Under the pieces are notes generated by a model. It searched no databases. It was given only the letters and a program-made list of their open reading frames with translations, and was not told where the DNA came from. Shown here one piece after another: positions 1 through 64,000 of a stretch of DNA of 64,000 nucleotides. Position numbers and translations under genes: made by a program. The DNA is taken from NCBI GenBank assembly GCA_024403515.1, contig JAKSRS010000003.1:62001-126000 (forward strand), written 5' to 3'. Positions within the stretch are counted from its first letter, which is position 1, and the number at the start of each line of letters is the position of its first letter. This DNA comes from Lachnospiraceae bacterium (lineage in GTDB: Bacteria; Bacillota; Clostridia; Lachnospirales; Lachnospiraceae).

Positions 1-1165
1 CCCTATATAGAGAATCCTTAACAAATATAATTGAATACCAGATATAAAGACAAAGGTTCATTATTCCCAGATGTGAAAGCTCAATCGGTGCAACAAAAAG
101 ATAAATCGAGTAAGTTGCAATCGATGTAAGAGTAAGTAAAAAGCAGGGAATAATGGACTTTTTATTTTTAAACATATAAAGGATTGCAAGGATTTCATAA
201 ATGTATCCGTAACGCTCGTGCATGGCAGGAAGGAAGAAAACTGCTGAATAAGTAAGAATTAAGGCAAACCCAATGAAGTTTGTCGCATTCATATTAATCT
301 TATTTTTAATTGCAAAAATCATCCAGCCTGCAAGAACGGCTACAGTTATAACCATTGCAATAGGTCTGATATATTCATAGTACTTCTGCTGATAGTTAAA
401 AGCCATGCATAACCAGAAGCTGGGATAGTCCATCATGATGCATTTGTATTCTTCGGTCTGTTCAAAGAAGAGCTTAAAACCTGTAAGAAAGCCTCTTCCT
501 GAGATTATGGCGGGAAGAGTTGTAACCCACATCACGGCAGGAACGATTGCGAAGTGAAGGACGGAAAATTTCTTTTTATAAAAGTATATGAATAAAAAGA
601 AAGGAAGTATAAACACGGTTTGAAGCTTAAAAGAAAAAGCTATGCCCAAAACGGCCATGGAAGCAATATGCTTTTCTTTATATAAAAGGTAAACGGCAAG
701 GATGACAAAGAAAGTGTATATTGAATCACACTGTCCCCACATAGCAGAGTTTAAAGCTACTACGGGTGAAAGCCATACCAGGCTAAAGGCAAAAGCCGCA
801 AGCTTAAAGTCTGAAGAAACGCTTCCCTTTTTTACGATGTAGGCAATTAGTAAGGCAAGAAGAAAATCGAAAAGTGTACTAAAGAGTTTATATGCGTACA
901 AAGGAATGATAGGAGTGTACGAAAATAAGGCTACTATTGTCTGGAAAAGTACGTTATAGTCACCAACCTGGGTTCCAAGGGCTTTTAGGCCACCCATTGA
1001 TTTTATTTCATCGTACCATCTTAAGTAGTCATAGTAAGAATCTTCGCTGACGAAATATCTCATTGTAATGCGCATATATGCACCAAATAAGAAGGCTGCT
1101 GCCATTATGCAGATATCGAGATGCTTTTCAATAAATACTAAGAATTTCTTTTCAAAAGAAAACAT
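1..1165 (-). CDS. GT-C type membrane glycosyltransferase (Gpi18/mannosyltransferase-like), partial
   Basis: The frame is open from ATG at 1165 to the window edge, giving 388 codons with the C-terminus cut off. A GAAAGGA ribosome binding site sits about 10 bases upstream. The protein is polytopic. It carries WGQCDSIYTFF and LPAMHERYGY, both typical of Gpi18-like/GT87 GT-C transferases, which use lipid-linked sugars outside the membrane. An acidic loop follows the first membrane segment (YFVSEDSYYD), as expected for the GT-C catalytic loop. It is divergent from the sugar operon at 1355. The donor and acceptor cannot be read from the sequence. The family call is fairly secure; the exact sugar is not. 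Confidence 0.75.
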   Translation of the reverse strand, partial: MFSFEKKFLVFIEKHLDICIMAAAFLFGAYMRITMRYFVSEDSYYDYLRWYDEIKSMGGLKALGTQVGDYNVLFQTIVALFSYTPIIPLYAYKLFSTLFDFLLALLIAYIVKKGSVSSDFKLAAFAFSLVWLSPVVALNSAMWGQCDSIYTFFVILAVYLLYKEKHIASMAVLGIAFSFKLQTVFILPFFLFIYFYKKKFSVLHFAIVPAVMWVTTLPAIISGRGFLTGFKLFFEQTEEYKCIMMDYPSFWLCMAFNYQQKYYEYIRPIAMVITVAVLAGWMIFAIKNKINMNATNFIGFALILTYSAVFFLPAMHERYGYIYEILAILYMFKNKKSIIPCFLLTLTSIATYSIYLFVAPIELSHLGIMNLCLYIWYSIIFVKDSLYR

Positions 1166-1203
1166 ATCTAAAGAGTATCCTTTCTATTTGTAAACCTGTG
1201 TAT

Positions 1204-1232
1204 ATATTAAAGGTTTCTTTAAGATTCTGCAA
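1204..1232 (-). promoter_or_regulatory. Promoter for the GT-C gene
   Basis: Reading the minus strand, TTGCAG (1232-1227) and TAATAT (1209-1204) are separated by 17 bases, about 40 bases upstream of the start codon. Confidence 0.55.
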
Positions 1233-1259
1233 ATACTTTAGTAATTGGAGCATTTTCCT

Positions 1260-1288
1260 TTTACAACTAGGACGTTTTCAACTATAAT
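1260..1288 (+). promoter_or_regulatory. Promoter for the amino-sugar/glycosylation operon
   Basis: TTTACA (1260-1265) and a perfect TATAAT (1283-1288) have a 17-base spacer. The leader to the ATG at 1355 is about 60 bases. Confidence 0.6.
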
Positions 1289-1354
1289 ATGTAAGATGCA
1301 ATGATTATGTAATAACATAGATTTATTATACTTATATATATTTTGGAGTGAATT

Positions 1355-2446
1355 ATGAAGGTACAGGCCAACCGCCTTGATCGCGGTTTTTACAAGTATC
1401 AGAAAGAGTTTGAAGACAAGGCTTTAGAGGTTTTAAGATCCGGCTGGTACGTATTGGGAAAAGAAGTATCAAGCTTTGAAGAAGAGTTTGCTTCCTATGT
1501 AGGATCTAAGTACTGCGTAGGTCTTGCAAGTGGTCTTGATGCATTATGGCTTGCTTTTAAGGCACTTGGAATTGGTAAAGGTGATGAGGTAATAGTACAG
1601 GCCAATACCTATATCGCAAGTGTTATGGGTATTACAATTAATGATGCTACACCGGTTTTTTGTGAGCCTGATGAGTATTACAACATAGATGCTGATAAGA
1701 TCGAAAATCTTATTACTGATAAAACCAAGGCCGTGTTAGTTGTTCATCTTTATGGACAGGCCTCAAATATGGATAAGATTAGCAAGATCTGTAAAAAGCA
1801 CAACTTACGATTGGTTGAAGACTGTGCCCAGTCACATGGTTCCTGCTTTAAGGGAAAAATGACCGGTACTTTTTCAGACATCGGCTGTTTTTCTTTTTAC
1901 CCTTCTAAGAATTTGGGAGCATTTGGTGATGCCGGAGCAATTGTTACTGATGATTTAAAAATTGCTGAAGACATGAAAATGCTTAGAAACTATGGTAGCC
2001 GTGTAAGATATTACAACGAAGTTGTTGGCGCCAATTCAAGACTTGATGAGCTTCAGGCAGGATTACTACGTGTAAGACTTAATCATTTAAAAGAACTTAC
2101 AGATGAAAGACTTGAAATAGGTGAAAGATACTTAAAGGGTATCAACAATCCAAGAATTGAACTTCCTAAGATAAGAGAAGGCGCAGATGCGGTTTGGCAT
2201 CAGTTTGTTATTAAATGTGATGACAGAGACGAGCTTATCGAATATTTGAAGAGTAAAGAAATCGGAACTATTATTCACTATCCGATTCCTCCTCATTTGT
2301 CTGAGGCATATGAGTATCTTGGACATAAAGAAGGGGACTATCCCATTACTGAAAACTATGCTAAGACTGTTTTATCAATACCTATGTACAATGAGATGAC
2401 AGTAGAAGAGCAGCAGTACGTTATTGATGCATTGAATGCTTTTTAG
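1355..2446 (+). CDS. DegT/DnrJ/EryC1/StrS sugar aminotransferase (FdtB/QdtB-like)
   Basis: This is a PLP-dependent transaminase of 363 aa, the usual family length. It aminates a keto group on a nucleotide-activated deoxysugar, classically dTDP-3-keto-6-deoxyhexose to a 3-amino-3,6-dideoxyhexose. The Schiff-base lysine is in YPSKNLGAFGDAGA (Lys185). The N-terminal region with SGLDALWLAFKALGIGKGD is typical of the family. ATG at 1355 follows TTTTGGAGTG. It is the first gene of an operon with the FdtA/QdtA-type cupin, a GT2, GtrA and a GT-C protein. The 3-amino product is inferred from that neighbour; other DegT enzymes act at C4. Confidence 0.85.
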   Translation: MKVQANRLDRGFYKYQKEFEDKALEVLRSGWYVLGKEVSSFEEEFASYVGSKYCVGLASGLDALWLAFKALGIGKGDEVIVQANTYIASVMGITINDATPVFCEPDEYYNIDADKIENLITDKTKAVLVVHLYGQASNMDKISKICKKHNLRLVEDCAQSHGSCFKGKMTGTFSDIGCFSFYPSKNLGAFGDAGAIVTDDLKIAEDMKMLRNYGSRVRYYNEVVGANSRLDELQAGLLRVRLNHLKELTDERLEIGERYLKGINNPRIELPKIREGADAVWHQFVIKCDDRDELIEYLKSKEIGTIIHYPIPPHLSEAYEYLGHKEGDYPITENYAKTVLSIPMYNEMTVEEQQYVIDALNAF

Positions 2447-2455
2447 AAAGGGATT

Positions 2456-2902
2456 TTGGTTAAAGAAGGTATGAATCTTAAAGACCAGTACAAAGTAATT
2501 GAATTTCCTGATTTTGGTGATGAAAGAGGAAATCTTGTAGTAATTGAAGGTGAAGGAATTGATATTCCTTTTGATATAAAAAGAGCTTTTTATATTTATG
2601 GATCAGACTCAACCGTAGTCAGAGGTCAGCATGCCAATAAAGAAACTGAGTTTTTACTTGTAAATGTTGCAGGGTCAAGCAAGGTTAAAGTTGATAACGG
2701 AAAAGAATCAACCATTATCGAGCTTAACCGCCCCAGAATGGGTCTTTATCTTTCTAATAAACTTTGGAAGGATATGTATGACTTTAGTGCTGATTCAGTT
2801 TTACTTGTACTTGCCAGCAGACATTACGATGGTAAGGAATATTTAAGAAACTATGATGAGTACATTGAATATCTAAAGAACGAGGGTTTACTTAATGAGT
2901 AA
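2456..2902 (+). CDS. FdtA/QdtA-type cupin (sugar 3,4-ketoisomerase family)
   Basis: This single-domain cupin has the conserved WKDMYDFSADSVLLVLAS block of FdtA/QdtA enzymes. Those enzymes shift the keto group of dTDP-4-keto-6-deoxyglucose from C4 to C3 before a DegT enzyme aminates it, which fits the gene upstream. The classical active-site motif is RGxHAHK; here it reads RGQHANK, so the second histidine is asparagine. Isomerase activity is therefore not assured. The start is uncertain: TTG at 2456 lies only 2 bases after AAAGGGA, while ATG at 2471 lies 1 base after GAAGG. The 3' end overlaps the GT2 start by 8 bases. Confidence 0.75.
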   Translation: MVKEGMNLKDQYKVIEFPDFGDERGNLVVIEGEGIDIPFDIKRAFYIYGSDSTVVRGQHANKETEFLLVNVAGSSKVKVDNGKESTIIELNRPRMGLYLSNKLWKDMYDFSADSVLLVLASRHYDGKEYLRNYDEYIEYLKNEGLLNE

Positions 2903-3839
2903 GATTTCTATTGTTATTCCTGTTTATTACAGTTCCGATACACTTATGGATCTTTACAACGATATGAAGGAAAAGATTCTAGGCGTTATCGGTGATTATG
3001 AACTTGTTTTTGTTGATGATGGTTCGGGAGACAATTCCTGGGAAATCATGAATGAAATCAAGGCATTAGATGACAACGTAAGACTTGTGAAGCTTTCAAG
3101 AAACTTTGGTGAGCACGCTGCTTTATTAGCAGGTTTATCCGTATGTACCGGTGACTGTGCTGTTACCAAGCAGGCGGATTTACAGGAAGATTCAACATTA
3201 ATTCTTGATATGTATGAAAGCTGGAAGAAGGGTAATAAGGTTGTTTTAGCTGTTCGTCGTTCAAGAGATGAGAATGCTGTAAAGGTTTTCTTTGCTTCTC
3301 TTTATTACAGAATAATAAGACGTTTTGTAAATAAGAATATGCCTCTTGGTGGTTGTGATTGCTACCTTATCGATAGAAAGGTTATTGAAGTATTAGAAAG
3401 ACTTGATGAAAAGAATTCAAGCTTAACCTTACAGGTTATGTGGGCAGGATTTCAGACTGAAATGATTCCTTTTGACAGAAGAGACAGAGAAAAAGGAAAG
3501 TCCCGCTGGACACTTGCTAAAAAGGTAAAGCTTGTTGTGGATTCGCTTATGAGCTTTTCATATGCTCCTATCCGCTTCATGACTTATACAGGTTTTATCT
3601 TTGATATTTTTGCATTCATAATTTTTATAAGTGTATTAGTTGAATACTTTACTAAAGGCACACCTATTGCCGGATGGTCATCACTTATGTGCGTTGTCCT
3701 TCTTTCGGCAGGATTAATCCTTATGATGTTAGGTATGCTTGGAGAATATGTATGGCGAGTACTGGACGCTGCCAGAAACCGTCCTCCCTTCATTATTGAT
3801 GAAGAACTTGCTCCTAAAAAGGATTCTAAGAATGAATAA
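2895..3839 (+). CDS. GT2 polyprenyl-phosphate sugar transferase (GtrB/DPM1/ArnC-like)
   Basis: This GT-A fold transferase of 314 aa starts with ISIVIPVYYSS and has the nucleotide-sugar DDG motif (VFVDDGSGDNS) and the QADLQE motif. Two hydrophobic segments near residues 225-285 anchor it in the membrane. The family loads one sugar onto undecaprenyl phosphate at the cytoplasmic face. The start overlaps the upstream gene by 8 bases and the stop overlaps the GtrA start, so translation is probably coupled. With GtrA and the GT-C protein downstream it forms a three-component glycosylation module. The donor sugar is unknown; the aminotransferase in the operon suggests an amino-deoxyhexose. Confidence 0.85.
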   Translation: MSKISIVIPVYYSSDTLMDLYNDMKEKILGVIGDYELVFVDDGSGDNSWEIMNEIKALDDNVRLVKLSRNFGEHAALLAGLSVCTGDCAVTKQADLQEDSTLILDMYESWKKGNKVVLAVRRSRDENAVKVFFASLYYRIIRRFVNKNMPLGGCDCYLIDRKVIEVLERLDEKNSSLTLQVMWAGFQTEMIPFDRRDREKGKSRWTLAKKVKLVVDSLMSFSYAPIRFMTYTGFIFDIFAFIIFISVLVEYFTKGTPIAGWSSLMCVVLLSAGLILMMLGMLGEYVWRVLDAARNRPPFIIDEELAPKKDSKNE

Positions 3840-4320
3840 TATGGAAAACACCGAAAAAGCCCCCCGTAAAGAGGGCTTTTGGCAATTTATAAAGTTCTTG
3901 ATTGTTGGAGTTTCAAACACGGCAATCAGTGAACTTGTGTATCTTGTCTTAATCTATTTTGATTTCAACTATATATTTGCCAGCATAATGGGATTTGTGC
4001 TTAGTGTATTAAATGCCTTTTACTGGAGTAATAAATATGTGTTTAAAGAAAACCCTGAAAGTAAACGTGTTTGGTGGAAGGTGCTTTTAAAAACCTATGC
4101 TGCTTATTCATGGGGCTATCTTATAAGCCTTCTTTTGCTATTTATATGGGTTGATTTGGTGAAGTTACCAAACTATATGGGACCTGTTGCACAATATACT
4201 CTTAAGATAAATAAGGGATTTGACGCTGTATTCTTAGGTCAGACTCTTGCTGAGCTTATGAGTTTATTAATCACTATTCCGATGAATTTTATTATTAATA
4301 AGTTTTGGGCGTACAAATAA
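3832..4320 (+). CDS. GtrA family membrane protein (lipid-linked sugar flippase)
   Basis: ATG at 3832 overlaps the GT2 stop and follows AAAAAGGATT. The open frame begins earlier at 3739, but inside the GT2 gene and without a ribosome binding site. The 162-aa product has four predicted membrane segments, starting FIKFLIVGVSNTAISELVY, with the conserved FYWSNKYVFKE and a closing FIINKFWAYK, all GtrA hallmarks. The family is thought to flip polyprenyl-phosphate sugars made by a GtrB-type enzyme, here the gene just upstream. Confidence 0.85.
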   Translation: MNNMENTEKAPRKEGFWQFIKFLIVGVSNTAISELVYLVLIYFDFNYIFASIMGFVLSVLNAFYWSNKYVFKENPESKRVWWKVLLKTYAAYSWGYLISLLLLFIWVDLVKLPNYMGPVAQYTLKINKGFDAVFLGQTLAELMSLLITIPMNFIINKFWAYK

Positions 4321-4337
4321 ATTTAAGGTGACAAAAT

Positions 4338-5891
4338 ATGAGGAAAGTAATTAATTTCTTAACAAAAGCGGTTTATGTCATTGCCGGAATTATTCTTTTA
4401 TATCTTTCATATAATTCCATGCATTATACTTTTATGCCCATGTTCAGATCTGGTTCTTCAGATGTTTGCGAAGGCCCGGATTCAAGACTTAGAAGTTTAA
4501 TTTTTGTATTGCTTGCGTTCTTATGTGTATTTTTAATTTCAAAACTTCTTTTTATTGGTACCCGTAATAAAAAGCAGAGAGCAAACAGGGTAAAGGGCTT
4601 TTTGGTTCTTGATATTGCTCTTACTGCAGCTTTTTTGTTTATGTATGTAAAGAACACCCACATTGCACCATATTGGGACCAGGCTCAGGTTCTAAATGAT
4701 GCTAAGGCTTTTTTGGCCGGTGATTTTTCGGATATGGCCAATACCTATCTTCATAAGTTTCCACAGCAGTTGGGACTGATTTTCTGGGAAATTCCGTTTC
4801 TTTTTATCTGGAATGATTTTATGGTATTTCAATATCTAAATGCCATTTTTATTCTACTTACAATTTATGTTTCCTATCTTCTTGTAAGAGAACTGTTTGC
4901 TGACGAGCTTGTTGAGTTTCTTACAATTGTTGCTGTTACTTTATTTTTACCTATCCATGTATACGTAAACTTTATATATGGAGACCTTCCGTCGATAATG
5001 GGGTGCCTTTTTATAGCCCTTATGCTTGCTAAGTGGTGTAAGACTGACAAGGGAAATTATCTTGTAGTGGCCATTATTGCTTCCTGCGTTTTTACACTTG
5101 TAAGAGAAAATGTTTTGATATTCCTTATTGCATCAGCAATTACTATTACACTCACTGCTATAAAGAAGAGAAGGTACATGGCTATTCTGGCAGCTTTTTG
5201 TATCATTATTCTCCCCATTCTTTCAAGTAAGGGTGTTCTTAAATTTTTTGAATATAAGTCGGGAGAGATTATTGATAATCCCATCCCTTCTGTAAGTTGG
5301 ATAGCGATGGGACTTCAGGGAGATCCTGAAACTTCTACGGGGGTTGGATACTACAACGGATACAATGAAGCTACCTGGTGGTATCAGGGGGCAACAACTC
5401 AGGCTGCGAGTGATTTTGTAACTGCTGAAATGAAAGAAAGAATAGACTATATGGCATCAAATCCTTCTTTTGCCTATAAGTTCTTCAGATACAAGGTATT
5501 AGAGCAGTGGATAGAGCCTTCTTTTGACTCATTATATATGACTATAACTAACTACGAAGAAGCAGGAAAATGGGCGGTTGATTTTTATAGTGGTGACTAT
5601 CCTGAAAAGCTGCTTTCATTTATGAATGTGTATCTTACATTGGCATATTTTTACGCTTTTATTTACATGATTTATGCCTTTAAAAAAGAGGTGACTCCGG
5701 AAAAGCTTGTTTTAGTCATTGCATTTATTGGAGGATTTTTGTTTAGTATTCTCTGGGAAGCCAAGGGCAGATACGCTATGCCTTACTTTGTATTTATGAT
5801 ACCGATTTCAGTCACGGGACTTGGAATGTCGGTAAATATTGTTGATAAGTGGATAAGAAAGAATATCTTTAAAAGAGGTGTTGATAAGTAA
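4338..5891 (+). CDS. Polytopic membrane protein, probable GT-C glycosyltransferase
   Basis: This 517-aa protein has about ten or more hydrophobic segments. After the third, a stretch with YWDQAQVLNDAKAF and later KFPQQLGLIF resembles the first extracytoplasmic loop of GT39/PMT-like GT-C enzymes, where an acidic residue is catalytic. Its position after GtrB-like and GtrA genes is where the serotype- or polymer-specific transferase usually lies. The stop overlaps the next start (TAATG, 5889-5893). The assignment is by fold pattern and context; the acceptor could be a teichoic acid, capsule or glycoprotein. Confidence 0.6.
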   Translation: MRKVINFLTKAVYVIAGIILLYLSYNSMHYTFMPMFRSGSSDVCEGPDSRLRSLIFVLLAFLCVFLISKLLFIGTRNKKQRANRVKGFLVLDIALTAAFLFMYVKNTHIAPYWDQAQVLNDAKAFLAGDFSDMANTYLHKFPQQLGLIFWEIPFLFIWNDFMVFQYLNAIFILLTIYVSYLLVRELFADELVEFLTIVAVTLFLPIHVYVNFIYGDLPSIMGCLFIALMLAKWCKTDKGNYLVVAIIASCVFTLVRENVLIFLIASAITITLTAIKKRRYMAILAAFCIIILPILSSKGVLKFFEYKSGEIIDNPIPSVSWIAMGLQGDPETSTGVGYYNGYNEATWWYQGATTQAASDFVTAEMKERIDYMASNPSFAYKFFRYKVLEQWIEPSFDSLYMTITNYEEAGKWAVDFYSGDYPEKLLSFMNVYLTLAYFYAFIYMIYAFKKEVTPEKLVLVIAFIGGFLFSILWEAKGRYAMPYFVFMIPISVTGLGMSVNIVDKWIRKNIFKRGVDK

Positions 5892-7114
5892 TGGAAAACC
5901 TTGTTAAAAATGTCATTGTTACCTTGAAAAAGGGTGAAGGCAGAACGATAAAAAGCGGCGGAAGCTGGGTTTATGACAATGAAATAGCGTCAATCACAGG
6001 AAGCTTTACAAATGGCGATATTGTTATGGTTCATGACTTTGACGGCTATCCTATGGGTGCCGGTTTTATAAATCAAAACTCTACAATCCGTGTAAGAATG
6101 CTTACAAGAAAAGCCGACCAGGTTATTGACGAAGCGTTTTTAAGGATGAGAGTTGAAAATGCCTGGAATTATAGAAAAGAAACTATGCCCGAAAAAGATT
6201 TAAACTGCTGTCGTGTAATCTTTGGTGAAGCCGACTGGCTTCCCGGTCTTGTTATTGACAAATACGATGATGTTTTGGTCGTAGAATCTTTGGCACTTGG
6301 AATTGATAAGCTTAAACCTATGATTGTTGAGGCTTTAGTAGACATATTAAATAAGGATGGTTTTAAGGTAAGAGGCGTTTATGAAAGAAGTGATGCGCCT
6401 GTACGTAAAAAAGAAGGGCTTAAGCCCTTTAAGGGATTTATCGGTGAAGAGTTTGATACAAATGTTGAGATTGTAGAAAACGGTGTTCACTACATGGTTG
6501 ATGTTGTAAACGGTCAGAAAACCGGATTTTTCCTTGACCAGAAGTACAACAGACTTTCTATCCAGAAACTTTGTAAGGGTAAGAAGGTTCTTGACTGCTT
6601 TACCCATATGGGAACTTTTGCTTTAAACGCAGGTATCGCCGGTGCCAGTGACGTTACAGGCCTTGATATATCAGAATATGCTGTTATGCAGGCAACAGAG
6701 AATGCTAAAAGAAACAATCTTTCGGATACTGTTCATTTCAGGGCAGCAGACGTTCTTGATGAACTTCCTAAGCTTTATGAACAGGGAGAAAAATATGATG
6801 TGGTTATTCTTGATCCTCCTGCATTTACAAAGTCACGTGAGGCAACGAAGAATGCTATAAAGGGCTATCGTGAAATCAACATGAAGGGACTTAAACTCGT
6901 TAAGGATGGTGGCTTTTTGGCCACATGCTCATGTTCACATTTCATGACTCAGGAATTATTTACACAGACAATTTCTCAGGCAGCGAAGAGTGTTCACAAG
7001 AGACTTCGCCAGGTTGAGTTTAGAACACAGGCCCTCGATCATCCTATTCTGTGGGCTGCAGATGAATCCTATTACTTAAAATTCTATATTTTCCAGGTGG
7101 TGGATGAGAAATAG
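5891..7114 (+). CDS. Class I SAM-dependent rRNA (cytosine-C5) methyltransferase, RlmI-like
   Basis: The 407-aa protein has an N-terminal PUA domain (residues about 5-80, VNGDIV/AGFINQNSTIRVR region), then a Rossmann methyltransferase with VLDCFTHMGTFALNAG as SAM motif I, VVILDPPAFTKS as motif IV, and CSCSHFM, which carries the nucleophilic cysteine. This order is that of RlmI/YccW, which methylates 23S rRNA; which base is methylated here is not shown. It is coupled to the glycosylation operon by a TAATG overlap, although the functions look unrelated. Confidence 0.85.
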   Translation: MENLVKNVIVTLKKGEGRTIKSGGSWVYDNEIASITGSFTNGDIVMVHDFDGYPMGAGFINQNSTIRVRMLTRKADQVIDEAFLRMRVENAWNYRKETMPEKDLNCCRVIFGEADWLPGLVIDKYDDVLVVESLALGIDKLKPMIVEALVDILNKDGFKVRGVYERSDAPVRKKEGLKPFKGFIGEEFDTNVEIVENGVHYMVDVVNGQKTGFFLDQKYNRLSIQKLCKGKKVLDCFTHMGTFALNAGIAGASDVTGLDISEYAVMQATENAKRNNLSDTVHFRAADVLDELPKLYEQGEKYDVVILDPPAFTKSREATKNAIKGYREINMKGLKLVKDGGFLATCSCSHFMTQELFTQTISQAAKSVHKRLRQVEFRTQALDHPILWAADESYYLKFYIFQVVDEK

Positions 7115-7163
7115 CCATGCGTATTAACCTTATAAGGAAAGAAAGCAGATAACAAAGGAGAAT

Positions 7164-8351
7164 ATGGTGAAAAATTATCAGAAGACTAAAATAGCCTGTT
7201 ACCTTGGGTTTGTAACTCAGGCAATATCAGCAAACTTTGCACCATTACTTTTTTTAAAGTTTCATAATGATTATTCTATATCTTTAGGAAACATTGCACT
7301 TATATCCACCTTCTTTTTCTTTACGCAGTTATTGGTTGATTTGTTCTGCGCAAGGTATGTAGACAAGATTGGATACAGAGCAAGTATAGTGGCTTCTGAA
7401 GTTTGTTCAGCACTTGGACTTATCGGACTTGCCTTTTTACCCGGACTACTTCCCAATCCATTTGTTGGAATAATCATAAGCGTTATTGTATATGCGATTG
7501 GTAGTGGGCTAATTGAAGTATTGTGTAGCCCCATCGTTGAGGCCTGTCCTTTTGAGAATAAAGAAGCAACAATGAGCTTACTTCACTCATTTTACTGTTG
7601 GGGATCTGTTGGAACCATTTTAATTTCGACGTTGTTTCTTGCAGTGTTTGGCATGGACAGTTGGAAGTGGCTTGCCTGCTTATGGGCAATAGTTCCCGCA
7701 GTAAATATCTACAATTTTGCGACTTGTCCTATCGAGCATTTAGTTGAAGAAGGAAATTCAATGAGTGTCAAAGCCCTCTTTAAAACTCCACTTTTCTGGG
7801 TCGCTCTTTGTTTAATGGTATGCTCCGGAGCATCTGAACTTTCAATGTCCCAGTGGGCATCAGCATTCGCCGAATCAGCATTAGGCTTTTCCAAGACCCT
7901 TGGAGACTTGATTGGACCTTGTTTATTTGCAGTAACTATGGGTATATGCAGAGTATTCTATGGAAAATACGGTGATAAGATTGATCTAAAGAAATTCATG
8001 ACAGGTTCAGGCATTTTATGCCTTGCCTGCTATTTACTTACATCTCTTTGTGCTAATCCATATTTGAGTCTCATCGGTTGTGTGCTTTGTGGATTTTCGG
8101 TAGGAATTATGTGGCCTGGAACAATCAGCATTTCATCTAGAACCTTCCCACTTGGAGGAACAGCAATGTTTGCACTTCTTGCCATGGCAGGAGATTTGGG
8201 AGGCTCATTAGGCCCCATGATTGTAGGCCGTGTATCTCAGGCAATGGGAGATAACATACAGATGGGCATGGGCGTAGGTTGTATATTCCCTCTTGTATTA
8301 GTAGTAGCACTTTTCTTTATGAAAAAGAAAGATCAGGCAAAAATTAATTGA
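7164..8351 (+). CDS. MFS transporter
   Basis: The 395-aa protein has about twelve hydrophobic segments. It has the MFS loop 2-3 pattern (ARYVDKIGYRAS) and a related loop in the second half (YGKYGDKIDLKKF), so it is a complete two-halved carrier. The start is either ATG 7164, 3 bases after AAAGGAG, or GTG 7167, 6 bases after it. The overall shape resembles sugar/fucose-type MFS proteins, but the substrate cannot be assigned. It lies 50 bases after the methyltransferase on the same strand. Confidence 0.8.
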   Translation: MVKNYQKTKIACYLGFVTQAISANFAPLLFLKFHNDYSISLGNIALISTFFFFTQLLVDLFCARYVDKIGYRASIVASEVCSALGLIGLAFLPGLLPNPFVGIIISVIVYAIGSGLIEVLCSPIVEACPFENKEATMSLLHSFYCWGSVGTILISTLFLAVFGMDSWKWLACLWAIVPAVNIYNFATCPIEHLVEEGNSMSVKALFKTPLFWVALCLMVCSGASELSMSQWASAFAESALGFSKTLGDLIGPCLFAVTMGICRVFYGKYGDKIDLKKFMTGSGILCLACYLLTSLCANPYLSLIGCVLCGFSVGIMWPGTISISSRTFPLGGTAMFALLAMAGDLGGSLGPMIVGRVSQAMGDNIQMGMGVGCIFPLVLVVALFFMKKKDQAKIN

Positions 8352-8411
8352 CTTATAAGCCTCCGGGAATATACTATAAATGTATTTTTTACCCATGAGG
8401 AGGTTTGATTT

Positions 8412-9515
8412 ATGTTATTCCAAATTAACAGTATGTGGCAGATACTCGGCTGGGTACTTGTATTTGCCGGACTCATTGTTATGAATGAGATTGGACGACG
8501 TACAAAAGAAGGTGGAATCATTTGTTTCGTTATTATTCCTACTCTTTTGACAGTTTATTTCATTCTCGCACATGTAGGCTTATTTGGCGGGCCCGAAAAT
8601 CCTACAGTTGCTTACATGGACGGATGGTTCCATTACTTTAAACTTTATGCAGCAGACATCGGATGTGTAGGCTTCATGATGATTAAGTACAAATGGGGCA
8701 TTGGTAAGGAAAAATGGTTTGCATGGTTCCCCTGGGCAATCGTTGCAGCAAATATCCTTATCGCTGTAGTATCTGATATGGAATCAGCTATTGCAGCATT
8801 TAAAGTCACAGGTGATTTTGCAGGTGCATGGTGGGCATCCAATGAAGGTGTATTCATATATGGCGGATGGTGGAATATTATTAATGCCATTGCAGGTGTA
8901 ATTAATATCTTCTGTATGACAGGTGTTGTTAACTTATTTACTTCAAAGGACAAAAACAAAAGCGACATGCTTTGGCCCGATATGACTATCTGGTTCATCG
9001 TAGCATATGATTTATGGAACTTTGAGTATACATATAACAATCTTCCCACACATACATGGTACTGTGGTTTTGCACTGTTACTTGCTCCTACATTTGCAAA
9101 TGCACTTTGGAACAAGGGTGCGTGGATTCAGAATCGTGCCAATACATTGGCCCTTTGGTGCATGTTTGCACAGGTTGTTCCTACATTCCAGATTTCTAAG
9201 ACTTTCTCCGTTCTTCCTTCTGTATATGGTGGAGCAACTAAGGGATTTGCAGCAATCGATATGTATGATAAAGCTATTGAGCTTTACTCATCAGGACAGG
9301 GCAAGACAATCTTAGCAAATCAGGCGATGGAAGCCTTCGGTATCACAGCTAATCCGACAGCTCAGGGCGTCGTTGCAATGTTAGCAGTTTTTGCCAACGT
9401 AGTATGTATATCAGTTATCATAAAGCGCTCAATTGCTATGAAGAAAAATCCTTATTCAAACGATGTTTGGAAGGGAACAAGAGACTACGAAGAAGCTATG
9501 TCAAGAGCTGAATAA
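8412..9515 (+). CDS. Uncharacterised polytopic membrane protein (possibly DUF5692)
   Basis: The 367-aa protein has about nine hydrophobic segments and is unusually rich in tryptophan (WFAWFPWAIVAAN, GAWWASNEG, GGWWNIINA). ATG at 8412 follows a perfect GAGGAGG. I recall similar proteins under the name DUF5692, but this was not checked. No catalytic motif was recognised. It follows the MFS gene by 60 bases and ends before a strong bidirectional terminator, so it may share that transcript. Confidence 0.7.
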   Translation: MLFQINSMWQILGWVLVFAGLIVMNEIGRRTKEGGIICFVIIPTLLTVYFILAHVGLFGGPENPTVAYMDGWFHYFKLYAADIGCVGFMMIKYKWGIGKEKWFAWFPWAIVAANILIAVVSDMESAIAAFKVTGDFAGAWWASNEGVFIYGGWWNIINAIAGVINIFCMTGVVNLFTSKDKNKSDMLWPDMTIWFIVAYDLWNFEYTYNNLPTHTWYCGFALLLAPTFANALWNKGAWIQNRANTLALWCMFAQVVPTFQISKTFSVLPSVYGGATKGFAAIDMYDKAIELYSSGQGKTILANQAMEAFGITANPTAQGVVAMLAVFANVVCISVIIKRSIAMKKNPYSNDVWKGTRDYEEAMSRAE

Positions 9516-9530
9516 TTTAATATTTATAGA

Positions 9531-9567
9531 AAAAAACTCTCCTACATTATTGTAGGAGAGTTTTTTT
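9531..9567. terminator. Bidirectional intrinsic terminator
   Basis: A perfect stem (AAAACTCTCCTACA pairing with TGTAGGAGAGTTTT, loop TTAT) has A and T tracts on both sides. It lies between convergent genes and can serve both. Confidence 0.9.
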
Positions 9568-9589
9568 CAAAAGAAAGTATGCCCGGATA

Positions 9590-10285
9590 CTATATAAAAG
9601 AGCCGTCTCTCATTCTTAGTATTTTATTGGCATAAGAGGCAACATCGCTATCATGAGTAGCAAGGATAATAGTAATTCCTTTCTTATTTAATGATTTTAG
9701 TAGATTCATAACTTCTTTGCCCGTTGCTTCATCTAAAGCACCCGTTGGTTCATCAGCAAGAATTAAGGAAGGGTTATTTATTAAAGCTCTGGCAATAGCA
9801 ACTCTCTGTTTTTCTCCACCCGATAGTTCAAAAGGATAGTTCAAGGCTTTATCTGAAATATCTAATTTATTCAAAAGTGAAGAAACCCTTTCTTTGATTT
9901 CTTTTTTGGAAATGTGTCTGAATGAAAGGGGAAGAGCGATGTTATCATATACGGTCATGTCATCCACCAATGCGTAATGCTGGACTACGAAGCCGACTTC
10001 GGAATTTCTATAATCAGAAAGCGCCTTTTCATTTAAATTGTTAACCAGGATATCATTATAGTAAAAGTCACCCGCACTAGGTTTAAGTAGAGTACCAATA
10101 ACGTTAAGAAGAGTAGTTTTTCCACAACCGCTTTTGCCCATGATTGCAATAAAATCACCATTTTCGAGAGAAAGATTTATGTTATTAAGTGCTATCTTTT
10201 TGGAAGGTGATTCATCTGTATTCTTTCTTTTTCTCTTGATAATATTATACTCTACTGTTAGGTTATCTAATTGTATGTAGCTCAT
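9590..10285 (-). CDS. ABC transporter ATPase, LolD/MacB type
   Basis: The 231-aa ATPase has Walker A (GKSGCGKTT), a Q-loop, signature LSGGEKQR and Walker B LILADEPTGALD, in the arrangement of LolD/MacB/FtsE-like exporters. An insert near residues 15-30 (KRKRKNTDESPSKK) lengthens the first loop. It overlaps the upstream permease stop by 4 bases, so it is the last gene of a coupled three-gene operon. Such systems move lipoproteins, antimicrobial peptides or signals rather than importing solutes. The substrate is unknown. Confidence 0.85.
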   Translation of the reverse strand: MSYIQLDNLTVEYNIIKRKRKNTDESPSKKIALNNINLSLENGDFIAIMGKSGCGKTTLLNVIGTLLKPSAGDFYYNDILVNNLNEKALSDYRNSEVGFVVQHYALVDDMTVYDNIALPLSFRHISKKEIKERVSSLLNKLDISDKALNYPFELSGGEKQRVAIARALINNPSLILADEPTGALDEATGKEVMNLLKSLNKKGITIILATHDSDVASYANKILRMRDGSFI

Positions 10286-11454
10286 TCTTTTCCTCCAATC
10301 AGTAATGAAAGAGAATTTATTTTTAAGACACGATGGCAGGCCAAATATGAGATTGCAACTATCACCAGGTACATGAATTGAAGTTTAGCAATACAAATTA
10401 AAGAGCCTTTCGATAAACATATTACAATTATAGAAACTAAGTCGCATATAAGGCATAAGGATAATACAAAAGATAAAAGTATTTTTTGTATATCAGATAT
10501 GCTCCGTCCACACATTAAATATATTCCCCAAGTATAGGATTCTTTGTAAAGGATGCTTGTAAGCAAAAATCCAATAATTAAAGCTAAGCAAATTGAAAGT
10601 ATCCAGGTAACTTTGTTTATATAATCATAAACTTCGTCAGACATCCTTTCGTAGCGTTTAGACCACTCTTGATACCTATAAGTGTTATCCGTATCAACAA
10701 CCTTAAGGCTACCGATACCGACTTCGTTTTCAAGAAATCTGATTTCTTTTTCAACTTCGAAAAAAGATTTCTCACTGAAAATAAAACCGGAAAAAGATTT
10801 TTCCAGCAGATCACGACAGTCACGATTATTAGCAAGTTCGCCAAGAATCGGTATAAAGGAATAATTATCGCATGATATTTTTTCTTTTGAATACGGATCG
10901 GTATAATAACAATCTTTATCAACAAAGGCTACAATAGTGAAGGTTGTTTCTTCGTCAGTTAAAAAATCAAAGGTAGTAAACTCATCGCCCACAGAATACA
11001 TACTCTTATAATCACTTCCTAAAACGATAGAATAAGTCTTTTCAGCGTAGCTGGAAGAAAATCCAGTATTAAAATCAAAGTTTTCAGCGGTTATGCCATA
11101 ATGAGAAAAGAAATTATTGGTGACTAAAAGATTATCTGAGAAAAAAACATCATCATCTGTCTTTATAGGAAAAGAAGTTTGTGTTACATATTCCCATTTG
11201 TCATAAGTTGACAGACTATTGAATAAGTCAGTGTACTTGTCAAAAGAAAGTCCATTTTTTAGGTAAGCATTATAGCTTAAATCATATGAAGAGATATAAG
11301 TGTTATACATTCCACTAATTGGTCCCGCGTAACCATCTTCTTTACCTGGATTATCCAAAAGAACGAAAACAAATGAAAAAGCAGAGGTTAGTAGTAAAAG
11401 AAAAATATATAGAAACATATTCTTTCGTAGAAGTCTTTTAAGTTCTTTTATCAT
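10282..11454 (-). CDS. FtsX/MacB-like ABC permease (second subunit)
   Basis: This 390-aa protein has one N-terminal membrane segment, a large extracytoplasmic domain (about residues 35-270, rich in Asp, Tyr and Phe) and three C-terminal membrane segments, the MacB/FtsX topology. It overlaps the neighbouring genes by 4 bases on each side. Together with the 330-aa permease it would form a heterodimeric exporter around the ATPase. No substrate signal is visible. Confidence 0.7.
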   Translation of the reverse strand: MIKELKRLLRKNMFLYIFLLLLTSAFSFVFVLLDNPGKEDGYAGPISGMYNTYISSYDLSYNAYLKNGLSFDKYTDLFNSLSTYDKWEYVTQTSFPIKTDDDVFFSDNLLVTNNFFSHYGITAENFDFNTGFSSSYAEKTYSIVLGSDYKSMYSVGDEFTTFDFLTDEETTFTIVAFVDKDCYYTDPYSKEKISCDNYSFIPILGELANNRDCRDLLEKSFSGFIFSEKSFFEVEKEIRFLENEVGIGSLKVVDTDNTYRYQEWSKRYERMSDEVYDYINKVTWILSICLALIIGFLLTSILYKESYTWGIYLMCGRSISDIQKILLSFVLSLCLICDLVSIIVICLSKGSLICIAKLQFMYLVIVAISYLACHRVLKINSLSLLIGGKE

Positions 11455-12443
11455 CTGATTACCTCCGAAATATTATCCTTAGCATACCTATTTACGTAAA
11501 GTGGAACGAACAGGAAAAAGATGATTATTAAGAGCAGATAACCAAAATCCACGTTTACAAGATAGTTTTCAAATTTTATATAACAAAGTAAATTTGAAAA
11601 AGTTAAGGATATTGCAAAGTACAAGAGGAGCTTACGATAAAAATGTATAACGATATCTTTTTTATATATTCCGGTTAGTCGCTTCATTCCTATTTCTTTT
11701 TTGTGTAGCGATAACCAGTATGTAAGCGCAATTAGCAGACAGAAAAAAGTGCAAACTATAAGTAACACAAATATTTTGGTGTATCTGAAATTAGTAAAGA
11801 AGTTTTTACTATGAGATGCGCTTCCATACATGGAAAAAGAGCATTTTACTCCTATTGAATTGATATCATTTATAAATTTCATTCCATCCGTTTCTTGGAA
11901 ATAGTCCATGCTAACCGTAATATTGGAAAGTGGGGTAGTAATTGAAGAAAGATTAATATAAATATAATTATCAAGAAAGGTAGCTGCATCAATACCCATA
12001 ATCCCAATAACCTTGTATTCAACATCATTTATATTAATGAAAGAAGAATTACCGCGTTTATATATATGATTCTGATAATTCTTTCCTATAACTGCAAGCG
12101 GCTTGGTGCTACTGATATCTGATTTTCTAAAAAAGCGGCCTGAAATAAGCGGCATATCAACGAAATAATCATTGTAATAAAGCTCAACAACACTAAAGGA
12201 ACCCATATCCATCATGGAATTAAATGCTACGGGAACAGGTACTTTGTTAACGATATCAATTATTTGAGAGCTGCTTATTTGTCCTTCGATGTAGCTGGCA
12301 GTCGTTTCTTTGCCAAAAAGAAGACCATTGTCGTTTTCAAGAACACGACAGACAGATAGATGGTAAATCATTATTACCAATAAAACAGGCAAGATTGTAA
12401 GTAAGCACAGAAGTAGGCCTGATGCTATGCGTTTGGTATTCAT
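11451..12443 (-). CDS. FtsX/MacB-like ABC permease (first subunit)
   Basis: This 330-aa protein has an N-terminal membrane segment, a periplasm-type domain, and three membrane segments at the C-terminus (about residues 225-320). A MacB-like stretch includes VIGKNYQNHIY and YKVIGIMGID. ATG at 12443 follows CTGGAGGAAGC, a good ribosome binding site. It is the first gene of the ABC operon and divergent from the hybrid histidine kinase at 12687. Confidence 0.7.
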   Translation of the reverse strand: MNTKRIASGLLLCLLTILPVLLVIMIYHLSVCRVLENDNGLLFGKETTASYIEGQISSSQIIDIVNKVPVPVAFNSMMDMGSFSVVELYYNDYFVDMPLISGRFFRKSDISSTKPLAVIGKNYQNHIYKRGNSSFININDVEYKVIGIMGIDAATFLDNYIYINLSSITTPLSNITVSMDYFQETDGMKFINDINSIGVKCSFSMYGSASHSKNFFTNFRYTKIFVLLIVCTFFCLLIALTYWLSLHKKEIGMKRLTGIYKKDIVIHFYRKLLLYFAISLTFSNLLCYIKFENYLVNVDFGYLLLIIIFFLFVPLYVNRYAKDNISEVIR

Positions 12444-12487
12444 GCTTCCTCCAGTTTGTGGGTGGATAAATCGGGGGTTATGTTTGT

Positions 12488-12516
12488 AGTATATAGTTAA
12501 AATAGCACAGAAACAA
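12488..12516 (-). promoter_or_regulatory. Promoter for the FtsX/MacB-type ABC operon
   Basis: On the minus strand TTGTTT (12516-12511) and TATACT (12493-12488) are 17 bases apart, about 45 bases before the ATG. The remaining intergenic DNA up to 12686 is very AT-rich and holds a 7-bp inverted repeat, CATAATA/TATTATG (12582-12588 and 12593-12599), possibly a regulator site. Confidence 0.45.
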
Positions 12517-12686
12517 GTGATAATTATTCAAATAAACAAAATATAATATTAAGATTTGATGATATATGTGGGTGGTAAGGTCATAATAAGACTATTATGC
12601 ATGTTAATTCCCGTAATATTCTAATATGATATATTCCTCATACAATGATATTACTATGCAGTCGTATGGAAATAGAGGAATAGAAA

Positions 12687-14921
12687 ATGTTACTTCCACT
12701 TCAGTTGATTATCTTTATCATATTTATAGTGAACGCAACAATAGCCGGATCATTTGCGGTTAAATTTGGTATGGAAAAAAAGCCAAAGCTTAAAACAAAT
12801 TATCTGGTTATATTCATTTACGTATCCAGCATCATCTGGAGCCTTGGCATGGGACTTATGTCTTTACAAAGCAGTCATAAGGGAATGTATCTTTGGAGAA
12901 CTTTCGGTATCTTCGGAACATTTATGTTTATGATGTCTGTGCAGAAGATTCTCTGCGTTATTTCTGAACTAGAGACCAAAAAACAGATTATATTAAATGG
13001 TATATCTTATGCCGGATTATTGGTATTTATTCTTTATATTCAGCCGGGTCAGACAATATTCGTACAAACCAATATAGGTGTTTCTTTTTACTTTAAGCCC
13101 GGAATAGTCAATATTTTATATTCAATTTATTTCTTCATTGTGTCATTTAATATTCTTATGGTCACAATCCATATGCTTAGAAACCATAAGTTATTAAGAG
13201 TAAGAACAATTGCCAAAAGATTCCTTATAGTTGAAGTATTAATTTTCATGGGAGCAATTGCAGACATGGTTGTTCCATCTATGGGAATGGTTGCTTTTCC
13301 CGGTAGTGCAATTACCCACTTCTGGGGTGTATTTGTTTTCTGGTTTGCTATCCATGGAATGTACAAATCTCAGATTACTATAGCTAACATGTCGGAGTAC
13401 ATATATTATTCACTAGGTATTCCTCTTATAGTTTTTGATGCCAATAAAAAAATTCGTATCTTAAATGATGCATCCAATGTATTTTTTGATATTGCATCCT
13501 GGGACGTGGAGCATCAAAGCTATTACATCAGTGATCTTTTCAATGTCGGAAGAGAAGTGTTTGAATTTGACGAAAGAAACACATACAGAGAAGTTATATG
13601 TAACCAAAATGAAGCTAACTGCGGTATTTCAATAAGTAAGATTCAGGACTCTTACGGTGATGTAATTGGATACATAGTTATTGTAAATGACTTAACAGAG
13701 CATCATCTTGCAATGAAGAGACTTGAGCAGGCCAAACTTGAAGCCGATGCTGCGAATATGTCCAAGAGTGTATTCCTGGCAAACATGTCGCATGAAATCA
13801 GAACACCTATGAACGCCATCATAGGATTTGCAGATCTTGCTTTAAAGGACAATATCGACGAAACAGCCAAGGAATATATATCTGATATGAAGAGATCGGG
13901 TGACACCCTTCTTTCTATCATTAACGATATTTTGAACATTTCAAAAATTGAACTTGGTAAGCATGAACTTACCTGCGCGAATTATAAGCCAGCATCAATA
14001 TTTAACGATGTTTCAATCATTATTGGAATTCAGGCAAAAGAAAAGAATCTTTCTTTTGACATGAATATTGCTAAGGATTTTCCTGACGAATTATATGGAG
14101 ATAAGGATAAGATAAGAGAAATCCTTATAAACCTTCTTAATAACAGCGTCAAGTACACTAAGGCAGGCGGTCTTAAATTGGAAGTAGAGTGCGAACCTTT
14201 GGAAAACGGAATGTCTATGGTTACCTATTGCGTATCTGATACCGGAATAGGTATTAAGCCAGAAGATATAGATGCTATTTTTGAGAAGTTCAAAAGAATG
14301 GATGCCAAGATTAATAGTGAAACCGAGGGAACAGGTCTTGGTCTTTCAATTACGAAGGGTCTTATCGAAATGATGGGAGGTACCATTAAAGTTGAAAGTA
14401 CCTATGGAATTGGATCCAAGTTTACGGTTAAGCTTCCTCAGAAGGTAATAAATCAGGCACCTATTCAGAAGGAAGAAATTAGCAGCACAACTCAGACTGC
14501 AAATAAGAAACTTCACTTTAGCAATGTCAAATTCCTTGCTGTAGACGATAACAAAGTTAATCTTAAAGTAATCGGAAAGATTATGGAAAGATATGAAATA
14601 GCTTACGACATTGCTGATTCCGGTAAGGAAGCAATCGATTTATGTAAGGCAAATGCATATGATGTCGTTCTCATGGATCAGATGATGCCTGTAATGGATG
14701 GTGTTGAGGCAATGCAGCATATAAGACTTTTGGAAGGATATGAAAAGGGATCTGACCAGAAGATTGTTGCATTAACTGCTAATGTTGTCGAAGGCGTGAA
14801 GGAAGAACTTATGAAGGACGGCTTTGACGATTTCATCGGTAAGCCTATAAACCTTACTATGTTTGAAAACGCTATGGTAAGAGTACTAGATGAGTCCAAA
14901 TATTATTTTACAGAAGAGTAA
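12687..14921 (+). CDS. Hybrid sensor histidine kinase with 7TM sensor, PAS-like and receiver domains
   Basis: The 744-aa protein has about seven N-terminal membrane segments (residues 1-235, HisKA_7TM type), a PAS-like domain (about 240-345), HisKA with MSHEIRTPMNAIIGF (phospho-acceptor His369), HATPase_c with N-box NLLNNSVKYT, DTGIGI and GTGLGLSI, and a C-terminal receiver with VLMDQMMPVMDG (Asp664). It phosphorylates itself and its own receiver. No DNA-binding domain or separate response regulator is nearby, so the output partner lies elsewhere. It is divergent from the ABC exporter operon and convergent with the TrpXYZ-like operon. Confidence 0.9.
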   Translation: MLLPLQLIIFIIFIVNATIAGSFAVKFGMEKKPKLKTNYLVIFIYVSSIIWSLGMGLMSLQSSHKGMYLWRTFGIFGTFMFMMSVQKILCVISELETKKQIILNGISYAGLLVFILYIQPGQTIFVQTNIGVSFYFKPGIVNILYSIYFFIVSFNILMVTIHMLRNHKLLRVRTIAKRFLIVEVLIFMGAIADMVVPSMGMVAFPGSAITHFWGVFVFWFAIHGMYKSQITIANMSEYIYYSLGIPLIVFDANKKIRILNDASNVFFDIASWDVEHQSYYISDLFNVGREVFEFDERNTYREVICNQNEANCGISISKIQDSYGDVIGYIVIVNDLTEHHLAMKRLEQAKLEADAANMSKSVFLANMSHEIRTPMNAIIGFADLALKDNIDETAKEYISDMKRSGDTLLSIINDILNISKIELGKHELTCANYKPASIFNDVSIIIGIQAKEKNLSFDMNIAKDFPDELYGDKDKIREILINLLNNSVKYTKAGGLKLEVECEPLENGMSMVTYCVSDTGIGIKPEDIDAIFEKFKRMDAKINSETEGTGLGLSITKGLIEMMGGTIKVESTYGIGSKFTVKLPQKVINQAPIQKEEISSTTQTANKKLHFSNVKFLAVDDNKVNLKVIGKIMERYEIAYDIADSGKEAIDLCKANAYDVVLMDQMMPVMDGVEAMQHIRLLEGYEKGSDQKIVALTANVVEGVKEELMKDGFDDFIGKPINLTMFENAMVRVLDESKYYFTEE

Positions 14922-14952
14922 AGTAAGTCCATAAAATAATTAAAAACAAAAC

Positions 14953-15027
14953 AGGCCGAGGAGTATGATATGTATCTTCCTTACAGGATTAACCGGTAAG
15001 GAGGGAACAAATCACAATCCTCGGCCT
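14953..15027. ncRNA. Long nested hairpin between convergent genes (terminator or structured RNA)
   Basis: A 10-bp GC-rich outer stem (AGGCCGAGGA 14953-14962 with TCCTCGGCCT 15018-15027) encloses a second stem (CTTCCTTAC 14976-14984 with GTAAGGAGG 14996-15004, one G-U pair) capped by an 11-base loop. Between them UGAU/AUCA and UGU/ACA can also pair, giving one long imperfect hairpin of 75 bases. Downstream runs are T-rich on the plus strand and moderately so on the minus strand. It could end both transcripts, but it is much more elaborate than the other terminators here. The type is a tentative choice. Confidence 0.45.
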
Positions 15028-15033
15028 TCATTT

Positions 15034-15831
15034 TTATTTTGCAAGAATCATTCTGTCATTATTAAGTTCTTCACCGCTTGCAATTGCAAAACGATTAAGT
15101 AAGTCTTCAACTGTAAGTTTCTTCTTTTCCTCACCTTTGATATCAAGAATGATACGACCGCTATCCATCATGATAAGGCGATTTCCGTGAGCGATGGCAT
15201 CTTTCATATTGTGAGTAATCATAAGGGTTGTAAGATTATCCTTACCAACGATTTCATCGGTCTTGGCAAGAACTTTGGCAGCAGTCTTGGGATCAAGAGC
15301 TGCTGTATGTTCATCAAGCAAAAGAACCTCAGGCTTTTGTAATGAAGCCATAAGAAGTGTTAGTGCCTGACGCTGACCACCTGAAAGAAGACCAACCTTA
15401 GATGTAAGTCTGTCTTCAAGTCCTAAATCGAGAGTCTTTAAAAGTTCCTTGTAAGATTCACGTTCTTTGGCTGTGATTCCTGATGAAAGCATACGAGCCT
15501 TTCCACGTCTTGCCGCGATAGCAAGGTTTTCATCGATTCTCATGTTGGCTGCTGTACCAAGCATAGGATCCTGGAAAACACGGCCGAGGAACTTAGCACG
15601 TTTATGCTCAGGCATTTTTGTAACATCAATTCCGTTAATGGAAATGTTTCCTTCATCAACATACCAGGTACCGGCAATGGCATTTAATAGTGTTGACTTT
15701 CCGGCACCGTTACCACCAATGACTGTACAGAAATCACCGGGTTCAAGATGAAGTGAAAGCCCGTTTAGGGCTGTTTTTTCATTTATTGTTCCTGCATTGA
15801 AGGTCTTGTAGATGTTTTCAACTTTTAACAT
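15034..15831 (-). CDS. ABC importer ATPase, TrpZ-like
   Basis: The 265-aa ATPase has Walker A GGNGAGKST, signature LLSGGQRQALTLLMAS and Walker B VLLLDEHTAALD. The histidine in DEHTAALD is characteristic of the ATPases that pair with PF04392-type binding proteins. It is the last gene of the operon binding protein-permease-ATPase and starts 1 base after the permease stop. It powers uptake of the solute bound by the lipoprotein at 16865-17824. Confidence 0.85.
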   Translation of the reverse strand: MLKVENIYKTFNAGTINEKTALNGLSLHLEPGDFCTVIGGNGAGKSTLLNAIAGTWYVDEGNISINGIDVTKMPEHKRAKFLGRVFQDPMLGTAANMRIDENLAIAARRGKARMLSSGITAKERESYKELLKTLDLGLEDRLTSKVGLLSGGQRQALTLLMASLQKPEVLLLDEHTAALDPKTAAKVLAKTDEIVGKDNLTTLMITHNMKDAIAHGNRLIMMDSGRIILDIKGEEKKKLTVEDLLNRFAIASGEELNNDRMILAK

Positions 15832-15832
15832 A

Positions 15833-16756
15833 TTATTTGTCCTCCTTTGCAGTCTGTTTCTTCTTGGGGAAGTACTCTTTCTTTACGTAAGGAATGGCAA
15901 GGAAGATTGCAACTACGATAGCTGAAAGAAGCTTTAAAAGGTCTGTATCAAATCCAAGCCAGATCACAACCTGAAGTACTGCGTAGTAAATCACACCACC
16001 AAGGGCAACTGCTACAAGTTTCAAAGCGAAATTGTGGAAGAGCTTTCCAAATACAACTTCACCAATAATAACTGCAGCAAGACCGATAACGATGGCACCA
16101 CGACCCATATTGATATCGCAAAAGCCCTGATACTGAGAAAGAAGGGCACTTGCAAAAGCAACGATACCGTTTGAAATCATTAAACCAAGAACAATATTTA
16201 CTTTGGTGTTGATACCCTGCGCGCGGCTCATGTTTGGATTGCAACCAGTTGCACGAAGAGCACAACCAAGTTCAGTTCCAAAGAACCAGTAAAGAATTGC
16301 AACTAAAATCAGAATGCAGATAGCGACGATTAAAATAGTGTTCTTATAAAAAGGAACATTCTTTACATATAAAAGGGAAACCATAAGATTATATTTCTGG
16401 TTGTTAATAGGAACGTTGGCCTTACCCATAATCTTTAAGTTTACAGAGTAAAGACCCAACTGAGTAAGAATACCTGCAAGAATTGCGGGGATTCCCATAA
16501 GAGTATGTAAGATACCCGTTGCAAGACCGGCAATCATACCAACTATTACAGCAACAATAAGTGCTAACCACATGGGGGCGCCGGACATAAGCATCATGAT
16601 GCATACAGCACCACCGGTACACATTGTTCCGTCAACAGATAAATCGGCAACATCCAAAACCTTATAGGTGATGTAAACACCTATAGCCATTATTCCCCAT
16701 ATTAATCCTTGCGCAATTGCACCCGGCATCGCGTTAAAAAGTGTCAATAGACTCAA
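15833..16756 (-). CDS. ABC importer permease, TrpY-like (BPD_transp_2)
   Basis: The start is TTG at 16756: AAGGAGGG lies 6 bases upstream, while the longer frame from 16804 has no ribosome binding site and a charged, odd N-terminus. The 307-aa product has about eight hydrophobic segments and the conserved YKVLDVADLSVDGT and SRAQGINTKV regions of the LivH/RbsC-like permeases found with PF04392 binding proteins. It forms the channel with the ATPase downstream. Confidence 0.85.
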   Translation of the reverse strand: MSLLTLFNAMPGAIAQGLIWGIMAIGVYITYKVLDVADLSVDGTMCTGGAVCIMMLMSGAPMWLALIVAVIVGMIAGLATGILHTLMGIPAILAGILTQLGLYSVNLKIMGKANVPINNQKYNLMVSLLYVKNVPFYKNTILIVAICILILVAILYWFFGTELGCALRATGCNPNMSRAQGINTKVNIVLGLMISNGIVAFASALLSQYQGFCDINMGRGAIVIGLAAVIIGEVVFGKLFHNFALKLVAVALGGVIYYAVLQVVIWLGFDTDLLKLLSAIVVAIFLAIPYVKKEYFPKKKQTAKEDK

Positions 16757-16783
16757 GAAAAACCCTCCTTTTATAAACCGTGA

Positions 16784-16811
16784 AAACCGAGTGCATAAAA
16801 ACACTCGGTTT
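16784..16811 (-). other. Intergenic hairpin between binding-protein and permease genes
   Basis: A 10-bp perfect stem (AAACCGAGTG 16784-16793 with CACTCGGTTT 16802-16811) has an 8-base loop and no following T-run. In binding-protein operons such hairpins often protect the upstream mRNA end and raise binding-protein levels over permease levels. That role is inferred. Confidence 0.6.
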
Positions 16812-16864
16812 CAGTATTAGTTTATTCGATTATAGCTTATTTAATATTCGATTGCTACGAATAA

Positions 16865-17824
16865 TTACTCGATTACAACATAATCTGCAGGAACAGTAAT
16901 ATTTAATGCATCACAGATTTCCTTGTTGTACTTCTTTGTTACGTTAGGAGCGTACTGTACGGGCATTTCTTCAACCTTCTTACCTTCTAAGAGGATCTGA
17001 GCTGCCATTAAACCAGTAGCATATCCAAGATCATAGTAGCTGATTGAAAGTGTAGCAACACCACATCCTGAGCAGATACCTTCTTCACCGGCTATGATAG
17101 GAACACCGGCGGGACGGCAGATGCTGTCGATGATTTCTGTGTTAGAAGCTGCTGCGTTATCTGTAGGAACATAAAGAACATCACAGTTATCAGCTGCATT
17201 CTGTGTTACTGTAGCTACGTCGTTTGTATCAACGAAACTAAAGAAGTTAACTGTAAGACCCTTAGCTTCAAGTTCAGCCTTGATAACATCTGCCTGATAC
17301 TGTGAGTTTGCTTCAGCTGAGCAGTAGATGATACCAATGTTCTTAGCGTCGGGGAATAATTCTACAAGCATGTTAGCCTGCTCTGCTAAAGGAGCAAGGT
17401 CTGATGTACCTGAAATGTTACGTCCTGTAAGACCATTCCAGTTATCAATATCAAGAGCTGTAGCATAGTCTGTTACAGAAGTACCAAGTACAGGAATTGT
17501 TGTTGTTCCTGCAGCGGCAGCCTGTAAAGGAGCTGTTGCGTTAGCCATGATTAAATCAACATTTGCAGATACGAAAGAGTTAACGATTGTTGAACATGTA
17601 GCTGAGTCACCCTGAGCATTCTGTTCATCAAATTTAACCTTGTCAGCACCAACTTTTTCAGTAAGGGCATCTTTAAATCCCTGTGTAGCTGCGTCAAGAG
17701 CAACGTGCTGAACTAACTGACAAATACCTACGTTGTAAACCTTTTCTTTCTGGGCGCCACATCCGGCAAGTAAACCAACAGAAAGAGCTGCAGTCATAAG
17801 AACTGCTACAATTTTCTTTTTCAT
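16865..17824 (-). CDS. ABC substrate-binding lipoprotein, TrpX-like (PF04392)
   Basis: The 319-aa protein starts with a signal peptide ending in the lipobox LLAGC (Cys22 lipidated). The mature part has the two-lobed architecture of ABC_sub_bind proteins, with NVGICQLVQHVALDAATQGF at the start and NIGIIYCSAEANSQYQ in the middle. It is the first gene of the operon with permease and ATPase. In streptococci, homologues take up tryptophan or tyrosine. No T-box leader was found upstream (17825-17950), so amino acid specificity is a family guess. Confidence 0.85.
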   Translation of the reverse strand: MKKKIVAVLMTAALSVGLLAGCGAQKEKVYNVGICQLVQHVALDAATQGFKDALTEKVGADKVKFDEQNAQGDSATCSTIVNSFVSANVDLIMANATAPLQAAAAGTTTIPVLGTSVTDYATALDIDNWNGLTGRNISGTSDLAPLAEQANMLVELFPDAKNIGIIYCSAEANSQYQADVIKAELEAKGLTVNFFSFVDTNDVATVTQNAADNCDVLYVPTDNAAASNTEIIDSICRPAGVPIIAGEEGICSGCGVATLSISYYDLGYATGLMAAQILLEGKKVEEMPVQYAPNVTKKYNKEICDALNITVPADYVVIE

Positions 17825-17950
17825 AATCTAATCCTCCACGATACTGCACTTTATTGCTTGAAAGCGTTAGTGCATCAAATCTATTTTGTAATTTAGATTA
17901 TTATTCATCTATTGTCAATAGTTATTGATAAAATAGGTCTGCTTACGCAC

Positions 17951-18247
17951 TTATTTCTTTATAAAATCTAAAAGTGACTTTCCGTTTACTGCGTCAAATA
18001 TGTCGGCTTTTTCAATTCTCATATCGTTTAGCCATTTTACCGCTTCATCTTTTCCTTCAACGGTCATTGGAAATATCTTACTTATTTTTACATCATCTTC
18101 TGTATTTATGAAATTAAAGGGTTCTGGCCAGATATATGCAAGAAGGCCTTCGTCGGTTTTGGTAAGTCTGTAGCGCATACCTGTATCGGAACCAAAGAAG
18201 GGTTCTTTCTTTATGTAGTTTAAGGAAACTGTAGCTGAATCTATCAT
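17951..18247 (-). CDS. 98-aa protein of unknown function, coupled to GH2
   Basis: The ATG overlaps the GH2 stop by 4 bases and has AAGGTGG 7 bases upstream, so it is probably a real, translationally coupled gene. The product has no signal peptide or membrane segment. It has a compact aromatic N-terminal half (YRLTKTDEGLLAYIWPEPFNF) and ends in a lysine pair. I do not recognise the family. Context suggests a cytoplasmic partner or accessory of glycoside metabolism. Confidence 0.6.
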   Translation of the reverse strand: MIDSATVSLNYIKKEPFFGSDTGMRYRLTKTDEGLLAYIWPEPFNFINTEDDVKISKIFPMTVEGKDEAVKWLNDMRIEKADIFDAVNGKSLLDFIKK

Positions 18248-20133
18248 GATTTATCCACCTTATTATAGTTATCTTTTAATTCTTTATTTACTAATCTTAA
18301 CACATCCTCGTCGATTTTAATTACTTCGCGGTCGTAGGTCATTATTCCGTTTACCTCATCTTCAATATCAGAAAGCTGAGTGTAAACAAAGCCAAAGATT
18401 CCTTTCTTCCTGGCGGGGATAATAACGGTATCCATAAGTTTTTTAAAGCCTTTGGTAAGCTCTTCTTTATTATTATAGCCACCGTAGCCATAAAGGTTGT
18501 CACTATAGGTATGGCCCGAAACCTTTAAGGTGTATCCGCCATACTCTGTAAGTGCAAGTGCGCGCTCTTTTTCAGGCCTGAAGTGAAGCCTAAAGAAATA
18601 GTAGTGAAGGCTTACAACATCACCGGCACCCTGATCAAACCAACCGCTTGCATGATCGACAAGTCTTGTTGAATCGTAGGATTTTATGTCTTTAGTAATT
18701 CGAACCGAATCGAACTGGCCCCAGCCTTCGTTGAAGGGAACCCACATCACTATTGAAGGGTGATTGTACAAGGTTTCTATGGTAAGTTTAACTTCTTTTT
18801 CAAATTCATCTCTGCCGGCCTTACTGATTCTTGACAGGAAGAATCTGGATATTTTACGGTCACTCATTGGGATGTGATAAATGTTTAAAACGGTGGCCAG
18901 GTAGGTTACAAACCACTGTTTAATCTTGGCTCCTCCGCAAACCATATCCTGCCAGACAAGCATTCCAAGCCTGTCGCAGTGATAATACCATCGTTGCGGT
19001 TCTATCTTGATGTGCTTTCTAAGCATATTAAAGCCAAGGCTTTTAGCAGTCTTTATATCGTAGATGAGTGCGTCATCACAGGGAGCAGTGTAAAGGCCAT
19101 CAGGCCAGTAACCCTGGTCGAGCAATCCGGTCTGGACCAAGGGTTCATTATTTAAATAAAAGCACACATATCCGTTTTCGCCCTCTTTGATGCTTATACT
19201 TCTCATTGCGAAGTAGCAGTGAACGCAGTCTAAATCCGTACTAACTACAAGGTGATATAAATAAGGATCATCCGGGGTCCAAAGACGGGGATCATCTATT
19301 TTTAATCTGCATGACGTGCCGCTTGCTTTAGAAAGTACTGTGACACTTTCTTTTTCCAAAGGTACAATTCCACTATCTCTTGAAATCTGGTCATCTTCAG
19401 TATCTTCTCTCACATAACTAAATACTTCAGGGGAAGACTCATTGGAATTTTTAAAGGTCTCGTTTAAGGTAACATCAACATAAACCGACGAAGAGTCCAA
19501 ATCAGGCCGTATATTTACACTTTCGATATAGCTATTGGGCACCTTTTCAATCCATACTGTCTGCCAGATACCGCTTTGGGCTGTATAAAACATGCCGCCT
19601 CTCTTAAGGCGCTGCTTTCCCCTGGCGTGATATGACTCATCGCTTTCATCCTTAACTTCAACCGTAAGCTCAAACTCTTCTTTGGTCCAATCGTTTTTAA
19701 GATCTATTGAAAAAGGAAGGTAACCTCCGATGTGACTGGCAATTTCTTCTTTATTTATATAGACTTTGCACTGCTGATCAACGGCACCGAAATTTAGTCT
19801 GTAGTGAAAACCGCATTCAAGTTCAGGCAAAAGAAGGTTTCTTGTGTACCAGAGTGTTTCATTGGGCTGAAGCTGCCTTAAAACACCTGAAAGGAAGCTT
19901 TCCGGTGAAAAGGGGACGCGGATTTTTCCTTCGAAGGTGGAAGGGAATGCATCATCACCTGTTATTGCGTAGTCCCAAAGCCCGTCCAAGCAAATGTATG
20001 AATTTCTAACCATGCAGGGTCTTGGATATAAAGAGGATACCTCTCCATCAAGAACCTTTTGGGTCCATCTTGTCTTACTGAGTTTAGAATTATTAATTCC
20101 GGAACTTTTCTTTACAAACACTGCTTCAAGCAT
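18244..20133 (-). CDS. GH2 family glycoside hydrolase (beta-galactosidase/glucuronidase-like)
   Basis: The start is ATG 20133, with GAGGATT 7 bases upstream. The longer open frame to 20265 runs into the AraC gene and lacks a ribosome binding site. The 629-aa protein has a sugar-binding jelly-roll N-terminus, an Ig-like middle domain, and a TIM barrel with acid/base PFNEGWGQFD (Glu469) and nucleophile LTEYGGY (Glu530). No signal peptide, so it acts on imported oligosaccharides. It is clustered with AraC (11 bases upstream) and divergent from GH127, which suggests arabinogalactan or related side-chain degradation. Exact sugar specificity is open. Confidence 0.85.
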   Translation of the reverse strand: MLEAVFVKKSSGINNSKLSKTRWTQKVLDGEVSSLYPRPCMVRNSYICLDGLWDYAITGDDAFPSTFEGKIRVPFSPESFLSGVLRQLQPNETLWYTRNLLLPELECGFHYRLNFGAVDQQCKVYINKEEIASHIGGYLPFSIDLKNDWTKEEFELTVEVKDESDESYHARGKQRLKRGGMFYTAQSGIWQTVWIEKVPNSYIESVNIRPDLDSSSVYVDVTLNETFKNSNESSPEVFSYVREDTEDDQISRDSGIVPLEKESVTVLSKASGTSCRLKIDDPRLWTPDDPYLYHLVVSTDLDCVHCYFAMRSISIKEGENGYVCFYLNNEPLVQTGLLDQGYWPDGLYTAPCDDALIYDIKTAKSLGFNMLRKHIKIEPQRWYYHCDRLGMLVWQDMVCGGAKIKQWFVTYLATVLNIYHIPMSDRKISRFFLSRISKAGRDEFEKEVKLTIETLYNHPSIVMWVPFNEGWGQFDSVRITKDIKSYDSTRLVDHASGWFDQGAGDVVSLHYYFFRLHFRPEKERALALTEYGGYTLKVSGHTYSDNLYGYGGYNNKEELTKGFKKLMDTVIIPARKKGIFGFVYTQLSDIEDEVNGIMTYDREVIKIDEDVLRLVNKELKDNYNKVDKS

Positions 20134-20143
20134 ACAATAATCC

Positions 20144-20995
20144 TCATTTATTGAAATTGTTGTGTATGTTATAGGTTTCACGCCACTTTGTGGGCGATAG
20201 ACCCGTAGCGTGAGTAAAAGCGTTGGAAAAATTGTGTGAATCCGTAAAGCCAAGGCTGTAGCCAATCTGTGAAACGGGCTGAGAAGTTTCAGTCAGTAAA
20301 GCCTTGGCGTGTTGTGTCTTTTCATTAATTATATACTGCTTTAAGGAAATACCGCAGTGGTTTTTAAAAAATGTAGTCAGGTATTTTTCGTTGTAACCAA
20401 AATAGTCGGCTATCTCATAAACCTTCAAAGAATCCTGAATATGCCAGTTAATGTAGTCACAAATATCAGCAAAGGTCTGTTCGCCCTTAATCATTCGGCC
20501 ATAATTTTGGAAAGTCTTGGCTGATGCTGCTATCTCGGCAAGAATTGCCCCGACAAGGTAGCGGTTTAAGGTAACTTCCCTGTATCTTCTGTCAGAGTCC
20601 ATAAGCTGTTTCAATAAAATGATGATTCGATCAAGCGAAGCGGGCTTTCCCTGCACAGGAAAAACAAGGTGACCGGGAGTGTAGTCATAATCCTTTTCGA
20701 GGAAGGAATGGTCATTAGTCCCTTTATTGTAACTAAAATGCATCCAGTAAAAGGTTGCCCCGCCTTCTTTCCAGCCATGCTGAAAGCGTGTTGGCGGCAT
20801 AAGAAGGTACTGCCCTTCACTTACGCTATAATCTTCATTCTCAGAAGATATATATAAAGTTCCTTTTGTTACTATCATTAGTTCGTAATCCGTTAAGTCT
20901 CTTGTCATATGTATCCACTCAGAAGAAGGTGGAACGAACTGACCGCACCAGTGATAGTCAAACTCGAGACTGGAATCGAAATCTATCATTTTCAT
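20144..20995 (-). CDS. AraC family transcriptional regulator
   Basis: The start is ATG 20995, with AAGAGGTG 8 bases upstream. Upstream in-frame codons extend to 21103 but have no ribosome binding site and would use up the divergent promoter region. The 283-aa product has an N-terminal cupin ligand-binding domain (GQYLLMPPTRFQHGW) and two C-terminal AraC HTH motifs (KVYEIADYFGYNEKYLTTFF and QIGYSLGFTDSHNFSNAF). It probably senses a sugar and controls GH2 downstream and GH127 divergently. Confidence 0.85.
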   Translation of the reverse strand: MKMIDFDSSLEFDYHWCGQFVPPSSEWIHMTRDLTDYELMIVTKGTLYISSENEDYSVSEGQYLLMPPTRFQHGWKEGGATFYWMHFSYNKGTNDHSFLEKDYDYTPGHLVFPVQGKPASLDRIIILLKQLMDSDRRYREVTLNRYLVGAILAEIAASAKTFQNYGRMIKGEQTFADICDYINWHIQDSLKVYEIADYFGYNEKYLTTFFKNHCGISLKQYIINEKTQHAKALLTETSQPVSQIGYSLGFTDSHNFSNAFTHATGLSPTKWRETYNIHNNFNK

Positions 20996-21085
20996 ACCGT
21001 ATACACCTCTTATTTGATAATAATATAACCTTTTTACACCTAAAACAACCTTTGAGAATTTATTTTCACTTTCTTTTGACTGATA

Positions 21086-21119
21086 ATAAGGAAAACGACC
21101 CACGTTTAAGTGGGCTTAT
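21086..21119 (+). other. Leader hairpin in front of the GH127 gene
   Basis: A CCCAC/GTGGG stem (21099-21103 and 21110-21114) sits inside an ATAAG/CTTAT stem (21086-21090 and 21115-21119), ending immediately before the GGAGG ribosome binding site at 21119-21123. It may influence translation of GH127. No promoter could be assigned with confidence in 20996-21085. Confidence 0.45.
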
Positions 21120-21129
21120 GGAGGTTATC

Positions 21130-23022
21130 ATGGATACAAAGATAAAAAGTGTAAAACTGAATAATGTTTTGTTAAAAGACCCCTATTTTGTAAATGCCTT
21201 TTCAAAGGAAGTTGATTATCTTCTTTCTATAGATGATGATCGCATGCTTGCCGGTTTTAGAGAGAACGCAGGTCTTGATATGAAGGGTGCAACAAGATAT
21301 GACGGCTGGGAAGCCTTGTTAATCGGAGGACACACATTTGGTCACTATATGACTGCTCTTGTGCAGGCCTATGAATCCAAGACTTCAACCGGTGAGGAAA
21401 AAGAAAAACTCCTTTCAAAGCTTTATACCATTACAAACGGTCTTAAAGAATGTCAGGACGCCGTAAATACCGGTTTCATATTTGCGGGTAAAATCATTGA
21501 TAAAGATAACATCGAGAAGCAGTTTGATAATGTTGAAGAGTTAAAGGGTGAAATCTTTACTGAGGCATGGGTGCCTTGGTACACACTTCACAAGATTATC
21601 GAAGGCCTTGTAAGTCTTAGTAAGATTAGTGATGAGAAGCTTTCAAAGCTTGCAATTACTATTGTTGACCGTCTCGGGGACTGGGTTTATAAAAGAGTCT
21701 CATCCTGGGACGAAGAAACTCACAAAAAGATTTTCGTAATCGAATACGGCGGAATGAACGATTGCATGTATGACGTTTATAAGATAACCGGAAAGAAGGA
21801 ACACTTAGAAGCGGCACATGCTTTTGACGAAGAAGCTTTATTTGAAAAGGTTATGGCTTCAAAATCCGGAGAAAACGTGCTTGAAAATGTACATGCCAAT
21901 ACCACAATTCCTAAGTATTTAGGCGCTATTAACAGATACCTTGTTACAGGAGACAAAAAGTACTTTGATTATGTTGAAAAGTTCTGGAATTATGTAATGG
22001 AGGATCATACATATATAACAGGTGGAAACTCAGAATGGGAGCATTTTAGAAAGGACAGAATGCTTGATGCTGTTCGTACAAACTGCAACTGTGAAACTTG
22101 CAATGTATATAACTTTTTGAAGCTTACAAAGACTTTGTTTATGATTACAGGTGACGTTAAGTACGCTGACGCATACGATAATGCCTTTACAAACCAGATT
22201 CTTTCATCACAAAATCCTAAAACCGGTATGACAACATATTTCCAGCCCATGTCTTCAGGTTATTTTAAAACTTACAGTACAAGATATACCAAGTTCTGGT
22301 GCTGCACCGGTTCGGGTATGGAGAACTTTTCAAAGCTTGGAGACAGCTTTTACTACACATATGATGACGGTGTAGTCATTAATCAGTACGTTGCAATGAA
22401 TTTTAAGGCTTTAGATACTGAATTTGAAGTTGAGGCTGATCTTTTAAATGATGAAAACATAAAGATCACTTTAAAAGATGACTACAGCGGAAAACTTTAT
22501 TTAAGACTTCCTTCATGGCTTGGCGGAAAAGCTGAAATCAAGGTTGATAATAAGGAAATTTCTTTTAAAGAATGTGGATTAAATGGTAACGATAAAGGTT
22601 ATGCCCTTTTGGAAGGTTCTTTTGCCAAGGGAGTTACAATTACAGTTAATCTTCCTATGAAAGTTAAAGCATATTCGCTTCCTGATTCAGATAACACACT
22701 CGCATTTAAATACGGACCTTTCGTTTTAAGCGCATGCCTTGGAAGCAAGGATATGGAAGAAGGCTTAACAGGTGTTGATGTAACTATTCCTCAACAGAAG
22801 GTCTTTGAGAAGAAATACATTCCTTCTGAAAGCGAAGAAGTTAAGGTCTTAGCTACTGATGTAAAGAGCTTTGCCGGAAATATCAGTGAGTATTTTGCAA
22901 AAGAAAGTGGGGGAGAATATCCTACATTTGTCTTAAAGGGAACAGATTCAAATCTTACTTACATGCCTCATTTTGCACAGCATAAAGAACGTTATGGAAT
23001 TTACTTAAAGTTCATTGGTTAA
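21130..23022 (+). CDS. GH127 family beta-L-arabinofuranosidase
   Basis: ATG at 21130 follows ATGGAGGTTATC. The open frame from 20866 lies partly over the AraC gene and was rejected. The 630-aa protein has the GH127 zinc/catalytic motifs CNCETC (residues 319-324) and WCCTGSGMENF (Cys391, Cys392), matching the Glu-Cys and Cys-Cys ligands known from Bifidobacterium HypBA1. An all-alpha toroid is followed by beta domains. No signal peptide, so it cleaves arabinofuranosyl oligosaccharides inside the cell. It is divergent from AraC and GH2. Confidence 0.9.
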   Translation: MDTKIKSVKLNNVLLKDPYFVNAFSKEVDYLLSIDDDRMLAGFRENAGLDMKGATRYDGWEALLIGGHTFGHYMTALVQAYESKTSTGEEKEKLLSKLYTITNGLKECQDAVNTGFIFAGKIIDKDNIEKQFDNVEELKGEIFTEAWVPWYTLHKIIEGLVSLSKISDEKLSKLAITIVDRLGDWVYKRVSSWDEETHKKIFVIEYGGMNDCMYDVYKITGKKEHLEAAHAFDEEALFEKVMASKSGENVLENVHANTTIPKYLGAINRYLVTGDKKYFDYVEKFWNYVMEDHTYITGGNSEWEHFRKDRMLDAVRTNCNCETCNVYNFLKLTKTLFMITGDVKYADAYDNAFTNQILSSQNPKTGMTTYFQPMSSGYFKTYSTRYTKFWCCTGSGMENFSKLGDSFYYTYDDGVVINQYVAMNFKALDTEFEVEADLLNDENIKITLKDDYSGKLYLRLPSWLGGKAEIKVDNKEISFKECGLNGNDKGYALLEGSFAKGVTITVNLPMKVKAYSLPDSDNTLAFKYGPFVLSACLGSKDMEEGLTGVDVTIPQQKVFEKKYIPSESEEVKVLATDVKSFAGNISEYFAKESGGEYPTFVLKGTDSNLTYMPHFAQHKERYGIYLKFIG

Positions 23023-23043
23023 TTGTCCGATATATTATATACT
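23015..23043 (+). promoter_or_regulatory. Promoter for the HerA-like ATPase gene
   Basis: TTGGTT (23015-23020, overlapping the GH127 stop) and TATACT (23038-23043) are 17 bases apart. Confidence 0.5.
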
Positions 23044-23088
23044 GAGTGTAATGGCAATTACTAAATGAATAAAGGGAGATTCAATGAT

Positions 23089-24684
23089 ATGGTTAAAGAC
23101 GGAAAGATACTAATCGGTAAGGCTGGCGATCAGGATATTTATATTTATCCTAAGATGGCAAACCGTCACGGAATGATTTGTGGAGCAACCGGTACAGGTA
23201 AGACTGTAAGTCTTCGTGTAATGGCTGAGTCATTTTCAGACATGGGAGTTCCGGTATTTTTGGCCGACGTAAAAGGCGATTTGGCAAGCATGATTCTTGA
23301 GGGTGATTATAACGATAACATCCGAAAGCGCGTCGATTCTATGGGACTTGAAGATTATGGCTACAGTGTAACCGATTATCCCGTTAACTTCTGGGATTTG
23401 TATGGAGAAAAGGGTATTTCACTTCGTACAACAATTTCAGAGATGGGACCGCTTCTTTTAAGCCGTATCATAGATTTGAATGATACACAGACAGATATTT
23501 TACATATTATTTTTAAGATCGCGGATGATGAAGGTTTAATCCTTACAGACACCAAAGATCTTAAGGCTATGATTAATTATGTTGGCGAAAAGGCCAAAGA
23601 ATACAGCGCCGTATATGGTAACATCGCACCGGTAAGTCTTGCAGCTATTACAAGAGGTGTCGTTGCAATGGAAACAGCAGGAGCTGACATTTTCTTTGGT
23701 GAGCCTGCTTTAAATATTAGGGACTGGTTTAGAACAGATATGGATGGAAGAGGCTTCATTCAGATTCTTGACGCACAGAAACTTTTCCTTAATACAAAGC
23801 TTTACTCAATCTTCCTTCTTTGGTTATTAAGTGAACTTTTTGAAACACTTCCCGAAGTTGGAGACCCTGCAAAGCCTCGAATGGTATTCTTCTTTGATGA
23901 AGCACACCTTCTTTTTAATAATGCAAACAAGGTTTTACTTGAAAAGATTGAGCAGGTTGTAAAGCTTATTCGTTCTAAGGGTGTTGGTATTTATTTCATA
24001 ACTCAGAATCCCAAGGATATTCCTGACGGGGTTCTTGCCCAGCTTGGAAACAAGATTCAGCATGCCCTTCACGCTTACACTCCTAAGGAGCAGGAAGGCG
24101 CCAAGGCAGCTGCTAAGGCTTTTAGAGAAAATCCTGATTTTAATACCTTTAACGTATTGCAGGAACTTTCAACCGGTGAAGCTTTAGTTTCGGTTCTTGA
24201 TCCGGATGGTATTCCTACAGTAGTTGAAAGAACTAAAATTCTCCCTCCTCAGAGCCGTCTTGGTACTCTTGATGATGGCGCAAGAGATTCTTTCATTAAG
24301 GAGAGCGAGTTCTATATCAAGTACTATGAAGCAGAGGATAATGATTCCTGCTACGAATTCATGCAAAGACGTAATCTTGAACTTTCAAAAGAGCAGGAGA
24401 GGGCTGCAGAAGAAAAGGCTTTATTAAAAGAGCAGGCAGCAGCCGATAAACTTGCAGCCAAGGAGGAAGAAAAGCGCCTTAAGGAAGCTGAGAAGAAGAA
24501 AGCTGCTCAGGGTAAGGCTGTTAAATCCGCTGCTAAATCTGTTGCTTCAACAACAGCAGGAACTATCGGTCGTGAAATCGGTAAGAGTATGGGTAGTGCC
24601 GGAGGTAAATTCGGTAAGTCCCTTGGTGGTAATGTAGGTGCCGCTTTAGGACGTGGCATTATTGGTACATTGTTTAAATTATAA
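23089..24684 (+). CDS. HerA-like P-loop ATPase (DUF853/YjgR family)
   Basis: ATG 23089 has AAAGGGAG about 10 bases upstream; the earlier in-frame ATG at 23065 has none. The 531-aa product has Walker A GATGTGKTVSLRV near residue 40, Walker B MVFFFDEAHLLF near 275-290, and the DUF853 segment FITQNPKDIPDGVLAQLGN. The C-terminal 110 residues form a charged coiled coil rich in Lys, Glu and Ala, ending in a Gly/Ala/Ser-rich tail (GRGIIGTLFKL). The family is related to HerA/FtsK translocases, but its cellular role is not known. Confidence 0.85.
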   Translation: MVKDGKILIGKAGDQDIYIYPKMANRHGMICGATGTGKTVSLRVMAESFSDMGVPVFLADVKGDLASMILEGDYNDNIRKRVDSMGLEDYGYSVTDYPVNFWDLYGEKGISLRTTISEMGPLLLSRIIDLNDTQTDILHIIFKIADDEGLILTDTKDLKAMINYVGEKAKEYSAVYGNIAPVSLAAITRGVVAMETAGADIFFGEPALNIRDWFRTDMDGRGFIQILDAQKLFLNTKLYSIFLLWLLSELFETLPEVGDPAKPRMVFFFDEAHLLFNNANKVLLEKIEQVVKLIRSKGVGIYFITQNPKDIPDGVLAQLGNKIQHALHAYTPKEQEGAKAAAKAFRENPDFNTFNVLQELSTGEALVSVLDPDGIPTVVERTKILPPQSRLGTLDDGARDSFIKESEFYIKYYEAEDNDSCYEFMQRRNLELSKEQERAAEEKALLKEQAAADKLAAKEEEKRLKEAEKKKAAQGKAVKSAAKSVASTTAGTIGREIGKSMGSAGGKFGKSLGGNVGAALGRGIIGTLFKL

Positions 24685-24694
24685 TATTTCCTGT

Positions 24695-24729
24695 AACGGG
24701 CCGGCGAATTGCATGGCCCGTTATTTTTT
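24695..24729 (+). terminator. Intrinsic terminator after the HerA-like gene
   Basis: The stem AACGGGCC (24695-24702) pairs with GGCCCGTT (24715-24722), followed by ATTTTTT. The T-run abuts the -35 element of the toxin-antitoxin promoter. Confidence 0.85.
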
Positions 24730-24759
24730 GACAAATACACGACAACGTGTTAATGTCAA
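24728..24759 (+). promoter_or_regulatory. Promoter embedded in a 32-bp dyad operator (HTH-MNT/HEPN operon)
   Basis: TTGACA (24728-24733) and TAATGT (24751-24756) are spaced 17 bases. The same stretch is a dyad: outer arms TTGACA and TGTCAA (24754-24759), inner arms ACACG (24737-24741) and CGTGT (24746-24750) around ACAA. Eleven of 14 positions per arm match. A protein bound here would cover both -35 and -10, so autorepression by the HTH-bearing antitoxin is likely. Confidence 0.7.
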
Positions 24760-24779
24760 TATAGAAGGAGAACACAGTA

Positions 24780-25322
24780 ATGGATGAATATTATACAGTG
24801 TCTGAATATGCCGATTTGACAGGAAGAGATCCAAGTCACATAAGAAGAATGCTTATATACGGTAAGATAGCAGGTGAAAAACTAGGTAAACAATGGATTA
24901 TTCCAAAAGGTACAGAGTATCCTAAAGACAATAGAGTAAAGAGTGGAAATTATCGAAACTGGCGAAGGAAAACAAACGATAATCCAATTGATGCGGAATT
25001 TTTTGCTTTGTTAAACAGAGTATGTAAATCGCTCAGTGACTTATATGGAGAGAAGCTTGAAAAAGTGATTTTGTACGGATCTTATGCCAGAGGAGAGCAG
25101 ACGAAAGAATCTGACGCTGATTTAGCTGTTATTCTTCGAGAAGATGTTACTGAAGATATACACGATAAAATGATTGACATTTTAGTAGATTATGAACTTG
25201 AGTGTGGCGTGACGCTTTCAGCAGTTCAAATAGACAATGCCAATTATATTCAATGGAATAAAACGCTTCCATACTATAAAAATATCGAAAAAGAAGGAAT
25301 TATCCTATGGAAAGCAGCATAG
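24780..25322 (+). CDS. MNT-type nucleotidyltransferase antitoxin with N-terminal HTH
   Basis: ATG 24780 follows AGAAGGAG by 9 bases. The 180-aa protein joins an excisionase/MerR-like winged HTH (residues 1-45: YYTVSEYADLTGRDPSHIRR, then GKIAGEKLGKQWIIPKG) to a minimal nucleotidyltransferase with a complete GSx10DxD motif (Gly100-Ser101, Asp112, Asp114). In MNT/HEPN (type VII) systems this enzyme neutralises the HEPN ribonuclease by nucleotidylation. The HTH would bind the dyad at the promoter. It overlaps the HEPN gene by 16 bases, so the two are coupled. Confidence 0.85.
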   Translation: MDEYYTVSEYADLTGRDPSHIRRMLIYGKIAGEKLGKQWIIPKGTEYPKDNRVKSGNYRNWRRKTNDNPIDAEFFALLNRVCKSLSDLYGEKLEKVILYGSYARGEQTKESDADLAVILREDVTEDIHDKMIDILVDYELECGVTLSAVQIDNANYIQWNKTLPYYKNIEKEGIILWKAA

Positions 25323-25738
25323 TTGAACTATCCCGGTATAGGTATGAGGCGAGCCTGGAAGCATTATCGGATGCCAAAATTATGTATAAAAATGGTAGAT
25401 ATAAAAACGCATTGAATCGTTCTTATTACTCCATTTTTCACAGTATACGTGCTATTAATTCGTTAGATGGATTTGATAGTAGTAAGCATAGTGGGGTTAT
25501 TGCACACTTTAATCAGGAATACGTGAAAAAAGGAATTTTTTCAAAAGAGGCATCAAAACTGATAAAACTTGCCGCCGAAAATCGTGAAAAGGCTGATTAT
25601 TTAGACTTTTTTGTGGCATCTAAAAGTGAAGCAGAAAAGCAGATTGAAAGAGCTTGCAGATTTAATAAAATGATAAAAGACTACCTCGTGGAGGAAGGAA
25701 TTCTGGAACCTACACAGATTAATGAACTTAATCTGTAG
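25307..25738 (+). CDS. HEPN-domain toxin (putative ribonuclease)
   Basis: The 143-aa, mainly alpha-helical protein is of the HEPN superfamily with the catalytic Rx6H motif RSYYSIFH (Arg38, His45). It starts inside the 3' end of the MNT gene, the normal order for MNT/HEPN pairs. In the studied HepT toxins the antitoxin modifies a tyrosine two residues after the histidine (HxY); here that position is Ile (FHSI), so any modified residue must differ, perhaps Tyr40 or Tyr41. Toxicity is inferred from family and context. Confidence 0.8.
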   Translation: MESSIVELSRYRYEASLEALSDAKIMYKNGRYKNALNRSYYSIFHSIRAINSLDGFDSSKHSGVIAHFNQEYVKKGIFSKEASKLIKLAAENREKADYLDFFVASKSEAEKQIERACRFNKMIKDYLVEEGILEPTQINELNL

Positions 25739-25772
25739 ATGTAATAGAATAATTATAAAAGGGAGAAAATTA

Positions 25773-26297
25773 ATGAGAGACTTACTTTTAGTAGTTGATA
25801 TGCAGAACGATTTTATAGATGGGGCGCTTGGAACCAAGGAAGCCGTAGCTATAGTTCCTAATGTTAGGGAAAAAATCGAGAACTTTGATGGAACAGTTCT
25901 TTTTACCAGAGATACACATGAAAAGAATTATTTAGAGACACAAGAAGGAAAGAATCTTCCGATAGAGCATTGCATCAGAGGAACAAAGGGCTGGGAAATA
26001 AGAGAAGAGCTTGAGAAGCTTAGAACTACACAGGCAATAGACAAGGTGACTTTTGGTTCCAAAGAGCTTGGAGACATTCTTTTGAAATTAAATGAGCAAG
26101 AACCTATAAGTCATATCACTGTTATTGGTCTTTGCACAGATATTTGTGTAATTTCTAATGTTATGATTGCCAAGGCATTTTTACCTGAAGTGCCGATAAC
26201 CGTAGATGCCAAATGCTGTGCGGGGGTGAGTGTAGAATCACACCTCAATGCGCTTGAAGCTATGAAGGTTTGTCAGGTAGAAGTTGTAGGAATGTAA
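25773..26297 (+). CDS. Isochorismatase-family cysteine hydrolase (nicotinamidase-like)
   Basis: ATG 25773 has GGGAG 7 bases upstream; the longer frame from 25722 overlaps the HEPN gene and lacks a site. The 174-aa protein has the catalytic triad pattern Asp9 (VVDMQNDF), Lys91 (DKVTFGS) and Cys121 (GLCTDICV). Members hydrolyse nicotinamide or related amides. Small size and GLCTDICV favour a nicotinamidase-like role in NAD salvage, but the substrate is not proven. It shares the strand and close spacing with GH5 downstream. Confidence 0.85.
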   Translation: MRDLLLVVDMQNDFIDGALGTKEAVAIVPNVREKIENFDGTVLFTRDTHEKNYLETQEGKNLPIEHCIRGTKGWEIREELEKLRTTQAIDKVTFGSKELGDILLKLNEQEPISHITVIGLCTDICVISNVMIAKAFLPEVPITVDAKCCAGVSVESHLNALEAMKVCQVEVVGM

Positions 26298-26320
26298 AAG
26301 TAGGGGGAATTTAGGAGAAA

Positions 26321-27901
26321 ATGAGTAATAAGAGGATAAAAGGACTGGCCATGATTCTTGCACTTACATTGTGCTTGTCATCTTGTGGTCAGAAATCAGT
26401 TGAAAACGTAAACGAAACCAGCACTTCTATTGTTTCATCGGAGGCAAAAGAAATATCTTCAAAGAATGATAAGTCCTCTGAGGAAGTAACTGCTATTGTG
26501 GAAAGCACTAAAGATGAGGTTAGCGAAGAAGTTGTAGAAGAAGCTGATAAAGAAAACCCAAACGGGGAAAACGAAAAAGAGAGCGAAGATGAAGCATCCG
26601 AGGATGTACCCCAAAAAGAGGTACGTGAAATAAAGGCACCTTCTAACAGCGGCCGACTTCACGTTGACGGAATCGATATAAAGAATGAAAACGGCGAGAA
26701 GGTGCAGCTTAAAGGTCTTAGTACACATGGTCTTGCCTGGTATCCTTCATATGTAAACAATGATCTTTTTCATGAGTTTCGAAATGAATGGAACTGTAAC
26801 GTAATCCGACTTGCCATGTATACGGAAGAATACGGCGGATATGTAAGTGGCGGAAACCGGAAAGAGTTAAAAGAGCTTATAGACAGCGGAGTCAGGCTTG
26901 CAAGGGACAATGATATGTATGCCATCATTGACTGGCATATTCTTTCAGATGGTAATCCCAATAAAAACAAAGATGCTGCCAAGGAATTTTTCAAGGAAGT
27001 CTCTGATAATTACAAATATTATAACAATGTAATATATGAAATCTGCAATGAGCCAAATGGTGGTACCAAGTGGAAAGATATTAAGGCTTACGCCGAGGAA
27101 GTAATACCTGTAATAAGAGAAAATGACGAAAGCGCAATCATTCTTGTGGGTACACCTAACTGGTCGCAGTTTGTAGACGAAGCTGCAAAAGATCCTATTG
27201 AAGGGTATGACAATATCATGTATACGCTTCACTTTTATGCTGATACGCATAAAGACGATCTTCGCAAAACAATGACTAAGGCTTTAAAGGATGGTCTTCC
27301 AATCTTTGTAAGTGAGTACGGAATTTGCGATGCTTCAGGAAATGGTGCCATAAACGAGAAGGAAGCTCAAAAGTGGATGGACCTTATGGATAAGTACAAC
27401 ATCTCTTCCTGTGCCTGGAACATTTCCAACAAAGGTGAAACAAGTGCTATATTTGGCAGCTGGACTGATAAAACACATGGCTTCAAAAGTGATGATTTAT
27501 CACCATCAGGCAAATGGGTTTACAGTATGCTTACCGGAAATAGTATGATTGAGTCTTCTTCTGATAAAGATGAGCCTGATGATAAGGAAGAATTTAAAGA
27601 AGATACCGAGGCTGTAAAAATTGTAGAAGGTGATCTGGTATTTTATCTTAAAGAGGTAAATTCCTGGGGTTCAGAAGAAGGAACCTGTCACCAGTTTGAA
27701 CTTACGGTTGTAAATAACGGAAGCGATGTTTCTAACTGGAGCGTAGATATTTCTTTTGACAGTGATATAACCTTAAAGGATGGCTGGTGTGGTATCTATT
27801 CTGAAAAGGGTAAAGTTCTTTCTGTTTCAAATGAGTCCTATAACGGACAGATTAAAAAGGGCGGCGCCACAAAAGACATAGGTTTTATAATTGTATATTA
27901 A
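26321..27901 (+). CDS. Secreted lipoprotein endoglucanase: GH5 plus CBM2-like domain
   Basis: The 526-aa protein begins with a lipoprotein signal (LSSC, Cys22). Then comes an acidic Ser/Glu/Asp linker (about residues 25-110), a GH5 TIM barrel starting near VQLKGLSTHGLAWYP with acid/base ICNEPNG (Glu244) and nucleophile SEYGICD (Glu332), a second acidic linker, and a C-terminal CBM2-like beta domain (about 438-526) with WSVDISF, ESYNGQI and a Cys pair. It would cut cellulose or beta-glucan at the cell surface. A terminator follows directly. Confidence 0.9.
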   Translation: MSNKRIKGLAMILALTLCLSSCGQKSVENVNETSTSIVSSEAKEISSKNDKSSEEVTAIVESTKDEVSEEVVEEADKENPNGENEKESEDEASEDVPQKEVREIKAPSNSGRLHVDGIDIKNENGEKVQLKGLSTHGLAWYPSYVNNDLFHEFRNEWNCNVIRLAMYTEEYGGYVSGGNRKELKELIDSGVRLARDNDMYAIIDWHILSDGNPNKNKDAAKEFFKEVSDNYKYYNNVIYEICNEPNGGTKWKDIKAYAEEVIPVIRENDESAIILVGTPNWSQFVDEAAKDPIEGYDNIMYTLHFYADTHKDDLRKTMTKALKDGLPIFVSEYGICDASGNGAINEKEAQKWMDLMDKYNISSCAWNISNKGETSAIFGSWTDKTHGFKSDDLSPSGKWVYSMLTGNSMIESSSDKDEPDDKEEFKEDTEAVKIVEGDLVFYLKEVNSWGSEEGTCHQFELTVVNNGSDVSNWSVDISFDSDITLKDGWCGIYSEKGKVLSVSNESYNGQIKKGGATKDIGFIIVY

Positions 27902-27913
27902 AGCATAAAAAAA

Positions 27914-27939
27914 CAGCGTGTTCTAAAAAGAACACGCTG
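27914..27939. terminator. Bidirectional intrinsic terminator
   Basis: An 11-bp perfect stem (CAGCGTGTTCT with AGAACACGCTG, loop AAAA) has an A-run on one side and AATTTT on the other. It lies between convergent GH5 and ilvE. Confidence 0.85.
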
Positions 27940-27957
27940 AAATTTTACTTATAAAAA

Positions 27958-28986
27958 TTAACATTTAATTTCGTGAATCCAACCTTCGGGAGCAGGAATA
28001 CGTCCCATCTGAATACCTGTTAATGTATCATATAACTTCTTGGTTACAGGTCCCATTTCTGTCATACCTGCAGGTAAGCAGATTTCTTTACCGTGGTCAA
28101 CGATCTTTCCAACAGGAGAGATAACTGCTGCTGTACCGCAAAGACCGCATTCTGCAAAGTCTTTAAGTTCATCAACATATACTTCTCTTTCTTCTGCTTC
28201 AAGACCAAGAACTTCCTTGGCAACGTACATAAGTGAACGACGTGTAATTGAAGGAAGAATACTGTTTGACTTGGGTGTAACAACCTTTCCGTCTTTAGTT
28301 ACGAATAAGAAGTTTGCACCACCTGTTTCTTCAACCTTTGTACGAGTAGCTGCATCAAGGTACATATTTTCATCGAAGCCCTGATTGTGAGCATCCATGA
28401 TTGCATAAAGACTCATTGCATAGTTAAGACCAGCTTTGATGTGTCCTGTTCCGTTAGGAGCTGCTCGGTCGAAGTCACAAATTCTGATAGTAAGAGGTTT
28501 AACTCCACCCTTGAAGTAAGGTCCAACAGGTGTAGCAAACATTCTGAACTGATACTCCTGAGCGGGCTTAACTCCGATAACGGGTGAGCTACCGAACATA
28601 TAAGGACGGATATATAATGTAGCGCCTGAACCATAGGGAGGAACATACTTAGCGTTAGCAGCTACTACCTTTTCAACTGCTTCAATGAATCTCTCCTTAG
28701 GAAATACAGGCATTTCAAGACGCTTGCAGCTGTCAATCATTCTGTCTGCGTTTAAGTCAGGACGGAAAGTAACAATACGACCATCCTCAGTTGTATAAGC
28801 TTTCAAGCCTTCGAAACAAGTCTGAGCGTACTGAAGAACACCGGCACACTCGCTAATGACTACTTTATCGTCTCCTGTGAGGCATCCTGCATCCCAGGCG
28901 CCGTCTTTGAAATTAGAAACATATCTGGATTCTGTAGGAATGTATCCGAACCCGATATTGCCCCAATCGATATTTGCCTTTTCCAT
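27958..28986 (-). CDS. ilvE: Branched-chain amino acid aminotransferase
   Basis: The 342-aa fold-type IV PLP enzyme is of the longer BCAT group. The PLP lysine is in GTGHIKAGLNYAMS (Lys184). Other BCAT features are FEGLKAYTTEDGR, TLYIRPYMFGS and VEETGGANFLFV. It transfers the amino group between glutamate and the keto acids of Leu, Ile and Val. ATG 28986 has AAAGGAGAATG upstream. It is monocistronic between a terminator and its own promoter. Confidence 0.95.
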   Translation of the reverse strand: MEKANIDWGNIGFGYIPTESRYVSNFKDGAWDAGCLTGDDKVVISECAGVLQYAQTCFEGLKAYTTEDGRIVTFRPDLNADRMIDSCKRLEMPVFPKERFIEAVEKVVAANAKYVPPYGSGATLYIRPYMFGSSPVIGVKPAQEYQFRMFATPVGPYFKGGVKPLTIRICDFDRAAPNGTGHIKAGLNYAMSLYAIMDAHNQGFDENMYLDAATRTKVEETGGANFLFVTKDGKVVTPKSNSILPSITRRSLMYVAKEVLGLEAEEREVYVDELKDFAECGLCGTAAVISPVGKIVDHGKEICLPAGMTEMGPVTKKLYDTLTGIQMGRIPAPEGWIHEIKC

Positions 28987-29031
28987 GGTTCATTCTCCTT
29001 TGTTTAGAATATTTATAAAAACTTTTTTATG

Positions 29032-29060
29032 ATTATGAAACTAAAAATATGAAAAGTCAA
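29032..29060 (-). promoter_or_regulatory. Promoter for ilvE
   Basis: On the minus strand TTGACT (29060-29055) and CATAAT (29037-29032) are separated by 17 bases, leaving a leader of about 40 bases. Confidence 0.6.
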
Positions 29061-29078
29061 TAAACAAGGCAAAATTCG

Positions 29079-29107
29079 TTTACGTTATTATTTTATTGAA
29101 TTATAAT
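29079..29107 (+). promoter_or_regulatory. Promoter for the tldD-tldE-radical SAM operon
   Basis: TTTACG (29079-29084) and TATAAT (29102-29107) are separated by 17 bases, about 33 bases before the GAGGAGG site of tldD. Confidence 0.65.
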
Positions 29108-29146
29108 GAAAATTAGTTTATTCACGTTATGTGAGGAGGTACATAG

Positions 29147-30532
29147 ATGTTAAGTAATTTTCTTGAAGGAAGCGAGTCTTTATTCGGTTCAGATGTAAGA
29201 ACTGAACTTAGAGCGCAGGAAAATATCAGAACAAGCGTAATGCTTCAGAAGGGAAATCTTGTCTCAAATACCAGAGGCGTAACTTCCGGTGTTAGTGCAA
29301 GAGTATGCAAAAACGGAGTGTATGGTTTTGCATCAATTCCCGAGCTTAGTAAAGAAGCAGCTAATAAGGTTTTAATGGAAGCAACAAAGAACGCACAGTT
29401 TCTTGCAATGCACACAAGTGCAAGCGATTCATACAAGGGAGTGTACACGAATAAAACAATATCTCCCGATAGAGAAATCGTTACAACAGCACAGAAGGAT
29501 ATCATTGATTACTGTAGAGAGGTTGACGAATATATAGTTAAAAACTGTCCCAACCTTGCAAGCCGTGGGGTAAGATATTCTTCAGACTCTATGGATAAGA
29601 TTATTCTTACAAGCGATGCAGCTTCAGGACACGTTGTTTATCCAAGAAGCTACATCTATATTAATGCAACAGCTACAGGTGCAGACGGAGCTCCAATAGA
29701 TCACTATGATGTAGTAGGTGGAGTAGGAAGCTTTGATGATTATTTCAAGGACTTTTCCAAGATTCAGGAAACAGTCGACAAAGTATATGAAGAAGTAATG
29801 AAGAAAAAAGAAGGTGTATACGCCAAGGCCGGTCTTAGAGATGTAATTTTAGGAGGAATTCTTCCAGGAATGCTTGCTCATGAGGCAGTTGGTCATACTG
29901 TTGAAGCAGACCTTGTAAAGGGTGGTTCAGTTGCAGGTCCCTTCCTTAATAAAGAGGTTGGTTCTGAACTTGTATCAATGGTTGACTTCGCAAATACAGC
30001 TTTTGGTCAGCAGACACCCCTTCCGGTATATCTTGATGACGAAGGTATTGTTGCCAAGGATCAGGTATTAATTGAAAAAGGTATCCTTAAAGGATATATG
30101 AATAATCGCGATTCAGCTAATGAATACAACATGACACCTAATGGAAATGCCAGAGCATGGGATTTCTCTGATGAACCTTTGATTCGTATGAGAAATACAG
30201 CAGTACTTCCCGGCCAGAGCAAGCTTGAAGACATGATTGCTTCAATTGATGATGGTTACTATTTATTAGGAACAAACAACGGTCAGGCCGACTTAACCGG
30301 TGAGTTTATGTTTGGTGTTTCTTTTGGATACGAAATCAAGCATGGTAAGCTTGGAAAAGCCATCTTAGACACCACAATTTCAGGTGTTGCATTTGAGATG
30401 TTAAAGACCGTAGATATGGTTTCTGACGACTTTACATGGTCAAGCTCAGGATTCTGTGGAAAGAAACAGATTATGCCGTGCGGACTTGGCGGACCGGCAA
30501 TTAAATGTAAGGTTACAATGGGAGGTCGCTAA
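29147..30532 (+). CDS. tldD: TldD-type metalloprotease subunit
   Basis: The 461-aa protein has the TldD metal motif HEAVGH (HExxxH, residues 245-250) and the family blocks DLTGEFMFGVSFGYEIKHGK and GKKQIMPCGLGGPAIKC. TldD and TldE form a heterodimer that cleaves unfolded peptides, including microcin B17 leader and CcdA in E. coli. ATG 29147 follows GAGGAGG. It is the first gene of a four-gene run with tldE, a radical SAM enzyme and a Cys-tailed membrane protein, which makes a peptide-processing role plausible. Confidence 0.9.
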   Translation: MLSNFLEGSESLFGSDVRTELRAQENIRTSVMLQKGNLVSNTRGVTSGVSARVCKNGVYGFASIPELSKEAANKVLMEATKNAQFLAMHTSASDSYKGVYTNKTISPDREIVTTAQKDIIDYCREVDEYIVKNCPNLASRGVRYSSDSMDKIILTSDAASGHVVYPRSYIYINATATGADGAPIDHYDVVGGVGSFDDYFKDFSKIQETVDKVYEEVMKKKEGVYAKAGLRDVILGGILPGMLAHEAVGHTVEADLVKGGSVAGPFLNKEVGSELVSMVDFANTAFGQQTPLPVYLDDEGIVAKDQVLIEKGILKGYMNNRDSANEYNMTPNGNARAWDFSDEPLIRMRNTAVLPGQSKLEDMIASIDDGYYLLGTNNGQADLTGEFMFGVSFGYEIKHGKLGKAILDTTISGVAFEMLKTVDMVSDDFTWSSSGFCGKKQIMPCGLGGPAIKCKVTMGGR

Positions 30533-30534
30533 TA

Positions 30535-31836
30535 ATGGAAAGATTAGTTAATGTTACTTCTGCAACCGTTGAAAAGCTTAAAAACAAAGGTGCAGATTTT
30601 GGATATGTTTGCGCATACGATCACGAAAAGAAAGAATTTAATGTTGAAGGAAATAAGTTTTCTTTATTTAGAACAACCTTCAATAATTCAATGGATATAT
30701 GCGTTTATAAAGACAAGAAGAAGGGTTCAGTAAATATCAATAACCTTTCAGAAGAATCAATCGACGAAGCTTTGGAGAACAGTTTTTCTTTTGCAAAAGA
30801 AGGAAACGAGGATGAGGCGTATGCTATCTTTCCAAAGCAGGAAAATAAAAACTTCGTAAAAGGCCTTAAAGAATCCGACTCCGAAGAGTTCTTTAAAAGA
30901 TGCGAAGAACTTTTAGCGGACATTGAAAAGAAATATCCTAAGATTTTGATTTGTCTTATGATTTGTTCTTTTGATAAGACAAGATGTGCTTATGAGAATA
31001 CAAACGGAACAAAGTACACTGAAGAAGAAGGTTATTATAACATCGTTTTGGAATTTTCAGCCAAAGAAGGTGATGAGGTTACTTCATTAAATTACTTTGG
31101 ATTCCCTTGTGTTTCTCTCGACAAGCCTTTTATTGAAAACCCTGTTGTGTACACAAAGCTTGATGAATGCTGCAAGCTTCTTGGCGCTAAGCCTTTAGAT
31201 GGAAAGATGGAAGATCCTACAGTTATATTTACACCTGACTGTCTTTCAGACATGCTTGGTTACTTCTATAATTCATTCATTGGAGAAGAATCCATTATAG
31301 ATAAGACCTGTTTATGGTATGACAAGCTTAATGAAAAACTTGTAGATGAAAGATTTACTTTATCCATCAAACCTTTGGATGAAAGAATTCTTGGAGGACA
31401 GAACTTTACTACTCAGGGACGTGATACATGGGATTACGATGTTATTAAAAACGGCGTATTAAAGGCATTCCCCATTTCCCTTTATGCCGCAAATAAGTCA
31501 GGTTTTGAACCTGCACCATGTATGTCATATATTCCTGTTGTGGAAGCCGGGGATGTGTCTATTGATGAGATAATTAAAAACACTAAAAATGGTATTATAG
31601 TAGGAGGCTATTCAGGTGGACATCCTGCAGCAAACGGTGAATTTTCCGGTATTGCCAAGTCAAGTTTTCTTGTTAAGGATGGAAAGGTTGAAGGTCCTGT
31701 AAGCGAAGCAATGATTAGCGGTAACTTTGTAACAATGTTAAATAACATTGTTGGTTTATCTAAAGAACTTTTCTGCGACGGAAATAAGGTTATGCCTTAT
31801 CTTGCATGCAAAGAAATTGTCGTAGCAGGAAAGTAA
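30535..31836 (+). CDS. tldE: TldE/PmbA-type partner subunit
   Basis: The 433-aa protein starts 2 bases after tldD. It has the PmbA/TldE layout: a long N-terminal domain, then FTTQGRDTWDYDVIKNG and a C-terminal glycine-rich block (IIVGGYSGGHPAANGEFSG) with family-typical FLVKDGKVEGPVSEAMISGN. TldE lacks the HExxxH motif, as here, and completes the substrate cage of the TldD dimer. Confidence 0.9.
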   Translation: MERLVNVTSATVEKLKNKGADFGYVCAYDHEKKEFNVEGNKFSLFRTTFNNSMDICVYKDKKKGSVNINNLSEESIDEALENSFSFAKEGNEDEAYAIFPKQENKNFVKGLKESDSEEFFKRCEELLADIEKKYPKILICLMICSFDKTRCAYENTNGTKYTEEEGYYNIVLEFSAKEGDEVTSLNYFGFPCVSLDKPFIENPVVYTKLDECCKLLGAKPLDGKMEDPTVIFTPDCLSDMLGYFYNSFIGEESIIDKTCLWYDKLNEKLVDERFTLSIKPLDERILGGQNFTTQGRDTWDYDVIKNGVLKAFPISLYAANKSGFEPAPCMSYIPVVEAGDVSIDEIIKNTKNGIIVGGYSGGHPAANGEFSGIAKSSFLVKDGKVEGPVSEAMISGNFVTMLNNIVGLSKELFCDGNKVMPYLACKEIVVAGK

Positions 31837-31860
31837 TTTGGGAAAGATGAGGAAAAGAGA

Positions 31861-33237
31861 GTGAAAATACCTAAAAGAGTACTAAGGTATGCAGAGGAAA
31901 ACTTCAACGAAGTGGTGCATACCACACTTAATCCTGAGGGTCCCGGTGTAGTTAGAATTCACCTTATCCCCCCCAAGATTATTAATGGAGAGATTGGTTC
32001 AAGTGTAGCTATCATTAACGGGCAGGATATCGTTCCTGTTGGTCCTTCGTGGACCATTCTTTTGACAGAGTTCATAAAAGAAGTAAACAAGTACAGCGGA
32101 AAAGAAATCGCTGAAGGTGATTACGATACAATCTTAAATGAAACTGTAAAGAGCATGAAGAAGGTTTATCCTTTCATTGCTTCCAAAAGATTTAAAAATG
32201 ATATTTTTGTAATCATGAATACCTTTAAGCAGATTGCTTATGGCGAACCTGTTGATGAAGAGATTGGTTATCTTAGCATGGGCGAGTATGCGCCTATGAT
32301 GAGAGCACCTCACAGAATGGATCTTATGGTTAGTGCAATGACCAAAGAAGGAGTATGGCACTGCAACCAGAAATGTATCCACTGCTATGCTGCAGGACAG
32401 AAGCAGGCAGAAGAAAGTGAGCTTTCAACTCAGGACTGGTTTACTATTATTGATAAGTGTAAGGAAGTTGGTATTCCGCAGATTACTTTCACCGGTGGTG
32501 AGCCTACAATGAGAGATGATCTTGTTGATCTTATTGAACATTCAAGATGGTTCGTAACAAGACTTAATACTAATGGAATTAAGCTTACTTCGGATTTATG
32601 TAAAAAGCTTATGGATGCATCATTAGACAGCTGCCAGATTACTTTCTATTCATATGACAGTGAGATTCACAATAAGCTTGTTGGAGCCAATCAGTATGAA
32701 AGTACTGTTAAGGGTATTGAAAATGCTCTTGAAGCCGGAATTAATATTAGTATTAACACTCCTTTATGTTCATTAAACAAAGACTATGTAAAAACTCTTG
32801 AGTTTTTACATGAAAAAGGCGTTTCATTCGTTACATGTTCAGGACTTATTACAACAGGAAATGCAACCTTGGAAGCTTCAGAAAACTTACAGCTTTCTGA
32901 AGATGAGATGAAAGAAATACTTAGGGCAGCAGTAGAATACTGCTACGCAAACGGTATGGAAATCAGCTTTACTTCTCCAGGATGGGTTTCTGATGATTTC
33001 ATATCAGAATTAGGAATAAATCTTCCCAGTTGTGGTGCCTGCCTTAGCAATATGGCTATTACTCCCGGAGGAAATGTTGTTCCCTGCCAAAGCTGGCTTT
33101 CAGATGATGTATTAGGAAGCATGCTAACTGACAAATGGAGCGATATCTGGGAAAGTCCCATGTGCTCTTTAAGAAGAGACTATAGTGCCAAGATGCTTGG
33201 AGAATGTCCATTAAGGAGGAAAAACGATGAAGAATAA
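31861..33237 (+). CDS. Radical SAM enzyme with SPASM-like C-terminus
   Basis: The start is GTG 31861 behind GAGGAAAAGA. The 458-aa protein has an unusual N-terminal domain of about 165 residues, then CNQKCIHC (Cys168, 172, 175, the CxxxCxxC that binds the [4Fe-4S]/SAM cluster), TFTGGEPTMR (GGE motif), and a C-terminal cysteine region (SCGAC, GGNVVPC, SPMC, LGEC) resembling a SPASM/twitch auxiliary cluster. Such enzymes often modify peptides. Its 3' end carries the GGAGGAAAA site of the next gene, and the two overlap by 11 bases. The Cys-tail protein is therefore the first candidate substrate. That is inference. Confidence 0.85.
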   Translation: MKIPKRVLRYAEENFNEVVHTTLNPEGPGVVRIHLIPPKIINGEIGSSVAIINGQDIVPVGPSWTILLTEFIKEVNKYSGKEIAEGDYDTILNETVKSMKKVYPFIASKRFKNDIFVIMNTFKQIAYGEPVDEEIGYLSMGEYAPMMRAPHRMDLMVSAMTKEGVWHCNQKCIHCYAAGQKQAEESELSTQDWFTIIDKCKEVGIPQITFTGGEPTMRDDLVDLIEHSRWFVTRLNTNGIKLTSDLCKKLMDASLDSCQITFYSYDSEIHNKLVGANQYESTVKGIENALEAGINISINTPLCSLNKDYVKTLEFLHEKGVSFVTCSGLITTGNATLEASENLQLSEDEMKEILRAAVEYCYANGMEISFTSPGWVSDDFISELGINLPSCGACLSNMAITPGGNVVPCQSWLSDDVLGSMLTDKWSDIWESPMCSLRRDYSAKMLGECPLRRKNDEE

Positions 33238-34438
33238 ACTTAAAATCACTTTCCTTCTTCTTGCACTGTCCTTCGCTTTTATGTTTAACAAGACTGAAGC
33301 TTCAGCCAAGAAACTTGATGAAATTTTAAATTACACAATTATGGCCAATGTAAATTCTGATGCTACGGTAACACTTAATTACCACATTGACTGGAAGGTA
33401 TTAGACAGTAGTTCAGAAGGCCCTCTTGAATGGGTTAAGATTGGTATTCCAAATAACAAATACATATCATACAAGGCCAATAGCGCTACTATCGACAAGA
33501 TTTCACCTATGTCATCCGGTGGAGCATGGATGAGAATTGACTTTGACAGAAAGTATTACAAAGACGAAGTAGTAAGCTTTGACTTTGAAGTTGTTCAGGA
33601 TTACATCTATCAGGTTGATTACGATACCGAGGGTGAAACTGTTTATGAGTTTACTGCCGGCTGGTTTGATAACATGGATGTCGATCAGATAATGATTCTT
33701 TGGAATGCTGATAAGGCCTTAACATGGAGTCCGTCTGCAGAAATTGAAAATGGTTATCTAGTTTGGTCCGACAGACTTACTCCCAGTGAGAAATTTAAAG
33801 TGACTGTTACTTATCCAAATGATGCTTATGAATTTGATTTATCTAAGAATGTAGAATCACATTCTTCTTCATATTCTTCATCAAGCGATGATAGTGATGT
33901 ATCAGAAACAATTGCCGGACTCATATGTTTGATTTTTGGAGCATATCTGATTATAAAACCTATTACACTTATAGCCAGAGGCGTTTCAAACTACGCAAAT
34001 GGTGGCTCTTTTGGAGATACAACCAAGAAGTACACCAGAACTAAGATTGTATATTATCCGGTTTGTGAAGGCTGTGGCGGAACACGTGAAGAAGGTAAAG
34101 ATGTATGTGCTTTCTGCGGAAGAAGCATGATTAAGAGTAAGGAAGTAATCACTGAAGATGCTCTAAAGAATACTGAAAAGGCTGCTTCAAAGTTTACAAG
34201 AGAAGGAACATTCAGATATTCAGATTCTCCCAACACATACGTACATGTTCATGTAACTCACGTTCCAAGACCCAAGCCGTCATGTGCTCACAGTTCATGT
34301 GCCTGTGCAAGTTCATGTGCTTGTGCCTGCGCTTGTGCCTGTGCCGGTGGTGGACGAGCAGGATGTACAAACAAAGATTTCTACAATACAGATTTAAAGC
34401 TTAAACAGCTTGAACTTAAAGCGAAATATAAGAAATAA
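33227..34438 (+). CDS. Signal-anchored membrane protein with zinc-ribbon and Cys-Ala-repeat tail
   Basis: The 403-aa protein has, in order: a signal peptide (residues 1-27); an extracytoplasmic beta-rich domain of about 170 residues resembling DUF2207-type envelope domains; a Ser-rich linker; a membrane segment (about 226-250); a CxxC...CxxC zinc ribbon (CEGC 280-283, CAFC 294-297); and a tail in which nine cysteines fall within residues 353-380, including the alternating run CACACACAC, followed by GGGRAGC and a Lys-rich end. I do not recognise an assigned function. Coupling to the radical SAM gene suggests modification of the tail or metal/disulfide chemistry there. Confidence 0.8.
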   Translation: MKNKLKITFLLLALSFAFMFNKTEASAKKLDEILNYTIMANVNSDATVTLNYHIDWKVLDSSSEGPLEWVKIGIPNNKYISYKANSATIDKISPMSSGGAWMRIDFDRKYYKDEVVSFDFEVVQDYIYQVDYDTEGETVYEFTAGWFDNMDVDQIMILWNADKALTWSPSAEIENGYLVWSDRLTPSEKFKVTVTYPNDAYEFDLSKNVESHSSSYSSSSDDSDVSETIAGLICLIFGAYLIIKPITLIARGVSNYANGGSFGDTTKKYTRTKIVYYPVCEGCGGTREEGKDVCAFCGRSMIKSKEVITEDALKNTEKAASKFTREGTFRYSDSPNTYVHVHVTHVPRPKPSCAHSSCACASSCACACACACAGGGRAGCTNKDFYNTDLKLKQLELKAKYKK

Positions 34439-34443
34439 CTATT

Positions 34444-34505
34444 AAAAGCCATATCTTATAAATGTTAAAAAAATATTTTTAATATTTAGAGAATATGGCT
34501 TTTTT
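34444..34505 (+). terminator. Intrinsic terminator of the tldD-radical SAM operon
   Basis: AAAAGCCATAT (34444-34454) pairs with ATATGGCTTTT (34493-34503) and a T-run follows. An AT-rich inner hairpin fills the long loop. Confidence 0.8.
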
Positions 34506-34590
34506 ATAATATTTAAATAGACTTTTAGCCAGAAAAATAATATACTTGTTAAAGAGTATTAATTGGAAAAATCTATTTGAGGACTAGCAC

Positions 34591-35484
34591 GTGAATACAC
34601 TTTTTGAGTATGCTGATAAACTTAATAACCCTTATGAATGCTTCTTTTTTGATGCTCATGAGAATACCTTTCCGGTTAGACCTCATTGGCATTACTTCGT
34701 TGAAATAATCTATGTTGTTGAAGGTGATGCTATCATTAACTGTAATAATGATACATTCTTAGTTGGAACAGATGAGTTATTCATTTTTCCTCCTTCAGCA
34801 GTTCATTCAATATATTCATCTTCCTATGGTCCCTTGAAGTTTTATGGTTTTAAATTTGACCTTAGCCAGTTAAATGGAGCAATCCACTCAACCGAGGCCG
34901 GTAATTTAAGATTTTCTTTCCTGGCTCCTACACAGTTTTCAGGAAATAATAAAGCTTTATTTTTCTCCTTTAGAGATGAAGTAACTTATAACGGATGCAC
35001 AGAGGTCAGAAAGTTATTTGAAGACTCTCTTAAAGAGATGGAAGATAAGAATGTTGGATATCAGTCAATTATTCGAACCAAGATCATGCAGCTTATGGTA
35101 AAGCTTTTAAGAATTCGAATGGACGAAGGCTTTGTACCGGATAAGGCGCCTACGGGTAATATTTCTGTTTCTTCAGATATTTCTCAGATTACAGAATACA
35201 TTGATGCTCACCTTGGTGAGGACTTAAGAGTTGAAGATCTGGCTAAGCAGTGCAATATGAGTTATTCATACTTTGCAAAATGCTTCCATGAATATTATGG
35301 TCAGTCCTGTAAGCATTACATATCCTTCTTAAGATTATGTAAGGCTGAGAACATGCTTCTTTTTACTGACTATGATTTAACATACATTAGTCAGGAAACA
35401 GGGTTTTCAGATTGTAGTCATCTTATTCATGCATTTAAAGAAAGATACGGGGTAACACCTCATCAGTTTAGAAAGCAGCATTAG
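34591..35484 (+). CDS. AraC family transcriptional regulator
   Basis: The start is GTG 34591, with GAGGA 7 bases upstream. The 297-aa protein has an N-terminal cupin domain (RPHWHYFVEIIYVVEGD, FIFPPSAVHSIYSS) that probably binds a sugar, and a C-terminal double HTH (RVEDLAKQCNMSYSYFAKCF, YISQETGFSDCSHLIHAF). The SGNH hydrolase gene follows 32 bases later on the same strand and is a likely target or operon partner. Confidence 0.85.
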   Translation: MNTLFEYADKLNNPYECFFFDAHENTFPVRPHWHYFVEIIYVVEGDAIINCNNDTFLVGTDELFIFPPSAVHSIYSSSYGPLKFYGFKFDLSQLNGAIHSTEAGNLRFSFLAPTQFSGNNKALFFSFRDEVTYNGCTEVRKLFEDSLKEMEDKNVGYQSIIRTKIMQLMVKLLRIRMDEGFVPDKAPTGNISVSSDISQITEYIDAHLGEDLRVEDLAKQCNMSYSYFAKCFHEYYGQSCKHYISFLRLCKAENMLLFTDYDLTYISQETGFSDCSHLIHAFKERYGVTPHQFRKQH

Positions 35485-35516
35485 GCTTATAAATAATAAC
35501 TACCGGGGGTAAGGTA

Positions 35517-36152
35517 ATGAAGAAACTTGCAATAATAGGAGATTCCTATTCTACATATGAAGGACATGTTCCGGAAGGATATTTTTGCTGGTACATGAAC
35601 AGTGGAAATGAATGCGAAAATGATATGCCATGTGCCGAAAAGACATGGTGGTATCAGCTTTCCAAAGAAAACGATTTGGAAATTGTCATGAACTGCAGCT
35701 TTAGCGGTAGTGCAGTGTGCTACTCAGGTTATCCTGATATGCCTGATAGAATTGGCTCCGCTTTTATTTCAAGAATGAAGGTTGATTTAGGAGAGAGAAG
35801 AACTACTCCTGAGCCTGATATCTTACTCATATTCGGTGGAACAAATGACTTTTGGGCTGAGGCACCACTTGGAGATATTAAGTACAGTGACTGGACGGAA
35901 GAGGATTTTGTAAACTTTTCTCCTTCTTACTGCTATATGCTTGATTATTTAAAGAAATGGAATCCCAAGGCTAAGATTTATAACATATTAAACGATGAAA
36001 TAACATCTTCCATAAGAGACATTATGAAAGAAGCCTGCAAGCACTATGGAGTAGAAATGATAGAGCTTAAGAATATCGAAAAGCAGAACGGCCACCCCAA
36101 TACAATGGGTATGAGACAGATAGCTGATCAGGTATGTAAGGCTATTATGTAG
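35517..36152 (+). CDS. SGNH/GDSL-family hydrolase (putative esterase)
   Basis: The 211-aa protein has the SGNH blocks: IIGDSYST (nucleophile Ser), GGTNDFW (Asn) and NGHPNTMGM (catalytic His with upstream acid). It has no signal peptide, so it is cytoplasmic and may deacetylate sugars or oligosaccharides. ATG 35517 follows GGGGGTAAGG. It ends before a bidirectional terminator. Confidence 0.85.
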   Translation: MKKLAIIGDSYSTYEGHVPEGYFCWYMNSGNECENDMPCAEKTWWYQLSKENDLEIVMNCSFSGSAVCYSGYPDMPDRIGSAFISRMKVDLGERRTTPEPDILLIFGGTNDFWAEAPLGDIKYSDWTEEDFVNFSPSYCYMLDYLKKWNPKAKIYNILNDEITSSIRDIMKEACKHYGVEMIELKNIEKQNGHPNTMGMRQIADQVCKAIM

Positions 36153-36183
36153 TACAATTTAAAACTAAAATATAAAGATACTT

Positions 36184-36221
36184 AAAAGCCCTCTTTACCA
36201 AATACCGGTAAAGAGGGTTTT
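36184..36221. terminator. Bidirectional intrinsic terminator
   Basis: CCCTCTTTACC (36189-36199) pairs with GGTAAAGAGGG (36207-36217), flanked by an A-run and a T-run, between convergent genes. Confidence 0.9.
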
Positions 36222-36242
36222 ACTATTCAGGCGATTTTCTTT

Positions 36243-38033
36243 TTATTCAGAATACACATATTCATATGGTTCAGTCAGGTTCTCTTCATCTGACGGATCC
36301 CATCCATATCGTTTAAACACTTCAAGAGTGTTTACCATAGTATCGGAAAGGATAAACTTATGATAACTATAGGAAGGAAAGTATGAAGCAGAAGCATCAG
36401 TTGTTTCAAATTCGATGAAAATTGCGTCATCAAAACTTGTTAAATCATATCTGTAGTTTCCTTCTTCAAGGTCTTTTATAAAGGCCTCATATACTTCCTG
36501 CAATTCCAAAGTCGCGTCCAGACCATATCCACGAACAATATTTCCCCAGGTACTTATGTAAGTAATCTCACCATTCTTGGTAATGTTTTTAGCTTCCTTT
36601 AACATTAAATACTGGTTAGACATGAAGTCTTTTAATGCATCAGAAGAAGGGAAATCTGCTTTAAAATCAGGAACACCAAGCATACAAGGGTAGGATCTGT
36701 TTATCATTCTTCCGTCTTTTAAATAGTACTTTATGCCGCAAATGTAATGTGAATTTGTAGCAACCTTGTAGGTATTCAAAGAAGCTTCCTTATCCTCGAT
36801 GAAATACTTGTGAAGATTTGTTGCAAGTTCAAAGGTATCCGGTGTGTCAAGTGTAATCATGGTATTGTCATAAGATACCGTTACAGCAGTGATTTCATCA
36901 ATATCGGGAACAAACTCTTCGGCATTAAATACGTCAAAAGAAGCAATAAAGCATATTATTATAAGTGCCGAAGATGTCGCTATTAAGCCTGGAAGAAGTT
37001 TCTTTTTAAATACAGCGAAAGTCTTGTTAAGAAGCATGATGGATGCATAGTAGCCAACAATACCAGAAATAACGACTAAAACTGACATTACAAGCTTGTT
37101 ATAGTAAATAGATGAAAAGCCCAAAAGGAAATACAAAAGCTCCGCTAGAGGTATTGCAACAATGCCTGAAACAATAGAGGTAAATACAGGCTTTAACCAT
37201 GAAACTGATATTGTATCTCCGGCAGATTCGCTTTTTCTTTTGGTATATATAAAGTAGCAAACTACAAGCAGTGCAATGGATACTAAGGTGTAAATATAGA
37301 CACAACCTGCCCCAAGAAGGTTGCTTGTCTTGGTAGTACTTGAAACATATAGCAAGGTGTTAGATATCTTAATAAAAGGAGAAAGAAATTCTGCAACACC
37401 TGCATAGTTTCCGGAGTAGCCATATATATAACCGCTTGCAAACACCTCAATAAGATATTCTACTCCGGCTGCCAGGGTATTGATTCCAACATATAAAAAT
37501 GGAAGGGCTAAAATATTACCGGTTATATGGGCAGACAAAGTTCCGATACTGAACATGATGATTGAAAGGCCAATAGTTACACTCATGAAAGTAAGCATAG
37601 CGCATACATCACCATTACCAAAATATATACCTATAAGTTCATAGAGAATTCCATATACCAAAACAGGAGCAATAAGCATCGTAAGTCCCGAAAGAACATT
37701 TGTAATGTAAAGGGCAGTTCTTGTGACAGGAATGGAATGCATAAGTGAAATGCTCTTAGCACTGTACATATAACTCCAAACTGCCATAGAGACAATTAGA
37801 GCATACATAAACATCAGTATACCTGAAACGTAGTCGGTTGATGAGAGGAACAAGTCTCTAATGGATAAAAAATTCAAATCTTCATCTAAAGTCTGTTTGT
37901 AATTAATAATGGAAACGAGTTTGCCTAGAGGAATCATAGCTGAGAAGAATACGGTGATCCCCCAGATAGGCCAAAATCTCGACATGTTTTTCCTATAAAT
38001 TGTCGGGCTAAAGAACGAGATCTTTGACTTCAT
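36243..38033 (-). CDS. ABC-2 type exporter permease (YtrC/D-like)
   Basis: The 596-aa protein has about ten hydrophobic segments in the first 350 residues, then a soluble C-terminal domain of some 220 residues that is likely extracytoplasmic. The N-terminus contains SKISFFSPTIYRKNMSRFWP, and SISLMHSIPVTRTALYITN is typical of ABC-2 permeases. AGGAGG lies 8 bases upstream of ATG 38033, and the gene overlaps the ATPase by 26 bases. It forms an exporter with that ATPase, probably for cell-envelope-active compounds. Confidence 0.75.
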   Translation of the reverse strand: MKSKISFFSPTIYRKNMSRFWPIWGITVFFSAMIPLGKLVSIINYKQTLDEDLNFLSIRDLFLSSTDYVSGILMFMYALIVSMAVWSYMYSAKSISLMHSIPVTRTALYITNVLSGLTMLIAPVLVYGILYELIGIYFGNGDVCAMLTFMSVTIGLSIIMFSIGTLSAHITGNILALPFLYVGINTLAAGVEYLIEVFASGYIYGYSGNYAGVAEFLSPFIKISNTLLYVSSTTKTSNLLGAGCVYIYTLVSIALLVVCYFIYTKRKSESAGDTISVSWLKPVFTSIVSGIVAIPLAELLYFLLGFSSIYYNKLVMSVLVVISGIVGYYASIMLLNKTFAVFKKKLLPGLIATSSALIIICFIASFDVFNAEEFVPDIDEITAVTVSYDNTMITLDTPDTFELATNLHKYFIEDKEASLNTYKVATNSHYICGIKYYLKDGRMINRSYPCMLGVPDFKADFPSSDALKDFMSNQYLMLKEAKNITKNGEITYISTWGNIVRGYGLDATLELQEVYEAFIKDLEEGNYRYDLTSFDDAIFIEFETTDASASYFPSYSYHKFILSDTMVNTLEVFKRYGWDPSDEENLTEPYEYVYSE

Positions 38034-38904
38034 AGTTTAAACCTCCTAATTCGTAGACAAATATTTCTTCAAGTGTTAAAGGAATCGCATCAACTAAAAT
38101 AGGGTCAAAGAGATTGACGCACTTTATAGCTTCGTCGCGGCTCATCCTAAGTATAAGGGTATGAACACGACCAAGAGTAGACTTATGAATTGCAGGAATC
38201 TCTTCGGGTATTGTGTTTACTCTTTCAGGGAATACAACCTGAAGCTTAACCATATTATCCTGAAGTTCGCTTAAACTTCTTTCAATAATAACCTTTCCGT
38301 GATTCATGATTCCAACATGGTCACATACGTCTTCAAGTTCTCTAAGATTGTGAGACGATATTAAAACTGTAGTGCCCCTTTCAGTAACATCATTCATCAT
38401 AAGACTCCATACCTGGCGACGCATAACAGGATCAAGTCCGTCGACAGGTTCGTCGAGAATAAGATAGTCGGGCATGGAAGAAAGAGCAAGCCAGAATGCA
38501 ACCTGCTTCTGTTGTCCTTTCGAAAAGTTTCTTATGGGACGATGTAAATCCAAAGGGAAGGCTTCTTTAAGCTTTTCAAATCTTTCTTCGCTAAAGGAAG
38601 GATAGATTCCTTTATAGAATTTCTTCATATCAAGAATAGTTGAAGAGCCAAAATAAAACCAGTCATCGGGAATAGATGCTATTCTTGCTTTAAGTGCAGC
38701 ATTTTCCCAGATGTCTTCTCCATCAATGCGTACAGTTCCGCTTGAAGGCTTATATATTCCAAGAAGATTTCTAAGTAAGGTCGACTTGCCGGCTCCGTTA
38801 GGACCAACGAGGCCGTAAATGGATCCTTTATTAACTGTAATATTGGCATTATCAAGTGCCGTAAAATTATCAAAAGTTTTGGTTAAATTTTTAATTTCGA
38901 TCAA
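38008..38904 (-). CDS. ABC exporter ATPase (YtrB-like)
   Basis: The 298-aa ATPase has Walker A GPNGAGKST, signature NFSKGQQKQVAFWLAL and Walker B YLILDEPVDGLDPV. A C-terminal extension of about 85 residues (ELQDNMVKLQVVFPE onward) is usual in YtrB-type subunits. It overlaps the GntR gene by 4 bases and the permease by 26, so all three genes are coupled. Confidence 0.85.
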   Translation of the reverse strand: MIEIKNLTKTFDNFTALDNANITVNKGSIYGLVGPNGAGKSTLLRNLLGIYKPSSGTVRIDGEDIWENAALKARIASIPDDWFYFGSSTILDMKKFYKGIYPSFSEERFEKLKEAFPLDLHRPIRNFSKGQQKQVAFWLALSSMPDYLILDEPVDGLDPVMRRQVWSLMMNDVTERGTTVLISSHNLRELEDVCDHVGIMNHGKVIIERSLSELQDNMVKLQVVFPERVNTIPEEIPAIHKSTLGRVHTLILRMSRDEAIKCVNLFDPILVDAIPLTLEEIFVYELGGLNYEVKDLVL

Positions 38905-39263
38905 TGCTTACTACCCTCCTCAATGATTTTTTTTATTTCTTCAGAGGTAACCCCTAAGCTTTTAAGCTCTTTAATGATATCAAAGATTTTTTTCTTTAAT
39001 GTTTCAATGTGTTGCTTGTCTTTACCGTTGAGATTATTTACAAAGCTTCCCTTACCGGGAACAGAGTAAATGAAACCTTCTGATTCAAGGTCGTTGTAGG
39101 CCTTCTGTATAGTGTTTGGATTAATAGATAAATCCATGGCCAATGATCTGACAGAAGGTAATTTTTCGTCAGGTTTCAGACCACCACACAGGATGAGCCT
39201 TACATAAGAATCCTTGATCTGCTCATATATGGGACGTGAATCCCGCAAGTTAAGCTGAATCAT
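38901..39263 (-). CDS. GntR family regulator, YtrA subfamily
   Basis: The 120-aa protein has an N-terminal GntR winged HTH (EQIKDSYVRLILCGGLKPDE, PSVRSLAMDLSINPNTIQKA) and a short C-terminal helical tail, the YtrA architecture. YtrA-type regulators repress their own ABC operon and are released by cell-wall antibiotics in Bacillus. It is the first gene of the ABC operon and a near-perfect palindrome overlaps its promoter. Confidence 0.9.
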   Translation of the reverse strand: MIQLNLRDSRPIYEQIKDSYVRLILCGGLKPDEKLPSVRSLAMDLSINPNTIQKAYNDLESEGFIYSVPGKGSFVNNLNGKDKQHIETLKKKIFDIIKELKSLGVTSEEIKKIIEEGSKH

Positions 39264-39280
39264 ACGACTCCTTTCTACAC

Positions 39281-39333
39281 AACTGTACTACTTGTGCTAG
39301 TACAGTTATAACACGCTCGACATAATACGTCAA
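39281..39333 (-). promoter_or_regulatory. YtrA-type promoter and operator
   Basis: On the minus strand TTGACG (39333-39328) and TATAAC (39310-39305) are 17 bases apart. A perfect 10-bp inverted repeat, AACTGTACTA (39281-39290) and TAGTACAGTT (39298-39307), overlaps the -10 and the start site. The GTACTA/TAGTAC core matches what is known for YtrA-family operators. Confidence 0.8.
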
Positions 39334-39432
39334 CTGTAAGATAGGTTTATGCTATTTTGAAGGGTTTATTCATTATATAATTACACATGATTAGAGGAAT
39401 CTAATTCTATTGAGGAAAAGGAAGGAGAATGA

Positions 39433-40377
39433 GTGTCCATGGAAAAGCTGGGTTACATTAAAGGCATTAGTTATGCAGTTTTTATTGGTGCGGGTAAGAT
39501 TACTTCACTAGAGTCCAAAGAAAGTTTGAGGTTAGCAAAGGAGCGTACAAATGCCAACAGCATTACACTTGTACCCAACGTTTTGCAGGAAACACCTCAG
39601 TCTGAAGAGATAGACTTTCTTTCGCCTGCAACAATGACTGATGACGAGATTAAGGAGATAGTAGAGTATATCCATGATCTTGGAATGACTGTAATACTTA
39701 AGCCTACAGTAAACTGTAAGAATGGAACGTGGAGAGCCCACATTAATTTTTTTGAAAAGGATGTTCCCTGTGAACCTAAATGGTCCAACTGGTTTAATTC
39801 ATATGCCAGAATGCAGGCCCATTTTGCAGCACTTGCACAGCAGACCGGATGTGAAATGTTTATTCCCGGTTGCGAGATGGTAATGAGTGAGCACAGAGAG
39901 CAGGAATGGAGAAATGTTATAAGTGCTGTAAGAAGCGAGTATTCAGGACTTGTATCATACAACACCGACAAGTACCAGGAAGGAAACGTAAAGTGGTGGG
40001 ACGCTGTCGATGTCATTTCTTCAAGTGGATACTATCCCATTGATAAGTGGGATCAGGAATTAGACAGAATAGAAAAGGTTGTAAAGAAATATAATAAACC
40101 CTTCTTCTTTGCTGAAGTAGGATGCATGTCAGCTAAGGGTTCTAAAATGGTTCCCAACGACTGGTGTATTTCAAACATCTCAGATTTGGAAGGTCAGAAG
40201 CAGTGGTATGAAACCATGTTTGCTGCAATTTCTAAAAGAGATTGGGTTGAAGGTGTGTCATTATGGGATTGGAAAGAACGCCTTTATAAGCCCGAAAGCA
40301 TTGAAAACGCAGTAAATTACCAGATTTACGCTAAGCCTGCCGAAGCAGTTGTAAAGGAATACTTTTCAAAGTTATAA
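39433..40377 (+). CDS. GH113-like glycoside hydrolase (beta-mannanase type)
   Basis: The 314-aa TIM-barrel protein has no signal peptide. PGCEMVMSE carries the probable acid/base (Glu148) and FFAEVGC the nucleophile (Glu228), as in GH113 mannanases. KPTVNCKNGTWRAHI is also typical. Starts GTG 39433 (GGAG 5 bases upstream) and ATG 39439 (11 bases) are both possible. It would degrade manno-oligosaccharides in the cytoplasm. The 3' end overlaps the convergent membrane-protein gene by 6 bases. Confidence 0.75.
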   Translation: MSMEKLGYIKGISYAVFIGAGKITSLESKESLRLAKERTNANSITLVPNVLQETPQSEEIDFLSPATMTDDEIKEIVEYIHDLGMTVILKPTVNCKNGTWRAHINFFEKDVPCEPKWSNWFNSYARMQAHFAALAQQTGCEMFIPGCEMVMSEHREQEWRNVISAVRSEYSGLVSYNTDKYQEGNVKWWDAVDVISSSGYYPIDKWDQELDRIEKVVKKYNKPFFFAEVGCMSAKGSKMVPNDWCISNISDLEGQKQWYETMFAAISKRDWVEGVSLWDWKERLYKPESIENAVNYQIYAKPAEAVVKEYFSKL

Positions 40378-41046
40378 AGTATAGGCCTGGCAGACCGTGA
40401 TAATTCTATAGACTGCTGTAAAGAAGAATACAACATGAAGAAGCCAAAGTTTACCTGGAAGCTTCTTCATAGATTTGAAAAGAACAATAATGAATAAGTA
40501 GCTGGCTATAAAAGATGCCAGATAGTAAAGCCCGGGAAACGGTATGGATACAAGAATTGCGATAAACGCGCAAATCATCATTATCCAGTCGGATTTTTCG
40601 GGCTTTATGTTTTTAATTACATAATTAACACCACAAAGAAGAACAATAAGAGGAATCTCGATTCTAAAGTGGTGAATAAATTCGGTAGTAAGAAATTCAG
40701 TATCGAGGTATGGCTTAAAAGCATCTAAAGATCTGAAAAGACCAAGTACGTATGCAGTAGAGATTGACGGCATAAGGGCAATATATGTAATCAAAAACAA
40801 ACTAAAATCATGAATTGATCTTTCTTTCACAGCCATGACAGGAATAAAAAGAAGTGCTACAAGCAAAGCAAAGAATATAATATCAGTAGCAATATCAAAA
40901 GGAACTCTTGAGGGAGCATTTAACATAAGGCAAAAGAAAAATCCTACCCCTTCTGCAGACTGCATATCATGAATGGCATAAGCGCAAAGCGATAGCATGA
41001 CAATTATTGAACACAGTGAAAATACAAAATTAAGAGCTTTTTTCAT
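40372..41046 (-). CDS. Uncharacterised polytopic membrane protein
   Basis: The start is ATG 41046 behind AAGGAGAA. The longer frame to 41088 overlaps the upstream gene and has no site. The 224-aa protein has six to seven hydrophobic segments and a Lys-rich N-terminus, and no motif I recognise. It follows the DUF6056-like gene on the same strand with 20 bases between, so the two may work together. Confidence 0.6.
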   Translation of the reverse strand: MKKALNFVFSLCSIIVMLSLCAYAIHDMQSAEGVGFFFCLMLNAPSRVPFDIATDIIFFALLVALLFIPVMAVKERSIHDFSLFLITYIALMPSISTAYVLGLFRSLDAFKPYLDTEFLTTEFIHHFRIEIPLIVLLCGVNYVIKNIKPEKSDWIMMICAFIAILVSIPFPGLYYLASFIASYLFIIVLFKSMKKLPGKLWLLHVVFFFTAVYRIITVCQAYTL

Positions 41047-41066
41047 GAAAGATCGTTTCTCCTTAA

Positions 41067-42197
41067 TTAGTAGTAGTAGCAGACACAAACGTACATTTCA
41101 ATGACACTGTAGACATAGGTACAGATGATAAAAATGTTACTTATAAGGCTGAATTTAGGAAATCTTTCGCTTATCTGTTCCAAAAATGAAAGGATAAGAA
41201 CTATCAGTAAAATCATTATTCCAAACACGGCTCTTGGAGGGAAATGAGGAGATAAAATCATTGCTCCAAAGGCAAGAATCGAAGAAATAATAAGGACGAT
41301 ATCCCGATTAGAAACCTTAAATCCTAACACCATGGTAACTACGGTAAACAAAGTTACTGCAATAACAAGTGGAGGCAAAAGAAAGCTGCATGCACCTGTA
41401 AGCATGGAAAGAGCACGTTCAATAATGGTTCTTAATAGGCCGGAGTTATTTGTGAAAGCTGATCTTACAAAGTTACCGGGAGCAACAATAACAAGAAAGC
41501 TTCCTATCAAAGAAGAAATACAGCCAAGAGTCATCCACCAGGGGATGCGGTCGTATTTTTTGTTTTTCTTTACAAGGAAAATAACCATAAGACTTAAGAT
41601 AAAACTTGCAGGTCCCATGTTCTCATTGCTCCAGCCGGTGATAAGACCAAGAGGGACAATCCAGAAAGTTATACCGGGTAATGCTTTTATTGAATCATCT
41701 TCAAGCTCTCTTAAAAAAACTTTTATAAAAGTTAAGATCCATACAGTAGAGTAGAGATAATTAACCGCACCCGACTGCCAGAACATATTGTAACGAAAAC
41801 TTGCATTGAGACTTATGATAAGTGAAAAGGAAGCATAAAAGTAGAAGAGCTTATGAATCCTTTCTTTTGCAAAAGAAGCAATTACAATGCAAAGCAGGAA
41901 GGTCATAAGAAGATTCATGATGTCACAAAAAAGCGCTCCACCCATAAGGTCGAACTGAAGAATAGTGTGAGTGATACTGCGACCGCCCCAGTTAAAGTAG
42001 TGCCAGATTTGGCTTTTGATAACATCAAGCGCACTTGAAAGTTTCTGGCCGGTAACAAGGTTAGTCTGGTACCAGATATCATCCATTACAAAGAAAGTGG
42101 CTCTTTGATATAAAAACTCCAAAACAGCCAGAATTATTACAGGAACAAAATATAACACTTTTAAAGGTCTGGTTTTTTTCACGTAATCACCATCCAT
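41067..42197 (-). CDS. Polytopic membrane protein, DUF6056-like
   Basis: The 376-aa protein has about nine to ten hydrophobic segments. An acidic loop after the first one (FFVMDDIWYQTNLVTG) and HYFNWGGRSITHTILQF resemble the DUF6056 group and, more distantly, GT-C transferases. ATG 42197 lacks a strong ribosome binding site; the GTG five codons later is an alternative. It follows rsmA by 18 bases. The function is not known. Confidence 0.6.
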   Translation of the reverse strand: MDGDYVKKTRPLKVLYFVPVIILAVLEFLYQRATFFVMDDIWYQTNLVTGQKLSSALDVIKSQIWHYFNWGGRSITHTILQFDLMGGALFCDIMNLLMTFLLCIVIASFAKERIHKLFYFYASFSLIISLNASFRYNMFWQSGAVNYLYSTVWILTFIKVFLRELEDDSIKALPGITFWIVPLGLITGWSNENMGPASFILSLMVIFLVKKNKKYDRIPWWMTLGCISSLIGSFLVIVAPGNFVRSAFTNNSGLLRTIIERALSMLTGACSFLLPPLVIAVTLFTVVTMVLGFKVSNRDIVLIISSILAFGAMILSPHFPPRAVFGIMILLIVLILSFLEQISERFPKFSLISNIFIICTYVYSVIEMYVCVCYYY

Positions 42198-42215
42198 AAG
42201 AAAATTTAGAATAGT

Positions 42216-43079
42216 CTATTTAACTTCAAGTAAGTCTGAAAGCTTGGCAAAATCAGAAAGGGTTAAGGCTTCACCACGAATTGTGGGTGATAAGTCCATC
42301 TTTTCAAGAGCTTCATAAACGCGTTCTTTGGTAACTCCATCTATGCCCGCATTAGTAAGTCCGTTAACCAGAGTCTTTCTTCTTTGGTTGAATGAGGCAC
42401 GAATAAGTGTAAACATAAACTGCTCATTATTTACTGAAATTGGGTTACTTTCGTGGCAGGTAAGCTTTATAACGGCACTGTCGACATTGGGTCTTGGAAT
42501 AAAGCAGTTAGCCGAAACAACCATAAGTACAGAGGGCTTAGCGTAGTACTGAACTGCAAGAGAAAGAGCACCGTAGTCTTTGGTACCGGGGCCGACCTGC
42601 ATTCTGTCAGCAACTTCCTTTTGAACCATTACGGTGATACTGTCAAGAGGAACATGGCTTTCAAAAAGTCCCATAATGATAGGAGTTGTAATGTAGTAAG
42701 GAAGATTGGCAACTACCTTTATAGGTCTTCCGTTATTGTATTCTTTGGCTAGGGCATTAATATCAACCTTTAAAACATCTTCATTGATAATAATCTTATT
42801 ATCGTAGTCTTTTAAAGTCTCATTTAAAATAGGAATGAGATTCTTATCAATTTCAACGGCGATTACCATTCTTGCACTTTCACAAAGATACTGCGTCATA
42901 GTACCAATACCGGGTCCGATTTCAAGAACACAGTCGTCTTTGGTGATGTTTGCACCTTCAATGATATTTTCAAGAATGTGAGTATCAATAAGGAAGTTCT
43001 GTCCGTATTTCTTCTGGAAAGAAAAGTTAAATTTTTCAAGAACTTCTATTGTATTAGAGTAAATTCCAAGGTTAGCCAT
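42216..43079 (-). CDS. rsmA: 16S rRNA (adenine(1518)-N6/adenine(1519)-N6)-dimethyltransferase
   Basis: The 287-aa protein has the KsgA/RsmA blocks KKYGQNFLID, VLEIGPGIGTMT (SAM motif I), VVANLPYYITTP (motif IV) and SFNQRRKTL near the C-terminus. It dimethylates two adjacent adenines near the 3' end of 16S rRNA. GGAG is 6 bases upstream of ATG 43079. It lies 11 bases after tatD, a gene pair common in Firmicutes. Confidence 0.95.
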   Translation of the reverse strand: MANLGIYSNTIEVLEKFNFSFQKKYGQNFLIDTHILENIIEGANITKDDCVLEIGPGIGTMTQYLCESARMVIAVEIDKNLIPILNETLKDYDNKIIINEDVLKVDINALAKEYNNGRPIKVVANLPYYITTPIIMGLFESHVPLDSITVMVQKEVADRMQVGPGTKDYGALSLAVQYYAKPSVLMVVSANCFIPRPNVDSAVIKLTCHESNPISVNNEQFMFTLIRASFNQRRKTLVNGLTNAGIDGVTKERVYEALEKMDLSPTIRGEALTLSDFAKLSDLLEVK

Positions 43080-43090
43080 AAGGTCTCCAA

Positions 43091-43855
43091 TTATTCTATG
43101 TTAAAAAGTTTTTTGGCGTTCTTTTCAGTAATATCAATGACTTCTTCACAGGATAAGTTCTTAAGTCTTGCAATTTCCTCAACAACATAAGGAAGGTACA
43201 AAGAGGAATTTCTCTGGCCTCTGAAGGGTGTAGGAGCAAGGTAAGGACAATCCGTTTCAAGAAGTATGTTTTCTATGGGAACAGATTCAACTACTTCTTT
43301 AAGAGTCTTGGAGTTTTTAAAGGTAACAACTCCGCCGACACCAATATAATAACCCATTTTTACATATTCTGCCGCTATTTCTTTGGAAGAAGAAAAGCAG
43401 TGAATAACCCCCTTTTTGGGAGGGCCGAATTTCTTCATGATATCCAAGGTATCCTGTGTGGCATCTCTTGCGTGGATGATAACAGGAAGGTCATTTTCTT
43501 TTGCAAGATTTAGCTGATAGATGAAGGCTTCCTTCTGAATTTCAGGGTCCGGTCCGTCATAGTGGTAATCAAGACCAATTTCACCGATTGCAACAACATT
43601 ATGAGCTTTAACCATTGCTTCAAGCTCTTTTCGATGGCTTGCATCAAGCTGCAGGGCGCTACCGGGATGAATACCTAATGTAAGATGCAAAAAGTCGTAC
43701 TTTTCACACATTTTTATCATACGGGCAAAAGAAGACCAGTCGGCAGCAGCAGCTATAACGTGACCGATATTTTTTTCATTTAATGATAATAATAATTCAT
43801 CACGATCAACGTCAAAAGCTTCGTCATCGTAATGTGAATGAGAGTCAAAAATCAT
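43091..43855 (-). CDS. tatD: TatD family metal-dependent DNase
   Basis: The 254-aa TIM-barrel hydrolase has DSHSHYD (metal ligands; the usual form is DxHxH), AIGEIGLDYH, PVIIHARDA, GVIHCFSSS and LLETDCPYLAP, all TatD signature blocks. The family has 3'-5' exonuclease or deoxyribonuclease activity. It is the first gene of a minus-strand group with rsmA and two membrane proteins. Confidence 0.95.
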   Translation of the reverse strand: MIFDSHSHYDDEAFDVDRDELLLSLNEKNIGHVIAAAADWSSFARMIKMCEKYDFLHLTLGIHPGSALQLDASHRKELEAMVKAHNVVAIGEIGLDYHYDGPDPEIQKEAFIYQLNLAKENDLPVIIHARDATQDTLDIMKKFGPPKKGVIHCFSSSKEIAAEYVKMGYYIGVGGVVTFKNSKTLKEVVESVPIENILLETDCPYLAPTPFRGQRNSSLYLPYVVEEIARLKNLSCEEVIDITEKNAKKLFNIE

Positions 43856-43978
43856 GATACAAAAACCTTTATCTTTAAAATTCTAACCATAATATAGTTG
43901 ATTTACAAAAATGTGGCAAGAAAAACAAAAAATTGCGATAAAATCACATTTTCGATTATGGATTTGTTAATCTCTTTT

Positions 43979-43987
43979 TGCTATAAT
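43979..43987 (+). promoter_or_regulatory. Extended -10 promoter for the oxidoreductase-hypAB operon
   Basis: TGCTATAAT is a perfect extended -10, about 65 bases before the ATG at 44052. No good -35 is seen, as is usual for extended -10 promoters. Confidence 0.55.
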
Positions 43988-44051
43988 ACTCGAACACTCG
44001 GGGAGATATGTACTAGAGTAAACACACTATTTTATTAGGAAGGTATAAGTC

Positions 44052-46880
44052 ATGGAAATGAAAGATTATGAACAGTGGCCTGCCAATCATAAAAACGATA
44101 ATCCTCCAAGAGAGAAGATTGTAAAACTTGGCAGAAAGATCACTGACGTCGCAGGACACATTCTGGGTGGTGTAAAAGTTGAGGACCCGGAATACTGGGG
44201 ACTTGCTGAAATCATCACAGATGAAATGGCAGATGTAGCCCTTAAAATGAAGAAAAGACAGCACTACACATTTGATGAAATGTGCAAGCTTTGTGAGGCT
44301 AATACTGCAGAAGAAAAAGAAAGAATCCAGAAGCTTCTCGATGAGATGAGCTATATTGGATTAATTGAGTATGACTATGGTTATCACTACGATCATAACG
44401 GACGTACAGCACCTCAGTCAGAAAGAAGATACCTTCTTCCCATGTTTGTTCCCGGTTCACTTGAACTTATGAACATGGAAGAATCAGTAGACAGAAACGA
44501 TCAAAGATCTAGAAGAATTGAAGATCATCCCGATATTGCATCATTCTTTGAAAGAATGACATACATTCCTCTTGCCGGAATTACACAGATGGTGCCTCCC
44601 GGAGGTGCAGGTATCGGTATGCACGTTATTCCTGTTGAAAAAGCCATTTCTATGGAAAACGAAGCAATCGATATAGAAAAGCTTTCATACTGGCTTTCTA
44701 AATATGAAGGAAAGATTGGTGTAGGTCGTTGCTCATGTCGTGCATCACGTAAAGCAATGGGTGATGGATGTGCTGACGATGATTACGGCTGGTGTATCGG
44801 TGTAGGTGACTTTGCAGATTACTGTCGCGAAACAGGAAAGGGTCATGATATCACCAAGGAAGAAGCTCTTGCTATTTTAAAGAGAGCAGAAGAAAACGGT
44901 TTTGTACATCAGACAACAAATATTGATGGAGATAACAAGATTTTTGGTATTTGTAACTGTAACGTGGAAATCTGTAATGCTTTAAGAACATCACAGTTAT
45001 TTAATACCCCTAACATGTCAAGATCTGCATATGTTGCGCATGTTGATAAGGAAAAATGTGTTGCCTGCGGTCGTTGTGTAGAATACTGCCCTGCAGGTGC
45101 AACAAGACTTGGCCAGAAGCTTTGTAAGGCTGATGGAAGTGAAGTTTCATATCCTAAGCAGGAACTTCCTGATGCAGTTAAGTGGGGCGAGGACAAGTAC
45201 GACTTTAATTATAGAGACAACAATAGAAGAAATGTACACGAAACAGGTACAGCACCTTGTAAGACTGCATGTCCTGCTCATATCGCTGTACAGGGTTATA
45301 TCAAGAAAGCTGCCCAGGGTGAATATAAGGAAGCACTTGCACTTATTAAGAAGCAGAATCCTTTCCCTGCAGTATGCGGCGCAATCTGCAACAGACGTTG
45401 TGAAGATGCATGTACACGTGGAAAAGTGGATCAGGCGCTCTCAATTGATGCAATTAAGAGATTTATTGCAGAGCAGGATCTTAAGGCTGAAACAAGATAT
45501 ATTCCTCCCATCGTTGTTCCTGCAAGTACAGAAAGTAAGTTTAGAAACGGATTCCCCAATAAGATGGCAATCATCGGTGGTGGTCCTGCAGGTTTAACAG
45601 CAGCATTTTATCTTGCATCAATCGGATACAAGCCTACAGTATTTGAAAAGAATGCTGAGCCCGGTGGTATGTTAAGATACGGTATCCCTTCATACAAGCT
45701 TGAAAAGGATGTTATTAAGGCAGAAATCGACGTCATGAGAGAAATGGGCGTTGAAATCAAGACAGGTATTGAAGTTGGAAAAGATGTTACAATTGAAGAA
45801 TTAAGAAAACAGGGTTACGAAGCTTTTTATATTGCAATCGGATGCTCAGCAGGAAGACGTCCAAATGTACCTGGTGATACAGCAGAAGGAACAACAACAG
45901 CCATCGACTACCTTCACGATGCAAACTGTGGCGACAAGGAATTTACAGGTCGCGTTGTAGTTGTTGGTGGTGGTAATGTAGCTATTGATGCTGCAAGAGT
46001 ATCAGCAAGAAGCAAAGCAGCTTCAGTTGATATGCTTTGTCTTGAATCTGAAAAAGAAATGCCCGCTTCAAGAGAAGAAATTGAAGAAGCCGGAGAAGAT
46101 GGAGTTAAGATCCAGTGTGGCTGGGGTCCTAAGGAAGTTCTTACAAAAGACGGAAAAGTTACAGGTATCGTATTTAAGAAGTGCTTATCCGTTAAGAATG
46201 CAGAGGGACGTTTTGCTCCTACATATGATGAAAATGAAACTATCACAATTGAGTGTGATCGCGTAATCTTTGCAGTTGGTCAGGCTTCAGTCTGGGGCGA
46301 CCTTGTAGCCAATGAAAAGGTTGAATTCAATGGTCCCGCTATTAAGGCTGAAAAGTATACATTCCAGACAGGTCAGCCTGATATCTTCGTTGGTGGTGAT
46401 GTGTACACAGGGCCCAAGTTTGCAATTGATGCAATTGCACAGGGTAAGATTGCTGCTGAATCAATGCACAGATTTGTTCAGCACGGACATATGCTTACCG
46501 GACGCAACCGTTGGGAATTCAAAGAACTTGATAAGGACGATATTCTTGTAGAAAGTTATGACAGAGCTCCTAAGCAGTACGAAGGCGTAAATGAAGAACT
46601 CAAAAAGTCATTTAAAAACTACAAGGTTACACTTACAGAAGAGCAGGTTAAGACAGAAGCTGCAAGATGTCTTGGTTGTGGTGCTACAATTATTGACTCT
46701 AATAAGTGTATCGGATGTGGTGTATGTACAACCAAGTGTGAATTTGGTGCTATCACTTTAAGAAGAGATCATCCTGAATGTTCAAATATGGTTGTTGCAG
46801 AAGATAAGTTTAAGAAGATTCTTCCTTATCAGGCTAAGAGAGTAATAAAGATCTTAAAGCACGAAAAGGTTGAGCACTAG
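44052..46880 (+). CDS. Multi-cluster Fe-S/FAD NAD(P) oxidoreductase (GltD/NfnB-like fusion)
   Basis: The 942-aa protein has an N-terminal winged-helix-like part (about residues 60-130), a Cys-rich region (GRCSCRASRKAMGDGC, then ICNCNVEICN), a ferredoxin motif CVACGRCVEYC (from Cys336), a Fer4_20/DPYD-type domain (CKTACPAHIAVQGYI, CEDACTRG), a two-Rossmann FAD/NAD(P)H module (GGGPAGLTAAFYL near 507, GGGNVAIDAARVS) and a C-terminal ferredoxin CIGCGVCTTKC. This fits electron transfer between NAD(P)H and ferredoxin or another partner. It is followed 10 bases later by hypA. The physiological acceptor is unknown. Confidence 0.8.
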   Translation: MEMKDYEQWPANHKNDNPPREKIVKLGRKITDVAGHILGGVKVEDPEYWGLAEIITDEMADVALKMKKRQHYTFDEMCKLCEANTAEEKERIQKLLDEMSYIGLIEYDYGYHYDHNGRTAPQSERRYLLPMFVPGSLELMNMEESVDRNDQRSRRIEDHPDIASFFERMTYIPLAGITQMVPPGGAGIGMHVIPVEKAISMENEAIDIEKLSYWLSKYEGKIGVGRCSCRASRKAMGDGCADDDYGWCIGVGDFADYCRETGKGHDITKEEALAILKRAEENGFVHQTTNIDGDNKIFGICNCNVEICNALRTSQLFNTPNMSRSAYVAHVDKEKCVACGRCVEYCPAGATRLGQKLCKADGSEVSYPKQELPDAVKWGEDKYDFNYRDNNRRNVHETGTAPCKTACPAHIAVQGYIKKAAQGEYKEALALIKKQNPFPAVCGAICNRRCEDACTRGKVDQALSIDAIKRFIAEQDLKAETRYIPPIVVPASTESKFRNGFPNKMAIIGGGPAGLTAAFYLASIGYKPTVFEKNAEPGGMLRYGIPSYKLEKDVIKAEIDVMREMGVEIKTGIEVGKDVTIEELRKQGYEAFYIAIGCSAGRRPNVPGDTAEGTTTAIDYLHDANCGDKEFTGRVVVVGGGNVAIDAARVSARSKAASVDMLCLESEKEMPASREEIEEAGEDGVKIQCGWGPKEVLTKDGKVTGIVFKKCLSVKNAEGRFAPTYDENETITIECDRVIFAVGQASVWGDLVANEKVEFNGPAIKAEKYTFQTGQPDIFVGGDVYTGPKFAIDAIAQGKIAAESMHRFVQHGHMLTGRNRWEFKELDKDDILVESYDRAPKQYEGVNEELKKSFKNYKVTLTEEQVKTEAARCLGCGATIIDSNKCIGCGVCTTKCEFGAITLRRDHPECSNMVVAEDKFKKILPYQAKRVIKILKHEKVEH

Positions 46881-46890
46881 GAAATAGACT

Positions 46891-47247
46891 ATGCATGAAT
46901 TAGGTGTTGTTTTTTATGTCATTAAAGATGTAAAAGAAGTGGCCTTACAAAACAACATCAATAAGGTGAACAGTGTTACTCTCGATATCGGTGAGGTATC
47001 GGGAGTAATTCATGAACAGCTTATTGACTGCTGGGACTGGGCCAAGAAACGTGAACCTGTACTTGAAGAAGCTGTATTAAAAATCAATACAATAAAGGCA
47101 GTAACTTTCTGTGAAGACTGTAAAAAGGAATATGAGACAGTGGCTCATGGCAAGATTTGTCCTTACTGTGGAAGTGAAAATACATATCTTCTTGAAGGAA
47201 ATGAGTTTTCAATTAAGGAAATAGAAGTGCCTGATGAAGATAATTGA
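46891..47247 (+). CDS. hypA: Hydrogenase/urease nickel metallochaperone HypA
   Basis: The 118-aa protein begins MHELG, giving the N-terminal His2/Glu3 nickel site, and has the zinc motif CEDC and CPYC (CxxC...CxxC). HypA delivers nickel together with HypB. It overlaps hypB by 14 bases. No hydrogenase, CODH or urease subunit lies in the window. Confidence 0.9.
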   Translation: MHELGVVFYVIKDVKEVALQNNINKVNSVTLDIGEVSGVIHEQLIDCWDWAKKREPVLEEAVLKINTIKAVTFCEDCKKEYETVAHGKICPYCGSENTYLLEGNEFSIKEIEVPDEDN

Positions 47248-47887
47248 GTTGAAACAGGATATATTTCGTGAAAACGAAGTAACCGCAGATGGAGTAAGAA
47301 AAGAATTAAGTGATGCTAATACTCTTATGATAAATGTGATGTCATCACCGGGATCGGGAAAGACAACCACTCTTGTAAGAACCATTAACATGCTTAAGGA
47401 TAAGTACAAAATTGGTGTAATGGAGTGCGATATAGATGCATCCGTAGATGCCGAAACAGTGCAGAAAGCAGGAGCATACGCTATTCAGTTACACACAGGT
47501 GGCATGTGTCATATGGACGCAGCAATGACAAAACAGGGCCTTATGGAACTTGACTGTAAGGACGCTGATCTTATTTTTATTGAAAATGTAGGTAACCTTG
47601 TTTGCCCTGCGGAATTTGATACAGGAGCCCACTTAAATATAACAATTCTTTCAGTACCTGAAGGTGACGATAAGCCTGCCAAGTATCCTCTGGTTTATGA
47701 GGTAAGTGATGTAGTACTTATTAATAAAATCGACGCTATTTCGGTGTTTGACTTTGATACAGATAAATGTATTGAAAGAATAAAGGCTTGCAATCCCAAA
47801 TCAGAAGTATTCCTTCTTTCGTCCAAAACAGGGGAAGGCTTCGAAGGCTGGATTTCCTGGCTTGAAGGAAAGTTAGGAGGCAGATAG
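47234..47887 (+). CDS. hypB: HypB nickel-insertion GTPase (first copy)
   Basis: The 217-aa SIMIBI GTPase has P-loop SSPGSGKTTT, metal-site GGMCHMD and ENVGNLVCPAEFDTGAH, and NKID for guanine recognition. It lacks the N-terminal CxxCGC or His-rich extension of some HypB proteins. It hydrolyses GTP to drive nickel transfer. It overlaps hypA by 14 bases and is followed at once by a second hypB. Confidence 0.9.
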   Translation: MKIIELKQDIFRENEVTADGVRKELSDANTLMINVMSSPGSGKTTTLVRTINMLKDKYKIGVMECDIDASVDAETVQKAGAYAIQLHTGGMCHMDAAMTKQGLMELDCKDADLIFIENVGNLVCPAEFDTGAHLNITILSVPEGDDKPAKYPLVYEVSDVVLINKIDAISVFDFDTDKCIERIKACNPKSEVFLLSSKTGEGFEGWISWLEGKLGGR

Positions 47888-48568
47888 ATGGGCAAAGTAA
47901 GAGTAATAGAAATACATGAAAATGTATTTGCTAAAAATGATCAAAAGGCTTTAGAAACAAGAAAAGAATTAGCTTTAAAAGATATTCTTTTTATCAATGT
48001 AATGTCATCACCGGGATCGGGAAAGACTACCGCCTTGTCTTCGCTTATTAACAAAATGAAGGGCGAATACAAGATTGGAGAGATGGATGTTGATATCCAC
48101 ACTGATATTGATGCAAGGAAGGTTTCAGATGCTACAGGTATAGAGACTTTGCAGATTAATAACGGTGGGCTTTGCCACATAGATGCCGATATGACTTCAA
48201 GAGCCTTAGAAGAGTATGAAAAGTCAGGAAAGCTTGAGGATTTCGATATTATTTTCCTTGAAAATATCGGAAATCTGGTTTGTCCTGCGGAGTTTGATAC
48301 AGGAGCCCACAAGAATATGATGATTCTTTCGGTTCCCGAAGGTGACGATAAGCCGCTTAAGTATCCACTCATGTTCTCAATATGTGATCTTGTATTAATC
48401 AGTAAGATTGATACTTTATCATTCTTTGACTTTGATATACAAAAGGCCAAAGAAAACATACTAAGATTAAATCCAAAGGCTAAGATCATTCCTATATCAG
48501 CTAAGACCGGTGAGGGAATGGATGAGTGGCAGTCCTGGATTGAGGATTGTAAGAAAAATCTTAAATAA
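47888..48568 (+). CDS. hypB: HypB nickel-insertion GTPase (second copy)
   Basis: The 226-aa paralogue starts directly after the first copy's stop. P-loop SSPGSGKTTA, GGLCHID, ENIGNLVCPAEFDTGAH and SKID are all preserved, so it is not a decaying duplicate. It differs in the N-terminal half and linker (YEKSGKLEDFDIIF). The pair could act as a heterodimer or serve two nickel enzymes. Confidence 0.9.
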   Translation: MGKVRVIEIHENVFAKNDQKALETRKELALKDILFINVMSSPGSGKTTALSSLINKMKGEYKIGEMDVDIHTDIDARKVSDATGIETLQINNGGLCHIDADMTSRALEEYEKSGKLEDFDIIFLENIGNLVCPAEFDTGAHKNMMILSVPEGDDKPLKYPLMFSICDLVLISKIDTLSFFDFDIQKAKENILRLNPKAKIIPISAKTGEGMDEWQSWIEDCKKNLK

Positions 48569-48581
48569 TCATCTAAACTAA

Positions 48582-48622
48582 AAAGGATGGAAACACCGAT
48601 AGGTGAATCCATCCTTTGTTTT
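48582..48622. terminator. Bidirectional intrinsic terminator
   Basis: AAAGGATGG (48582-48590) pairs with CCATCCTTT (48609-48617), with an inner CACC/GGTG stem. A T-rich tract follows, and an A-run precedes it for the opposite strand. It lies between hypB and the convergent XRE gene. Confidence 0.8.
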
Positions 48623-48636
48623 TATGAAGTATCTTT

Positions 48637-48867
48637 TTATTCTGTATCGTCTGATACTCCGTTTGGATCGTATTCAAGAATATCGCCCGGCTGGCAGTTA
48701 AGTACTTCGCAAATTGACTCTAAAGTTGAAAATCTAATTGCACTAATCTTGCCGGTTTTCATTTTGGAAAGATTAACATTTGTAATACCTACCTTCTCAG
48801 CCAGATCATTTAAACTAATCTTTCTATCAGCCATTACTCTATCTAATCGTAACACTATCTTACCCAT
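48637..48867 (-). CDS. XRE-family HTH regulator (YozG-like)
   Basis: The 76-aa protein is nearly all a Cro/CI-type HTH (KISLNDLAEKVGITNVNLSK, then RFSTLESICEVLNCQPGDIL), the short form usually paired with DUF2975 proteins. It is 12 bases downstream of the DUF2975 gene. It probably autoregulates through the twin palindromes upstream of that gene. Confidence 0.9.
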   Translation of the reverse strand: MGKIVLRLDRVMADRKISLNDLAEKVGITNVNLSKMKTGKISAIRFSTLESICEVLNCQPGDILEYDPNGVSDDTE

Positions 48868-48879
48868 AAATCCTCCTCC

Positions 48880-49599
48880 TTATAATGTTTCATCAGATTC
48901 CTTCTGAAGCTGCGCACCATACTTGAAGATGTATGAGATTGCAAGGATAAGAAGTATTGCAAAGAAGAAAGCGAAGTTAATTGTATAGTTGAAGTTCTTT
49001 CCGCCTGATGCTAATCCTGCAACATATCCGTTAGAGATTGAAGAGAAGATTGCCATAGGAATAAGTGAAATAGCAAGGTTTCTAATTTTAACAATGATAT
49101 TTTCTTCAAAAGGAGATTCGCATTTTGAGAAAGCTTTGCAAAGGCTTGAAGTGAAGAAAACACTTACCAGTACAAATGCGATTCCAATGCAGGCAACTAT
49201 GAGCATGCTGCGTACGCTCTTGCAATCGATATTAGCAGCTGTGGGACCGGAAACAACAGTAATAGTCTTGCTGTCTTTATCATAAGTAACTTTATTAACT
49301 GGAACATCGTTTACTGAAAGGTGAGCCTGATCCTGCTTAGCAGCTGCATCGAGGGAAGCCTGAATCTGTGCTTCGTCCTGTGCTGACATGTTGCTTGCAA
49401 ATTTAGTAATATCAACTACTGTAGTAACTTCTGTGTTAGTGTTTACGCTTACAAAGTTTGCAGGAAGTACAAACATTGTTATAGTACCGATTAATACAAA
49501 TACTGATACGATGATTAATAGAATCTTAGCGATAAGGCAGATAACTGATCCAACCTTTCCGACTGTGTTAATTTTCTTGATTGCTTCTGTTTTGTTCAT
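48880..49599 (-). CDS. DUF2975 membrane protein
   Basis: The 239-aa protein has four predicted membrane segments and an extracytoplasmic domain between the first two (about residues 50-130). The conserved LCKAFSKCESPFEENIIVKIR-type loop (about 155-175) identifies DUF2975. Such proteins are nearly always cotranscribed with a small XRE regulator, as here. The role may be membrane stress sensing, but it is unproven. Confidence 0.85.
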   Translation of the reverse strand: MNKTEAIKKINTVGKVGSVICLIAKILLIIVSVFVLIGTITMFVLPANFVSVNTNTEVTTVVDITKFASNMSAQDEAQIQASLDAAAKQDQAHLSVNDVPVNKVTYDKDSKTITVVSGPTAANIDCKSVRSMLIVACIGIAFVLVSVFFTSSLCKAFSKCESPFEENIIVKIRNLAISLIPMAIFSSISNGYVAGLASGGKNFNYTINFAFFFAILLILAISYIFKYGAQLQKESDETL

Positions 49600-49690
49600 T
49601 TTTATTCTCCTTAATGTCTGTTCATATGTGTGATTGTTTGCAATCCTGCGTGGCCACTACAGGATTACCGCTTCGACAAACATTAATGAT

Positions 49691-49764
49691 TTATCGTTTG
49701 TCGATAATCAAGTTATAACACCTCTATTTATGGTTGTCAACTATTTTTTATCGAAAAACGATAA
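49691..49764 (-). promoter_or_regulatory. Promoter flanked by twin XRE operators
   Basis: On the minus strand TTGACA (49740-49735) and TATAAC (49717-49712) are 17 bases apart. Two palindromes of the same form, TTATCG-N5-CGATAA, lie at 49691-49707 (after the -10) and 49748-49764 (just upstream of the -35). They most likely bind the XRE protein of this operon. Confidence 0.8.
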
Positions 49765-49769
49765 TTTTT

Positions 49770-50789
49770 TTATGGAATAAGAAAAATCTTAGCAATCAGG
49801 CCGATAATTAGAAGATGAACAGGGTAGAAAAAGTAGAAAAGATACTTATTCATGTTACCTTTTTCACCATTGTATTTATCTACAAGGAATAAATCCAAAA
49901 GTGCTGTAAGTTCGCTGGGACTGCAGATAGAAATCGCGATAACTCCGGCAAGCATGGAGTCATTATTGTACTTTGTTGCATCCAAAAAGGCATAAGTTAC
50001 GACGATTAAAAGGATTCCCTTTCCTGTATAATCGGATTTAAGTAACTGGACAAGAATGATGCAAAAGAAGGTAGGAAACCAGCTAAGTGCTTCGCTAATG
50101 ACTTTCTTTTGATCCATTTTTACAGTAACAAATGTAAAGACGATAATGGACAAAACGCCAAAAACCAGAGCAAAGACAATGAAAGTCGGTGATAAAAGAT
50201 CAACCGTATAACCGGAAAAGTGTGAAGCGGTTAATAGAGAATAAGGAACAACCCTATACTTTAACAGGATTGAACCGACAAAAGTTGAAAGCAGTAAATA
50301 AACTGAGAAAACTCCAAAAAGGAAGAAGGAAAGGTACTTTAAAAGAATACTACCTACTCCGTAACCGATTTCTTTCTTCTTAAAGTAGTCGCGCCCTATA
50401 ATAGCAAGAAGTCCTAAAGCCAGTGTAAAATACACATTCTGGTAGGAAGAGTAAAGTAACCTTCCCGAAACAGCAAGGTTAAATGGAAGTTCAGAAACAA
50501 GACCGAATAAAAGGAGTCTTAAAAAATACTTCCATTTATTCTTTGTGTGCACAAAGCCTATTGCAATGAAAAAGGCGAAAATCGGAAATGCCATACGTCC
50601 GATTGTTCGACAAAGCTGGTGAAGAAAGTCAAGCGCTTTGTAGGCGGGTGTACCAAAGTCCTGAAAAAACATTATTCTATTGATAATGAGGGCTCCGATG
50701 TGATCGATGAGCATAGTTATAATTGCTACAAGTTTGATATCCGATGCATTGAGAGATTTTTTGATCGGATTGTAATTGAATTTGAACAT
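49770..50789 (-). CDS. TraX-like membrane acyltransferase family protein
   Basis: The 339-aa protein has about nine to ten hydrophobic segments. The N-terminus, IKLVAIITMLIDHIGALI, carries the conserved Asp-His of the TraX family, whose founding member N-acetylates F pilin. In Firmicutes the family is chromosomal and of unknown acceptor. The C-terminus ends YFFYPVHLLIIGLI, another TraX hallmark. The upstream gap (50790-51007) is AT-rich; no riboswitch or clear promoter was recognised. Confidence 0.85.
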   Translation of the reverse strand: MFKFNYNPIKKSLNASDIKLVAIITMLIDHIGALIINRIMFFQDFGTPAYKALDFLHQLCRTIGRMAFPIFAFFIAIGFVHTKNKWKYFLRLLLFGLVSELPFNLAVSGRLLYSSYQNVYFTLALGLLAIIGRDYFKKKEIGYGVGSILLKYLSFFLFGVFSVYLLLSTFVGSILLKYRVVPYSLLTASHFSGYTVDLLSPTFIVFALVFGVLSIIVFTFVTVKMDQKKVISEALSWFPTFFCIILVQLLKSDYTGKGILLIVVTYAFLDATKYNNDSMLAGVIAISICSPSELTALLDLFLVDKYNGEKGNMNKYLFYFFYPVHLLIIGLIAKIFLIP

Positions 50790-51007
50790 ACCCCATTGTT
50801 CCTCTCATTTATATAGTGTGTTTGCGGCATAAGAAATTAACGCCAATTATATAATAATACAATATATGTGACATTTGAATAATTTTTACACAAAATATAT
50901 GGGAAATAGTCTCTTTACATCTTAATTGTAGTATGTCAAAATGTATTCGGTTAGGTGCGAAAAGCACGAAAAATAGAATATGGAAAAGAGACGGAGGAAA
51001 TATTTTT

Positions 51008-52318
51008 ATGAAAATGATTTACAATGTTTCAGACAAGCCGAAATTCGGTCAGACTCTTGTATTTGCATTCCAGCAGTTACTTGCTATTCTTGCAGCTACA
51101 ATCGCAGTTCCCGCAATTGTCGGAAGTGACATGTCAACTTCAGCAGCATTATTTGGTGCCGGCGTTGGTACAATCATTTACTTACTGTTTACAAGATTTA
51201 AGAGCCCTGTTTTCCTTGGATCTTCCTTTGCATTCATTGGTTCAATGTTTGCTGCATTTGGCGGAGCAGCTTCTTTGGAAGTTGGTTATGCAGGAATCCT
51301 TATCGGTGCAATCTTAGCCGGTCTTGTATATGTTGTTATTGCTATCGTTGTTAAGCTTGTAGGTGTTGACTGGGTTAACAAGCTTATGCCCGCAGTAGTT
51401 ATCGGACCTACAGTTGCTATTATTGGTCTTTCACTTGCAGGAAATGCTATCGGAGACCTTTCAAATGCAGCAGGAAATGTTGCTACATCTCCTTATGTTT
51501 GCATCATCTGCGGTCTTGTTACATTATTCGTAACAATGATCTGTTCAGTATTTGGTAAGAAGATGCTTAAGATGATTCCTTTCATCATCGGTATCGTTTG
51601 TGGTTACTTAGTAGCTACAGTATTTACATTAGTTGGTAATTCAACAGGAAACGCAGCTTTAGTAGTTATCGATTTTTCAAAGTTTGCTAACATGAAGTGG
51701 GTTCCTGACTTTACATTTATCAGAGCCTTCAAGGGATTTTCAGGTATTACACCTGCTTATATCGGAACAGTTGCAGCAGCTTACGTTCCTGTAGCATTTG
51801 TAGTATTTGCAGAGCACATCGCAGACCACAAGAACCTTTCTTCAATTATTGAAAAAGACCTTCTTGAAGATCCCGGTCTTCACAATACATTACTTGGTGA
51901 TGGCGTTGGTTCTATGATCGGTGCATTCTTTGGTGGATGCCCTAACACAACATACGGCGAATCTGTTGGTTGTGTAGCTATTTCAGGAAACGCATCAGTT
52001 GTAACAATTTTAACAACTGCAGTATTTGCTATGGTAGCTGCTTTCCTTGCTCCTTTCGTAACATTCCTTGCTACTATCCCCGCATGTGTAATGGGTGGTG
52101 TTTGTGTAGCATTATACGGATTCATCGCAGTTAGTGGTCTTAAGATGATTCAGGATGTTGATCTTAACGACAACAAGAATCTTTTCACAGTATCAGTAAT
52201 CTTAATTGCAGGTATTGGTGGACTTACACTTAACTTTGGTGCGGTTACAATTACAGAAGTTGCAGCAGCATTAATTCTTGGTATCATTACAAATAAGGTA
52301 CTTGGACTTAAGAAATAA
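51008..52318 (+). CDS. uraA: Uracil permease (NCS2 family)
   Basis: The start is ATG 51008 with GGAGGA 8 bases upstream; the frame from 50933 has no site and a charged N-terminus. The 436-aa protein has about 14 hydrophobic segments and the NCS2 features FVVFAEHIADHKNLS (catalytic Glu), NTTYGESVG and FGAVTITEVAAA. It imports uracil with protons. No PyrR-type attenuator or riboswitch was recognised in its leader. A terminator follows. Confidence 0.9.
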   Translation: MKMIYNVSDKPKFGQTLVFAFQQLLAILAATIAVPAIVGSDMSTSAALFGAGVGTIIYLLFTRFKSPVFLGSSFAFIGSMFAAFGGAASLEVGYAGILIGAILAGLVYVVIAIVVKLVGVDWVNKLMPAVVIGPTVAIIGLSLAGNAIGDLSNAAGNVATSPYVCIICGLVTLFVTMICSVFGKKMLKMIPFIIGIVCGYLVATVFTLVGNSTGNAALVVIDFSKFANMKWVPDFTFIRAFKGFSGITPAYIGTVAAAYVPVAFVVFAEHIADHKNLSSIIEKDLLEDPGLHNTLLGDGVGSMIGAFFGGCPNTTYGESVGCVAISGNASVVTILTTAVFAMVAAFLAPFVTFLATIPACVMGGVCVALYGFIAVSGLKMIQDVDLNDNKNLFTVSVILIAGIGGLTLNFGAVTITEVAAALILGIITNKVLGLKK

Positions 52319-52339
52319 GCAATAAGAAATAAGATAAAC

Positions 52340-52376
52340 AAAAGCCTCCGATTGGAATAATCCTTTCGGAGGCTTT
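52340..52376. terminator. Bidirectional intrinsic terminator
   Basis: AAAGCCTCCGA (52341-52351) pairs with TCGGAGGCTTT (52366-52376), followed by CTTTT and preceded by an A-run. Confidence 0.85.
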
Positions 52377-52408
52377 CTTTTGCCTGAAATACTGTTTTAA
52401 TGGATTTA

Positions 52409-53665
52409 TTATTCGTATCTGAGGGCCTCGATGGGGTCCATCTTAGCTGCCTTGTTAGCAGGGTAGTATCCAAAGAAAATACCGATTGCCATTGAGAAGG
52501 TAATCGAAAGTATAATTCCTCGAACGGAAGGTGATGCAGGACAATCAAGAAGGTTGGCTGCAAATATTCCTAAAAGACATCCTAAGATAATACCTATGAT
52601 ACCGCCGATTACACAGATAACAATTGATTCGACTATGAACTGAACTCGAATTGAACTGTTAGGAGCACCAAGCGCTTTTCTTGTTCCGATTTCTCGGGTT
52701 CTTTCCGTGATTGAAACGAGCATGATGTTCATAACACCGATACCACCAACCAAAAGCGCAATTCCAGCGATAACTGAAATACCAAGAGTAAGCTTGTTCA
52801 TCATATCGCTCATGGATTCAACAATTGAAGCCATTGAGTAGGCGTCTATGTAAACTCGGTTGTTTTTTAGGTAATACTTACTTGAAAAGAAGCTTTTAAT
52901 CTCCTTTACAAAGTCATCGGGGTTTATTCCGGAAACAGTCATAACACCAAACTGAGTGAATGTATCTGAGTGAGTAAGGCTTGTAGCGCACCTAAGTGGC
53001 ACATACACGCTTGTTCTTACATTCTTACCGGCTGTGATACCAAAACTTGAAAAGGAATTTGTGTATTCGTAAACACCAATAACTGTAAAGTCGATGTTCT
53101 TTCCATTTACTTCACAGGAGATGGTAGAGCCGATAGCCTTGCTATTGTCGCTTTCAAACATGTTTTCAACAAGCTTGTCGGATACCAGGCAGACCTTAGA
53201 ACCGGTCTCCGTCTCATGAGTGGAGAAGAATCGTCCATCCAAAAGTTTGGTATCGTTCAAAAGAAAGTATCCAAGACTGGTGCCACTTATTGAAATACTG
53301 GCATTTAAGTTTCCATCAACAGCCTTACCGGAACCAATCTGCTGTTCTAATGAGATTGCAGTGATCTTATCATCAAAGGTTTCGCTAAGATCTACGAGCA
53401 TGTCTTTGGTGATGAAGTCGGAATCTTTAACGATTGAACCGTTGTCTGAATTTTCATCAGTCATGTTTAAGTAAACAGTAATATTGTTGGCACCAAGTCC
53501 TGCCATAGTGTTTGTAAGTGTTCCTGTAAGGGAGTCACCTACTGTCATGATGGCGATAACGGAACCGATACCGATGATGATACCAAGCATTGTAAGTAAT
53601 GCTCGCATCTTATTTGCTTTTAAACTAAAGAGAGCAAGTCTGATATTTTCCCAAAGAAGTGTCAT
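52409..53665 (-). CDS. MacB-type ABC permease
   Basis: The 418-aa protein has the MacB_PCD layout: N-terminal membrane segment after NIRLALFSLKANKMRALLTM, a large extracytoplasmic domain, and three C-terminal segments with VGGIGVMNIMLVSITERTRE and the closing GYYPANKAAKMDPIEALRYE. It is a stand-alone permease whose ATPase is the separate gene upstream (4-base overlap). It probably works with the MacA-like adaptor of the same operon. Confidence 0.9.
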   Translation of the reverse strand: MTLLWENIRLALFSLKANKMRALLTMLGIIIGIGSVIAIMTVGDSLTGTLTNTMAGLGANNITVYLNMTDENSDNGSIVKDSDFITKDMLVDLSETFDDKITAISLEQQIGSGKAVDGNLNASISISGTSLGYFLLNDTKLLDGRFFSTHETETGSKVCLVSDKLVENMFESDNSKAIGSTISCEVNGKNIDFTVIGVYEYTNSFSSFGITAGKNVRTSVYVPLRCATSLTHSDTFTQFGVMTVSGINPDDFVKEIKSFFSSKYYLKNNRVYIDAYSMASIVESMSDMMNKLTLGISVIAGIALLVGGIGVMNIMLVSITERTREIGTRKALGAPNSSIRVQFIVESIVICVIGGIIGIILGCLLGIFAANLLDCPASPSVRGIILSITFSMAIGIFFGYYPANKAAKMDPIEALRYE

Positions 53666-54375
53666 GACGAAGCCCCCTTTCTTTCAGAAATGATTTCTCC
53701 ATCTTTAAGAGTAATCATTCTTTCAGTCTCTTCTGCAAGTTCAGGAGAGTGGGTGATAAGTACAATGGTTTTACCCTGCTCTTTGTGCAGCTTATGAAAG
53801 ATATCCATAACAAGGCGTCCGGTAGCAGAGTCAAGAGCACCTGTAGGTTCATCTGCAAGTATAATAGCCGGATCATTGGCCATTGCTCTTGCTATAGCAA
53901 CTCTTTGCTTCTGACCACCTGAAAGTTCTTCAGGAAGGTGCTTCATACGTTCTTCCATCCCTACCAAAGTAAGAAGTTCTTCGGCTCTTTCGGCTCTTGC
54001 CTTTCTGGGAACGCCGCCGTAAAGCATTGGCATTTCGACATTTCTTATGGCATTTGTTTTGGAAATCAGGTTATAAGTCTGGAAAACAAAGCCGATTTTC
54101 TGATTTCTGATACCGGAAAGTTCGCTATCTTTAGCGGAGATTACATCAACACCATCTAAGGTATATTCACCGCTCGTGGGTCTGTCTAAGGCACCTATGA
54201 TATTCATAAGTGTTGATTTACCTGAACCGGACTGACCTACAATAGCAACAAACTCACCTTCATATACGTCCAAGTTTATTCCTTTTAAAACGTGAAGCTC
54301 ATTAGGAGTTCCAATAAAGAAGTTTTTCCGGATATCCCTTAATGTAATTATAGGTTTCCTTTCTTTTGCTTCCAT
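53662..54375 (-). CDS. MacB/LolD-type ABC ATPase
   Basis: The 237-aa ATPase has Walker A GQSGSGKST, signature LSGGQKQRVAIARAMA and Walker B IILADEPTGALDS. It is coupled to the permease (4-base overlap) and to the adaptor gene (start within the stop, TAATG-like). Confidence 0.9.
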   Translation of the reverse strand: MEAKERKPIITLRDIRKNFFIGTPNELHVLKGINLDVYEGEFVAIVGQSGSGKSTLMNIIGALDRPTSGEYTLDGVDVISAKDSELSGIRNQKIGFVFQTYNLISKTNAIRNVEMPMLYGGVPRKARAERAEELLTLVGMEERMKHLPEELSGGQKQRVAIARAMANDPAIILADEPTGALDSATGRLVMDIFHKLHKEQGKTIVLITHSPELAEETERMITLKDGEIISERKGASS

Positions 54376-56228
54376 TAGAATCCTCCTGTCGCACCGGTTT
54401 CTTCCATATAAAGACCAATGTTAGAGAACAATCCGTTTGAAGGAATTACAATAGTTGTTCCAGCTTTTAATTCGTCGCTGAAAATTTCAATATAGTAGTC
54501 GCTTTCAAGTCCCTTAGTAACTATTACTCTGTGGCTTTCATAGCTTGTATCTGCGTTCTGATATTTTTTAAGTTCATCTGAAGATATGGGGCCGTTTCCT
54601 GCTGTAAGTGCTGAGAAATCAATAGGTGCACCGCTGTCGAGTACTTCAACAAAGAAGTTACCCTTTTCATCTACCTGAATAGCATCGAAGGGAACACAAA
54701 GAGCGTTCTTTTTCTCTTCAATAACGATTTCAAGTTTTGCTGTCATATCAAGGCGGATGTCATCATTAGCGGATAAAACGGAGATAACTACCTTGTACTG
54801 AACTGCCTGTAAACCACGCTCTGCACGGGGTGAAACTGTTTTAACGACACCTTCAAGCTTTGTATCGCCGGTACCGTTTGTCTTAATAGAAACCTTCTGA
54901 CCTACCTTAATCTTGGGGATGTCATATTCATCTATATAAGCAGTTACTTCATAAGAAGATGTATCTTCAATTGTAACGATTGCACCGCTTGAGCATGCTT
55001 CGCCTTCAGTAACACTTATTGAAGTGATGATACCGTCGATAGGAGACTTGATTGTGCAATCATCAATCTGTTCTTCAACTTTTTCGATGCTTGATTCCAT
55101 ATTTCTTTTTGAAGAATCTGCATTGATATTTGTCGAAGCAAGAGCATCTTTTCTTGCAAGAACGTTCTGCTCTGTACTTCTTGCTGTGTCGTCTCTTGCC
55201 TGAATTGTCTGCTCTAATGCATCCTTATAAGGAGAAAGAACATCGTTTTGTGCCTCGTATGCATCTTTTAAAAGGGTTTCAGCCTTTAAAAGACCTTCGT
55301 ATTCAGCGTTCAGCTTTTGAAGCTCAGCTTCTGTTGCCGTCTTGTTTTCTTTTATCTTCTCATATTCTGAAAACTTATCGTTATAAGTGTTGTTATAATC
55401 GTTTAATGAATGAACAAACTCTTTAATAGAGTTTTTGATTTCTTCATCATTTCCTGAATAGATAGATTTGGTTGTGATATTTTCTTTATAGCCAATTGAA
55501 ACTGTTTCAATAACTGAAGAGTCAACTTCAATACCCTTAGCCTTCAAATCGTGAAGAAGATTTAATAAAGACTTTGCTGTTGAAGAGAAGTTAGAGTCAA
55601 TACCTTTTCTTTCACTTCGGTTGGCTTCAATGCTCTTATATATTTCCTGAGCCTGCGCATTTAAGACCTGCATTTTTTCATATACTTTAGCTGTATCTGC
55701 GTGAGCTTCAGCATACTTTGAATAAGCTTCGTCAACTTTACCCTGATACTTATCAACCTTTTCCTGGGCTTTGTTAACGCGGTCATTAGCGCGTCCGTTT
55801 TCAATCTGCTGGGTTTCAACTGCGTTATCTAAAGCTCTCGAAGCAGATCCTCTTTCAATATTTGTAAGTTTGGAACTTGTAGACTTGGAATATTCAGCGT
55901 CATCAAGTTTTTCAGCAAGGTTAGAATCATCAAGAATACAAATGATGTCATCTTTTAATACCTTATCTCCAAGGCTGACGTTGACCTTATCAACTGTAGT
56001 TCCAACAAATGATGTTGTTAATATTCTTGTGGAAAGTGAAGTGATTGTTCCGGAAGCGGATACGGAGTTTACGATATCTCTCTGTTCAACTTCGGCTGTC
56101 TTGGCTGAGTTGCTCATGTTGGAAAGAAGATTACTTGCTCTTTTGGCGCAAGATGTGGCCCAGATTCCAAGGCCCACAACAAGAGCGATTACAACGATAA
56201 TGATAATCAGTTTCTTATGTTTCTTCAT
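54375..56228 (-). CDS. MacA/HlyD-type membrane fusion protein with long coiled coil
   Basis: The 617-aa protein has an N-terminal anchor (residues 6-27; a Cys at 28 is not a good lipobox), a biotinyl-lipoyl half-motif, an unusually long Glu/Lys/Ala/Asn-rich coiled coil (about residues 110-400), then the second lipoyl half (KSPIDGIITSISVTEGEACS) and beta-barrel. MacA proteins are usually near 370-400 aa, so the extra length lies in the coiled coil. In a Gram-positive envelope it could span the wall. AAAGGGA precedes ATG 56228. Confidence 0.85.
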   Translation of the reverse strand: MKKHKKLIIIIVVIALVVGLGIWATSCAKRASNLLSNMSNSAKTAEVEQRDIVNSVSASGTITSLSTRILTTSFVGTTVDKVNVSLGDKVLKDDIICILDDSNLAEKLDDAEYSKSTSSKLTNIERGSASRALDNAVETQQIENGRANDRVNKAQEKVDKYQGKVDEAYSKYAEAHADTAKVYEKMQVLNAQAQEIYKSIEANRSERKGIDSNFSSTAKSLLNLLHDLKAKGIEVDSSVIETVSIGYKENITTKSIYSGNDEEIKNSIKEFVHSLNDYNNTYNDKFSEYEKIKENKTATEAELQKLNAEYEGLLKAETLLKDAYEAQNDVLSPYKDALEQTIQARDDTARSTEQNVLARKDALASTNINADSSKRNMESSIEKVEEQIDDCTIKSPIDGIITSISVTEGEACSSGAIVTIEDTSSYEVTAYIDEYDIPKIKVGQKVSIKTNGTGDTKLEGVVKTVSPRAERGLQAVQYKVVISVLSANDDIRLDMTAKLEIVIEEKKNALCVPFDAIQVDEKGNFFVEVLDSGAPIDFSALTAGNGPISSDELKKYQNADTSYESHRVIVTKGLESDYYIEIFSDELKAGTTIVIPSNGLFSNIGLYMEETGATGGF

Positions 56229-56452
56229 GTTTAGTTATCCCTTTATAAATGTAGTTTTATAGTTTACACATATGAACAGTTTAATTATTTACCTTATTAA
56301 TGTACTGATTTCAAGAAAAAAATAATTAAAAAAAACTAAAGTCTCTATATATTGTGTCCGATATATAAAATGAAACAATATGTAGCAATGGATTGCGTCG
56401 ATGAGATATTCGATTACTTGTTATGGTGACATACACCGGTCAGGAGGTTGGT

Positions 56453-56623
56453 ATGCGTAGTGTTTTATTAGGAAACTATGAAGTGTACAGCATTATTAAC
56501 AGTGCTGGAAACAAAAAAGCGGCAGCAGAGGATAACAACAAAAAGATAGAAAGCGATTCCAAAGATAAAAAGATTGACAGATTCAGCATTCTTTTGGATA
56601 CACAGATTAAATCTATGAGTTAA
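56453..56623 (+). CDS. Small Lys/Asp-rich protein, unknown function
   Basis: ATG 56453 follows CAGGAGG by 6 bases. The product of 56 aa has a short hydrophobic-aromatic start (MRSVLLGNYEVYSIINSAG) and a highly charged remainder with many Lys and Asp. It has no signal peptide or motif I recognise. A terminator follows within 10 bases, which supports a monocistronic real gene. Confidence 0.55.
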   Translation: MRSVLLGNYEVYSIINSAGNKKAAAEDNNKKIESDSKDKKIDRFSILLDTQIKSMS

Positions 56624-56631
56624 GTTGGCTG

Positions 56632-56659
56632 AAAAAGAGGGCTTTTAGTCCTCTTTTTT
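56632..56659 (+). terminator. Intrinsic terminator after the small protein gene
   Basis: AAAAAGAGG (56632-56640) pairs with CCTCTTTTT (56650-56658), followed by T. Confidence 0.75.
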
Positions 56660-56710
56660 CTTTGTTATAATTCCCTTGGAGAGATTTGATTTCGGGGGAG
56701 AAAGTACAAT

Positions 56711-58216
56711 ATGAGATTAAGTGAACTACTTAGGTTTAACAAAATAGTTATTCAGTGCCACGATAACCCTGATGCAGACGCTATCGCGAGCGGCTGGGCC
56801 TTATACAAATATTTTTCTTCACACGAAAAAGATGTCAGATTAGTCTATTCGGGAAATATGCAGATTACGAAAAATAATCTGCTTCTTATGAAAAATCTAT
56901 TTAAAATCCCTTTGGAATATGTTGAAAGATTATCTAAACCGGAACTTTTGATTACTGTAGACTGCCAGTATGGAGAAGGAAACGTAACCAAGTTTGATGG
57001 CGATAACATTGCAGTTATTGATCATCATCAAAGCACCTATCAGCTTCCCGAACTTAGTGAAGTAAGAAGCAATATCGGTTCATGCTGTACCATAGTGTGG
57101 AAAATGTTAAAGGATGAAGGCTTTGATGTTAATAAGTATGACAACGTACCGACCGCCTTGTATTATGGTCTTTTAACTGATACCAACAACTTTTCTGAAG
57201 TTTTCCACCCTCTCGACAGGGATATGCAGGATTACCTTATTGTAAAGAGTACTATGATAAGAAGGTTTAAAAACAGTAACCTTTCAATGTCAGAACTTAA
57301 GATTGCGGGTAATGCCCTTGAAAATAGCGAGTACAACATTGAGCATCACTTTGGTATGGTTGAGGCACAGCCTTGTGACCCTAATATTCTTGGTATCATA
57401 AGCGATATGCTTTTAGAGGTACATCTTATTGATACCTGCATTGTCTACAGTGTGCTTGATTACGGTGTTAAATTCAGTATAAGAAGCTGTATAAGAGAAG
57501 TTCAGGCGAGTGAGCTTGCGGAATACATATCTGAAAAGAACGGCTCCGGTGGTGGCCATTTGGAAAAGGCCGGCGGTGTACTTAAAATGGAGCTTCTTGA
57601 AAGCAACGGCGTTGATCTTTCCAAAGAAGGAATCAGAGACTACATATATAATAGGATGGTTGAGTACTACGAATCCACAAAGATTATATATGGAGAAGAG
57701 GAAGAAAACGACTTAATGTCAATGCGTTCTTTTGTCAAAAGAAAGTTTTTGATGGGATATGTAGATCCCGAGGAAATCGGTCTTTCAAACAGAAACGTTA
57801 CTATTCGTACCTACGAAGGAGACGTTGATGTTTATTTAACGGAAGATATCTACATTATGATTGGAATTCATGGCGAGGTATATCCTATTAGAAAGGTTAA
57901 CTTTGAAAGAGGATATGAAAGAACTGATGTAAGTTACGAATTTGTGGGCGAGTATGAGCCGACTATTAAATCGGGAAAGGGTGATTTCAATATTCCTCTT
58001 ATTAACTTTGCCCGTCCCTGTTTATCGATTAGCGAGCATGATGTTTGCGCGAAGGTTCTGGATTGCCGTGTGAAACTTTTTGATTCGTGGGAGAGCGAGA
58101 AGTACATTCTTGGAAAGCCCGGCGACTACATCGTGGCTACGCAGGATGATGTGAGAATAATAGAAAAGAAGTACTTTGAACTGATGTATGAAGAAGTTGA
58201 GACATCGGTGCAATAG
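56711..58216 (+). CDS. DHH/DHHA1 phosphoesterase with extra C-terminal domain
   Basis: The 501-aa protein has the NrnA/RecJ-like motifs HDNPDADAIASGW, VDCQYG, DHHQST (DHH) and the DHHA1 motif GGHLEKAGG at about residue 278. These enzymes hydrolyse nanoRNA, pAp or cyclic dinucleotide products. NrnA-like proteins are about 310-340 aa; here some 170 residues follow, with VRTYEG-like beta strands and a closing GKPGDYIVATQDD, which I could not assign. ATG 56711 follows GGGGGAGAAAG. Confidence 0.85.
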   Translation: MRLSELLRFNKIVIQCHDNPDADAIASGWALYKYFSSHEKDVRLVYSGNMQITKNNLLLMKNLFKIPLEYVERLSKPELLITVDCQYGEGNVTKFDGDNIAVIDHHQSTYQLPELSEVRSNIGSCCTIVWKMLKDEGFDVNKYDNVPTALYYGLLTDTNNFSEVFHPLDRDMQDYLIVKSTMIRRFKNSNLSMSELKIAGNALENSEYNIEHHFGMVEAQPCDPNILGIISDMLLEVHLIDTCIVYSVLDYGVKFSIRSCIREVQASELAEYISEKNGSGGGHLEKAGGVLKMELLESNGVDLSKEGIRDYIYNRMVEYYESTKIIYGEEEENDLMSMRSFVKRKFLMGYVDPEEIGLSNRNVTIRTYEGDVDVYLTEDIYIMIGIHGEVYPIRKVNFERGYERTDVSYEFVGEYEPTIKSGKGDFNIPLINFARPCLSISEHDVCAKVLDCRVKLFDSWESEKYILGKPGDYIVATQDDVRIIEKKYFELMYEEVETSVQ

Positions 58217-58231
58217 ATAAATGTAATGTGT

Positions 58232-58273
58232 AAAAAGCTCACTTACCGGAAATACCCGGCAAGTGAGCTTTTT
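58232..58273. terminator. Bidirectional intrinsic terminator
   Basis: AAAAAGCTCACTT (58232-58244) pairs with AAGTGAGCTTTTT (58261-58273), with an inner CCGG pair and a T-run. It ends just at the stop of the small convergent gene. Confidence 0.9.
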
Positions 58274-58274
58274 T

Positions 58275-58520
58275 TTAGCTTTTCGAAATTGAGTTGTTAT
58301 TCATTAATGAAGCATTTGTAAAATCAGCTGCTGCTGATGTGCTGGTGAAGCCTCCAATTGCGGAACCTTCAAAGACTTTGTCTGAATATTTTGTTGGCTC
58401 GCCATGCGGTTCGTCTACTGAACGAAGGTAAGCCTGATCTTCAGCAAGTTCTTTAAATTTCTTATTAAGAAAACGGATGAAGAAAAATAATGCGACGCAA
58501 AATACAATAAATCCAATCAT
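58275..58520 (-). CDS. Small single-span membrane protein
   Basis: ATG 58520 follows AAGGAGGTTT, a near-perfect ribosome binding site. The 81-aa product has one N-terminal membrane segment (residues 3-19), a basic stop-transfer stretch (FLNKKFKEL) and a soluble tail rich in Ser, Thr and Ala. No family was recognised. Confidence 0.6.
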   Translation of the reverse strand: MIGFIVFCVALFFFIRFLNKKFKELAEDQAYLRSVDEPHGEPTKYSDKVFEGSAIGGFTSTSAAADFTNASLMNNNSISKS

Positions 58521-58676
58521 GGTCGAAACCTCCTTATATGTGTGTGTTTAAGTTGATTATACTGTACCACATTTCACGTTGGGATAATACTGCAAAAAGT
58601 GCGAAATAGGCGCAATTGTTACCCAAAGTACTGCTTTGCGACCCAAAGCGCTGCTTTTGTTACCCAAGCACTGCTT

Positions 58677-58794
58677 TTGTTACCTCAAGCACTGCCAATC
58701 ATCATGAATCAGCTAAAGCTGATTCAGCTGATGGGCTGACGCAATTGTTACCTCAAGCACTGCCAATCATCATGAATCAGCTAAAGCTGATTCA
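58677..58794. repeat. Direct repeat of 50 bases, two copies
   Basis: 58677-58726 and 58745-58794 are identical (offset 68 bases). The first copy's right half of the palindrome is truncated. Confidence 0.9.
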
Positions 58795-58804
58795 TGATGA
58801 TTGG
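58763..58804. repeat. Perfect 20-bp-arm inverted repeat
   Basis: Arms 58763-58782 and 58785-58804 are fully complementary with only two bases (AA) between, giving a cruciform or a very strong hairpin. Confidence 0.9.
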
Positions 58805-58817
58805 GGCTGCGCCCTAT

Positions 58818-58887
58818 AAACCAAAAGAACCACAACTTATCTCGTTCAAGTAAACTTGACTCGACTAAGTTATGGTTCTTTTGGTTT
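58818..58887. repeat. 22-bp-arm inverted repeat with nested hairpin
   Basis: Arms 58818-58839 and 58866-58887 match except for one position. A TCAAGT/ACTTGA hairpin lies in the loop. Confidence 0.85.
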
Positions 58888-58903
58888 GCAGTGCTTGGGT
58901 AAC

Positions 58904-58939
58904 AAAAATCTCAGGCCTGCACGAAGCGAAGTCTGAGAT
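58904..58939 (-). terminator. Intrinsic terminator of tRNA-Lys
   Basis: On the minus strand ATCTCAG pairs with CTGAGAT, followed by TTTTTG, starting 8 bases after the tRNA 3' end. Confidence 0.75.
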
Positions 58940-58946
58940 CCGATAG

Positions 58947-59019
58947 TGCGCCTCCAGGGGCTCGAACCCTGGACACCCTGATTAAGAGTCAGGTGCTCTA
59001 CCAACTGAGCTAGAGGCGC
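58947..59019 (-). tRNA. tRNA-Lys (anticodon CUU)
   Basis: The minus strand folds as a 73-base cloverleaf without an encoded CCA: acceptor GCGCCTC/GAGGCGC, D-arm AGCTCAGTTGGTAGAGCA, anticodon stem CCTGA/TCAGG with loop CTCTTAA (anticodon CTT), T-arm CCAGG/CCTGG with GTTCGAGCC. It is a single isolated tRNA with its own promoter and terminator. Confidence 0.97.
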
Positions 59020-59062
59020 GTTTTATGTGGTTTTTACTGTGTTGCTCGTCACAACAAAAATG

Positions 59063-59091
59063 ATATTAGCATAAGGCATTATATTTGGCAA
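59063..59091 (-). promoter_or_regulatory. Promoter for tRNA-Lys
   Basis: On the minus strand TTGCCA (59091-59086) and TAATAT (59068-59063) are 17 bases apart, about 44 bases before the tRNA. The rest of the gap to 59252 is T-rich. It holds a plus-strand TATAAT at 59155-59160 with a poor -35, a possible promoter for the TPR gene. Confidence 0.6.
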
Positions 59092-59252
59092 GTGTTTTTT
59101 TGAAAAAATTTTACTTTTTTTTCGTAGGGTTTTTTAGGGGATTTTTTAACGCATTATAATAGGTAAGAAAGTCCTTCTTTTTATACTATATTTGGTGGTT
59201 ATTCCTTGCCACAGTCTATATGATGTGATAGACTTTATACGATAGCGAAGCT

Positions 59253-62120
59253 ATGTCTTTTCGCAGAAGAAGGGTGAAAAAAGTGGATAAATACGATTAC
59301 AAAATGCGTGCGGATGAAATCCGTTTGCTGATTTCAGAAAGAAGATTTGAAGAAGCTGTTGTTATTGCCGATGAAATTGACTGGAAAAACGTTAAAAACG
59401 GCATGATGTTATGTACAATCAGCGATTTATATAAAGTATGTAAAAGATATGAAGAAGCAAGAGATGTATTACACCTTGCTTATTTAAGAAATCCTTCAGG
59501 TAGAATGATTCTTTATTCTCTTTGTGAATTGTCCATTAAGCTTGATGATATTGTAATGGCTATCGAGTATTACAAGGAGTATCTGCAGGTTGCACCTAGA
59601 GACACAGGCAGATTTATTCTTCAGTACAAGCTTTATGAAGCACAGGAAGTTAGTCTTGAAGAAAGAATAGCTGTTTTGGAAGAACTTCAGAAAAGAGAAT
59701 GTCGTGAAAAGTGGATGTATGAACTTGCGTTTTTGTACCACAGAATGGGTCTTGGCAGTTCATGCGTTGACGAATGTAATCAGATTGTTACTTTCTTTGG
59801 TGAAGGAAAGTACGTCCTTAAAGCCCTCGAACTTAAAAAACTTCATGAAGATCTTTCAGAAGCAGATGTTAATTTATATGAAAGACTTACCGGTACCGGT
59901 GTGCAGGCTATTAAGATTGGCGATATGAATGTTGGCCAGTACAATACCATAGATCTTCAAAAGGAACTTGCTGATAATCTTAAGGAAGTAATGGATGACG
60001 ATGTTTCTAACCAGGAAACATATGCAGAACTCATTGAAGAGCCTATTATTGGTGCGACTTCTGTTATTGAAAACAGCGAGTCTGACTTTGTTGAAAGTTC
60101 TGTAAGTGAAGAGGCTACGAAAGATTCATCTTCTATGGAAGAATCTGTAACTACTTCTTCTGAATCCGAAGAGGCGAGCGTAACTACTCAAGAAGACAAT
60201 GCGACCGAGGATAAAGCCGGCGAAGAAGCTGAGGTGTCATTTGGCATTCAGTCTCTTGAGGTTGCTGAAAACCTTACAGATGGTCAGGTTGCTTTTGTTA
60301 CAGGAAATGAAAACCTTCCTGAAAGAACAAGAGTATTTGATAAAGAAGAAATTGAAAAGGCCTTAGGCGGATCTGAAGTTGTTACTGATGATTCAGGAAG
60401 GCTTCCTGTTAATGAAATTGATAATATGCTTTCACTCGAAGGCGACGGACAAATCAGCCTTGTTGTTGATGATGCACCTGTTATTGAAAAGCAGATTACA
60501 GGCCAGATTTGTATCGATGAAGTTCTCTATGAGTGGGAACGCGTTAAAAAAGAAAGTGAGCAGCGTTGGACAGAAGATATGTCCAAGAAGATGCAGGAAA
60601 AGAAGGATGACCTATTAAGAAGCATCAAGCAGGCAACAAATATGGAATATGAGCTTGAGGAAATAAACATTCCCGAAGAGCCGGTTAGTGAACCTGCCGC
60701 TGAAGTATATGAAGAAATATTTATTGAAGAAGATGTAATCTTACTCGATGAAGAAGGCGAGGTTATTGTTGAAGAGGCTGAGCCTACTGCCGAGGAACTT
60801 TCTTTTGACAGAACAGAGTTTGCAGATCCTGATATTAAAGAAGCTTCTGCAGAGCCTGAAGCCGGCGATATTACTACTGTTCTTCCTGAGGGTGACGAGC
60901 TTGATTACCTTATTCAGTACGCCGAAGCTTCCAAGATGCATGATGAAGCTATGCAGGCTGCAATTCTTGCTGATGGAGTTTCAGCAGGACTTGGTGAAAG
61001 CATAGAGAAAATGCCTGAAGTTGTGGAAGATATAACTGAAGTTATGGCTTCAGACGCCAGCGAAGCAGCTTCTGAAGAATCCGTTGCAAAAGAAAGCGAG
61101 TCTTTAGAAGAGACTTCTGAAAATGCAGAAGAAAGCATCGAAGAAACTGAAGAAGTAAAAGAAGTCGTAGAGGCTGAAGAAGAAAAGGCAGATGCTTCTG
61201 TAGAAACTACTGAAGAAATCACGGAAGAAGTAAGCGAAGATTCTTCTGTTGAAGAGGTAAAAGAAGCAGAAGTTACTGATAATTCAGAGACAGTAGAGGT
61301 CTCAAAGCAGGAAGAAGCACCTTCTGCAGAACCTGAAGCTAATGAAGAAGTACCTTCAGAGCCTGCGGAATTTAAGGGTGATTTTACTGACGAGCAGTTT
61401 GAAAGATTTGAATCTTATATTTATACGGAAAGTGGCCGCGAGCAGGTTACAGAGGCTTTGAAGAAAATAACAATGAATCCGTTAACCGGTAATGCAATTA
61501 TCGGAAGCCAGGATAAGGACGGAAGCATTGAACTTGCCAAGGCTTTAATTATGGAACTTTCAAACAGAGAGTCTGTAACGGGAAAGGTTGCCAAGATTAA
61601 GGCAAGCTCTCTTAATGCTAAGGATGCCAAGGAAACCTTATCTAAGCTTAAAGATGGTGCGCTGATTATTCTTGATGCCAACGAACTTAGAAAAGAAACC
61701 TTAAATGAGATTAACCAGTTTTTACAGACTGATGGTGTCAGAACTTTCGTGGCACTTACAATGATTTCAAGACACAAGCATAAATTCATTATGAACAATG
61801 CTGATTCCTTAAAGGCTTTCGATATCAAGATTGACATTGATCCTGTTGATGATGTTGAACTTGTAAGATTTGCTAAAAATTATGCATATGAACTTGAGTA
61901 TTCAATTAATGAAATGGGTTCACTTGCACTTCATACAAGAATTGATGAGTTCCAGACAAACTCACATAACGTTACAATTTCAGAAGTAAAAGAGCTTGTT
62001 GATCAGGCTATAAAGCATGCTTCCAAGAAGAATGCAGGTCATTTCTTTGATATTATTTTTGGCAAAAGATATGACGAAAATGATATGGTTGTTTTAGGCG
62101 AGAAGGATTTTACAAATTAA
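59253..62120 (+). CDS. TPR protein with acidic middle and degenerate AAA-like C-terminus
   Basis: The 955-aa protein starts with basic MSFRRRRVKKV, then TPR-like helices (about residues 15-200: RFEEAVVIADEID, RYEEARDVLHLAYLRNPSG, AIEYYKEYLQVAP). A very acidic Glu/Ser/Ala/Val-rich stretch (about 240-710) follows. The C-terminal domain (about 740-945) looks like an AAA+ fold, but its P-loop position reads GSQDKDGS without the GK[ST] and its Walker B-like strand is ALIILDANEL. ATG 59253 has no ribosome binding site; GTG 59283 has AAGAAGGG about 10 bases upstream and may be the true start. The function is unknown. glgB follows after 20 bases. Confidence 0.75.
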   Translation: MSFRRRRVKKVDKYDYKMRADEIRLLISERRFEEAVVIADEIDWKNVKNGMMLCTISDLYKVCKRYEEARDVLHLAYLRNPSGRMILYSLCELSIKLDDIVMAIEYYKEYLQVAPRDTGRFILQYKLYEAQEVSLEERIAVLEELQKRECREKWMYELAFLYHRMGLGSSCVDECNQIVTFFGEGKYVLKALELKKLHEDLSEADVNLYERLTGTGVQAIKIGDMNVGQYNTIDLQKELADNLKEVMDDDVSNQETYAELIEEPIIGATSVIENSESDFVESSVSEEATKDSSSMEESVTTSSESEEASVTTQEDNATEDKAGEEAEVSFGIQSLEVAENLTDGQVAFVTGNENLPERTRVFDKEEIEKALGGSEVVTDDSGRLPVNEIDNMLSLEGDGQISLVVDDAPVIEKQITGQICIDEVLYEWERVKKESEQRWTEDMSKKMQEKKDDLLRSIKQATNMEYELEEINIPEEPVSEPAAEVYEEIFIEEDVILLDEEGEVIVEEAEPTAEELSFDRTEFADPDIKEASAEPEAGDITTVLPEGDELDYLIQYAEASKMHDEAMQAAILADGVSAGLGESIEKMPEVVEDITEVMASDASEAASEESVAKESESLEETSENAEESIEETEEVKEVVEAEEEKADASVETTEEITEEVSEDSSVEEVKEAEVTDNSETVEVSKQEEAPSAEPEANEEVPSEPAEFKGDFTDEQFERFESYIYTESGREQVTEALKKITMNPLTGNAIIGSQDKDGSIELAKALIMELSNRESVTGKVAKIKASSLNAKDAKETLSKLKDGALIILDANELRKETLNEINQFLQTDGVRTFVALTMISRHKHKFIMNNADSLKAFDIKIDIDPVDDVELVRFAKNYAYELEYSINEMGSLALHTRIDEFQTNSHNVTISEVKELVDQAIKHASKKNAGHFFDIIFGKRYDENDMVVLGEKDFTN

Positions 62121-62140
62121 TTTTCCGGGGGGATATCGAT

Positions 62141-64000
62141 TTGAACAATGAAATAATCATTACTCAAACTGACCAGTATCTGTTTGCGGAGGGGACCCAC
62201 TATGAAATATATGAAAAGATGGGTGCTCATTTAGTTAATATGGATGGAAAAGATGGGGTGTACTTTGCAACATATGCTCCAAATGCCGCAGCAGTATACG
62301 TTCTTGGTGATTTTAATGACTGGCGCGAGTGGGAAAATAAGCTTGAAAAGCTGGGTCCTGGCGGAATATGGGCTGGGTTCGTTGAAGGGGTAAAAGAGAA
62401 CCAGTGCTATAAGTTTTTTATTCAGGCCGAGGATTCAACGACAGTTTATAAGGCAGATCCCTTTGCTAACTATGCTCAGGTACGCCCTCAGACTGCGTCT
62501 AAGGTAACTGATCTTTCAGGGTTCAAGTGGACAGACTCCAAGTGGATTGAAAAAAGAGAAAAGGCTGATGTATTCTCATCACCCTTATCAATATATGAGT
62601 GCCAGATTGGCTCATTTATGAAGCATCCCGGACGCGAGGATGGCGGATATTACTCTTACAAAGAGTTTGCAGACAAAATAGTGGAATACTGCAAAGAGAT
62701 GAAATATACACATATCGAGCTTATGGGTATTGCAGAACATCCCTTTGATGGTTCATGGGGCTATCAGGTAACAGGCTATTATGCTCCTACTTCAAGATAT
62801 GGAAGCCCTAAAGACTTTATGTATCTTGTAAATAAGCTCCATAGAAATAACATCGGTATTATTCTTGACTGGGTTCCTGCACATTTTGCCAAAGATGCGC
62901 ACGGACTTGCCATGTACGACGGAAAGGCCGTATTTGAACATCCCGATCCCAGACTTGGTGAGCATCCTGAATGGGGAACCAAGATATTTAACTATGGAAA
63001 GCATGAGATTAGTAACTATTTGATTGCCAACGTTTTGTTCTGGGCCAAGAAGTTCCACATTGATGGCGTAAGAGTAGATGCGGTTGCGTCCATGCTTTAT
63101 CTTGACTACGGAAAGAAGGATGGCCAGTGGGTAGCCAATAAATATGGTGGAAATAAGAACCTTGAAGCCATCGAGTTCTTTAAACATCTTAACTCTGTTG
63201 TCAAAAGAACTTATCCCGGCTTTATGACAATCGCCGAGGAATCAACTGCATGGCCTAAGGTAACAGGCGATGTTAATGACGACGGCCTTGGATTTACCTT
63301 TAAGTGGAATATGGGATGGATGCATGACTTCTGTGAGTATATGAAGCTTGATCCTTTCTTTAGACGTGACAACCATTACGGCATGACATTTGCCATGAGC
63401 TATAATGAGTACGAAAACTATATTCTTCCTCTTTCACATGATGAGGTAGTTCATCTTAAGTGCTCTATGGTCGAGAAAATGCCAGGCTATAAGAGTGATA
63501 AGTATGCTAACCTCAGAGTCGGTTATACCTTCATGTTTGGTCACTGCGGAAAGAAACTTTTATTCATGGGACAGGATTTTGGCCAGGAAAGAGAGTGGAG
63601 TGAAGAAAGAGAGCTCGACTGGTTCTTGCTTGAAAGACCTTTAAATAAAGGGCTTAAAGACTATGTTGGAAAGCTGCTTGATATCTATAAAAGTTATCCC
63701 TGCCTTTACACTGACGACAATAGCTGGAAAGGCTTTGAGTGGATAAAGGCTGATGATAAGGACAGAAGTACATATGTCTTTATTAGAAGGACAGAGAAGG
63801 CCAAAAAGTCACTTATGTTTATAAATAACCTTACTCCCATGAAGTGGGAAGACTACAGAGTGGGTGTTCCTAAAGAGGGAACTTATAAGGTGATTTTAAA
63901 TAGTGATGAAGTTATATATGGCGGAAACGGAAATGAAATGCCTGAAAGCTTCAAGACTGAAAAAGGCCTTTGCGATTATAAAGACCAGTACATTACAATG
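62141..64000 (+). CDS. glgB: 1,4-alpha-glucan branching enzyme, partial
   Basis: The start is TTG 62141 with GGGGGGAT 7 bases upstream. The frame is open to the window edge (620 codons seen). An N-terminal CBM48 (FATYAPNAAAVYVLGDFNDW) precedes a GH13_9 barrel with ELMGIAEHPFDGSWGYQVTGYY, VDAV in HIDGVRVDAVASM (nucleophile Asp), IAEEST (acid/base Glu) and LPLSHDEVVH (third acid). It makes alpha-1,6 branches in glycogen. The C-terminal beta domain is begun but cut. The upstream TPR/AAA-like gene may share the transcript. Confidence 0.95.
   Translation, partial: MNNEIIITQTDQYLFAEGTHYEIYEKMGAHLVNMDGKDGVYFATYAPNAAAVYVLGDFNDWREWENKLEKLGPGGIWAGFVEGVKENQCYKFFIQAEDSTTVYKADPFANYAQVRPQTASKVTDLSGFKWTDSKWIEKREKADVFSSPLSIYECQIGSFMKHPGREDGGYYSYKEFADKIVEYCKEMKYTHIELMGIAEHPFDGSWGYQVTGYYAPTSRYGSPKDFMYLVNKLHRNNIGIILDWVPAHFAKDAHGLAMYDGKAVFEHPDPRLGEHPEWGTKIFNYGKHEISNYLIANVLFWAKKFHIDGVRVDAVASMLYLDYGKKDGQWVANKYGGNKNLEAIEFFKHLNSVVKRTYPGFMTIAEESTAWPKVTGDVNDDGLGFTFKWNMGWMHDFCEYMKLDPFFRRDNHYGMTFAMSYNEYENYILPLSHDEVVHLKCSMVEKMPGYKSDKYANLRVGYTFMFGHCGKKLLFMGQDFGQEREWSEERELDWFLLERPLNKGLKDYVGKLLDIYKSYPCLYTDDNSWKGFEWIKADDKDRSTYVFIRRTEKAKKSLMFINNLTPMKWEDYRVGVPKEGTYKVILNSDEVIYGGNGNEMPESFKTEKGLCDYKDQYITM

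Follow-up and report, generated by a model that had tools for sequence, protein, structure and literature searches.

Four adjacent genes on the forward strand of a Lachnospiraceae contig, lying in the 64,000-nucleotide stretch of DNA analysed here (the window), raise the question of how many of them belong to a single modification system. They encode the TldD/TldE peptidase pair, a radical SAM enzyme and a membrane protein with a cysteine-rich tail, and a preliminary description had read them as following RiPP logic, with a radical modifier, a large membrane-anchored substrate and a maturation protease in one unit. We think it likely that the system is a protein-modification module of two genes, in which the enzyme acts on the Cys-Ala tail of the membrane protein and tldDE takes no part.

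Gene layout and architecture of the two proteins

The four open reading frames are present as described, on one strand and with the last two overlapping (Table 1), and Pfam agrees with the assignment of the TldD/TldE pair (PF19289, PF01523). The radical SAM gene starts with GTG. Of the one promoter and one terminator first proposed, the hairpin with its T run is strong; the promoter-like site exists, but is weak evidence because the scan found such sites at the density expected by chance (18 observed versus 18.5 in shuffled DNA). A single transcript common to the four genes is plausible.

Table 1. Positions in the window of the four genes, their signals and the parts of the two proteins
Feature	Position	Strand	Remarks
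Promoter-like site TTTACG-17-TATAAT, upstream of tldD	29079..29107	+	10/12 consensus, spacer 17
tldD	29147..30532	+	PF19289 5.5e-45; neighbour, judged outside module; beside the pair at no other locus
tldE/pmbA	30535..31836	+	PF19289 6.9e-42; neighbour, judged outside module; beside the pair at no other locus
Radical SAM/SPASM-Twitch enzyme, 458 aa	31861..33237	+	PF04055, PF13186; presumed tail-modifying enzyme
N-terminal RRE-like domain, residues 31-126	31951..32238	+	three strands and three helices; model secondary structure
CX3CX2C cluster motif C168-C172-C175 (CNQKCIHC)	32362..32385	+	invariant 57/57
Auxiliary cluster region	33031..33207	+	C391, C409, C449 invariant, C394 and C435 frequent; reduced, Twitch-like
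Radical SAM/tail gene overlap	33227..33237	+	11 bases
Cys-Ala-tail membrane protein, 403 aa	33227..34438	+	presumed substrate
Beta-sandwich ectodomain, residues 28-204	33308..33838	+	weakly DUF2207-like; structure model
Transmembrane helix, residues 232-250	33920..33976	+	hydropathy 2.27; model helix 225-259
Zinc-ribbon-like pair CEGC...CAFC	34064..34117	+	optional in family
Cys-Ala segment, residues 353-380	34283..34366	+	predicted disordered, pLDDT about 40
KDFY motif just downstream of segment	34373..34384	+	K invariant 70/70, in an alignment gathered by tail pattern
Terminator hairpin, then T run	34444..34503	+	-23 kcal/mol, z -6.1

The SPASM-like C-terminus attributed to the radical SAM enzyme is borne out by its Pfam matches (PF04055, 1.4e-20; PF13186, 5.6e-6), and PF13186, the SPASM family, was found in 57/57 enzymes. 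In the PDB, the AlphaFold2 model (pLDDT 92.6) is most like the sactipeptide maturase SkfB (6efn, Z 27.4, rmsd 4.6 over 341 residues, 20% identity), with SuiB at Z 26.3. Both structural alignments begin inside the N-terminal domain, at residues 19-32, that with SkfB running from residue 31. The enzyme models as an RRE-like domain followed by radical SAM and SPASM/Twitch domains; the Pfam scan of the enzymes returned no PqqD-like (RRE) match. The auxiliary cluster region is reduced in group A and takes the form CX2CX5CX3C in most members of groups B and C.

The tail protein begins with a signal peptide, and its beta-sandwich ectodomain is followed by a single transmembrane helix. From hydropathy, the signal peptide and K/R counts, we place its C-terminal part in the cytoplasm with good confidence. 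The ectodomain model resembles Ost1/ribophorin I (8b6l_O, Z 15.7, rmsd 3.2 over 174); a sequence search of solved structures with the tail protein gave no significant match, and no Pfam or NCBIfam family covers it. DUF2207 (PF09972) is matched weakly by 30/70 tail proteins (best 1e-4), most of the family scoring under Pfam's cut-off, as does the window protein (E 0.03, 15 bits versus 24.4). Zinc-ribbon Pfam matches occur in 10-11 of the 70.

The Cys-Ala segment, CAHSSCACASSCACACACACAGGGRAGC, contains nine cysteines in 28 residues, as the preliminary description had counted. At loci selected by the enzyme, the X of CXC is Ala in 238/240 cases, a figure largely free of the bias of the 70-member tail alignment, whose invariance is partly built in because its members were gathered with the tail pattern. 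In three group-B proteins (L196, L200 and L201) the segment is internal, with a hydrophobic stretch and then a TPM domain after it, and so is not a released C-terminal peptide in those proteins. Explanations of the tail as an artefact of assembly or as low complexity arising by chance were rejected, as reversed-pattern controls gave zero matches and the pairing recurs across many genomes.

Pairing of the enzyme gene with the tail gene across genomes

A search with the enzyme alone yielded 53 loci, and a Cys-Ala segment was present in all 49 of those uncut by a contig end; radical SAM homologues regularly lacking the Cys tail, the pattern named at the outset as telling against the proposal, were not seen. 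In the reverse direction, the enzyme adjoins the tail at 99/100 tail sites with enough flanking sequence, coming first at 95 and second at four, and at some loci a single enzyme is accompanied by two tails. Within the family, the enzyme occurs in 13/150 genomes with the tail protein adjacent in 13/13, the exact tail motif is confined to ten genomes that all carry the enzyme, and the ectodomain is found in the same 13 and one further genome; the lone ectodomain without an enzyme, in genome G082, is also without a Cys tail. Of the 391 genomes sampled from the class, 11 carry both the enzyme and the ectodomain, and no other carries either. Distant enzymes elsewhere in the phylum, with 30-37% identity, still have a CACACA protein alongside, while one orphan tail protein (L071), truncated at its N-terminus, comes from a genome with no match to the enzyme. 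The module is present in Hungatella hathewayi, a cultured gut bacterium, and the tail motif in Gemmiger formicilis.

No third conserved gene (exporter, peptidase or MNIO) lies beside the pair in group A loci; TPM and LemA genes lie downstream in group B. The radical SAM and tail genes are a tight two-gene module, widespread but patchy in Clostridia and relatives, and these comparisons establish the pairing and co-occurrence together with the domain architecture and the constraint on sequence. The modifier and the large membrane-anchored substrate of the RiPP reading are strongly supported by comparative genomics; the protease is not, as discussed below. A literature search covering radical SAM with TldD, Cys-Ala, CACACACA, DUF2207 and Cys-rich membrane proteins found no account of the pair.

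Possible fates of the tail and the position of tldDE

The tail is very probably the substrate of the radical SAM enzyme, and we infer that it is modified. The cytosolic enzyme would recognise a membrane partner whose C-terminal part is probably in the cytoplasm, and would abstract hydrogens from residues of the (Cys-Ala)n-Gly/Ser-Gly...Gly-Cys segment. The likeliest products would be thioether bonds from Cys to nearby backbone carbons, with Ala or Gly as natural acceptors, leaving the segment crosslinked and rigid while the protein is still anchored in the membrane; we hold to thioether chemistry itself only tentatively. The modified tail may serve, for example, in metal or redox sensing, or in assembly with envelope proteins of the LemA/TPM type. 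Tentatively, too, a tail that is never released and has been crosslinked, or altered in its stereochemistry, at many places could amount to a permanent modified cytoplasmic domain for redox, metal or electron handling.

A different modification of Cys or Ala, such as a thioether to a beta or gamma carbon, a dehydrogenation or a carbon-carbon linkage, would be a new reaction and not that of a sactionine. We regard this as somewhat unlikely, although nothing speaks directly against it, since it is simply a less specific reading. It would suit the position of the enzyme outside the named maturase families, the NCBIfam matches listed all being far under their curated cut-offs (no equivalog was reached; the best listed match gave 103.6 bits versus 500, and the SkfB model 63 versus 300), and the fact that Cys-Ala repeats are not described as a core motif in the papers found. 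That the enzyme instead epimerizes each Ala of the repeat to the D form, so that L-Cys and D-Ala could build a beta-helix with the thiols on one face, is unlikely. The strict alternation with Ala spacers would be explained, and a core of the same SPASM/Twitch type is found in the radical SAM epimerase EpeE, but its fold match (8ai6, Z 18.5) is well below those of SkfB, SuiB and CteB (Z 24-27), and the nine conserved cysteines suggest sulfur chemistry. An extra cysteine, C303, is invariant in group-A enzymes; it is missing from groups B and C, and was rejected on that ground as an epimerase-type hydrogen donor. It is improbable that the tail binds metal or a cluster without being modified, with the enzyme acting elsewhere or using it as a partner or cluster donor. 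Its cysteine density and the zinc ribbon of some members would fit, and some Cys-rich membrane-protein tails are known with no assigned enzyme (PMC12452194); however, if the tail did nothing but bind metal, spacers such as Gly, Ser, Thr or Val should be tolerated, the enzyme is modelled with an RRE-like domain and a peptide-maturase fold, and no third gene points to another substrate.

The tldDE genes adjoin the pair at none of the 12 other family loci, 118 tail stretches or 16 loci of the same genus, and were rejected as module partners. They are wholly missing from 9/13 enzyme-carrying family genomes, and they show no significant association with the enzyme across the family (4/13 versus 19/137, Fisher p 0.12). 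Their position in the source genome is due to chance, as the preliminary description had itself allowed, and the role of maturation protease finds no support. A RiPP pathway made up of all four genes, with TldDE trimming the modified tail to free a peptide, is highly improbable and, as a general rule, largely refuted: the common strand, the spacings of 2 and 24 bases, the common terminator and the part that TldD/E plays in maturing several RiPPs, often from outside their clusters (PMC10885120), are set against this distribution, the lack of an exporter and the internal segment of some relatives.

The pair is compact and testable, and its Cys-Ala repeat is likely to be a new core motif. If the tail does carry a modification, a membrane protein has radical SAM peptide chemistry applied to one of its permanent parts, and the RiPP idea extends beyond secreted peptides to protein maturation; should the permanent modified domain prove true, this would be a protein-modification system and not a natural-product pathway, with a chemistry not yet described.

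Comparison with known systems

TldD and TldE mature microcin B17. Here their genes lie just upstream of the pair in the source genome, a position not conserved in the other loci examined. DUF2207 proteins share a weak ectodomain similarity with the tail proteins, and in group B the TPM and LemA neighbours, but the ectodomain relative that lacks the enzyme also lacks the Cys tail. The TIGR04222 membrane proteins have a low-complexity Cys-rich C-terminal tail and are encoded beside a putative tail-modifying MNIO (DUF692) enzyme (PMC12452194). In both systems the gene of a Cys-tailed membrane protein adjoins that of a putative tail-modifying metalloenzyme, but the enzyme superfamily and the membrane protein differ: group A tail genes keep only the radical SAM gene alongside, and TIGR04222 was absent among the 25 families listed in the NCBIfam scan of 70 members, with no match to the window protein. 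The TIGR04222 tails are moreover predicted to be periplasmic and are Ser/Gly-rich (PMC12452194), whereas those described here are probably cytoplasmic and strictly Cys-Ala.

With sactipeptides and ranthipeptides the module shares the radical SAM CX3CX2C motif and the SPASM/Twitch region, but has a 403 aa membrane protein in place of a short precursor with a leader and a released core. SuiB, a Lys-Trp crosslinking maturase, has the three-domain architecture modelled for the enzyme; its substrate is a small streptide precursor that receives a carbon-carbon linkage and has no Cys repeat. SkfB, AlbA and CteB combine an N-terminal RRE-like domain, a radical SAM barrel and a Twitch/SPASM cluster domain, the build also predicted for the enzyme here. 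The substrates known for them are short, consisting of a leader and a core, and are released as peptides, whereas the partner here is a membrane protein of 300-490 aa to which the Cys-Ala segment stays attached.

The four-gene locus

The four ORFs of the preliminary description, the 11-base overlap between its radical SAM and membrane-protein genes and the dense tail of the fourth protein (9 Cys within 28 residues) all stand as first described. Pfam supports the TldD, TldE and radical SAM/SPASM identities; for the tail protein, neither Pfam nor NCBIfam gives a match at E 0.001. Of the common promoter and terminator proposed for these genes, the terminator is borne out by a strong hairpin directly 3' of the tail gene, and the promoter-like site upstream of tldD is weak evidence, such sites being no more frequent than expected for shuffled DNA. 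Plant polysaccharide genes surround the locus, and the window also holds two long ORFs without any Pfam match.

Locations of the features discussed (window positions unless another sequence is named)
Feature	Location	Strand	Remark
tldD	29147-30532	+	
tldE	30535-31836	+	
Radical SAM/SPASM-Twitch enzyme	31861-33237	+	
Cys-Ala-tail membrane protein	33227-34438	+	
Plant polysaccharide genes	18244-27901		GH2-like, GH127-like, GH5 cellulase with CBM2
Long ORF	36243-38033		596 aa
Long ORF	59253-62120		955 aa
Split tail gene	L178 4660-7592		
Second tldDE pair	G000:C2:30061-32052		window's genome

Pairing of enzyme and tail

Loci chosen by the enzyme only (family, class, phylum and further enzyme searches) carry no selection on the tail; among 53 such loci, by manual count over the loci read, the tail is visible in 49, and the other four (L172, L179, L202 and L246) end at contig edges. 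The proposed association of the radical SAM gene with a Cys-Ala tail thus holds in 49 of 49 loci uncut by contig ends. Searching with the enzyme alone found carriers in 13 of 150 family genomes, and the tail DNA pattern alone found 10 of 150, all of them among these carriers, with the enzyme about 1 kb away; three family loci missed by the exact pattern carry CACACASSGRAGC instead, and the tail protein immediately adjoins the enzyme in all 12 other family loci read. The ectodomain (the beta-sandwich part of the tail protein), searched without the tail in the 150 family genomes, returned the same 13 and one more, G082, whose ectodomain protein lacks the Cys tail and whose genome lacks the enzyme; this is a natural negative control for the pairing, in a single case. 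Across a class sample of 391 genomes, 11 carry the enzyme, and these 11 are precisely the ones with the ectodomain (Fisher p 1.4e-21).

A tail-pattern scan of the genome collection matched at least 118 stretches, and several loci derive from metagenome assemblies. Among the matches listed, which by their record titles come from Lachnospiraceae, Oscillospiraceae, Acholeplasmatales and Eggerthellaceae among others, the enzyme adjoins 99 of the 100 tail sites with enough flank, the tail lying downstream of it at 95 and upstream at 4. The one tail site without the enzyme among these matches (L071) looks like decay, since its N-terminal part is missing and no enzyme turned up in its genome. At some loci (L050, L127 and L175) a single enzyme is accompanied by two tail genes. 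At L178 the tail gene is apparently interrupted by inserted DNA that holds plus-strand ORFs (transposase-like, judging by position), its N-terminal part adjoining the enzyme and its Cys-Ala part about 2 kb off; in L044, L128 and L132 the Cys-Ala segment and ectodomain lie in different reading frames, which may reflect decay, an error of assembly, or switching within the repetitive Gly-rich linker.

Membership of tldDE in the modification system, as first suggested, did not hold up: these genes lie beside the pair in none of the 12 other family loci and none of 16 same-genus loci, nor beside the tail in any of the 118 stretches among the matches listed, and their presence in family genomes shows no significant association with the enzyme (4/13 with it vs 19/137 without; p 0.12). 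They may be co-transcribed with the pair in the window's genome, and are outside the two-gene module. That genome has a second tldDE pair.

Structure and distant relatives

The closest match of the enzyme model (pLDDT 92.6) is SkfB; SuiB comes next, and anSME and CteB follow at a short distance. SkfB and CteB are sactipeptide-type maturases and SuiB a Lys-Trp crosslinking maturase. The SkfB and SuiB alignments start in the N-terminal domain, whose residues 31-126 are modelled as three strands followed by three helices, the same order as that described for the peptide-recognition-type domain (RRE) of SkfB (PMC6231123); Pfam detected no RRE in this N-terminal domain. The tail protein is modelled with one TM helix, a beta-sandwich ectodomain nearest to Ost1/ribophorin I (Z 15.7) and M1 aminopeptidase N-domains (Z about 11.9), and a disordered tail (pLDDT about 40). 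In 54 of 79 proteins the K/R count after the last TM is higher than the count before it, a distribution consistent with a cytoplasmic tail.

The phylum search found enzymes of 30-37% identity in other families (groups B and C, group A being those close to the window's), each next to a membrane protein that contains a Cys-Ala segment except at L202, which is cut at a contig end. This segment reads ...CVSCACACACAGG(R/G)GAGC in group B; in group C it is the protein's C-terminal end, ...CACACACASSGGCT or ...CACACACAGGGGCT. Ectodomain relatedness to group A is clear in group B and weak in group C. The cluster domain is reduced in group A enzymes, with C391, C409 and C449 invariant, and CX2CX5CX3C is retained in most of groups B and C. 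LemA and TPM genes lie downstream in group B loci, and in three of these (L196, L200 and L201) the tail protein and the TPM domain protein encoded after it form one in-frame fusion, the Cys-Ala segment being internal and followed by a hydrophobic stretch and then the TPM domain. TPM domains are usually extracytoplasmic, and if so here, the Cys-Ala segment of the fused proteins would be cytoplasmic. Downstream of the enzyme, three group C loci (L205, L207 and L208) encode two more conserved proteins, both secreted and about 260-300 aa long; one of them is weakly DUF4097-like.

Proposed chemistry and known systems

We propose that the enzyme would abstract a hydrogen inside the Cys-Ala segment, and that a Cys sulfur would then be joined to a neighbouring carbon. 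The X of CXC is Ala in 238 of 240 cases (48 enzyme-selected loci with a readable CXC run), a count under mild selection as the script required at least 3 Ala per run; tail invariance in the 70-member tail-protein alignment is partly by construction, its members having been gathered with the tail pattern. Because Ala is near-invariant, beyond what merely small spacers would entail, the sequences suggest that it takes part chemically. Epimerization of this Ala by the enzyme is a possible alternative to the thioether-forming steps proposed here, as is another Cys chemistry on the tail.

We found no description of the enzyme-tail pair in the open-access literature, subscription journals being mostly outside this scope, so that an earlier description is possible. 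How such motifs are found is shown by a survey of RiPP pathways with radical SAM enzymes (PMC9062424), whose passages covered here do not mention the Cys-Ala motif. The closest published concept is that of the TIGR04222 membrane proteins, whose Cys-rich tails pair with MNIO enzymes (PMC12452194); the logic is the same as that of the radical SAM/Cys-Ala-tail pair, but the enzyme, the membrane protein and the predicted side of the membrane are all different.
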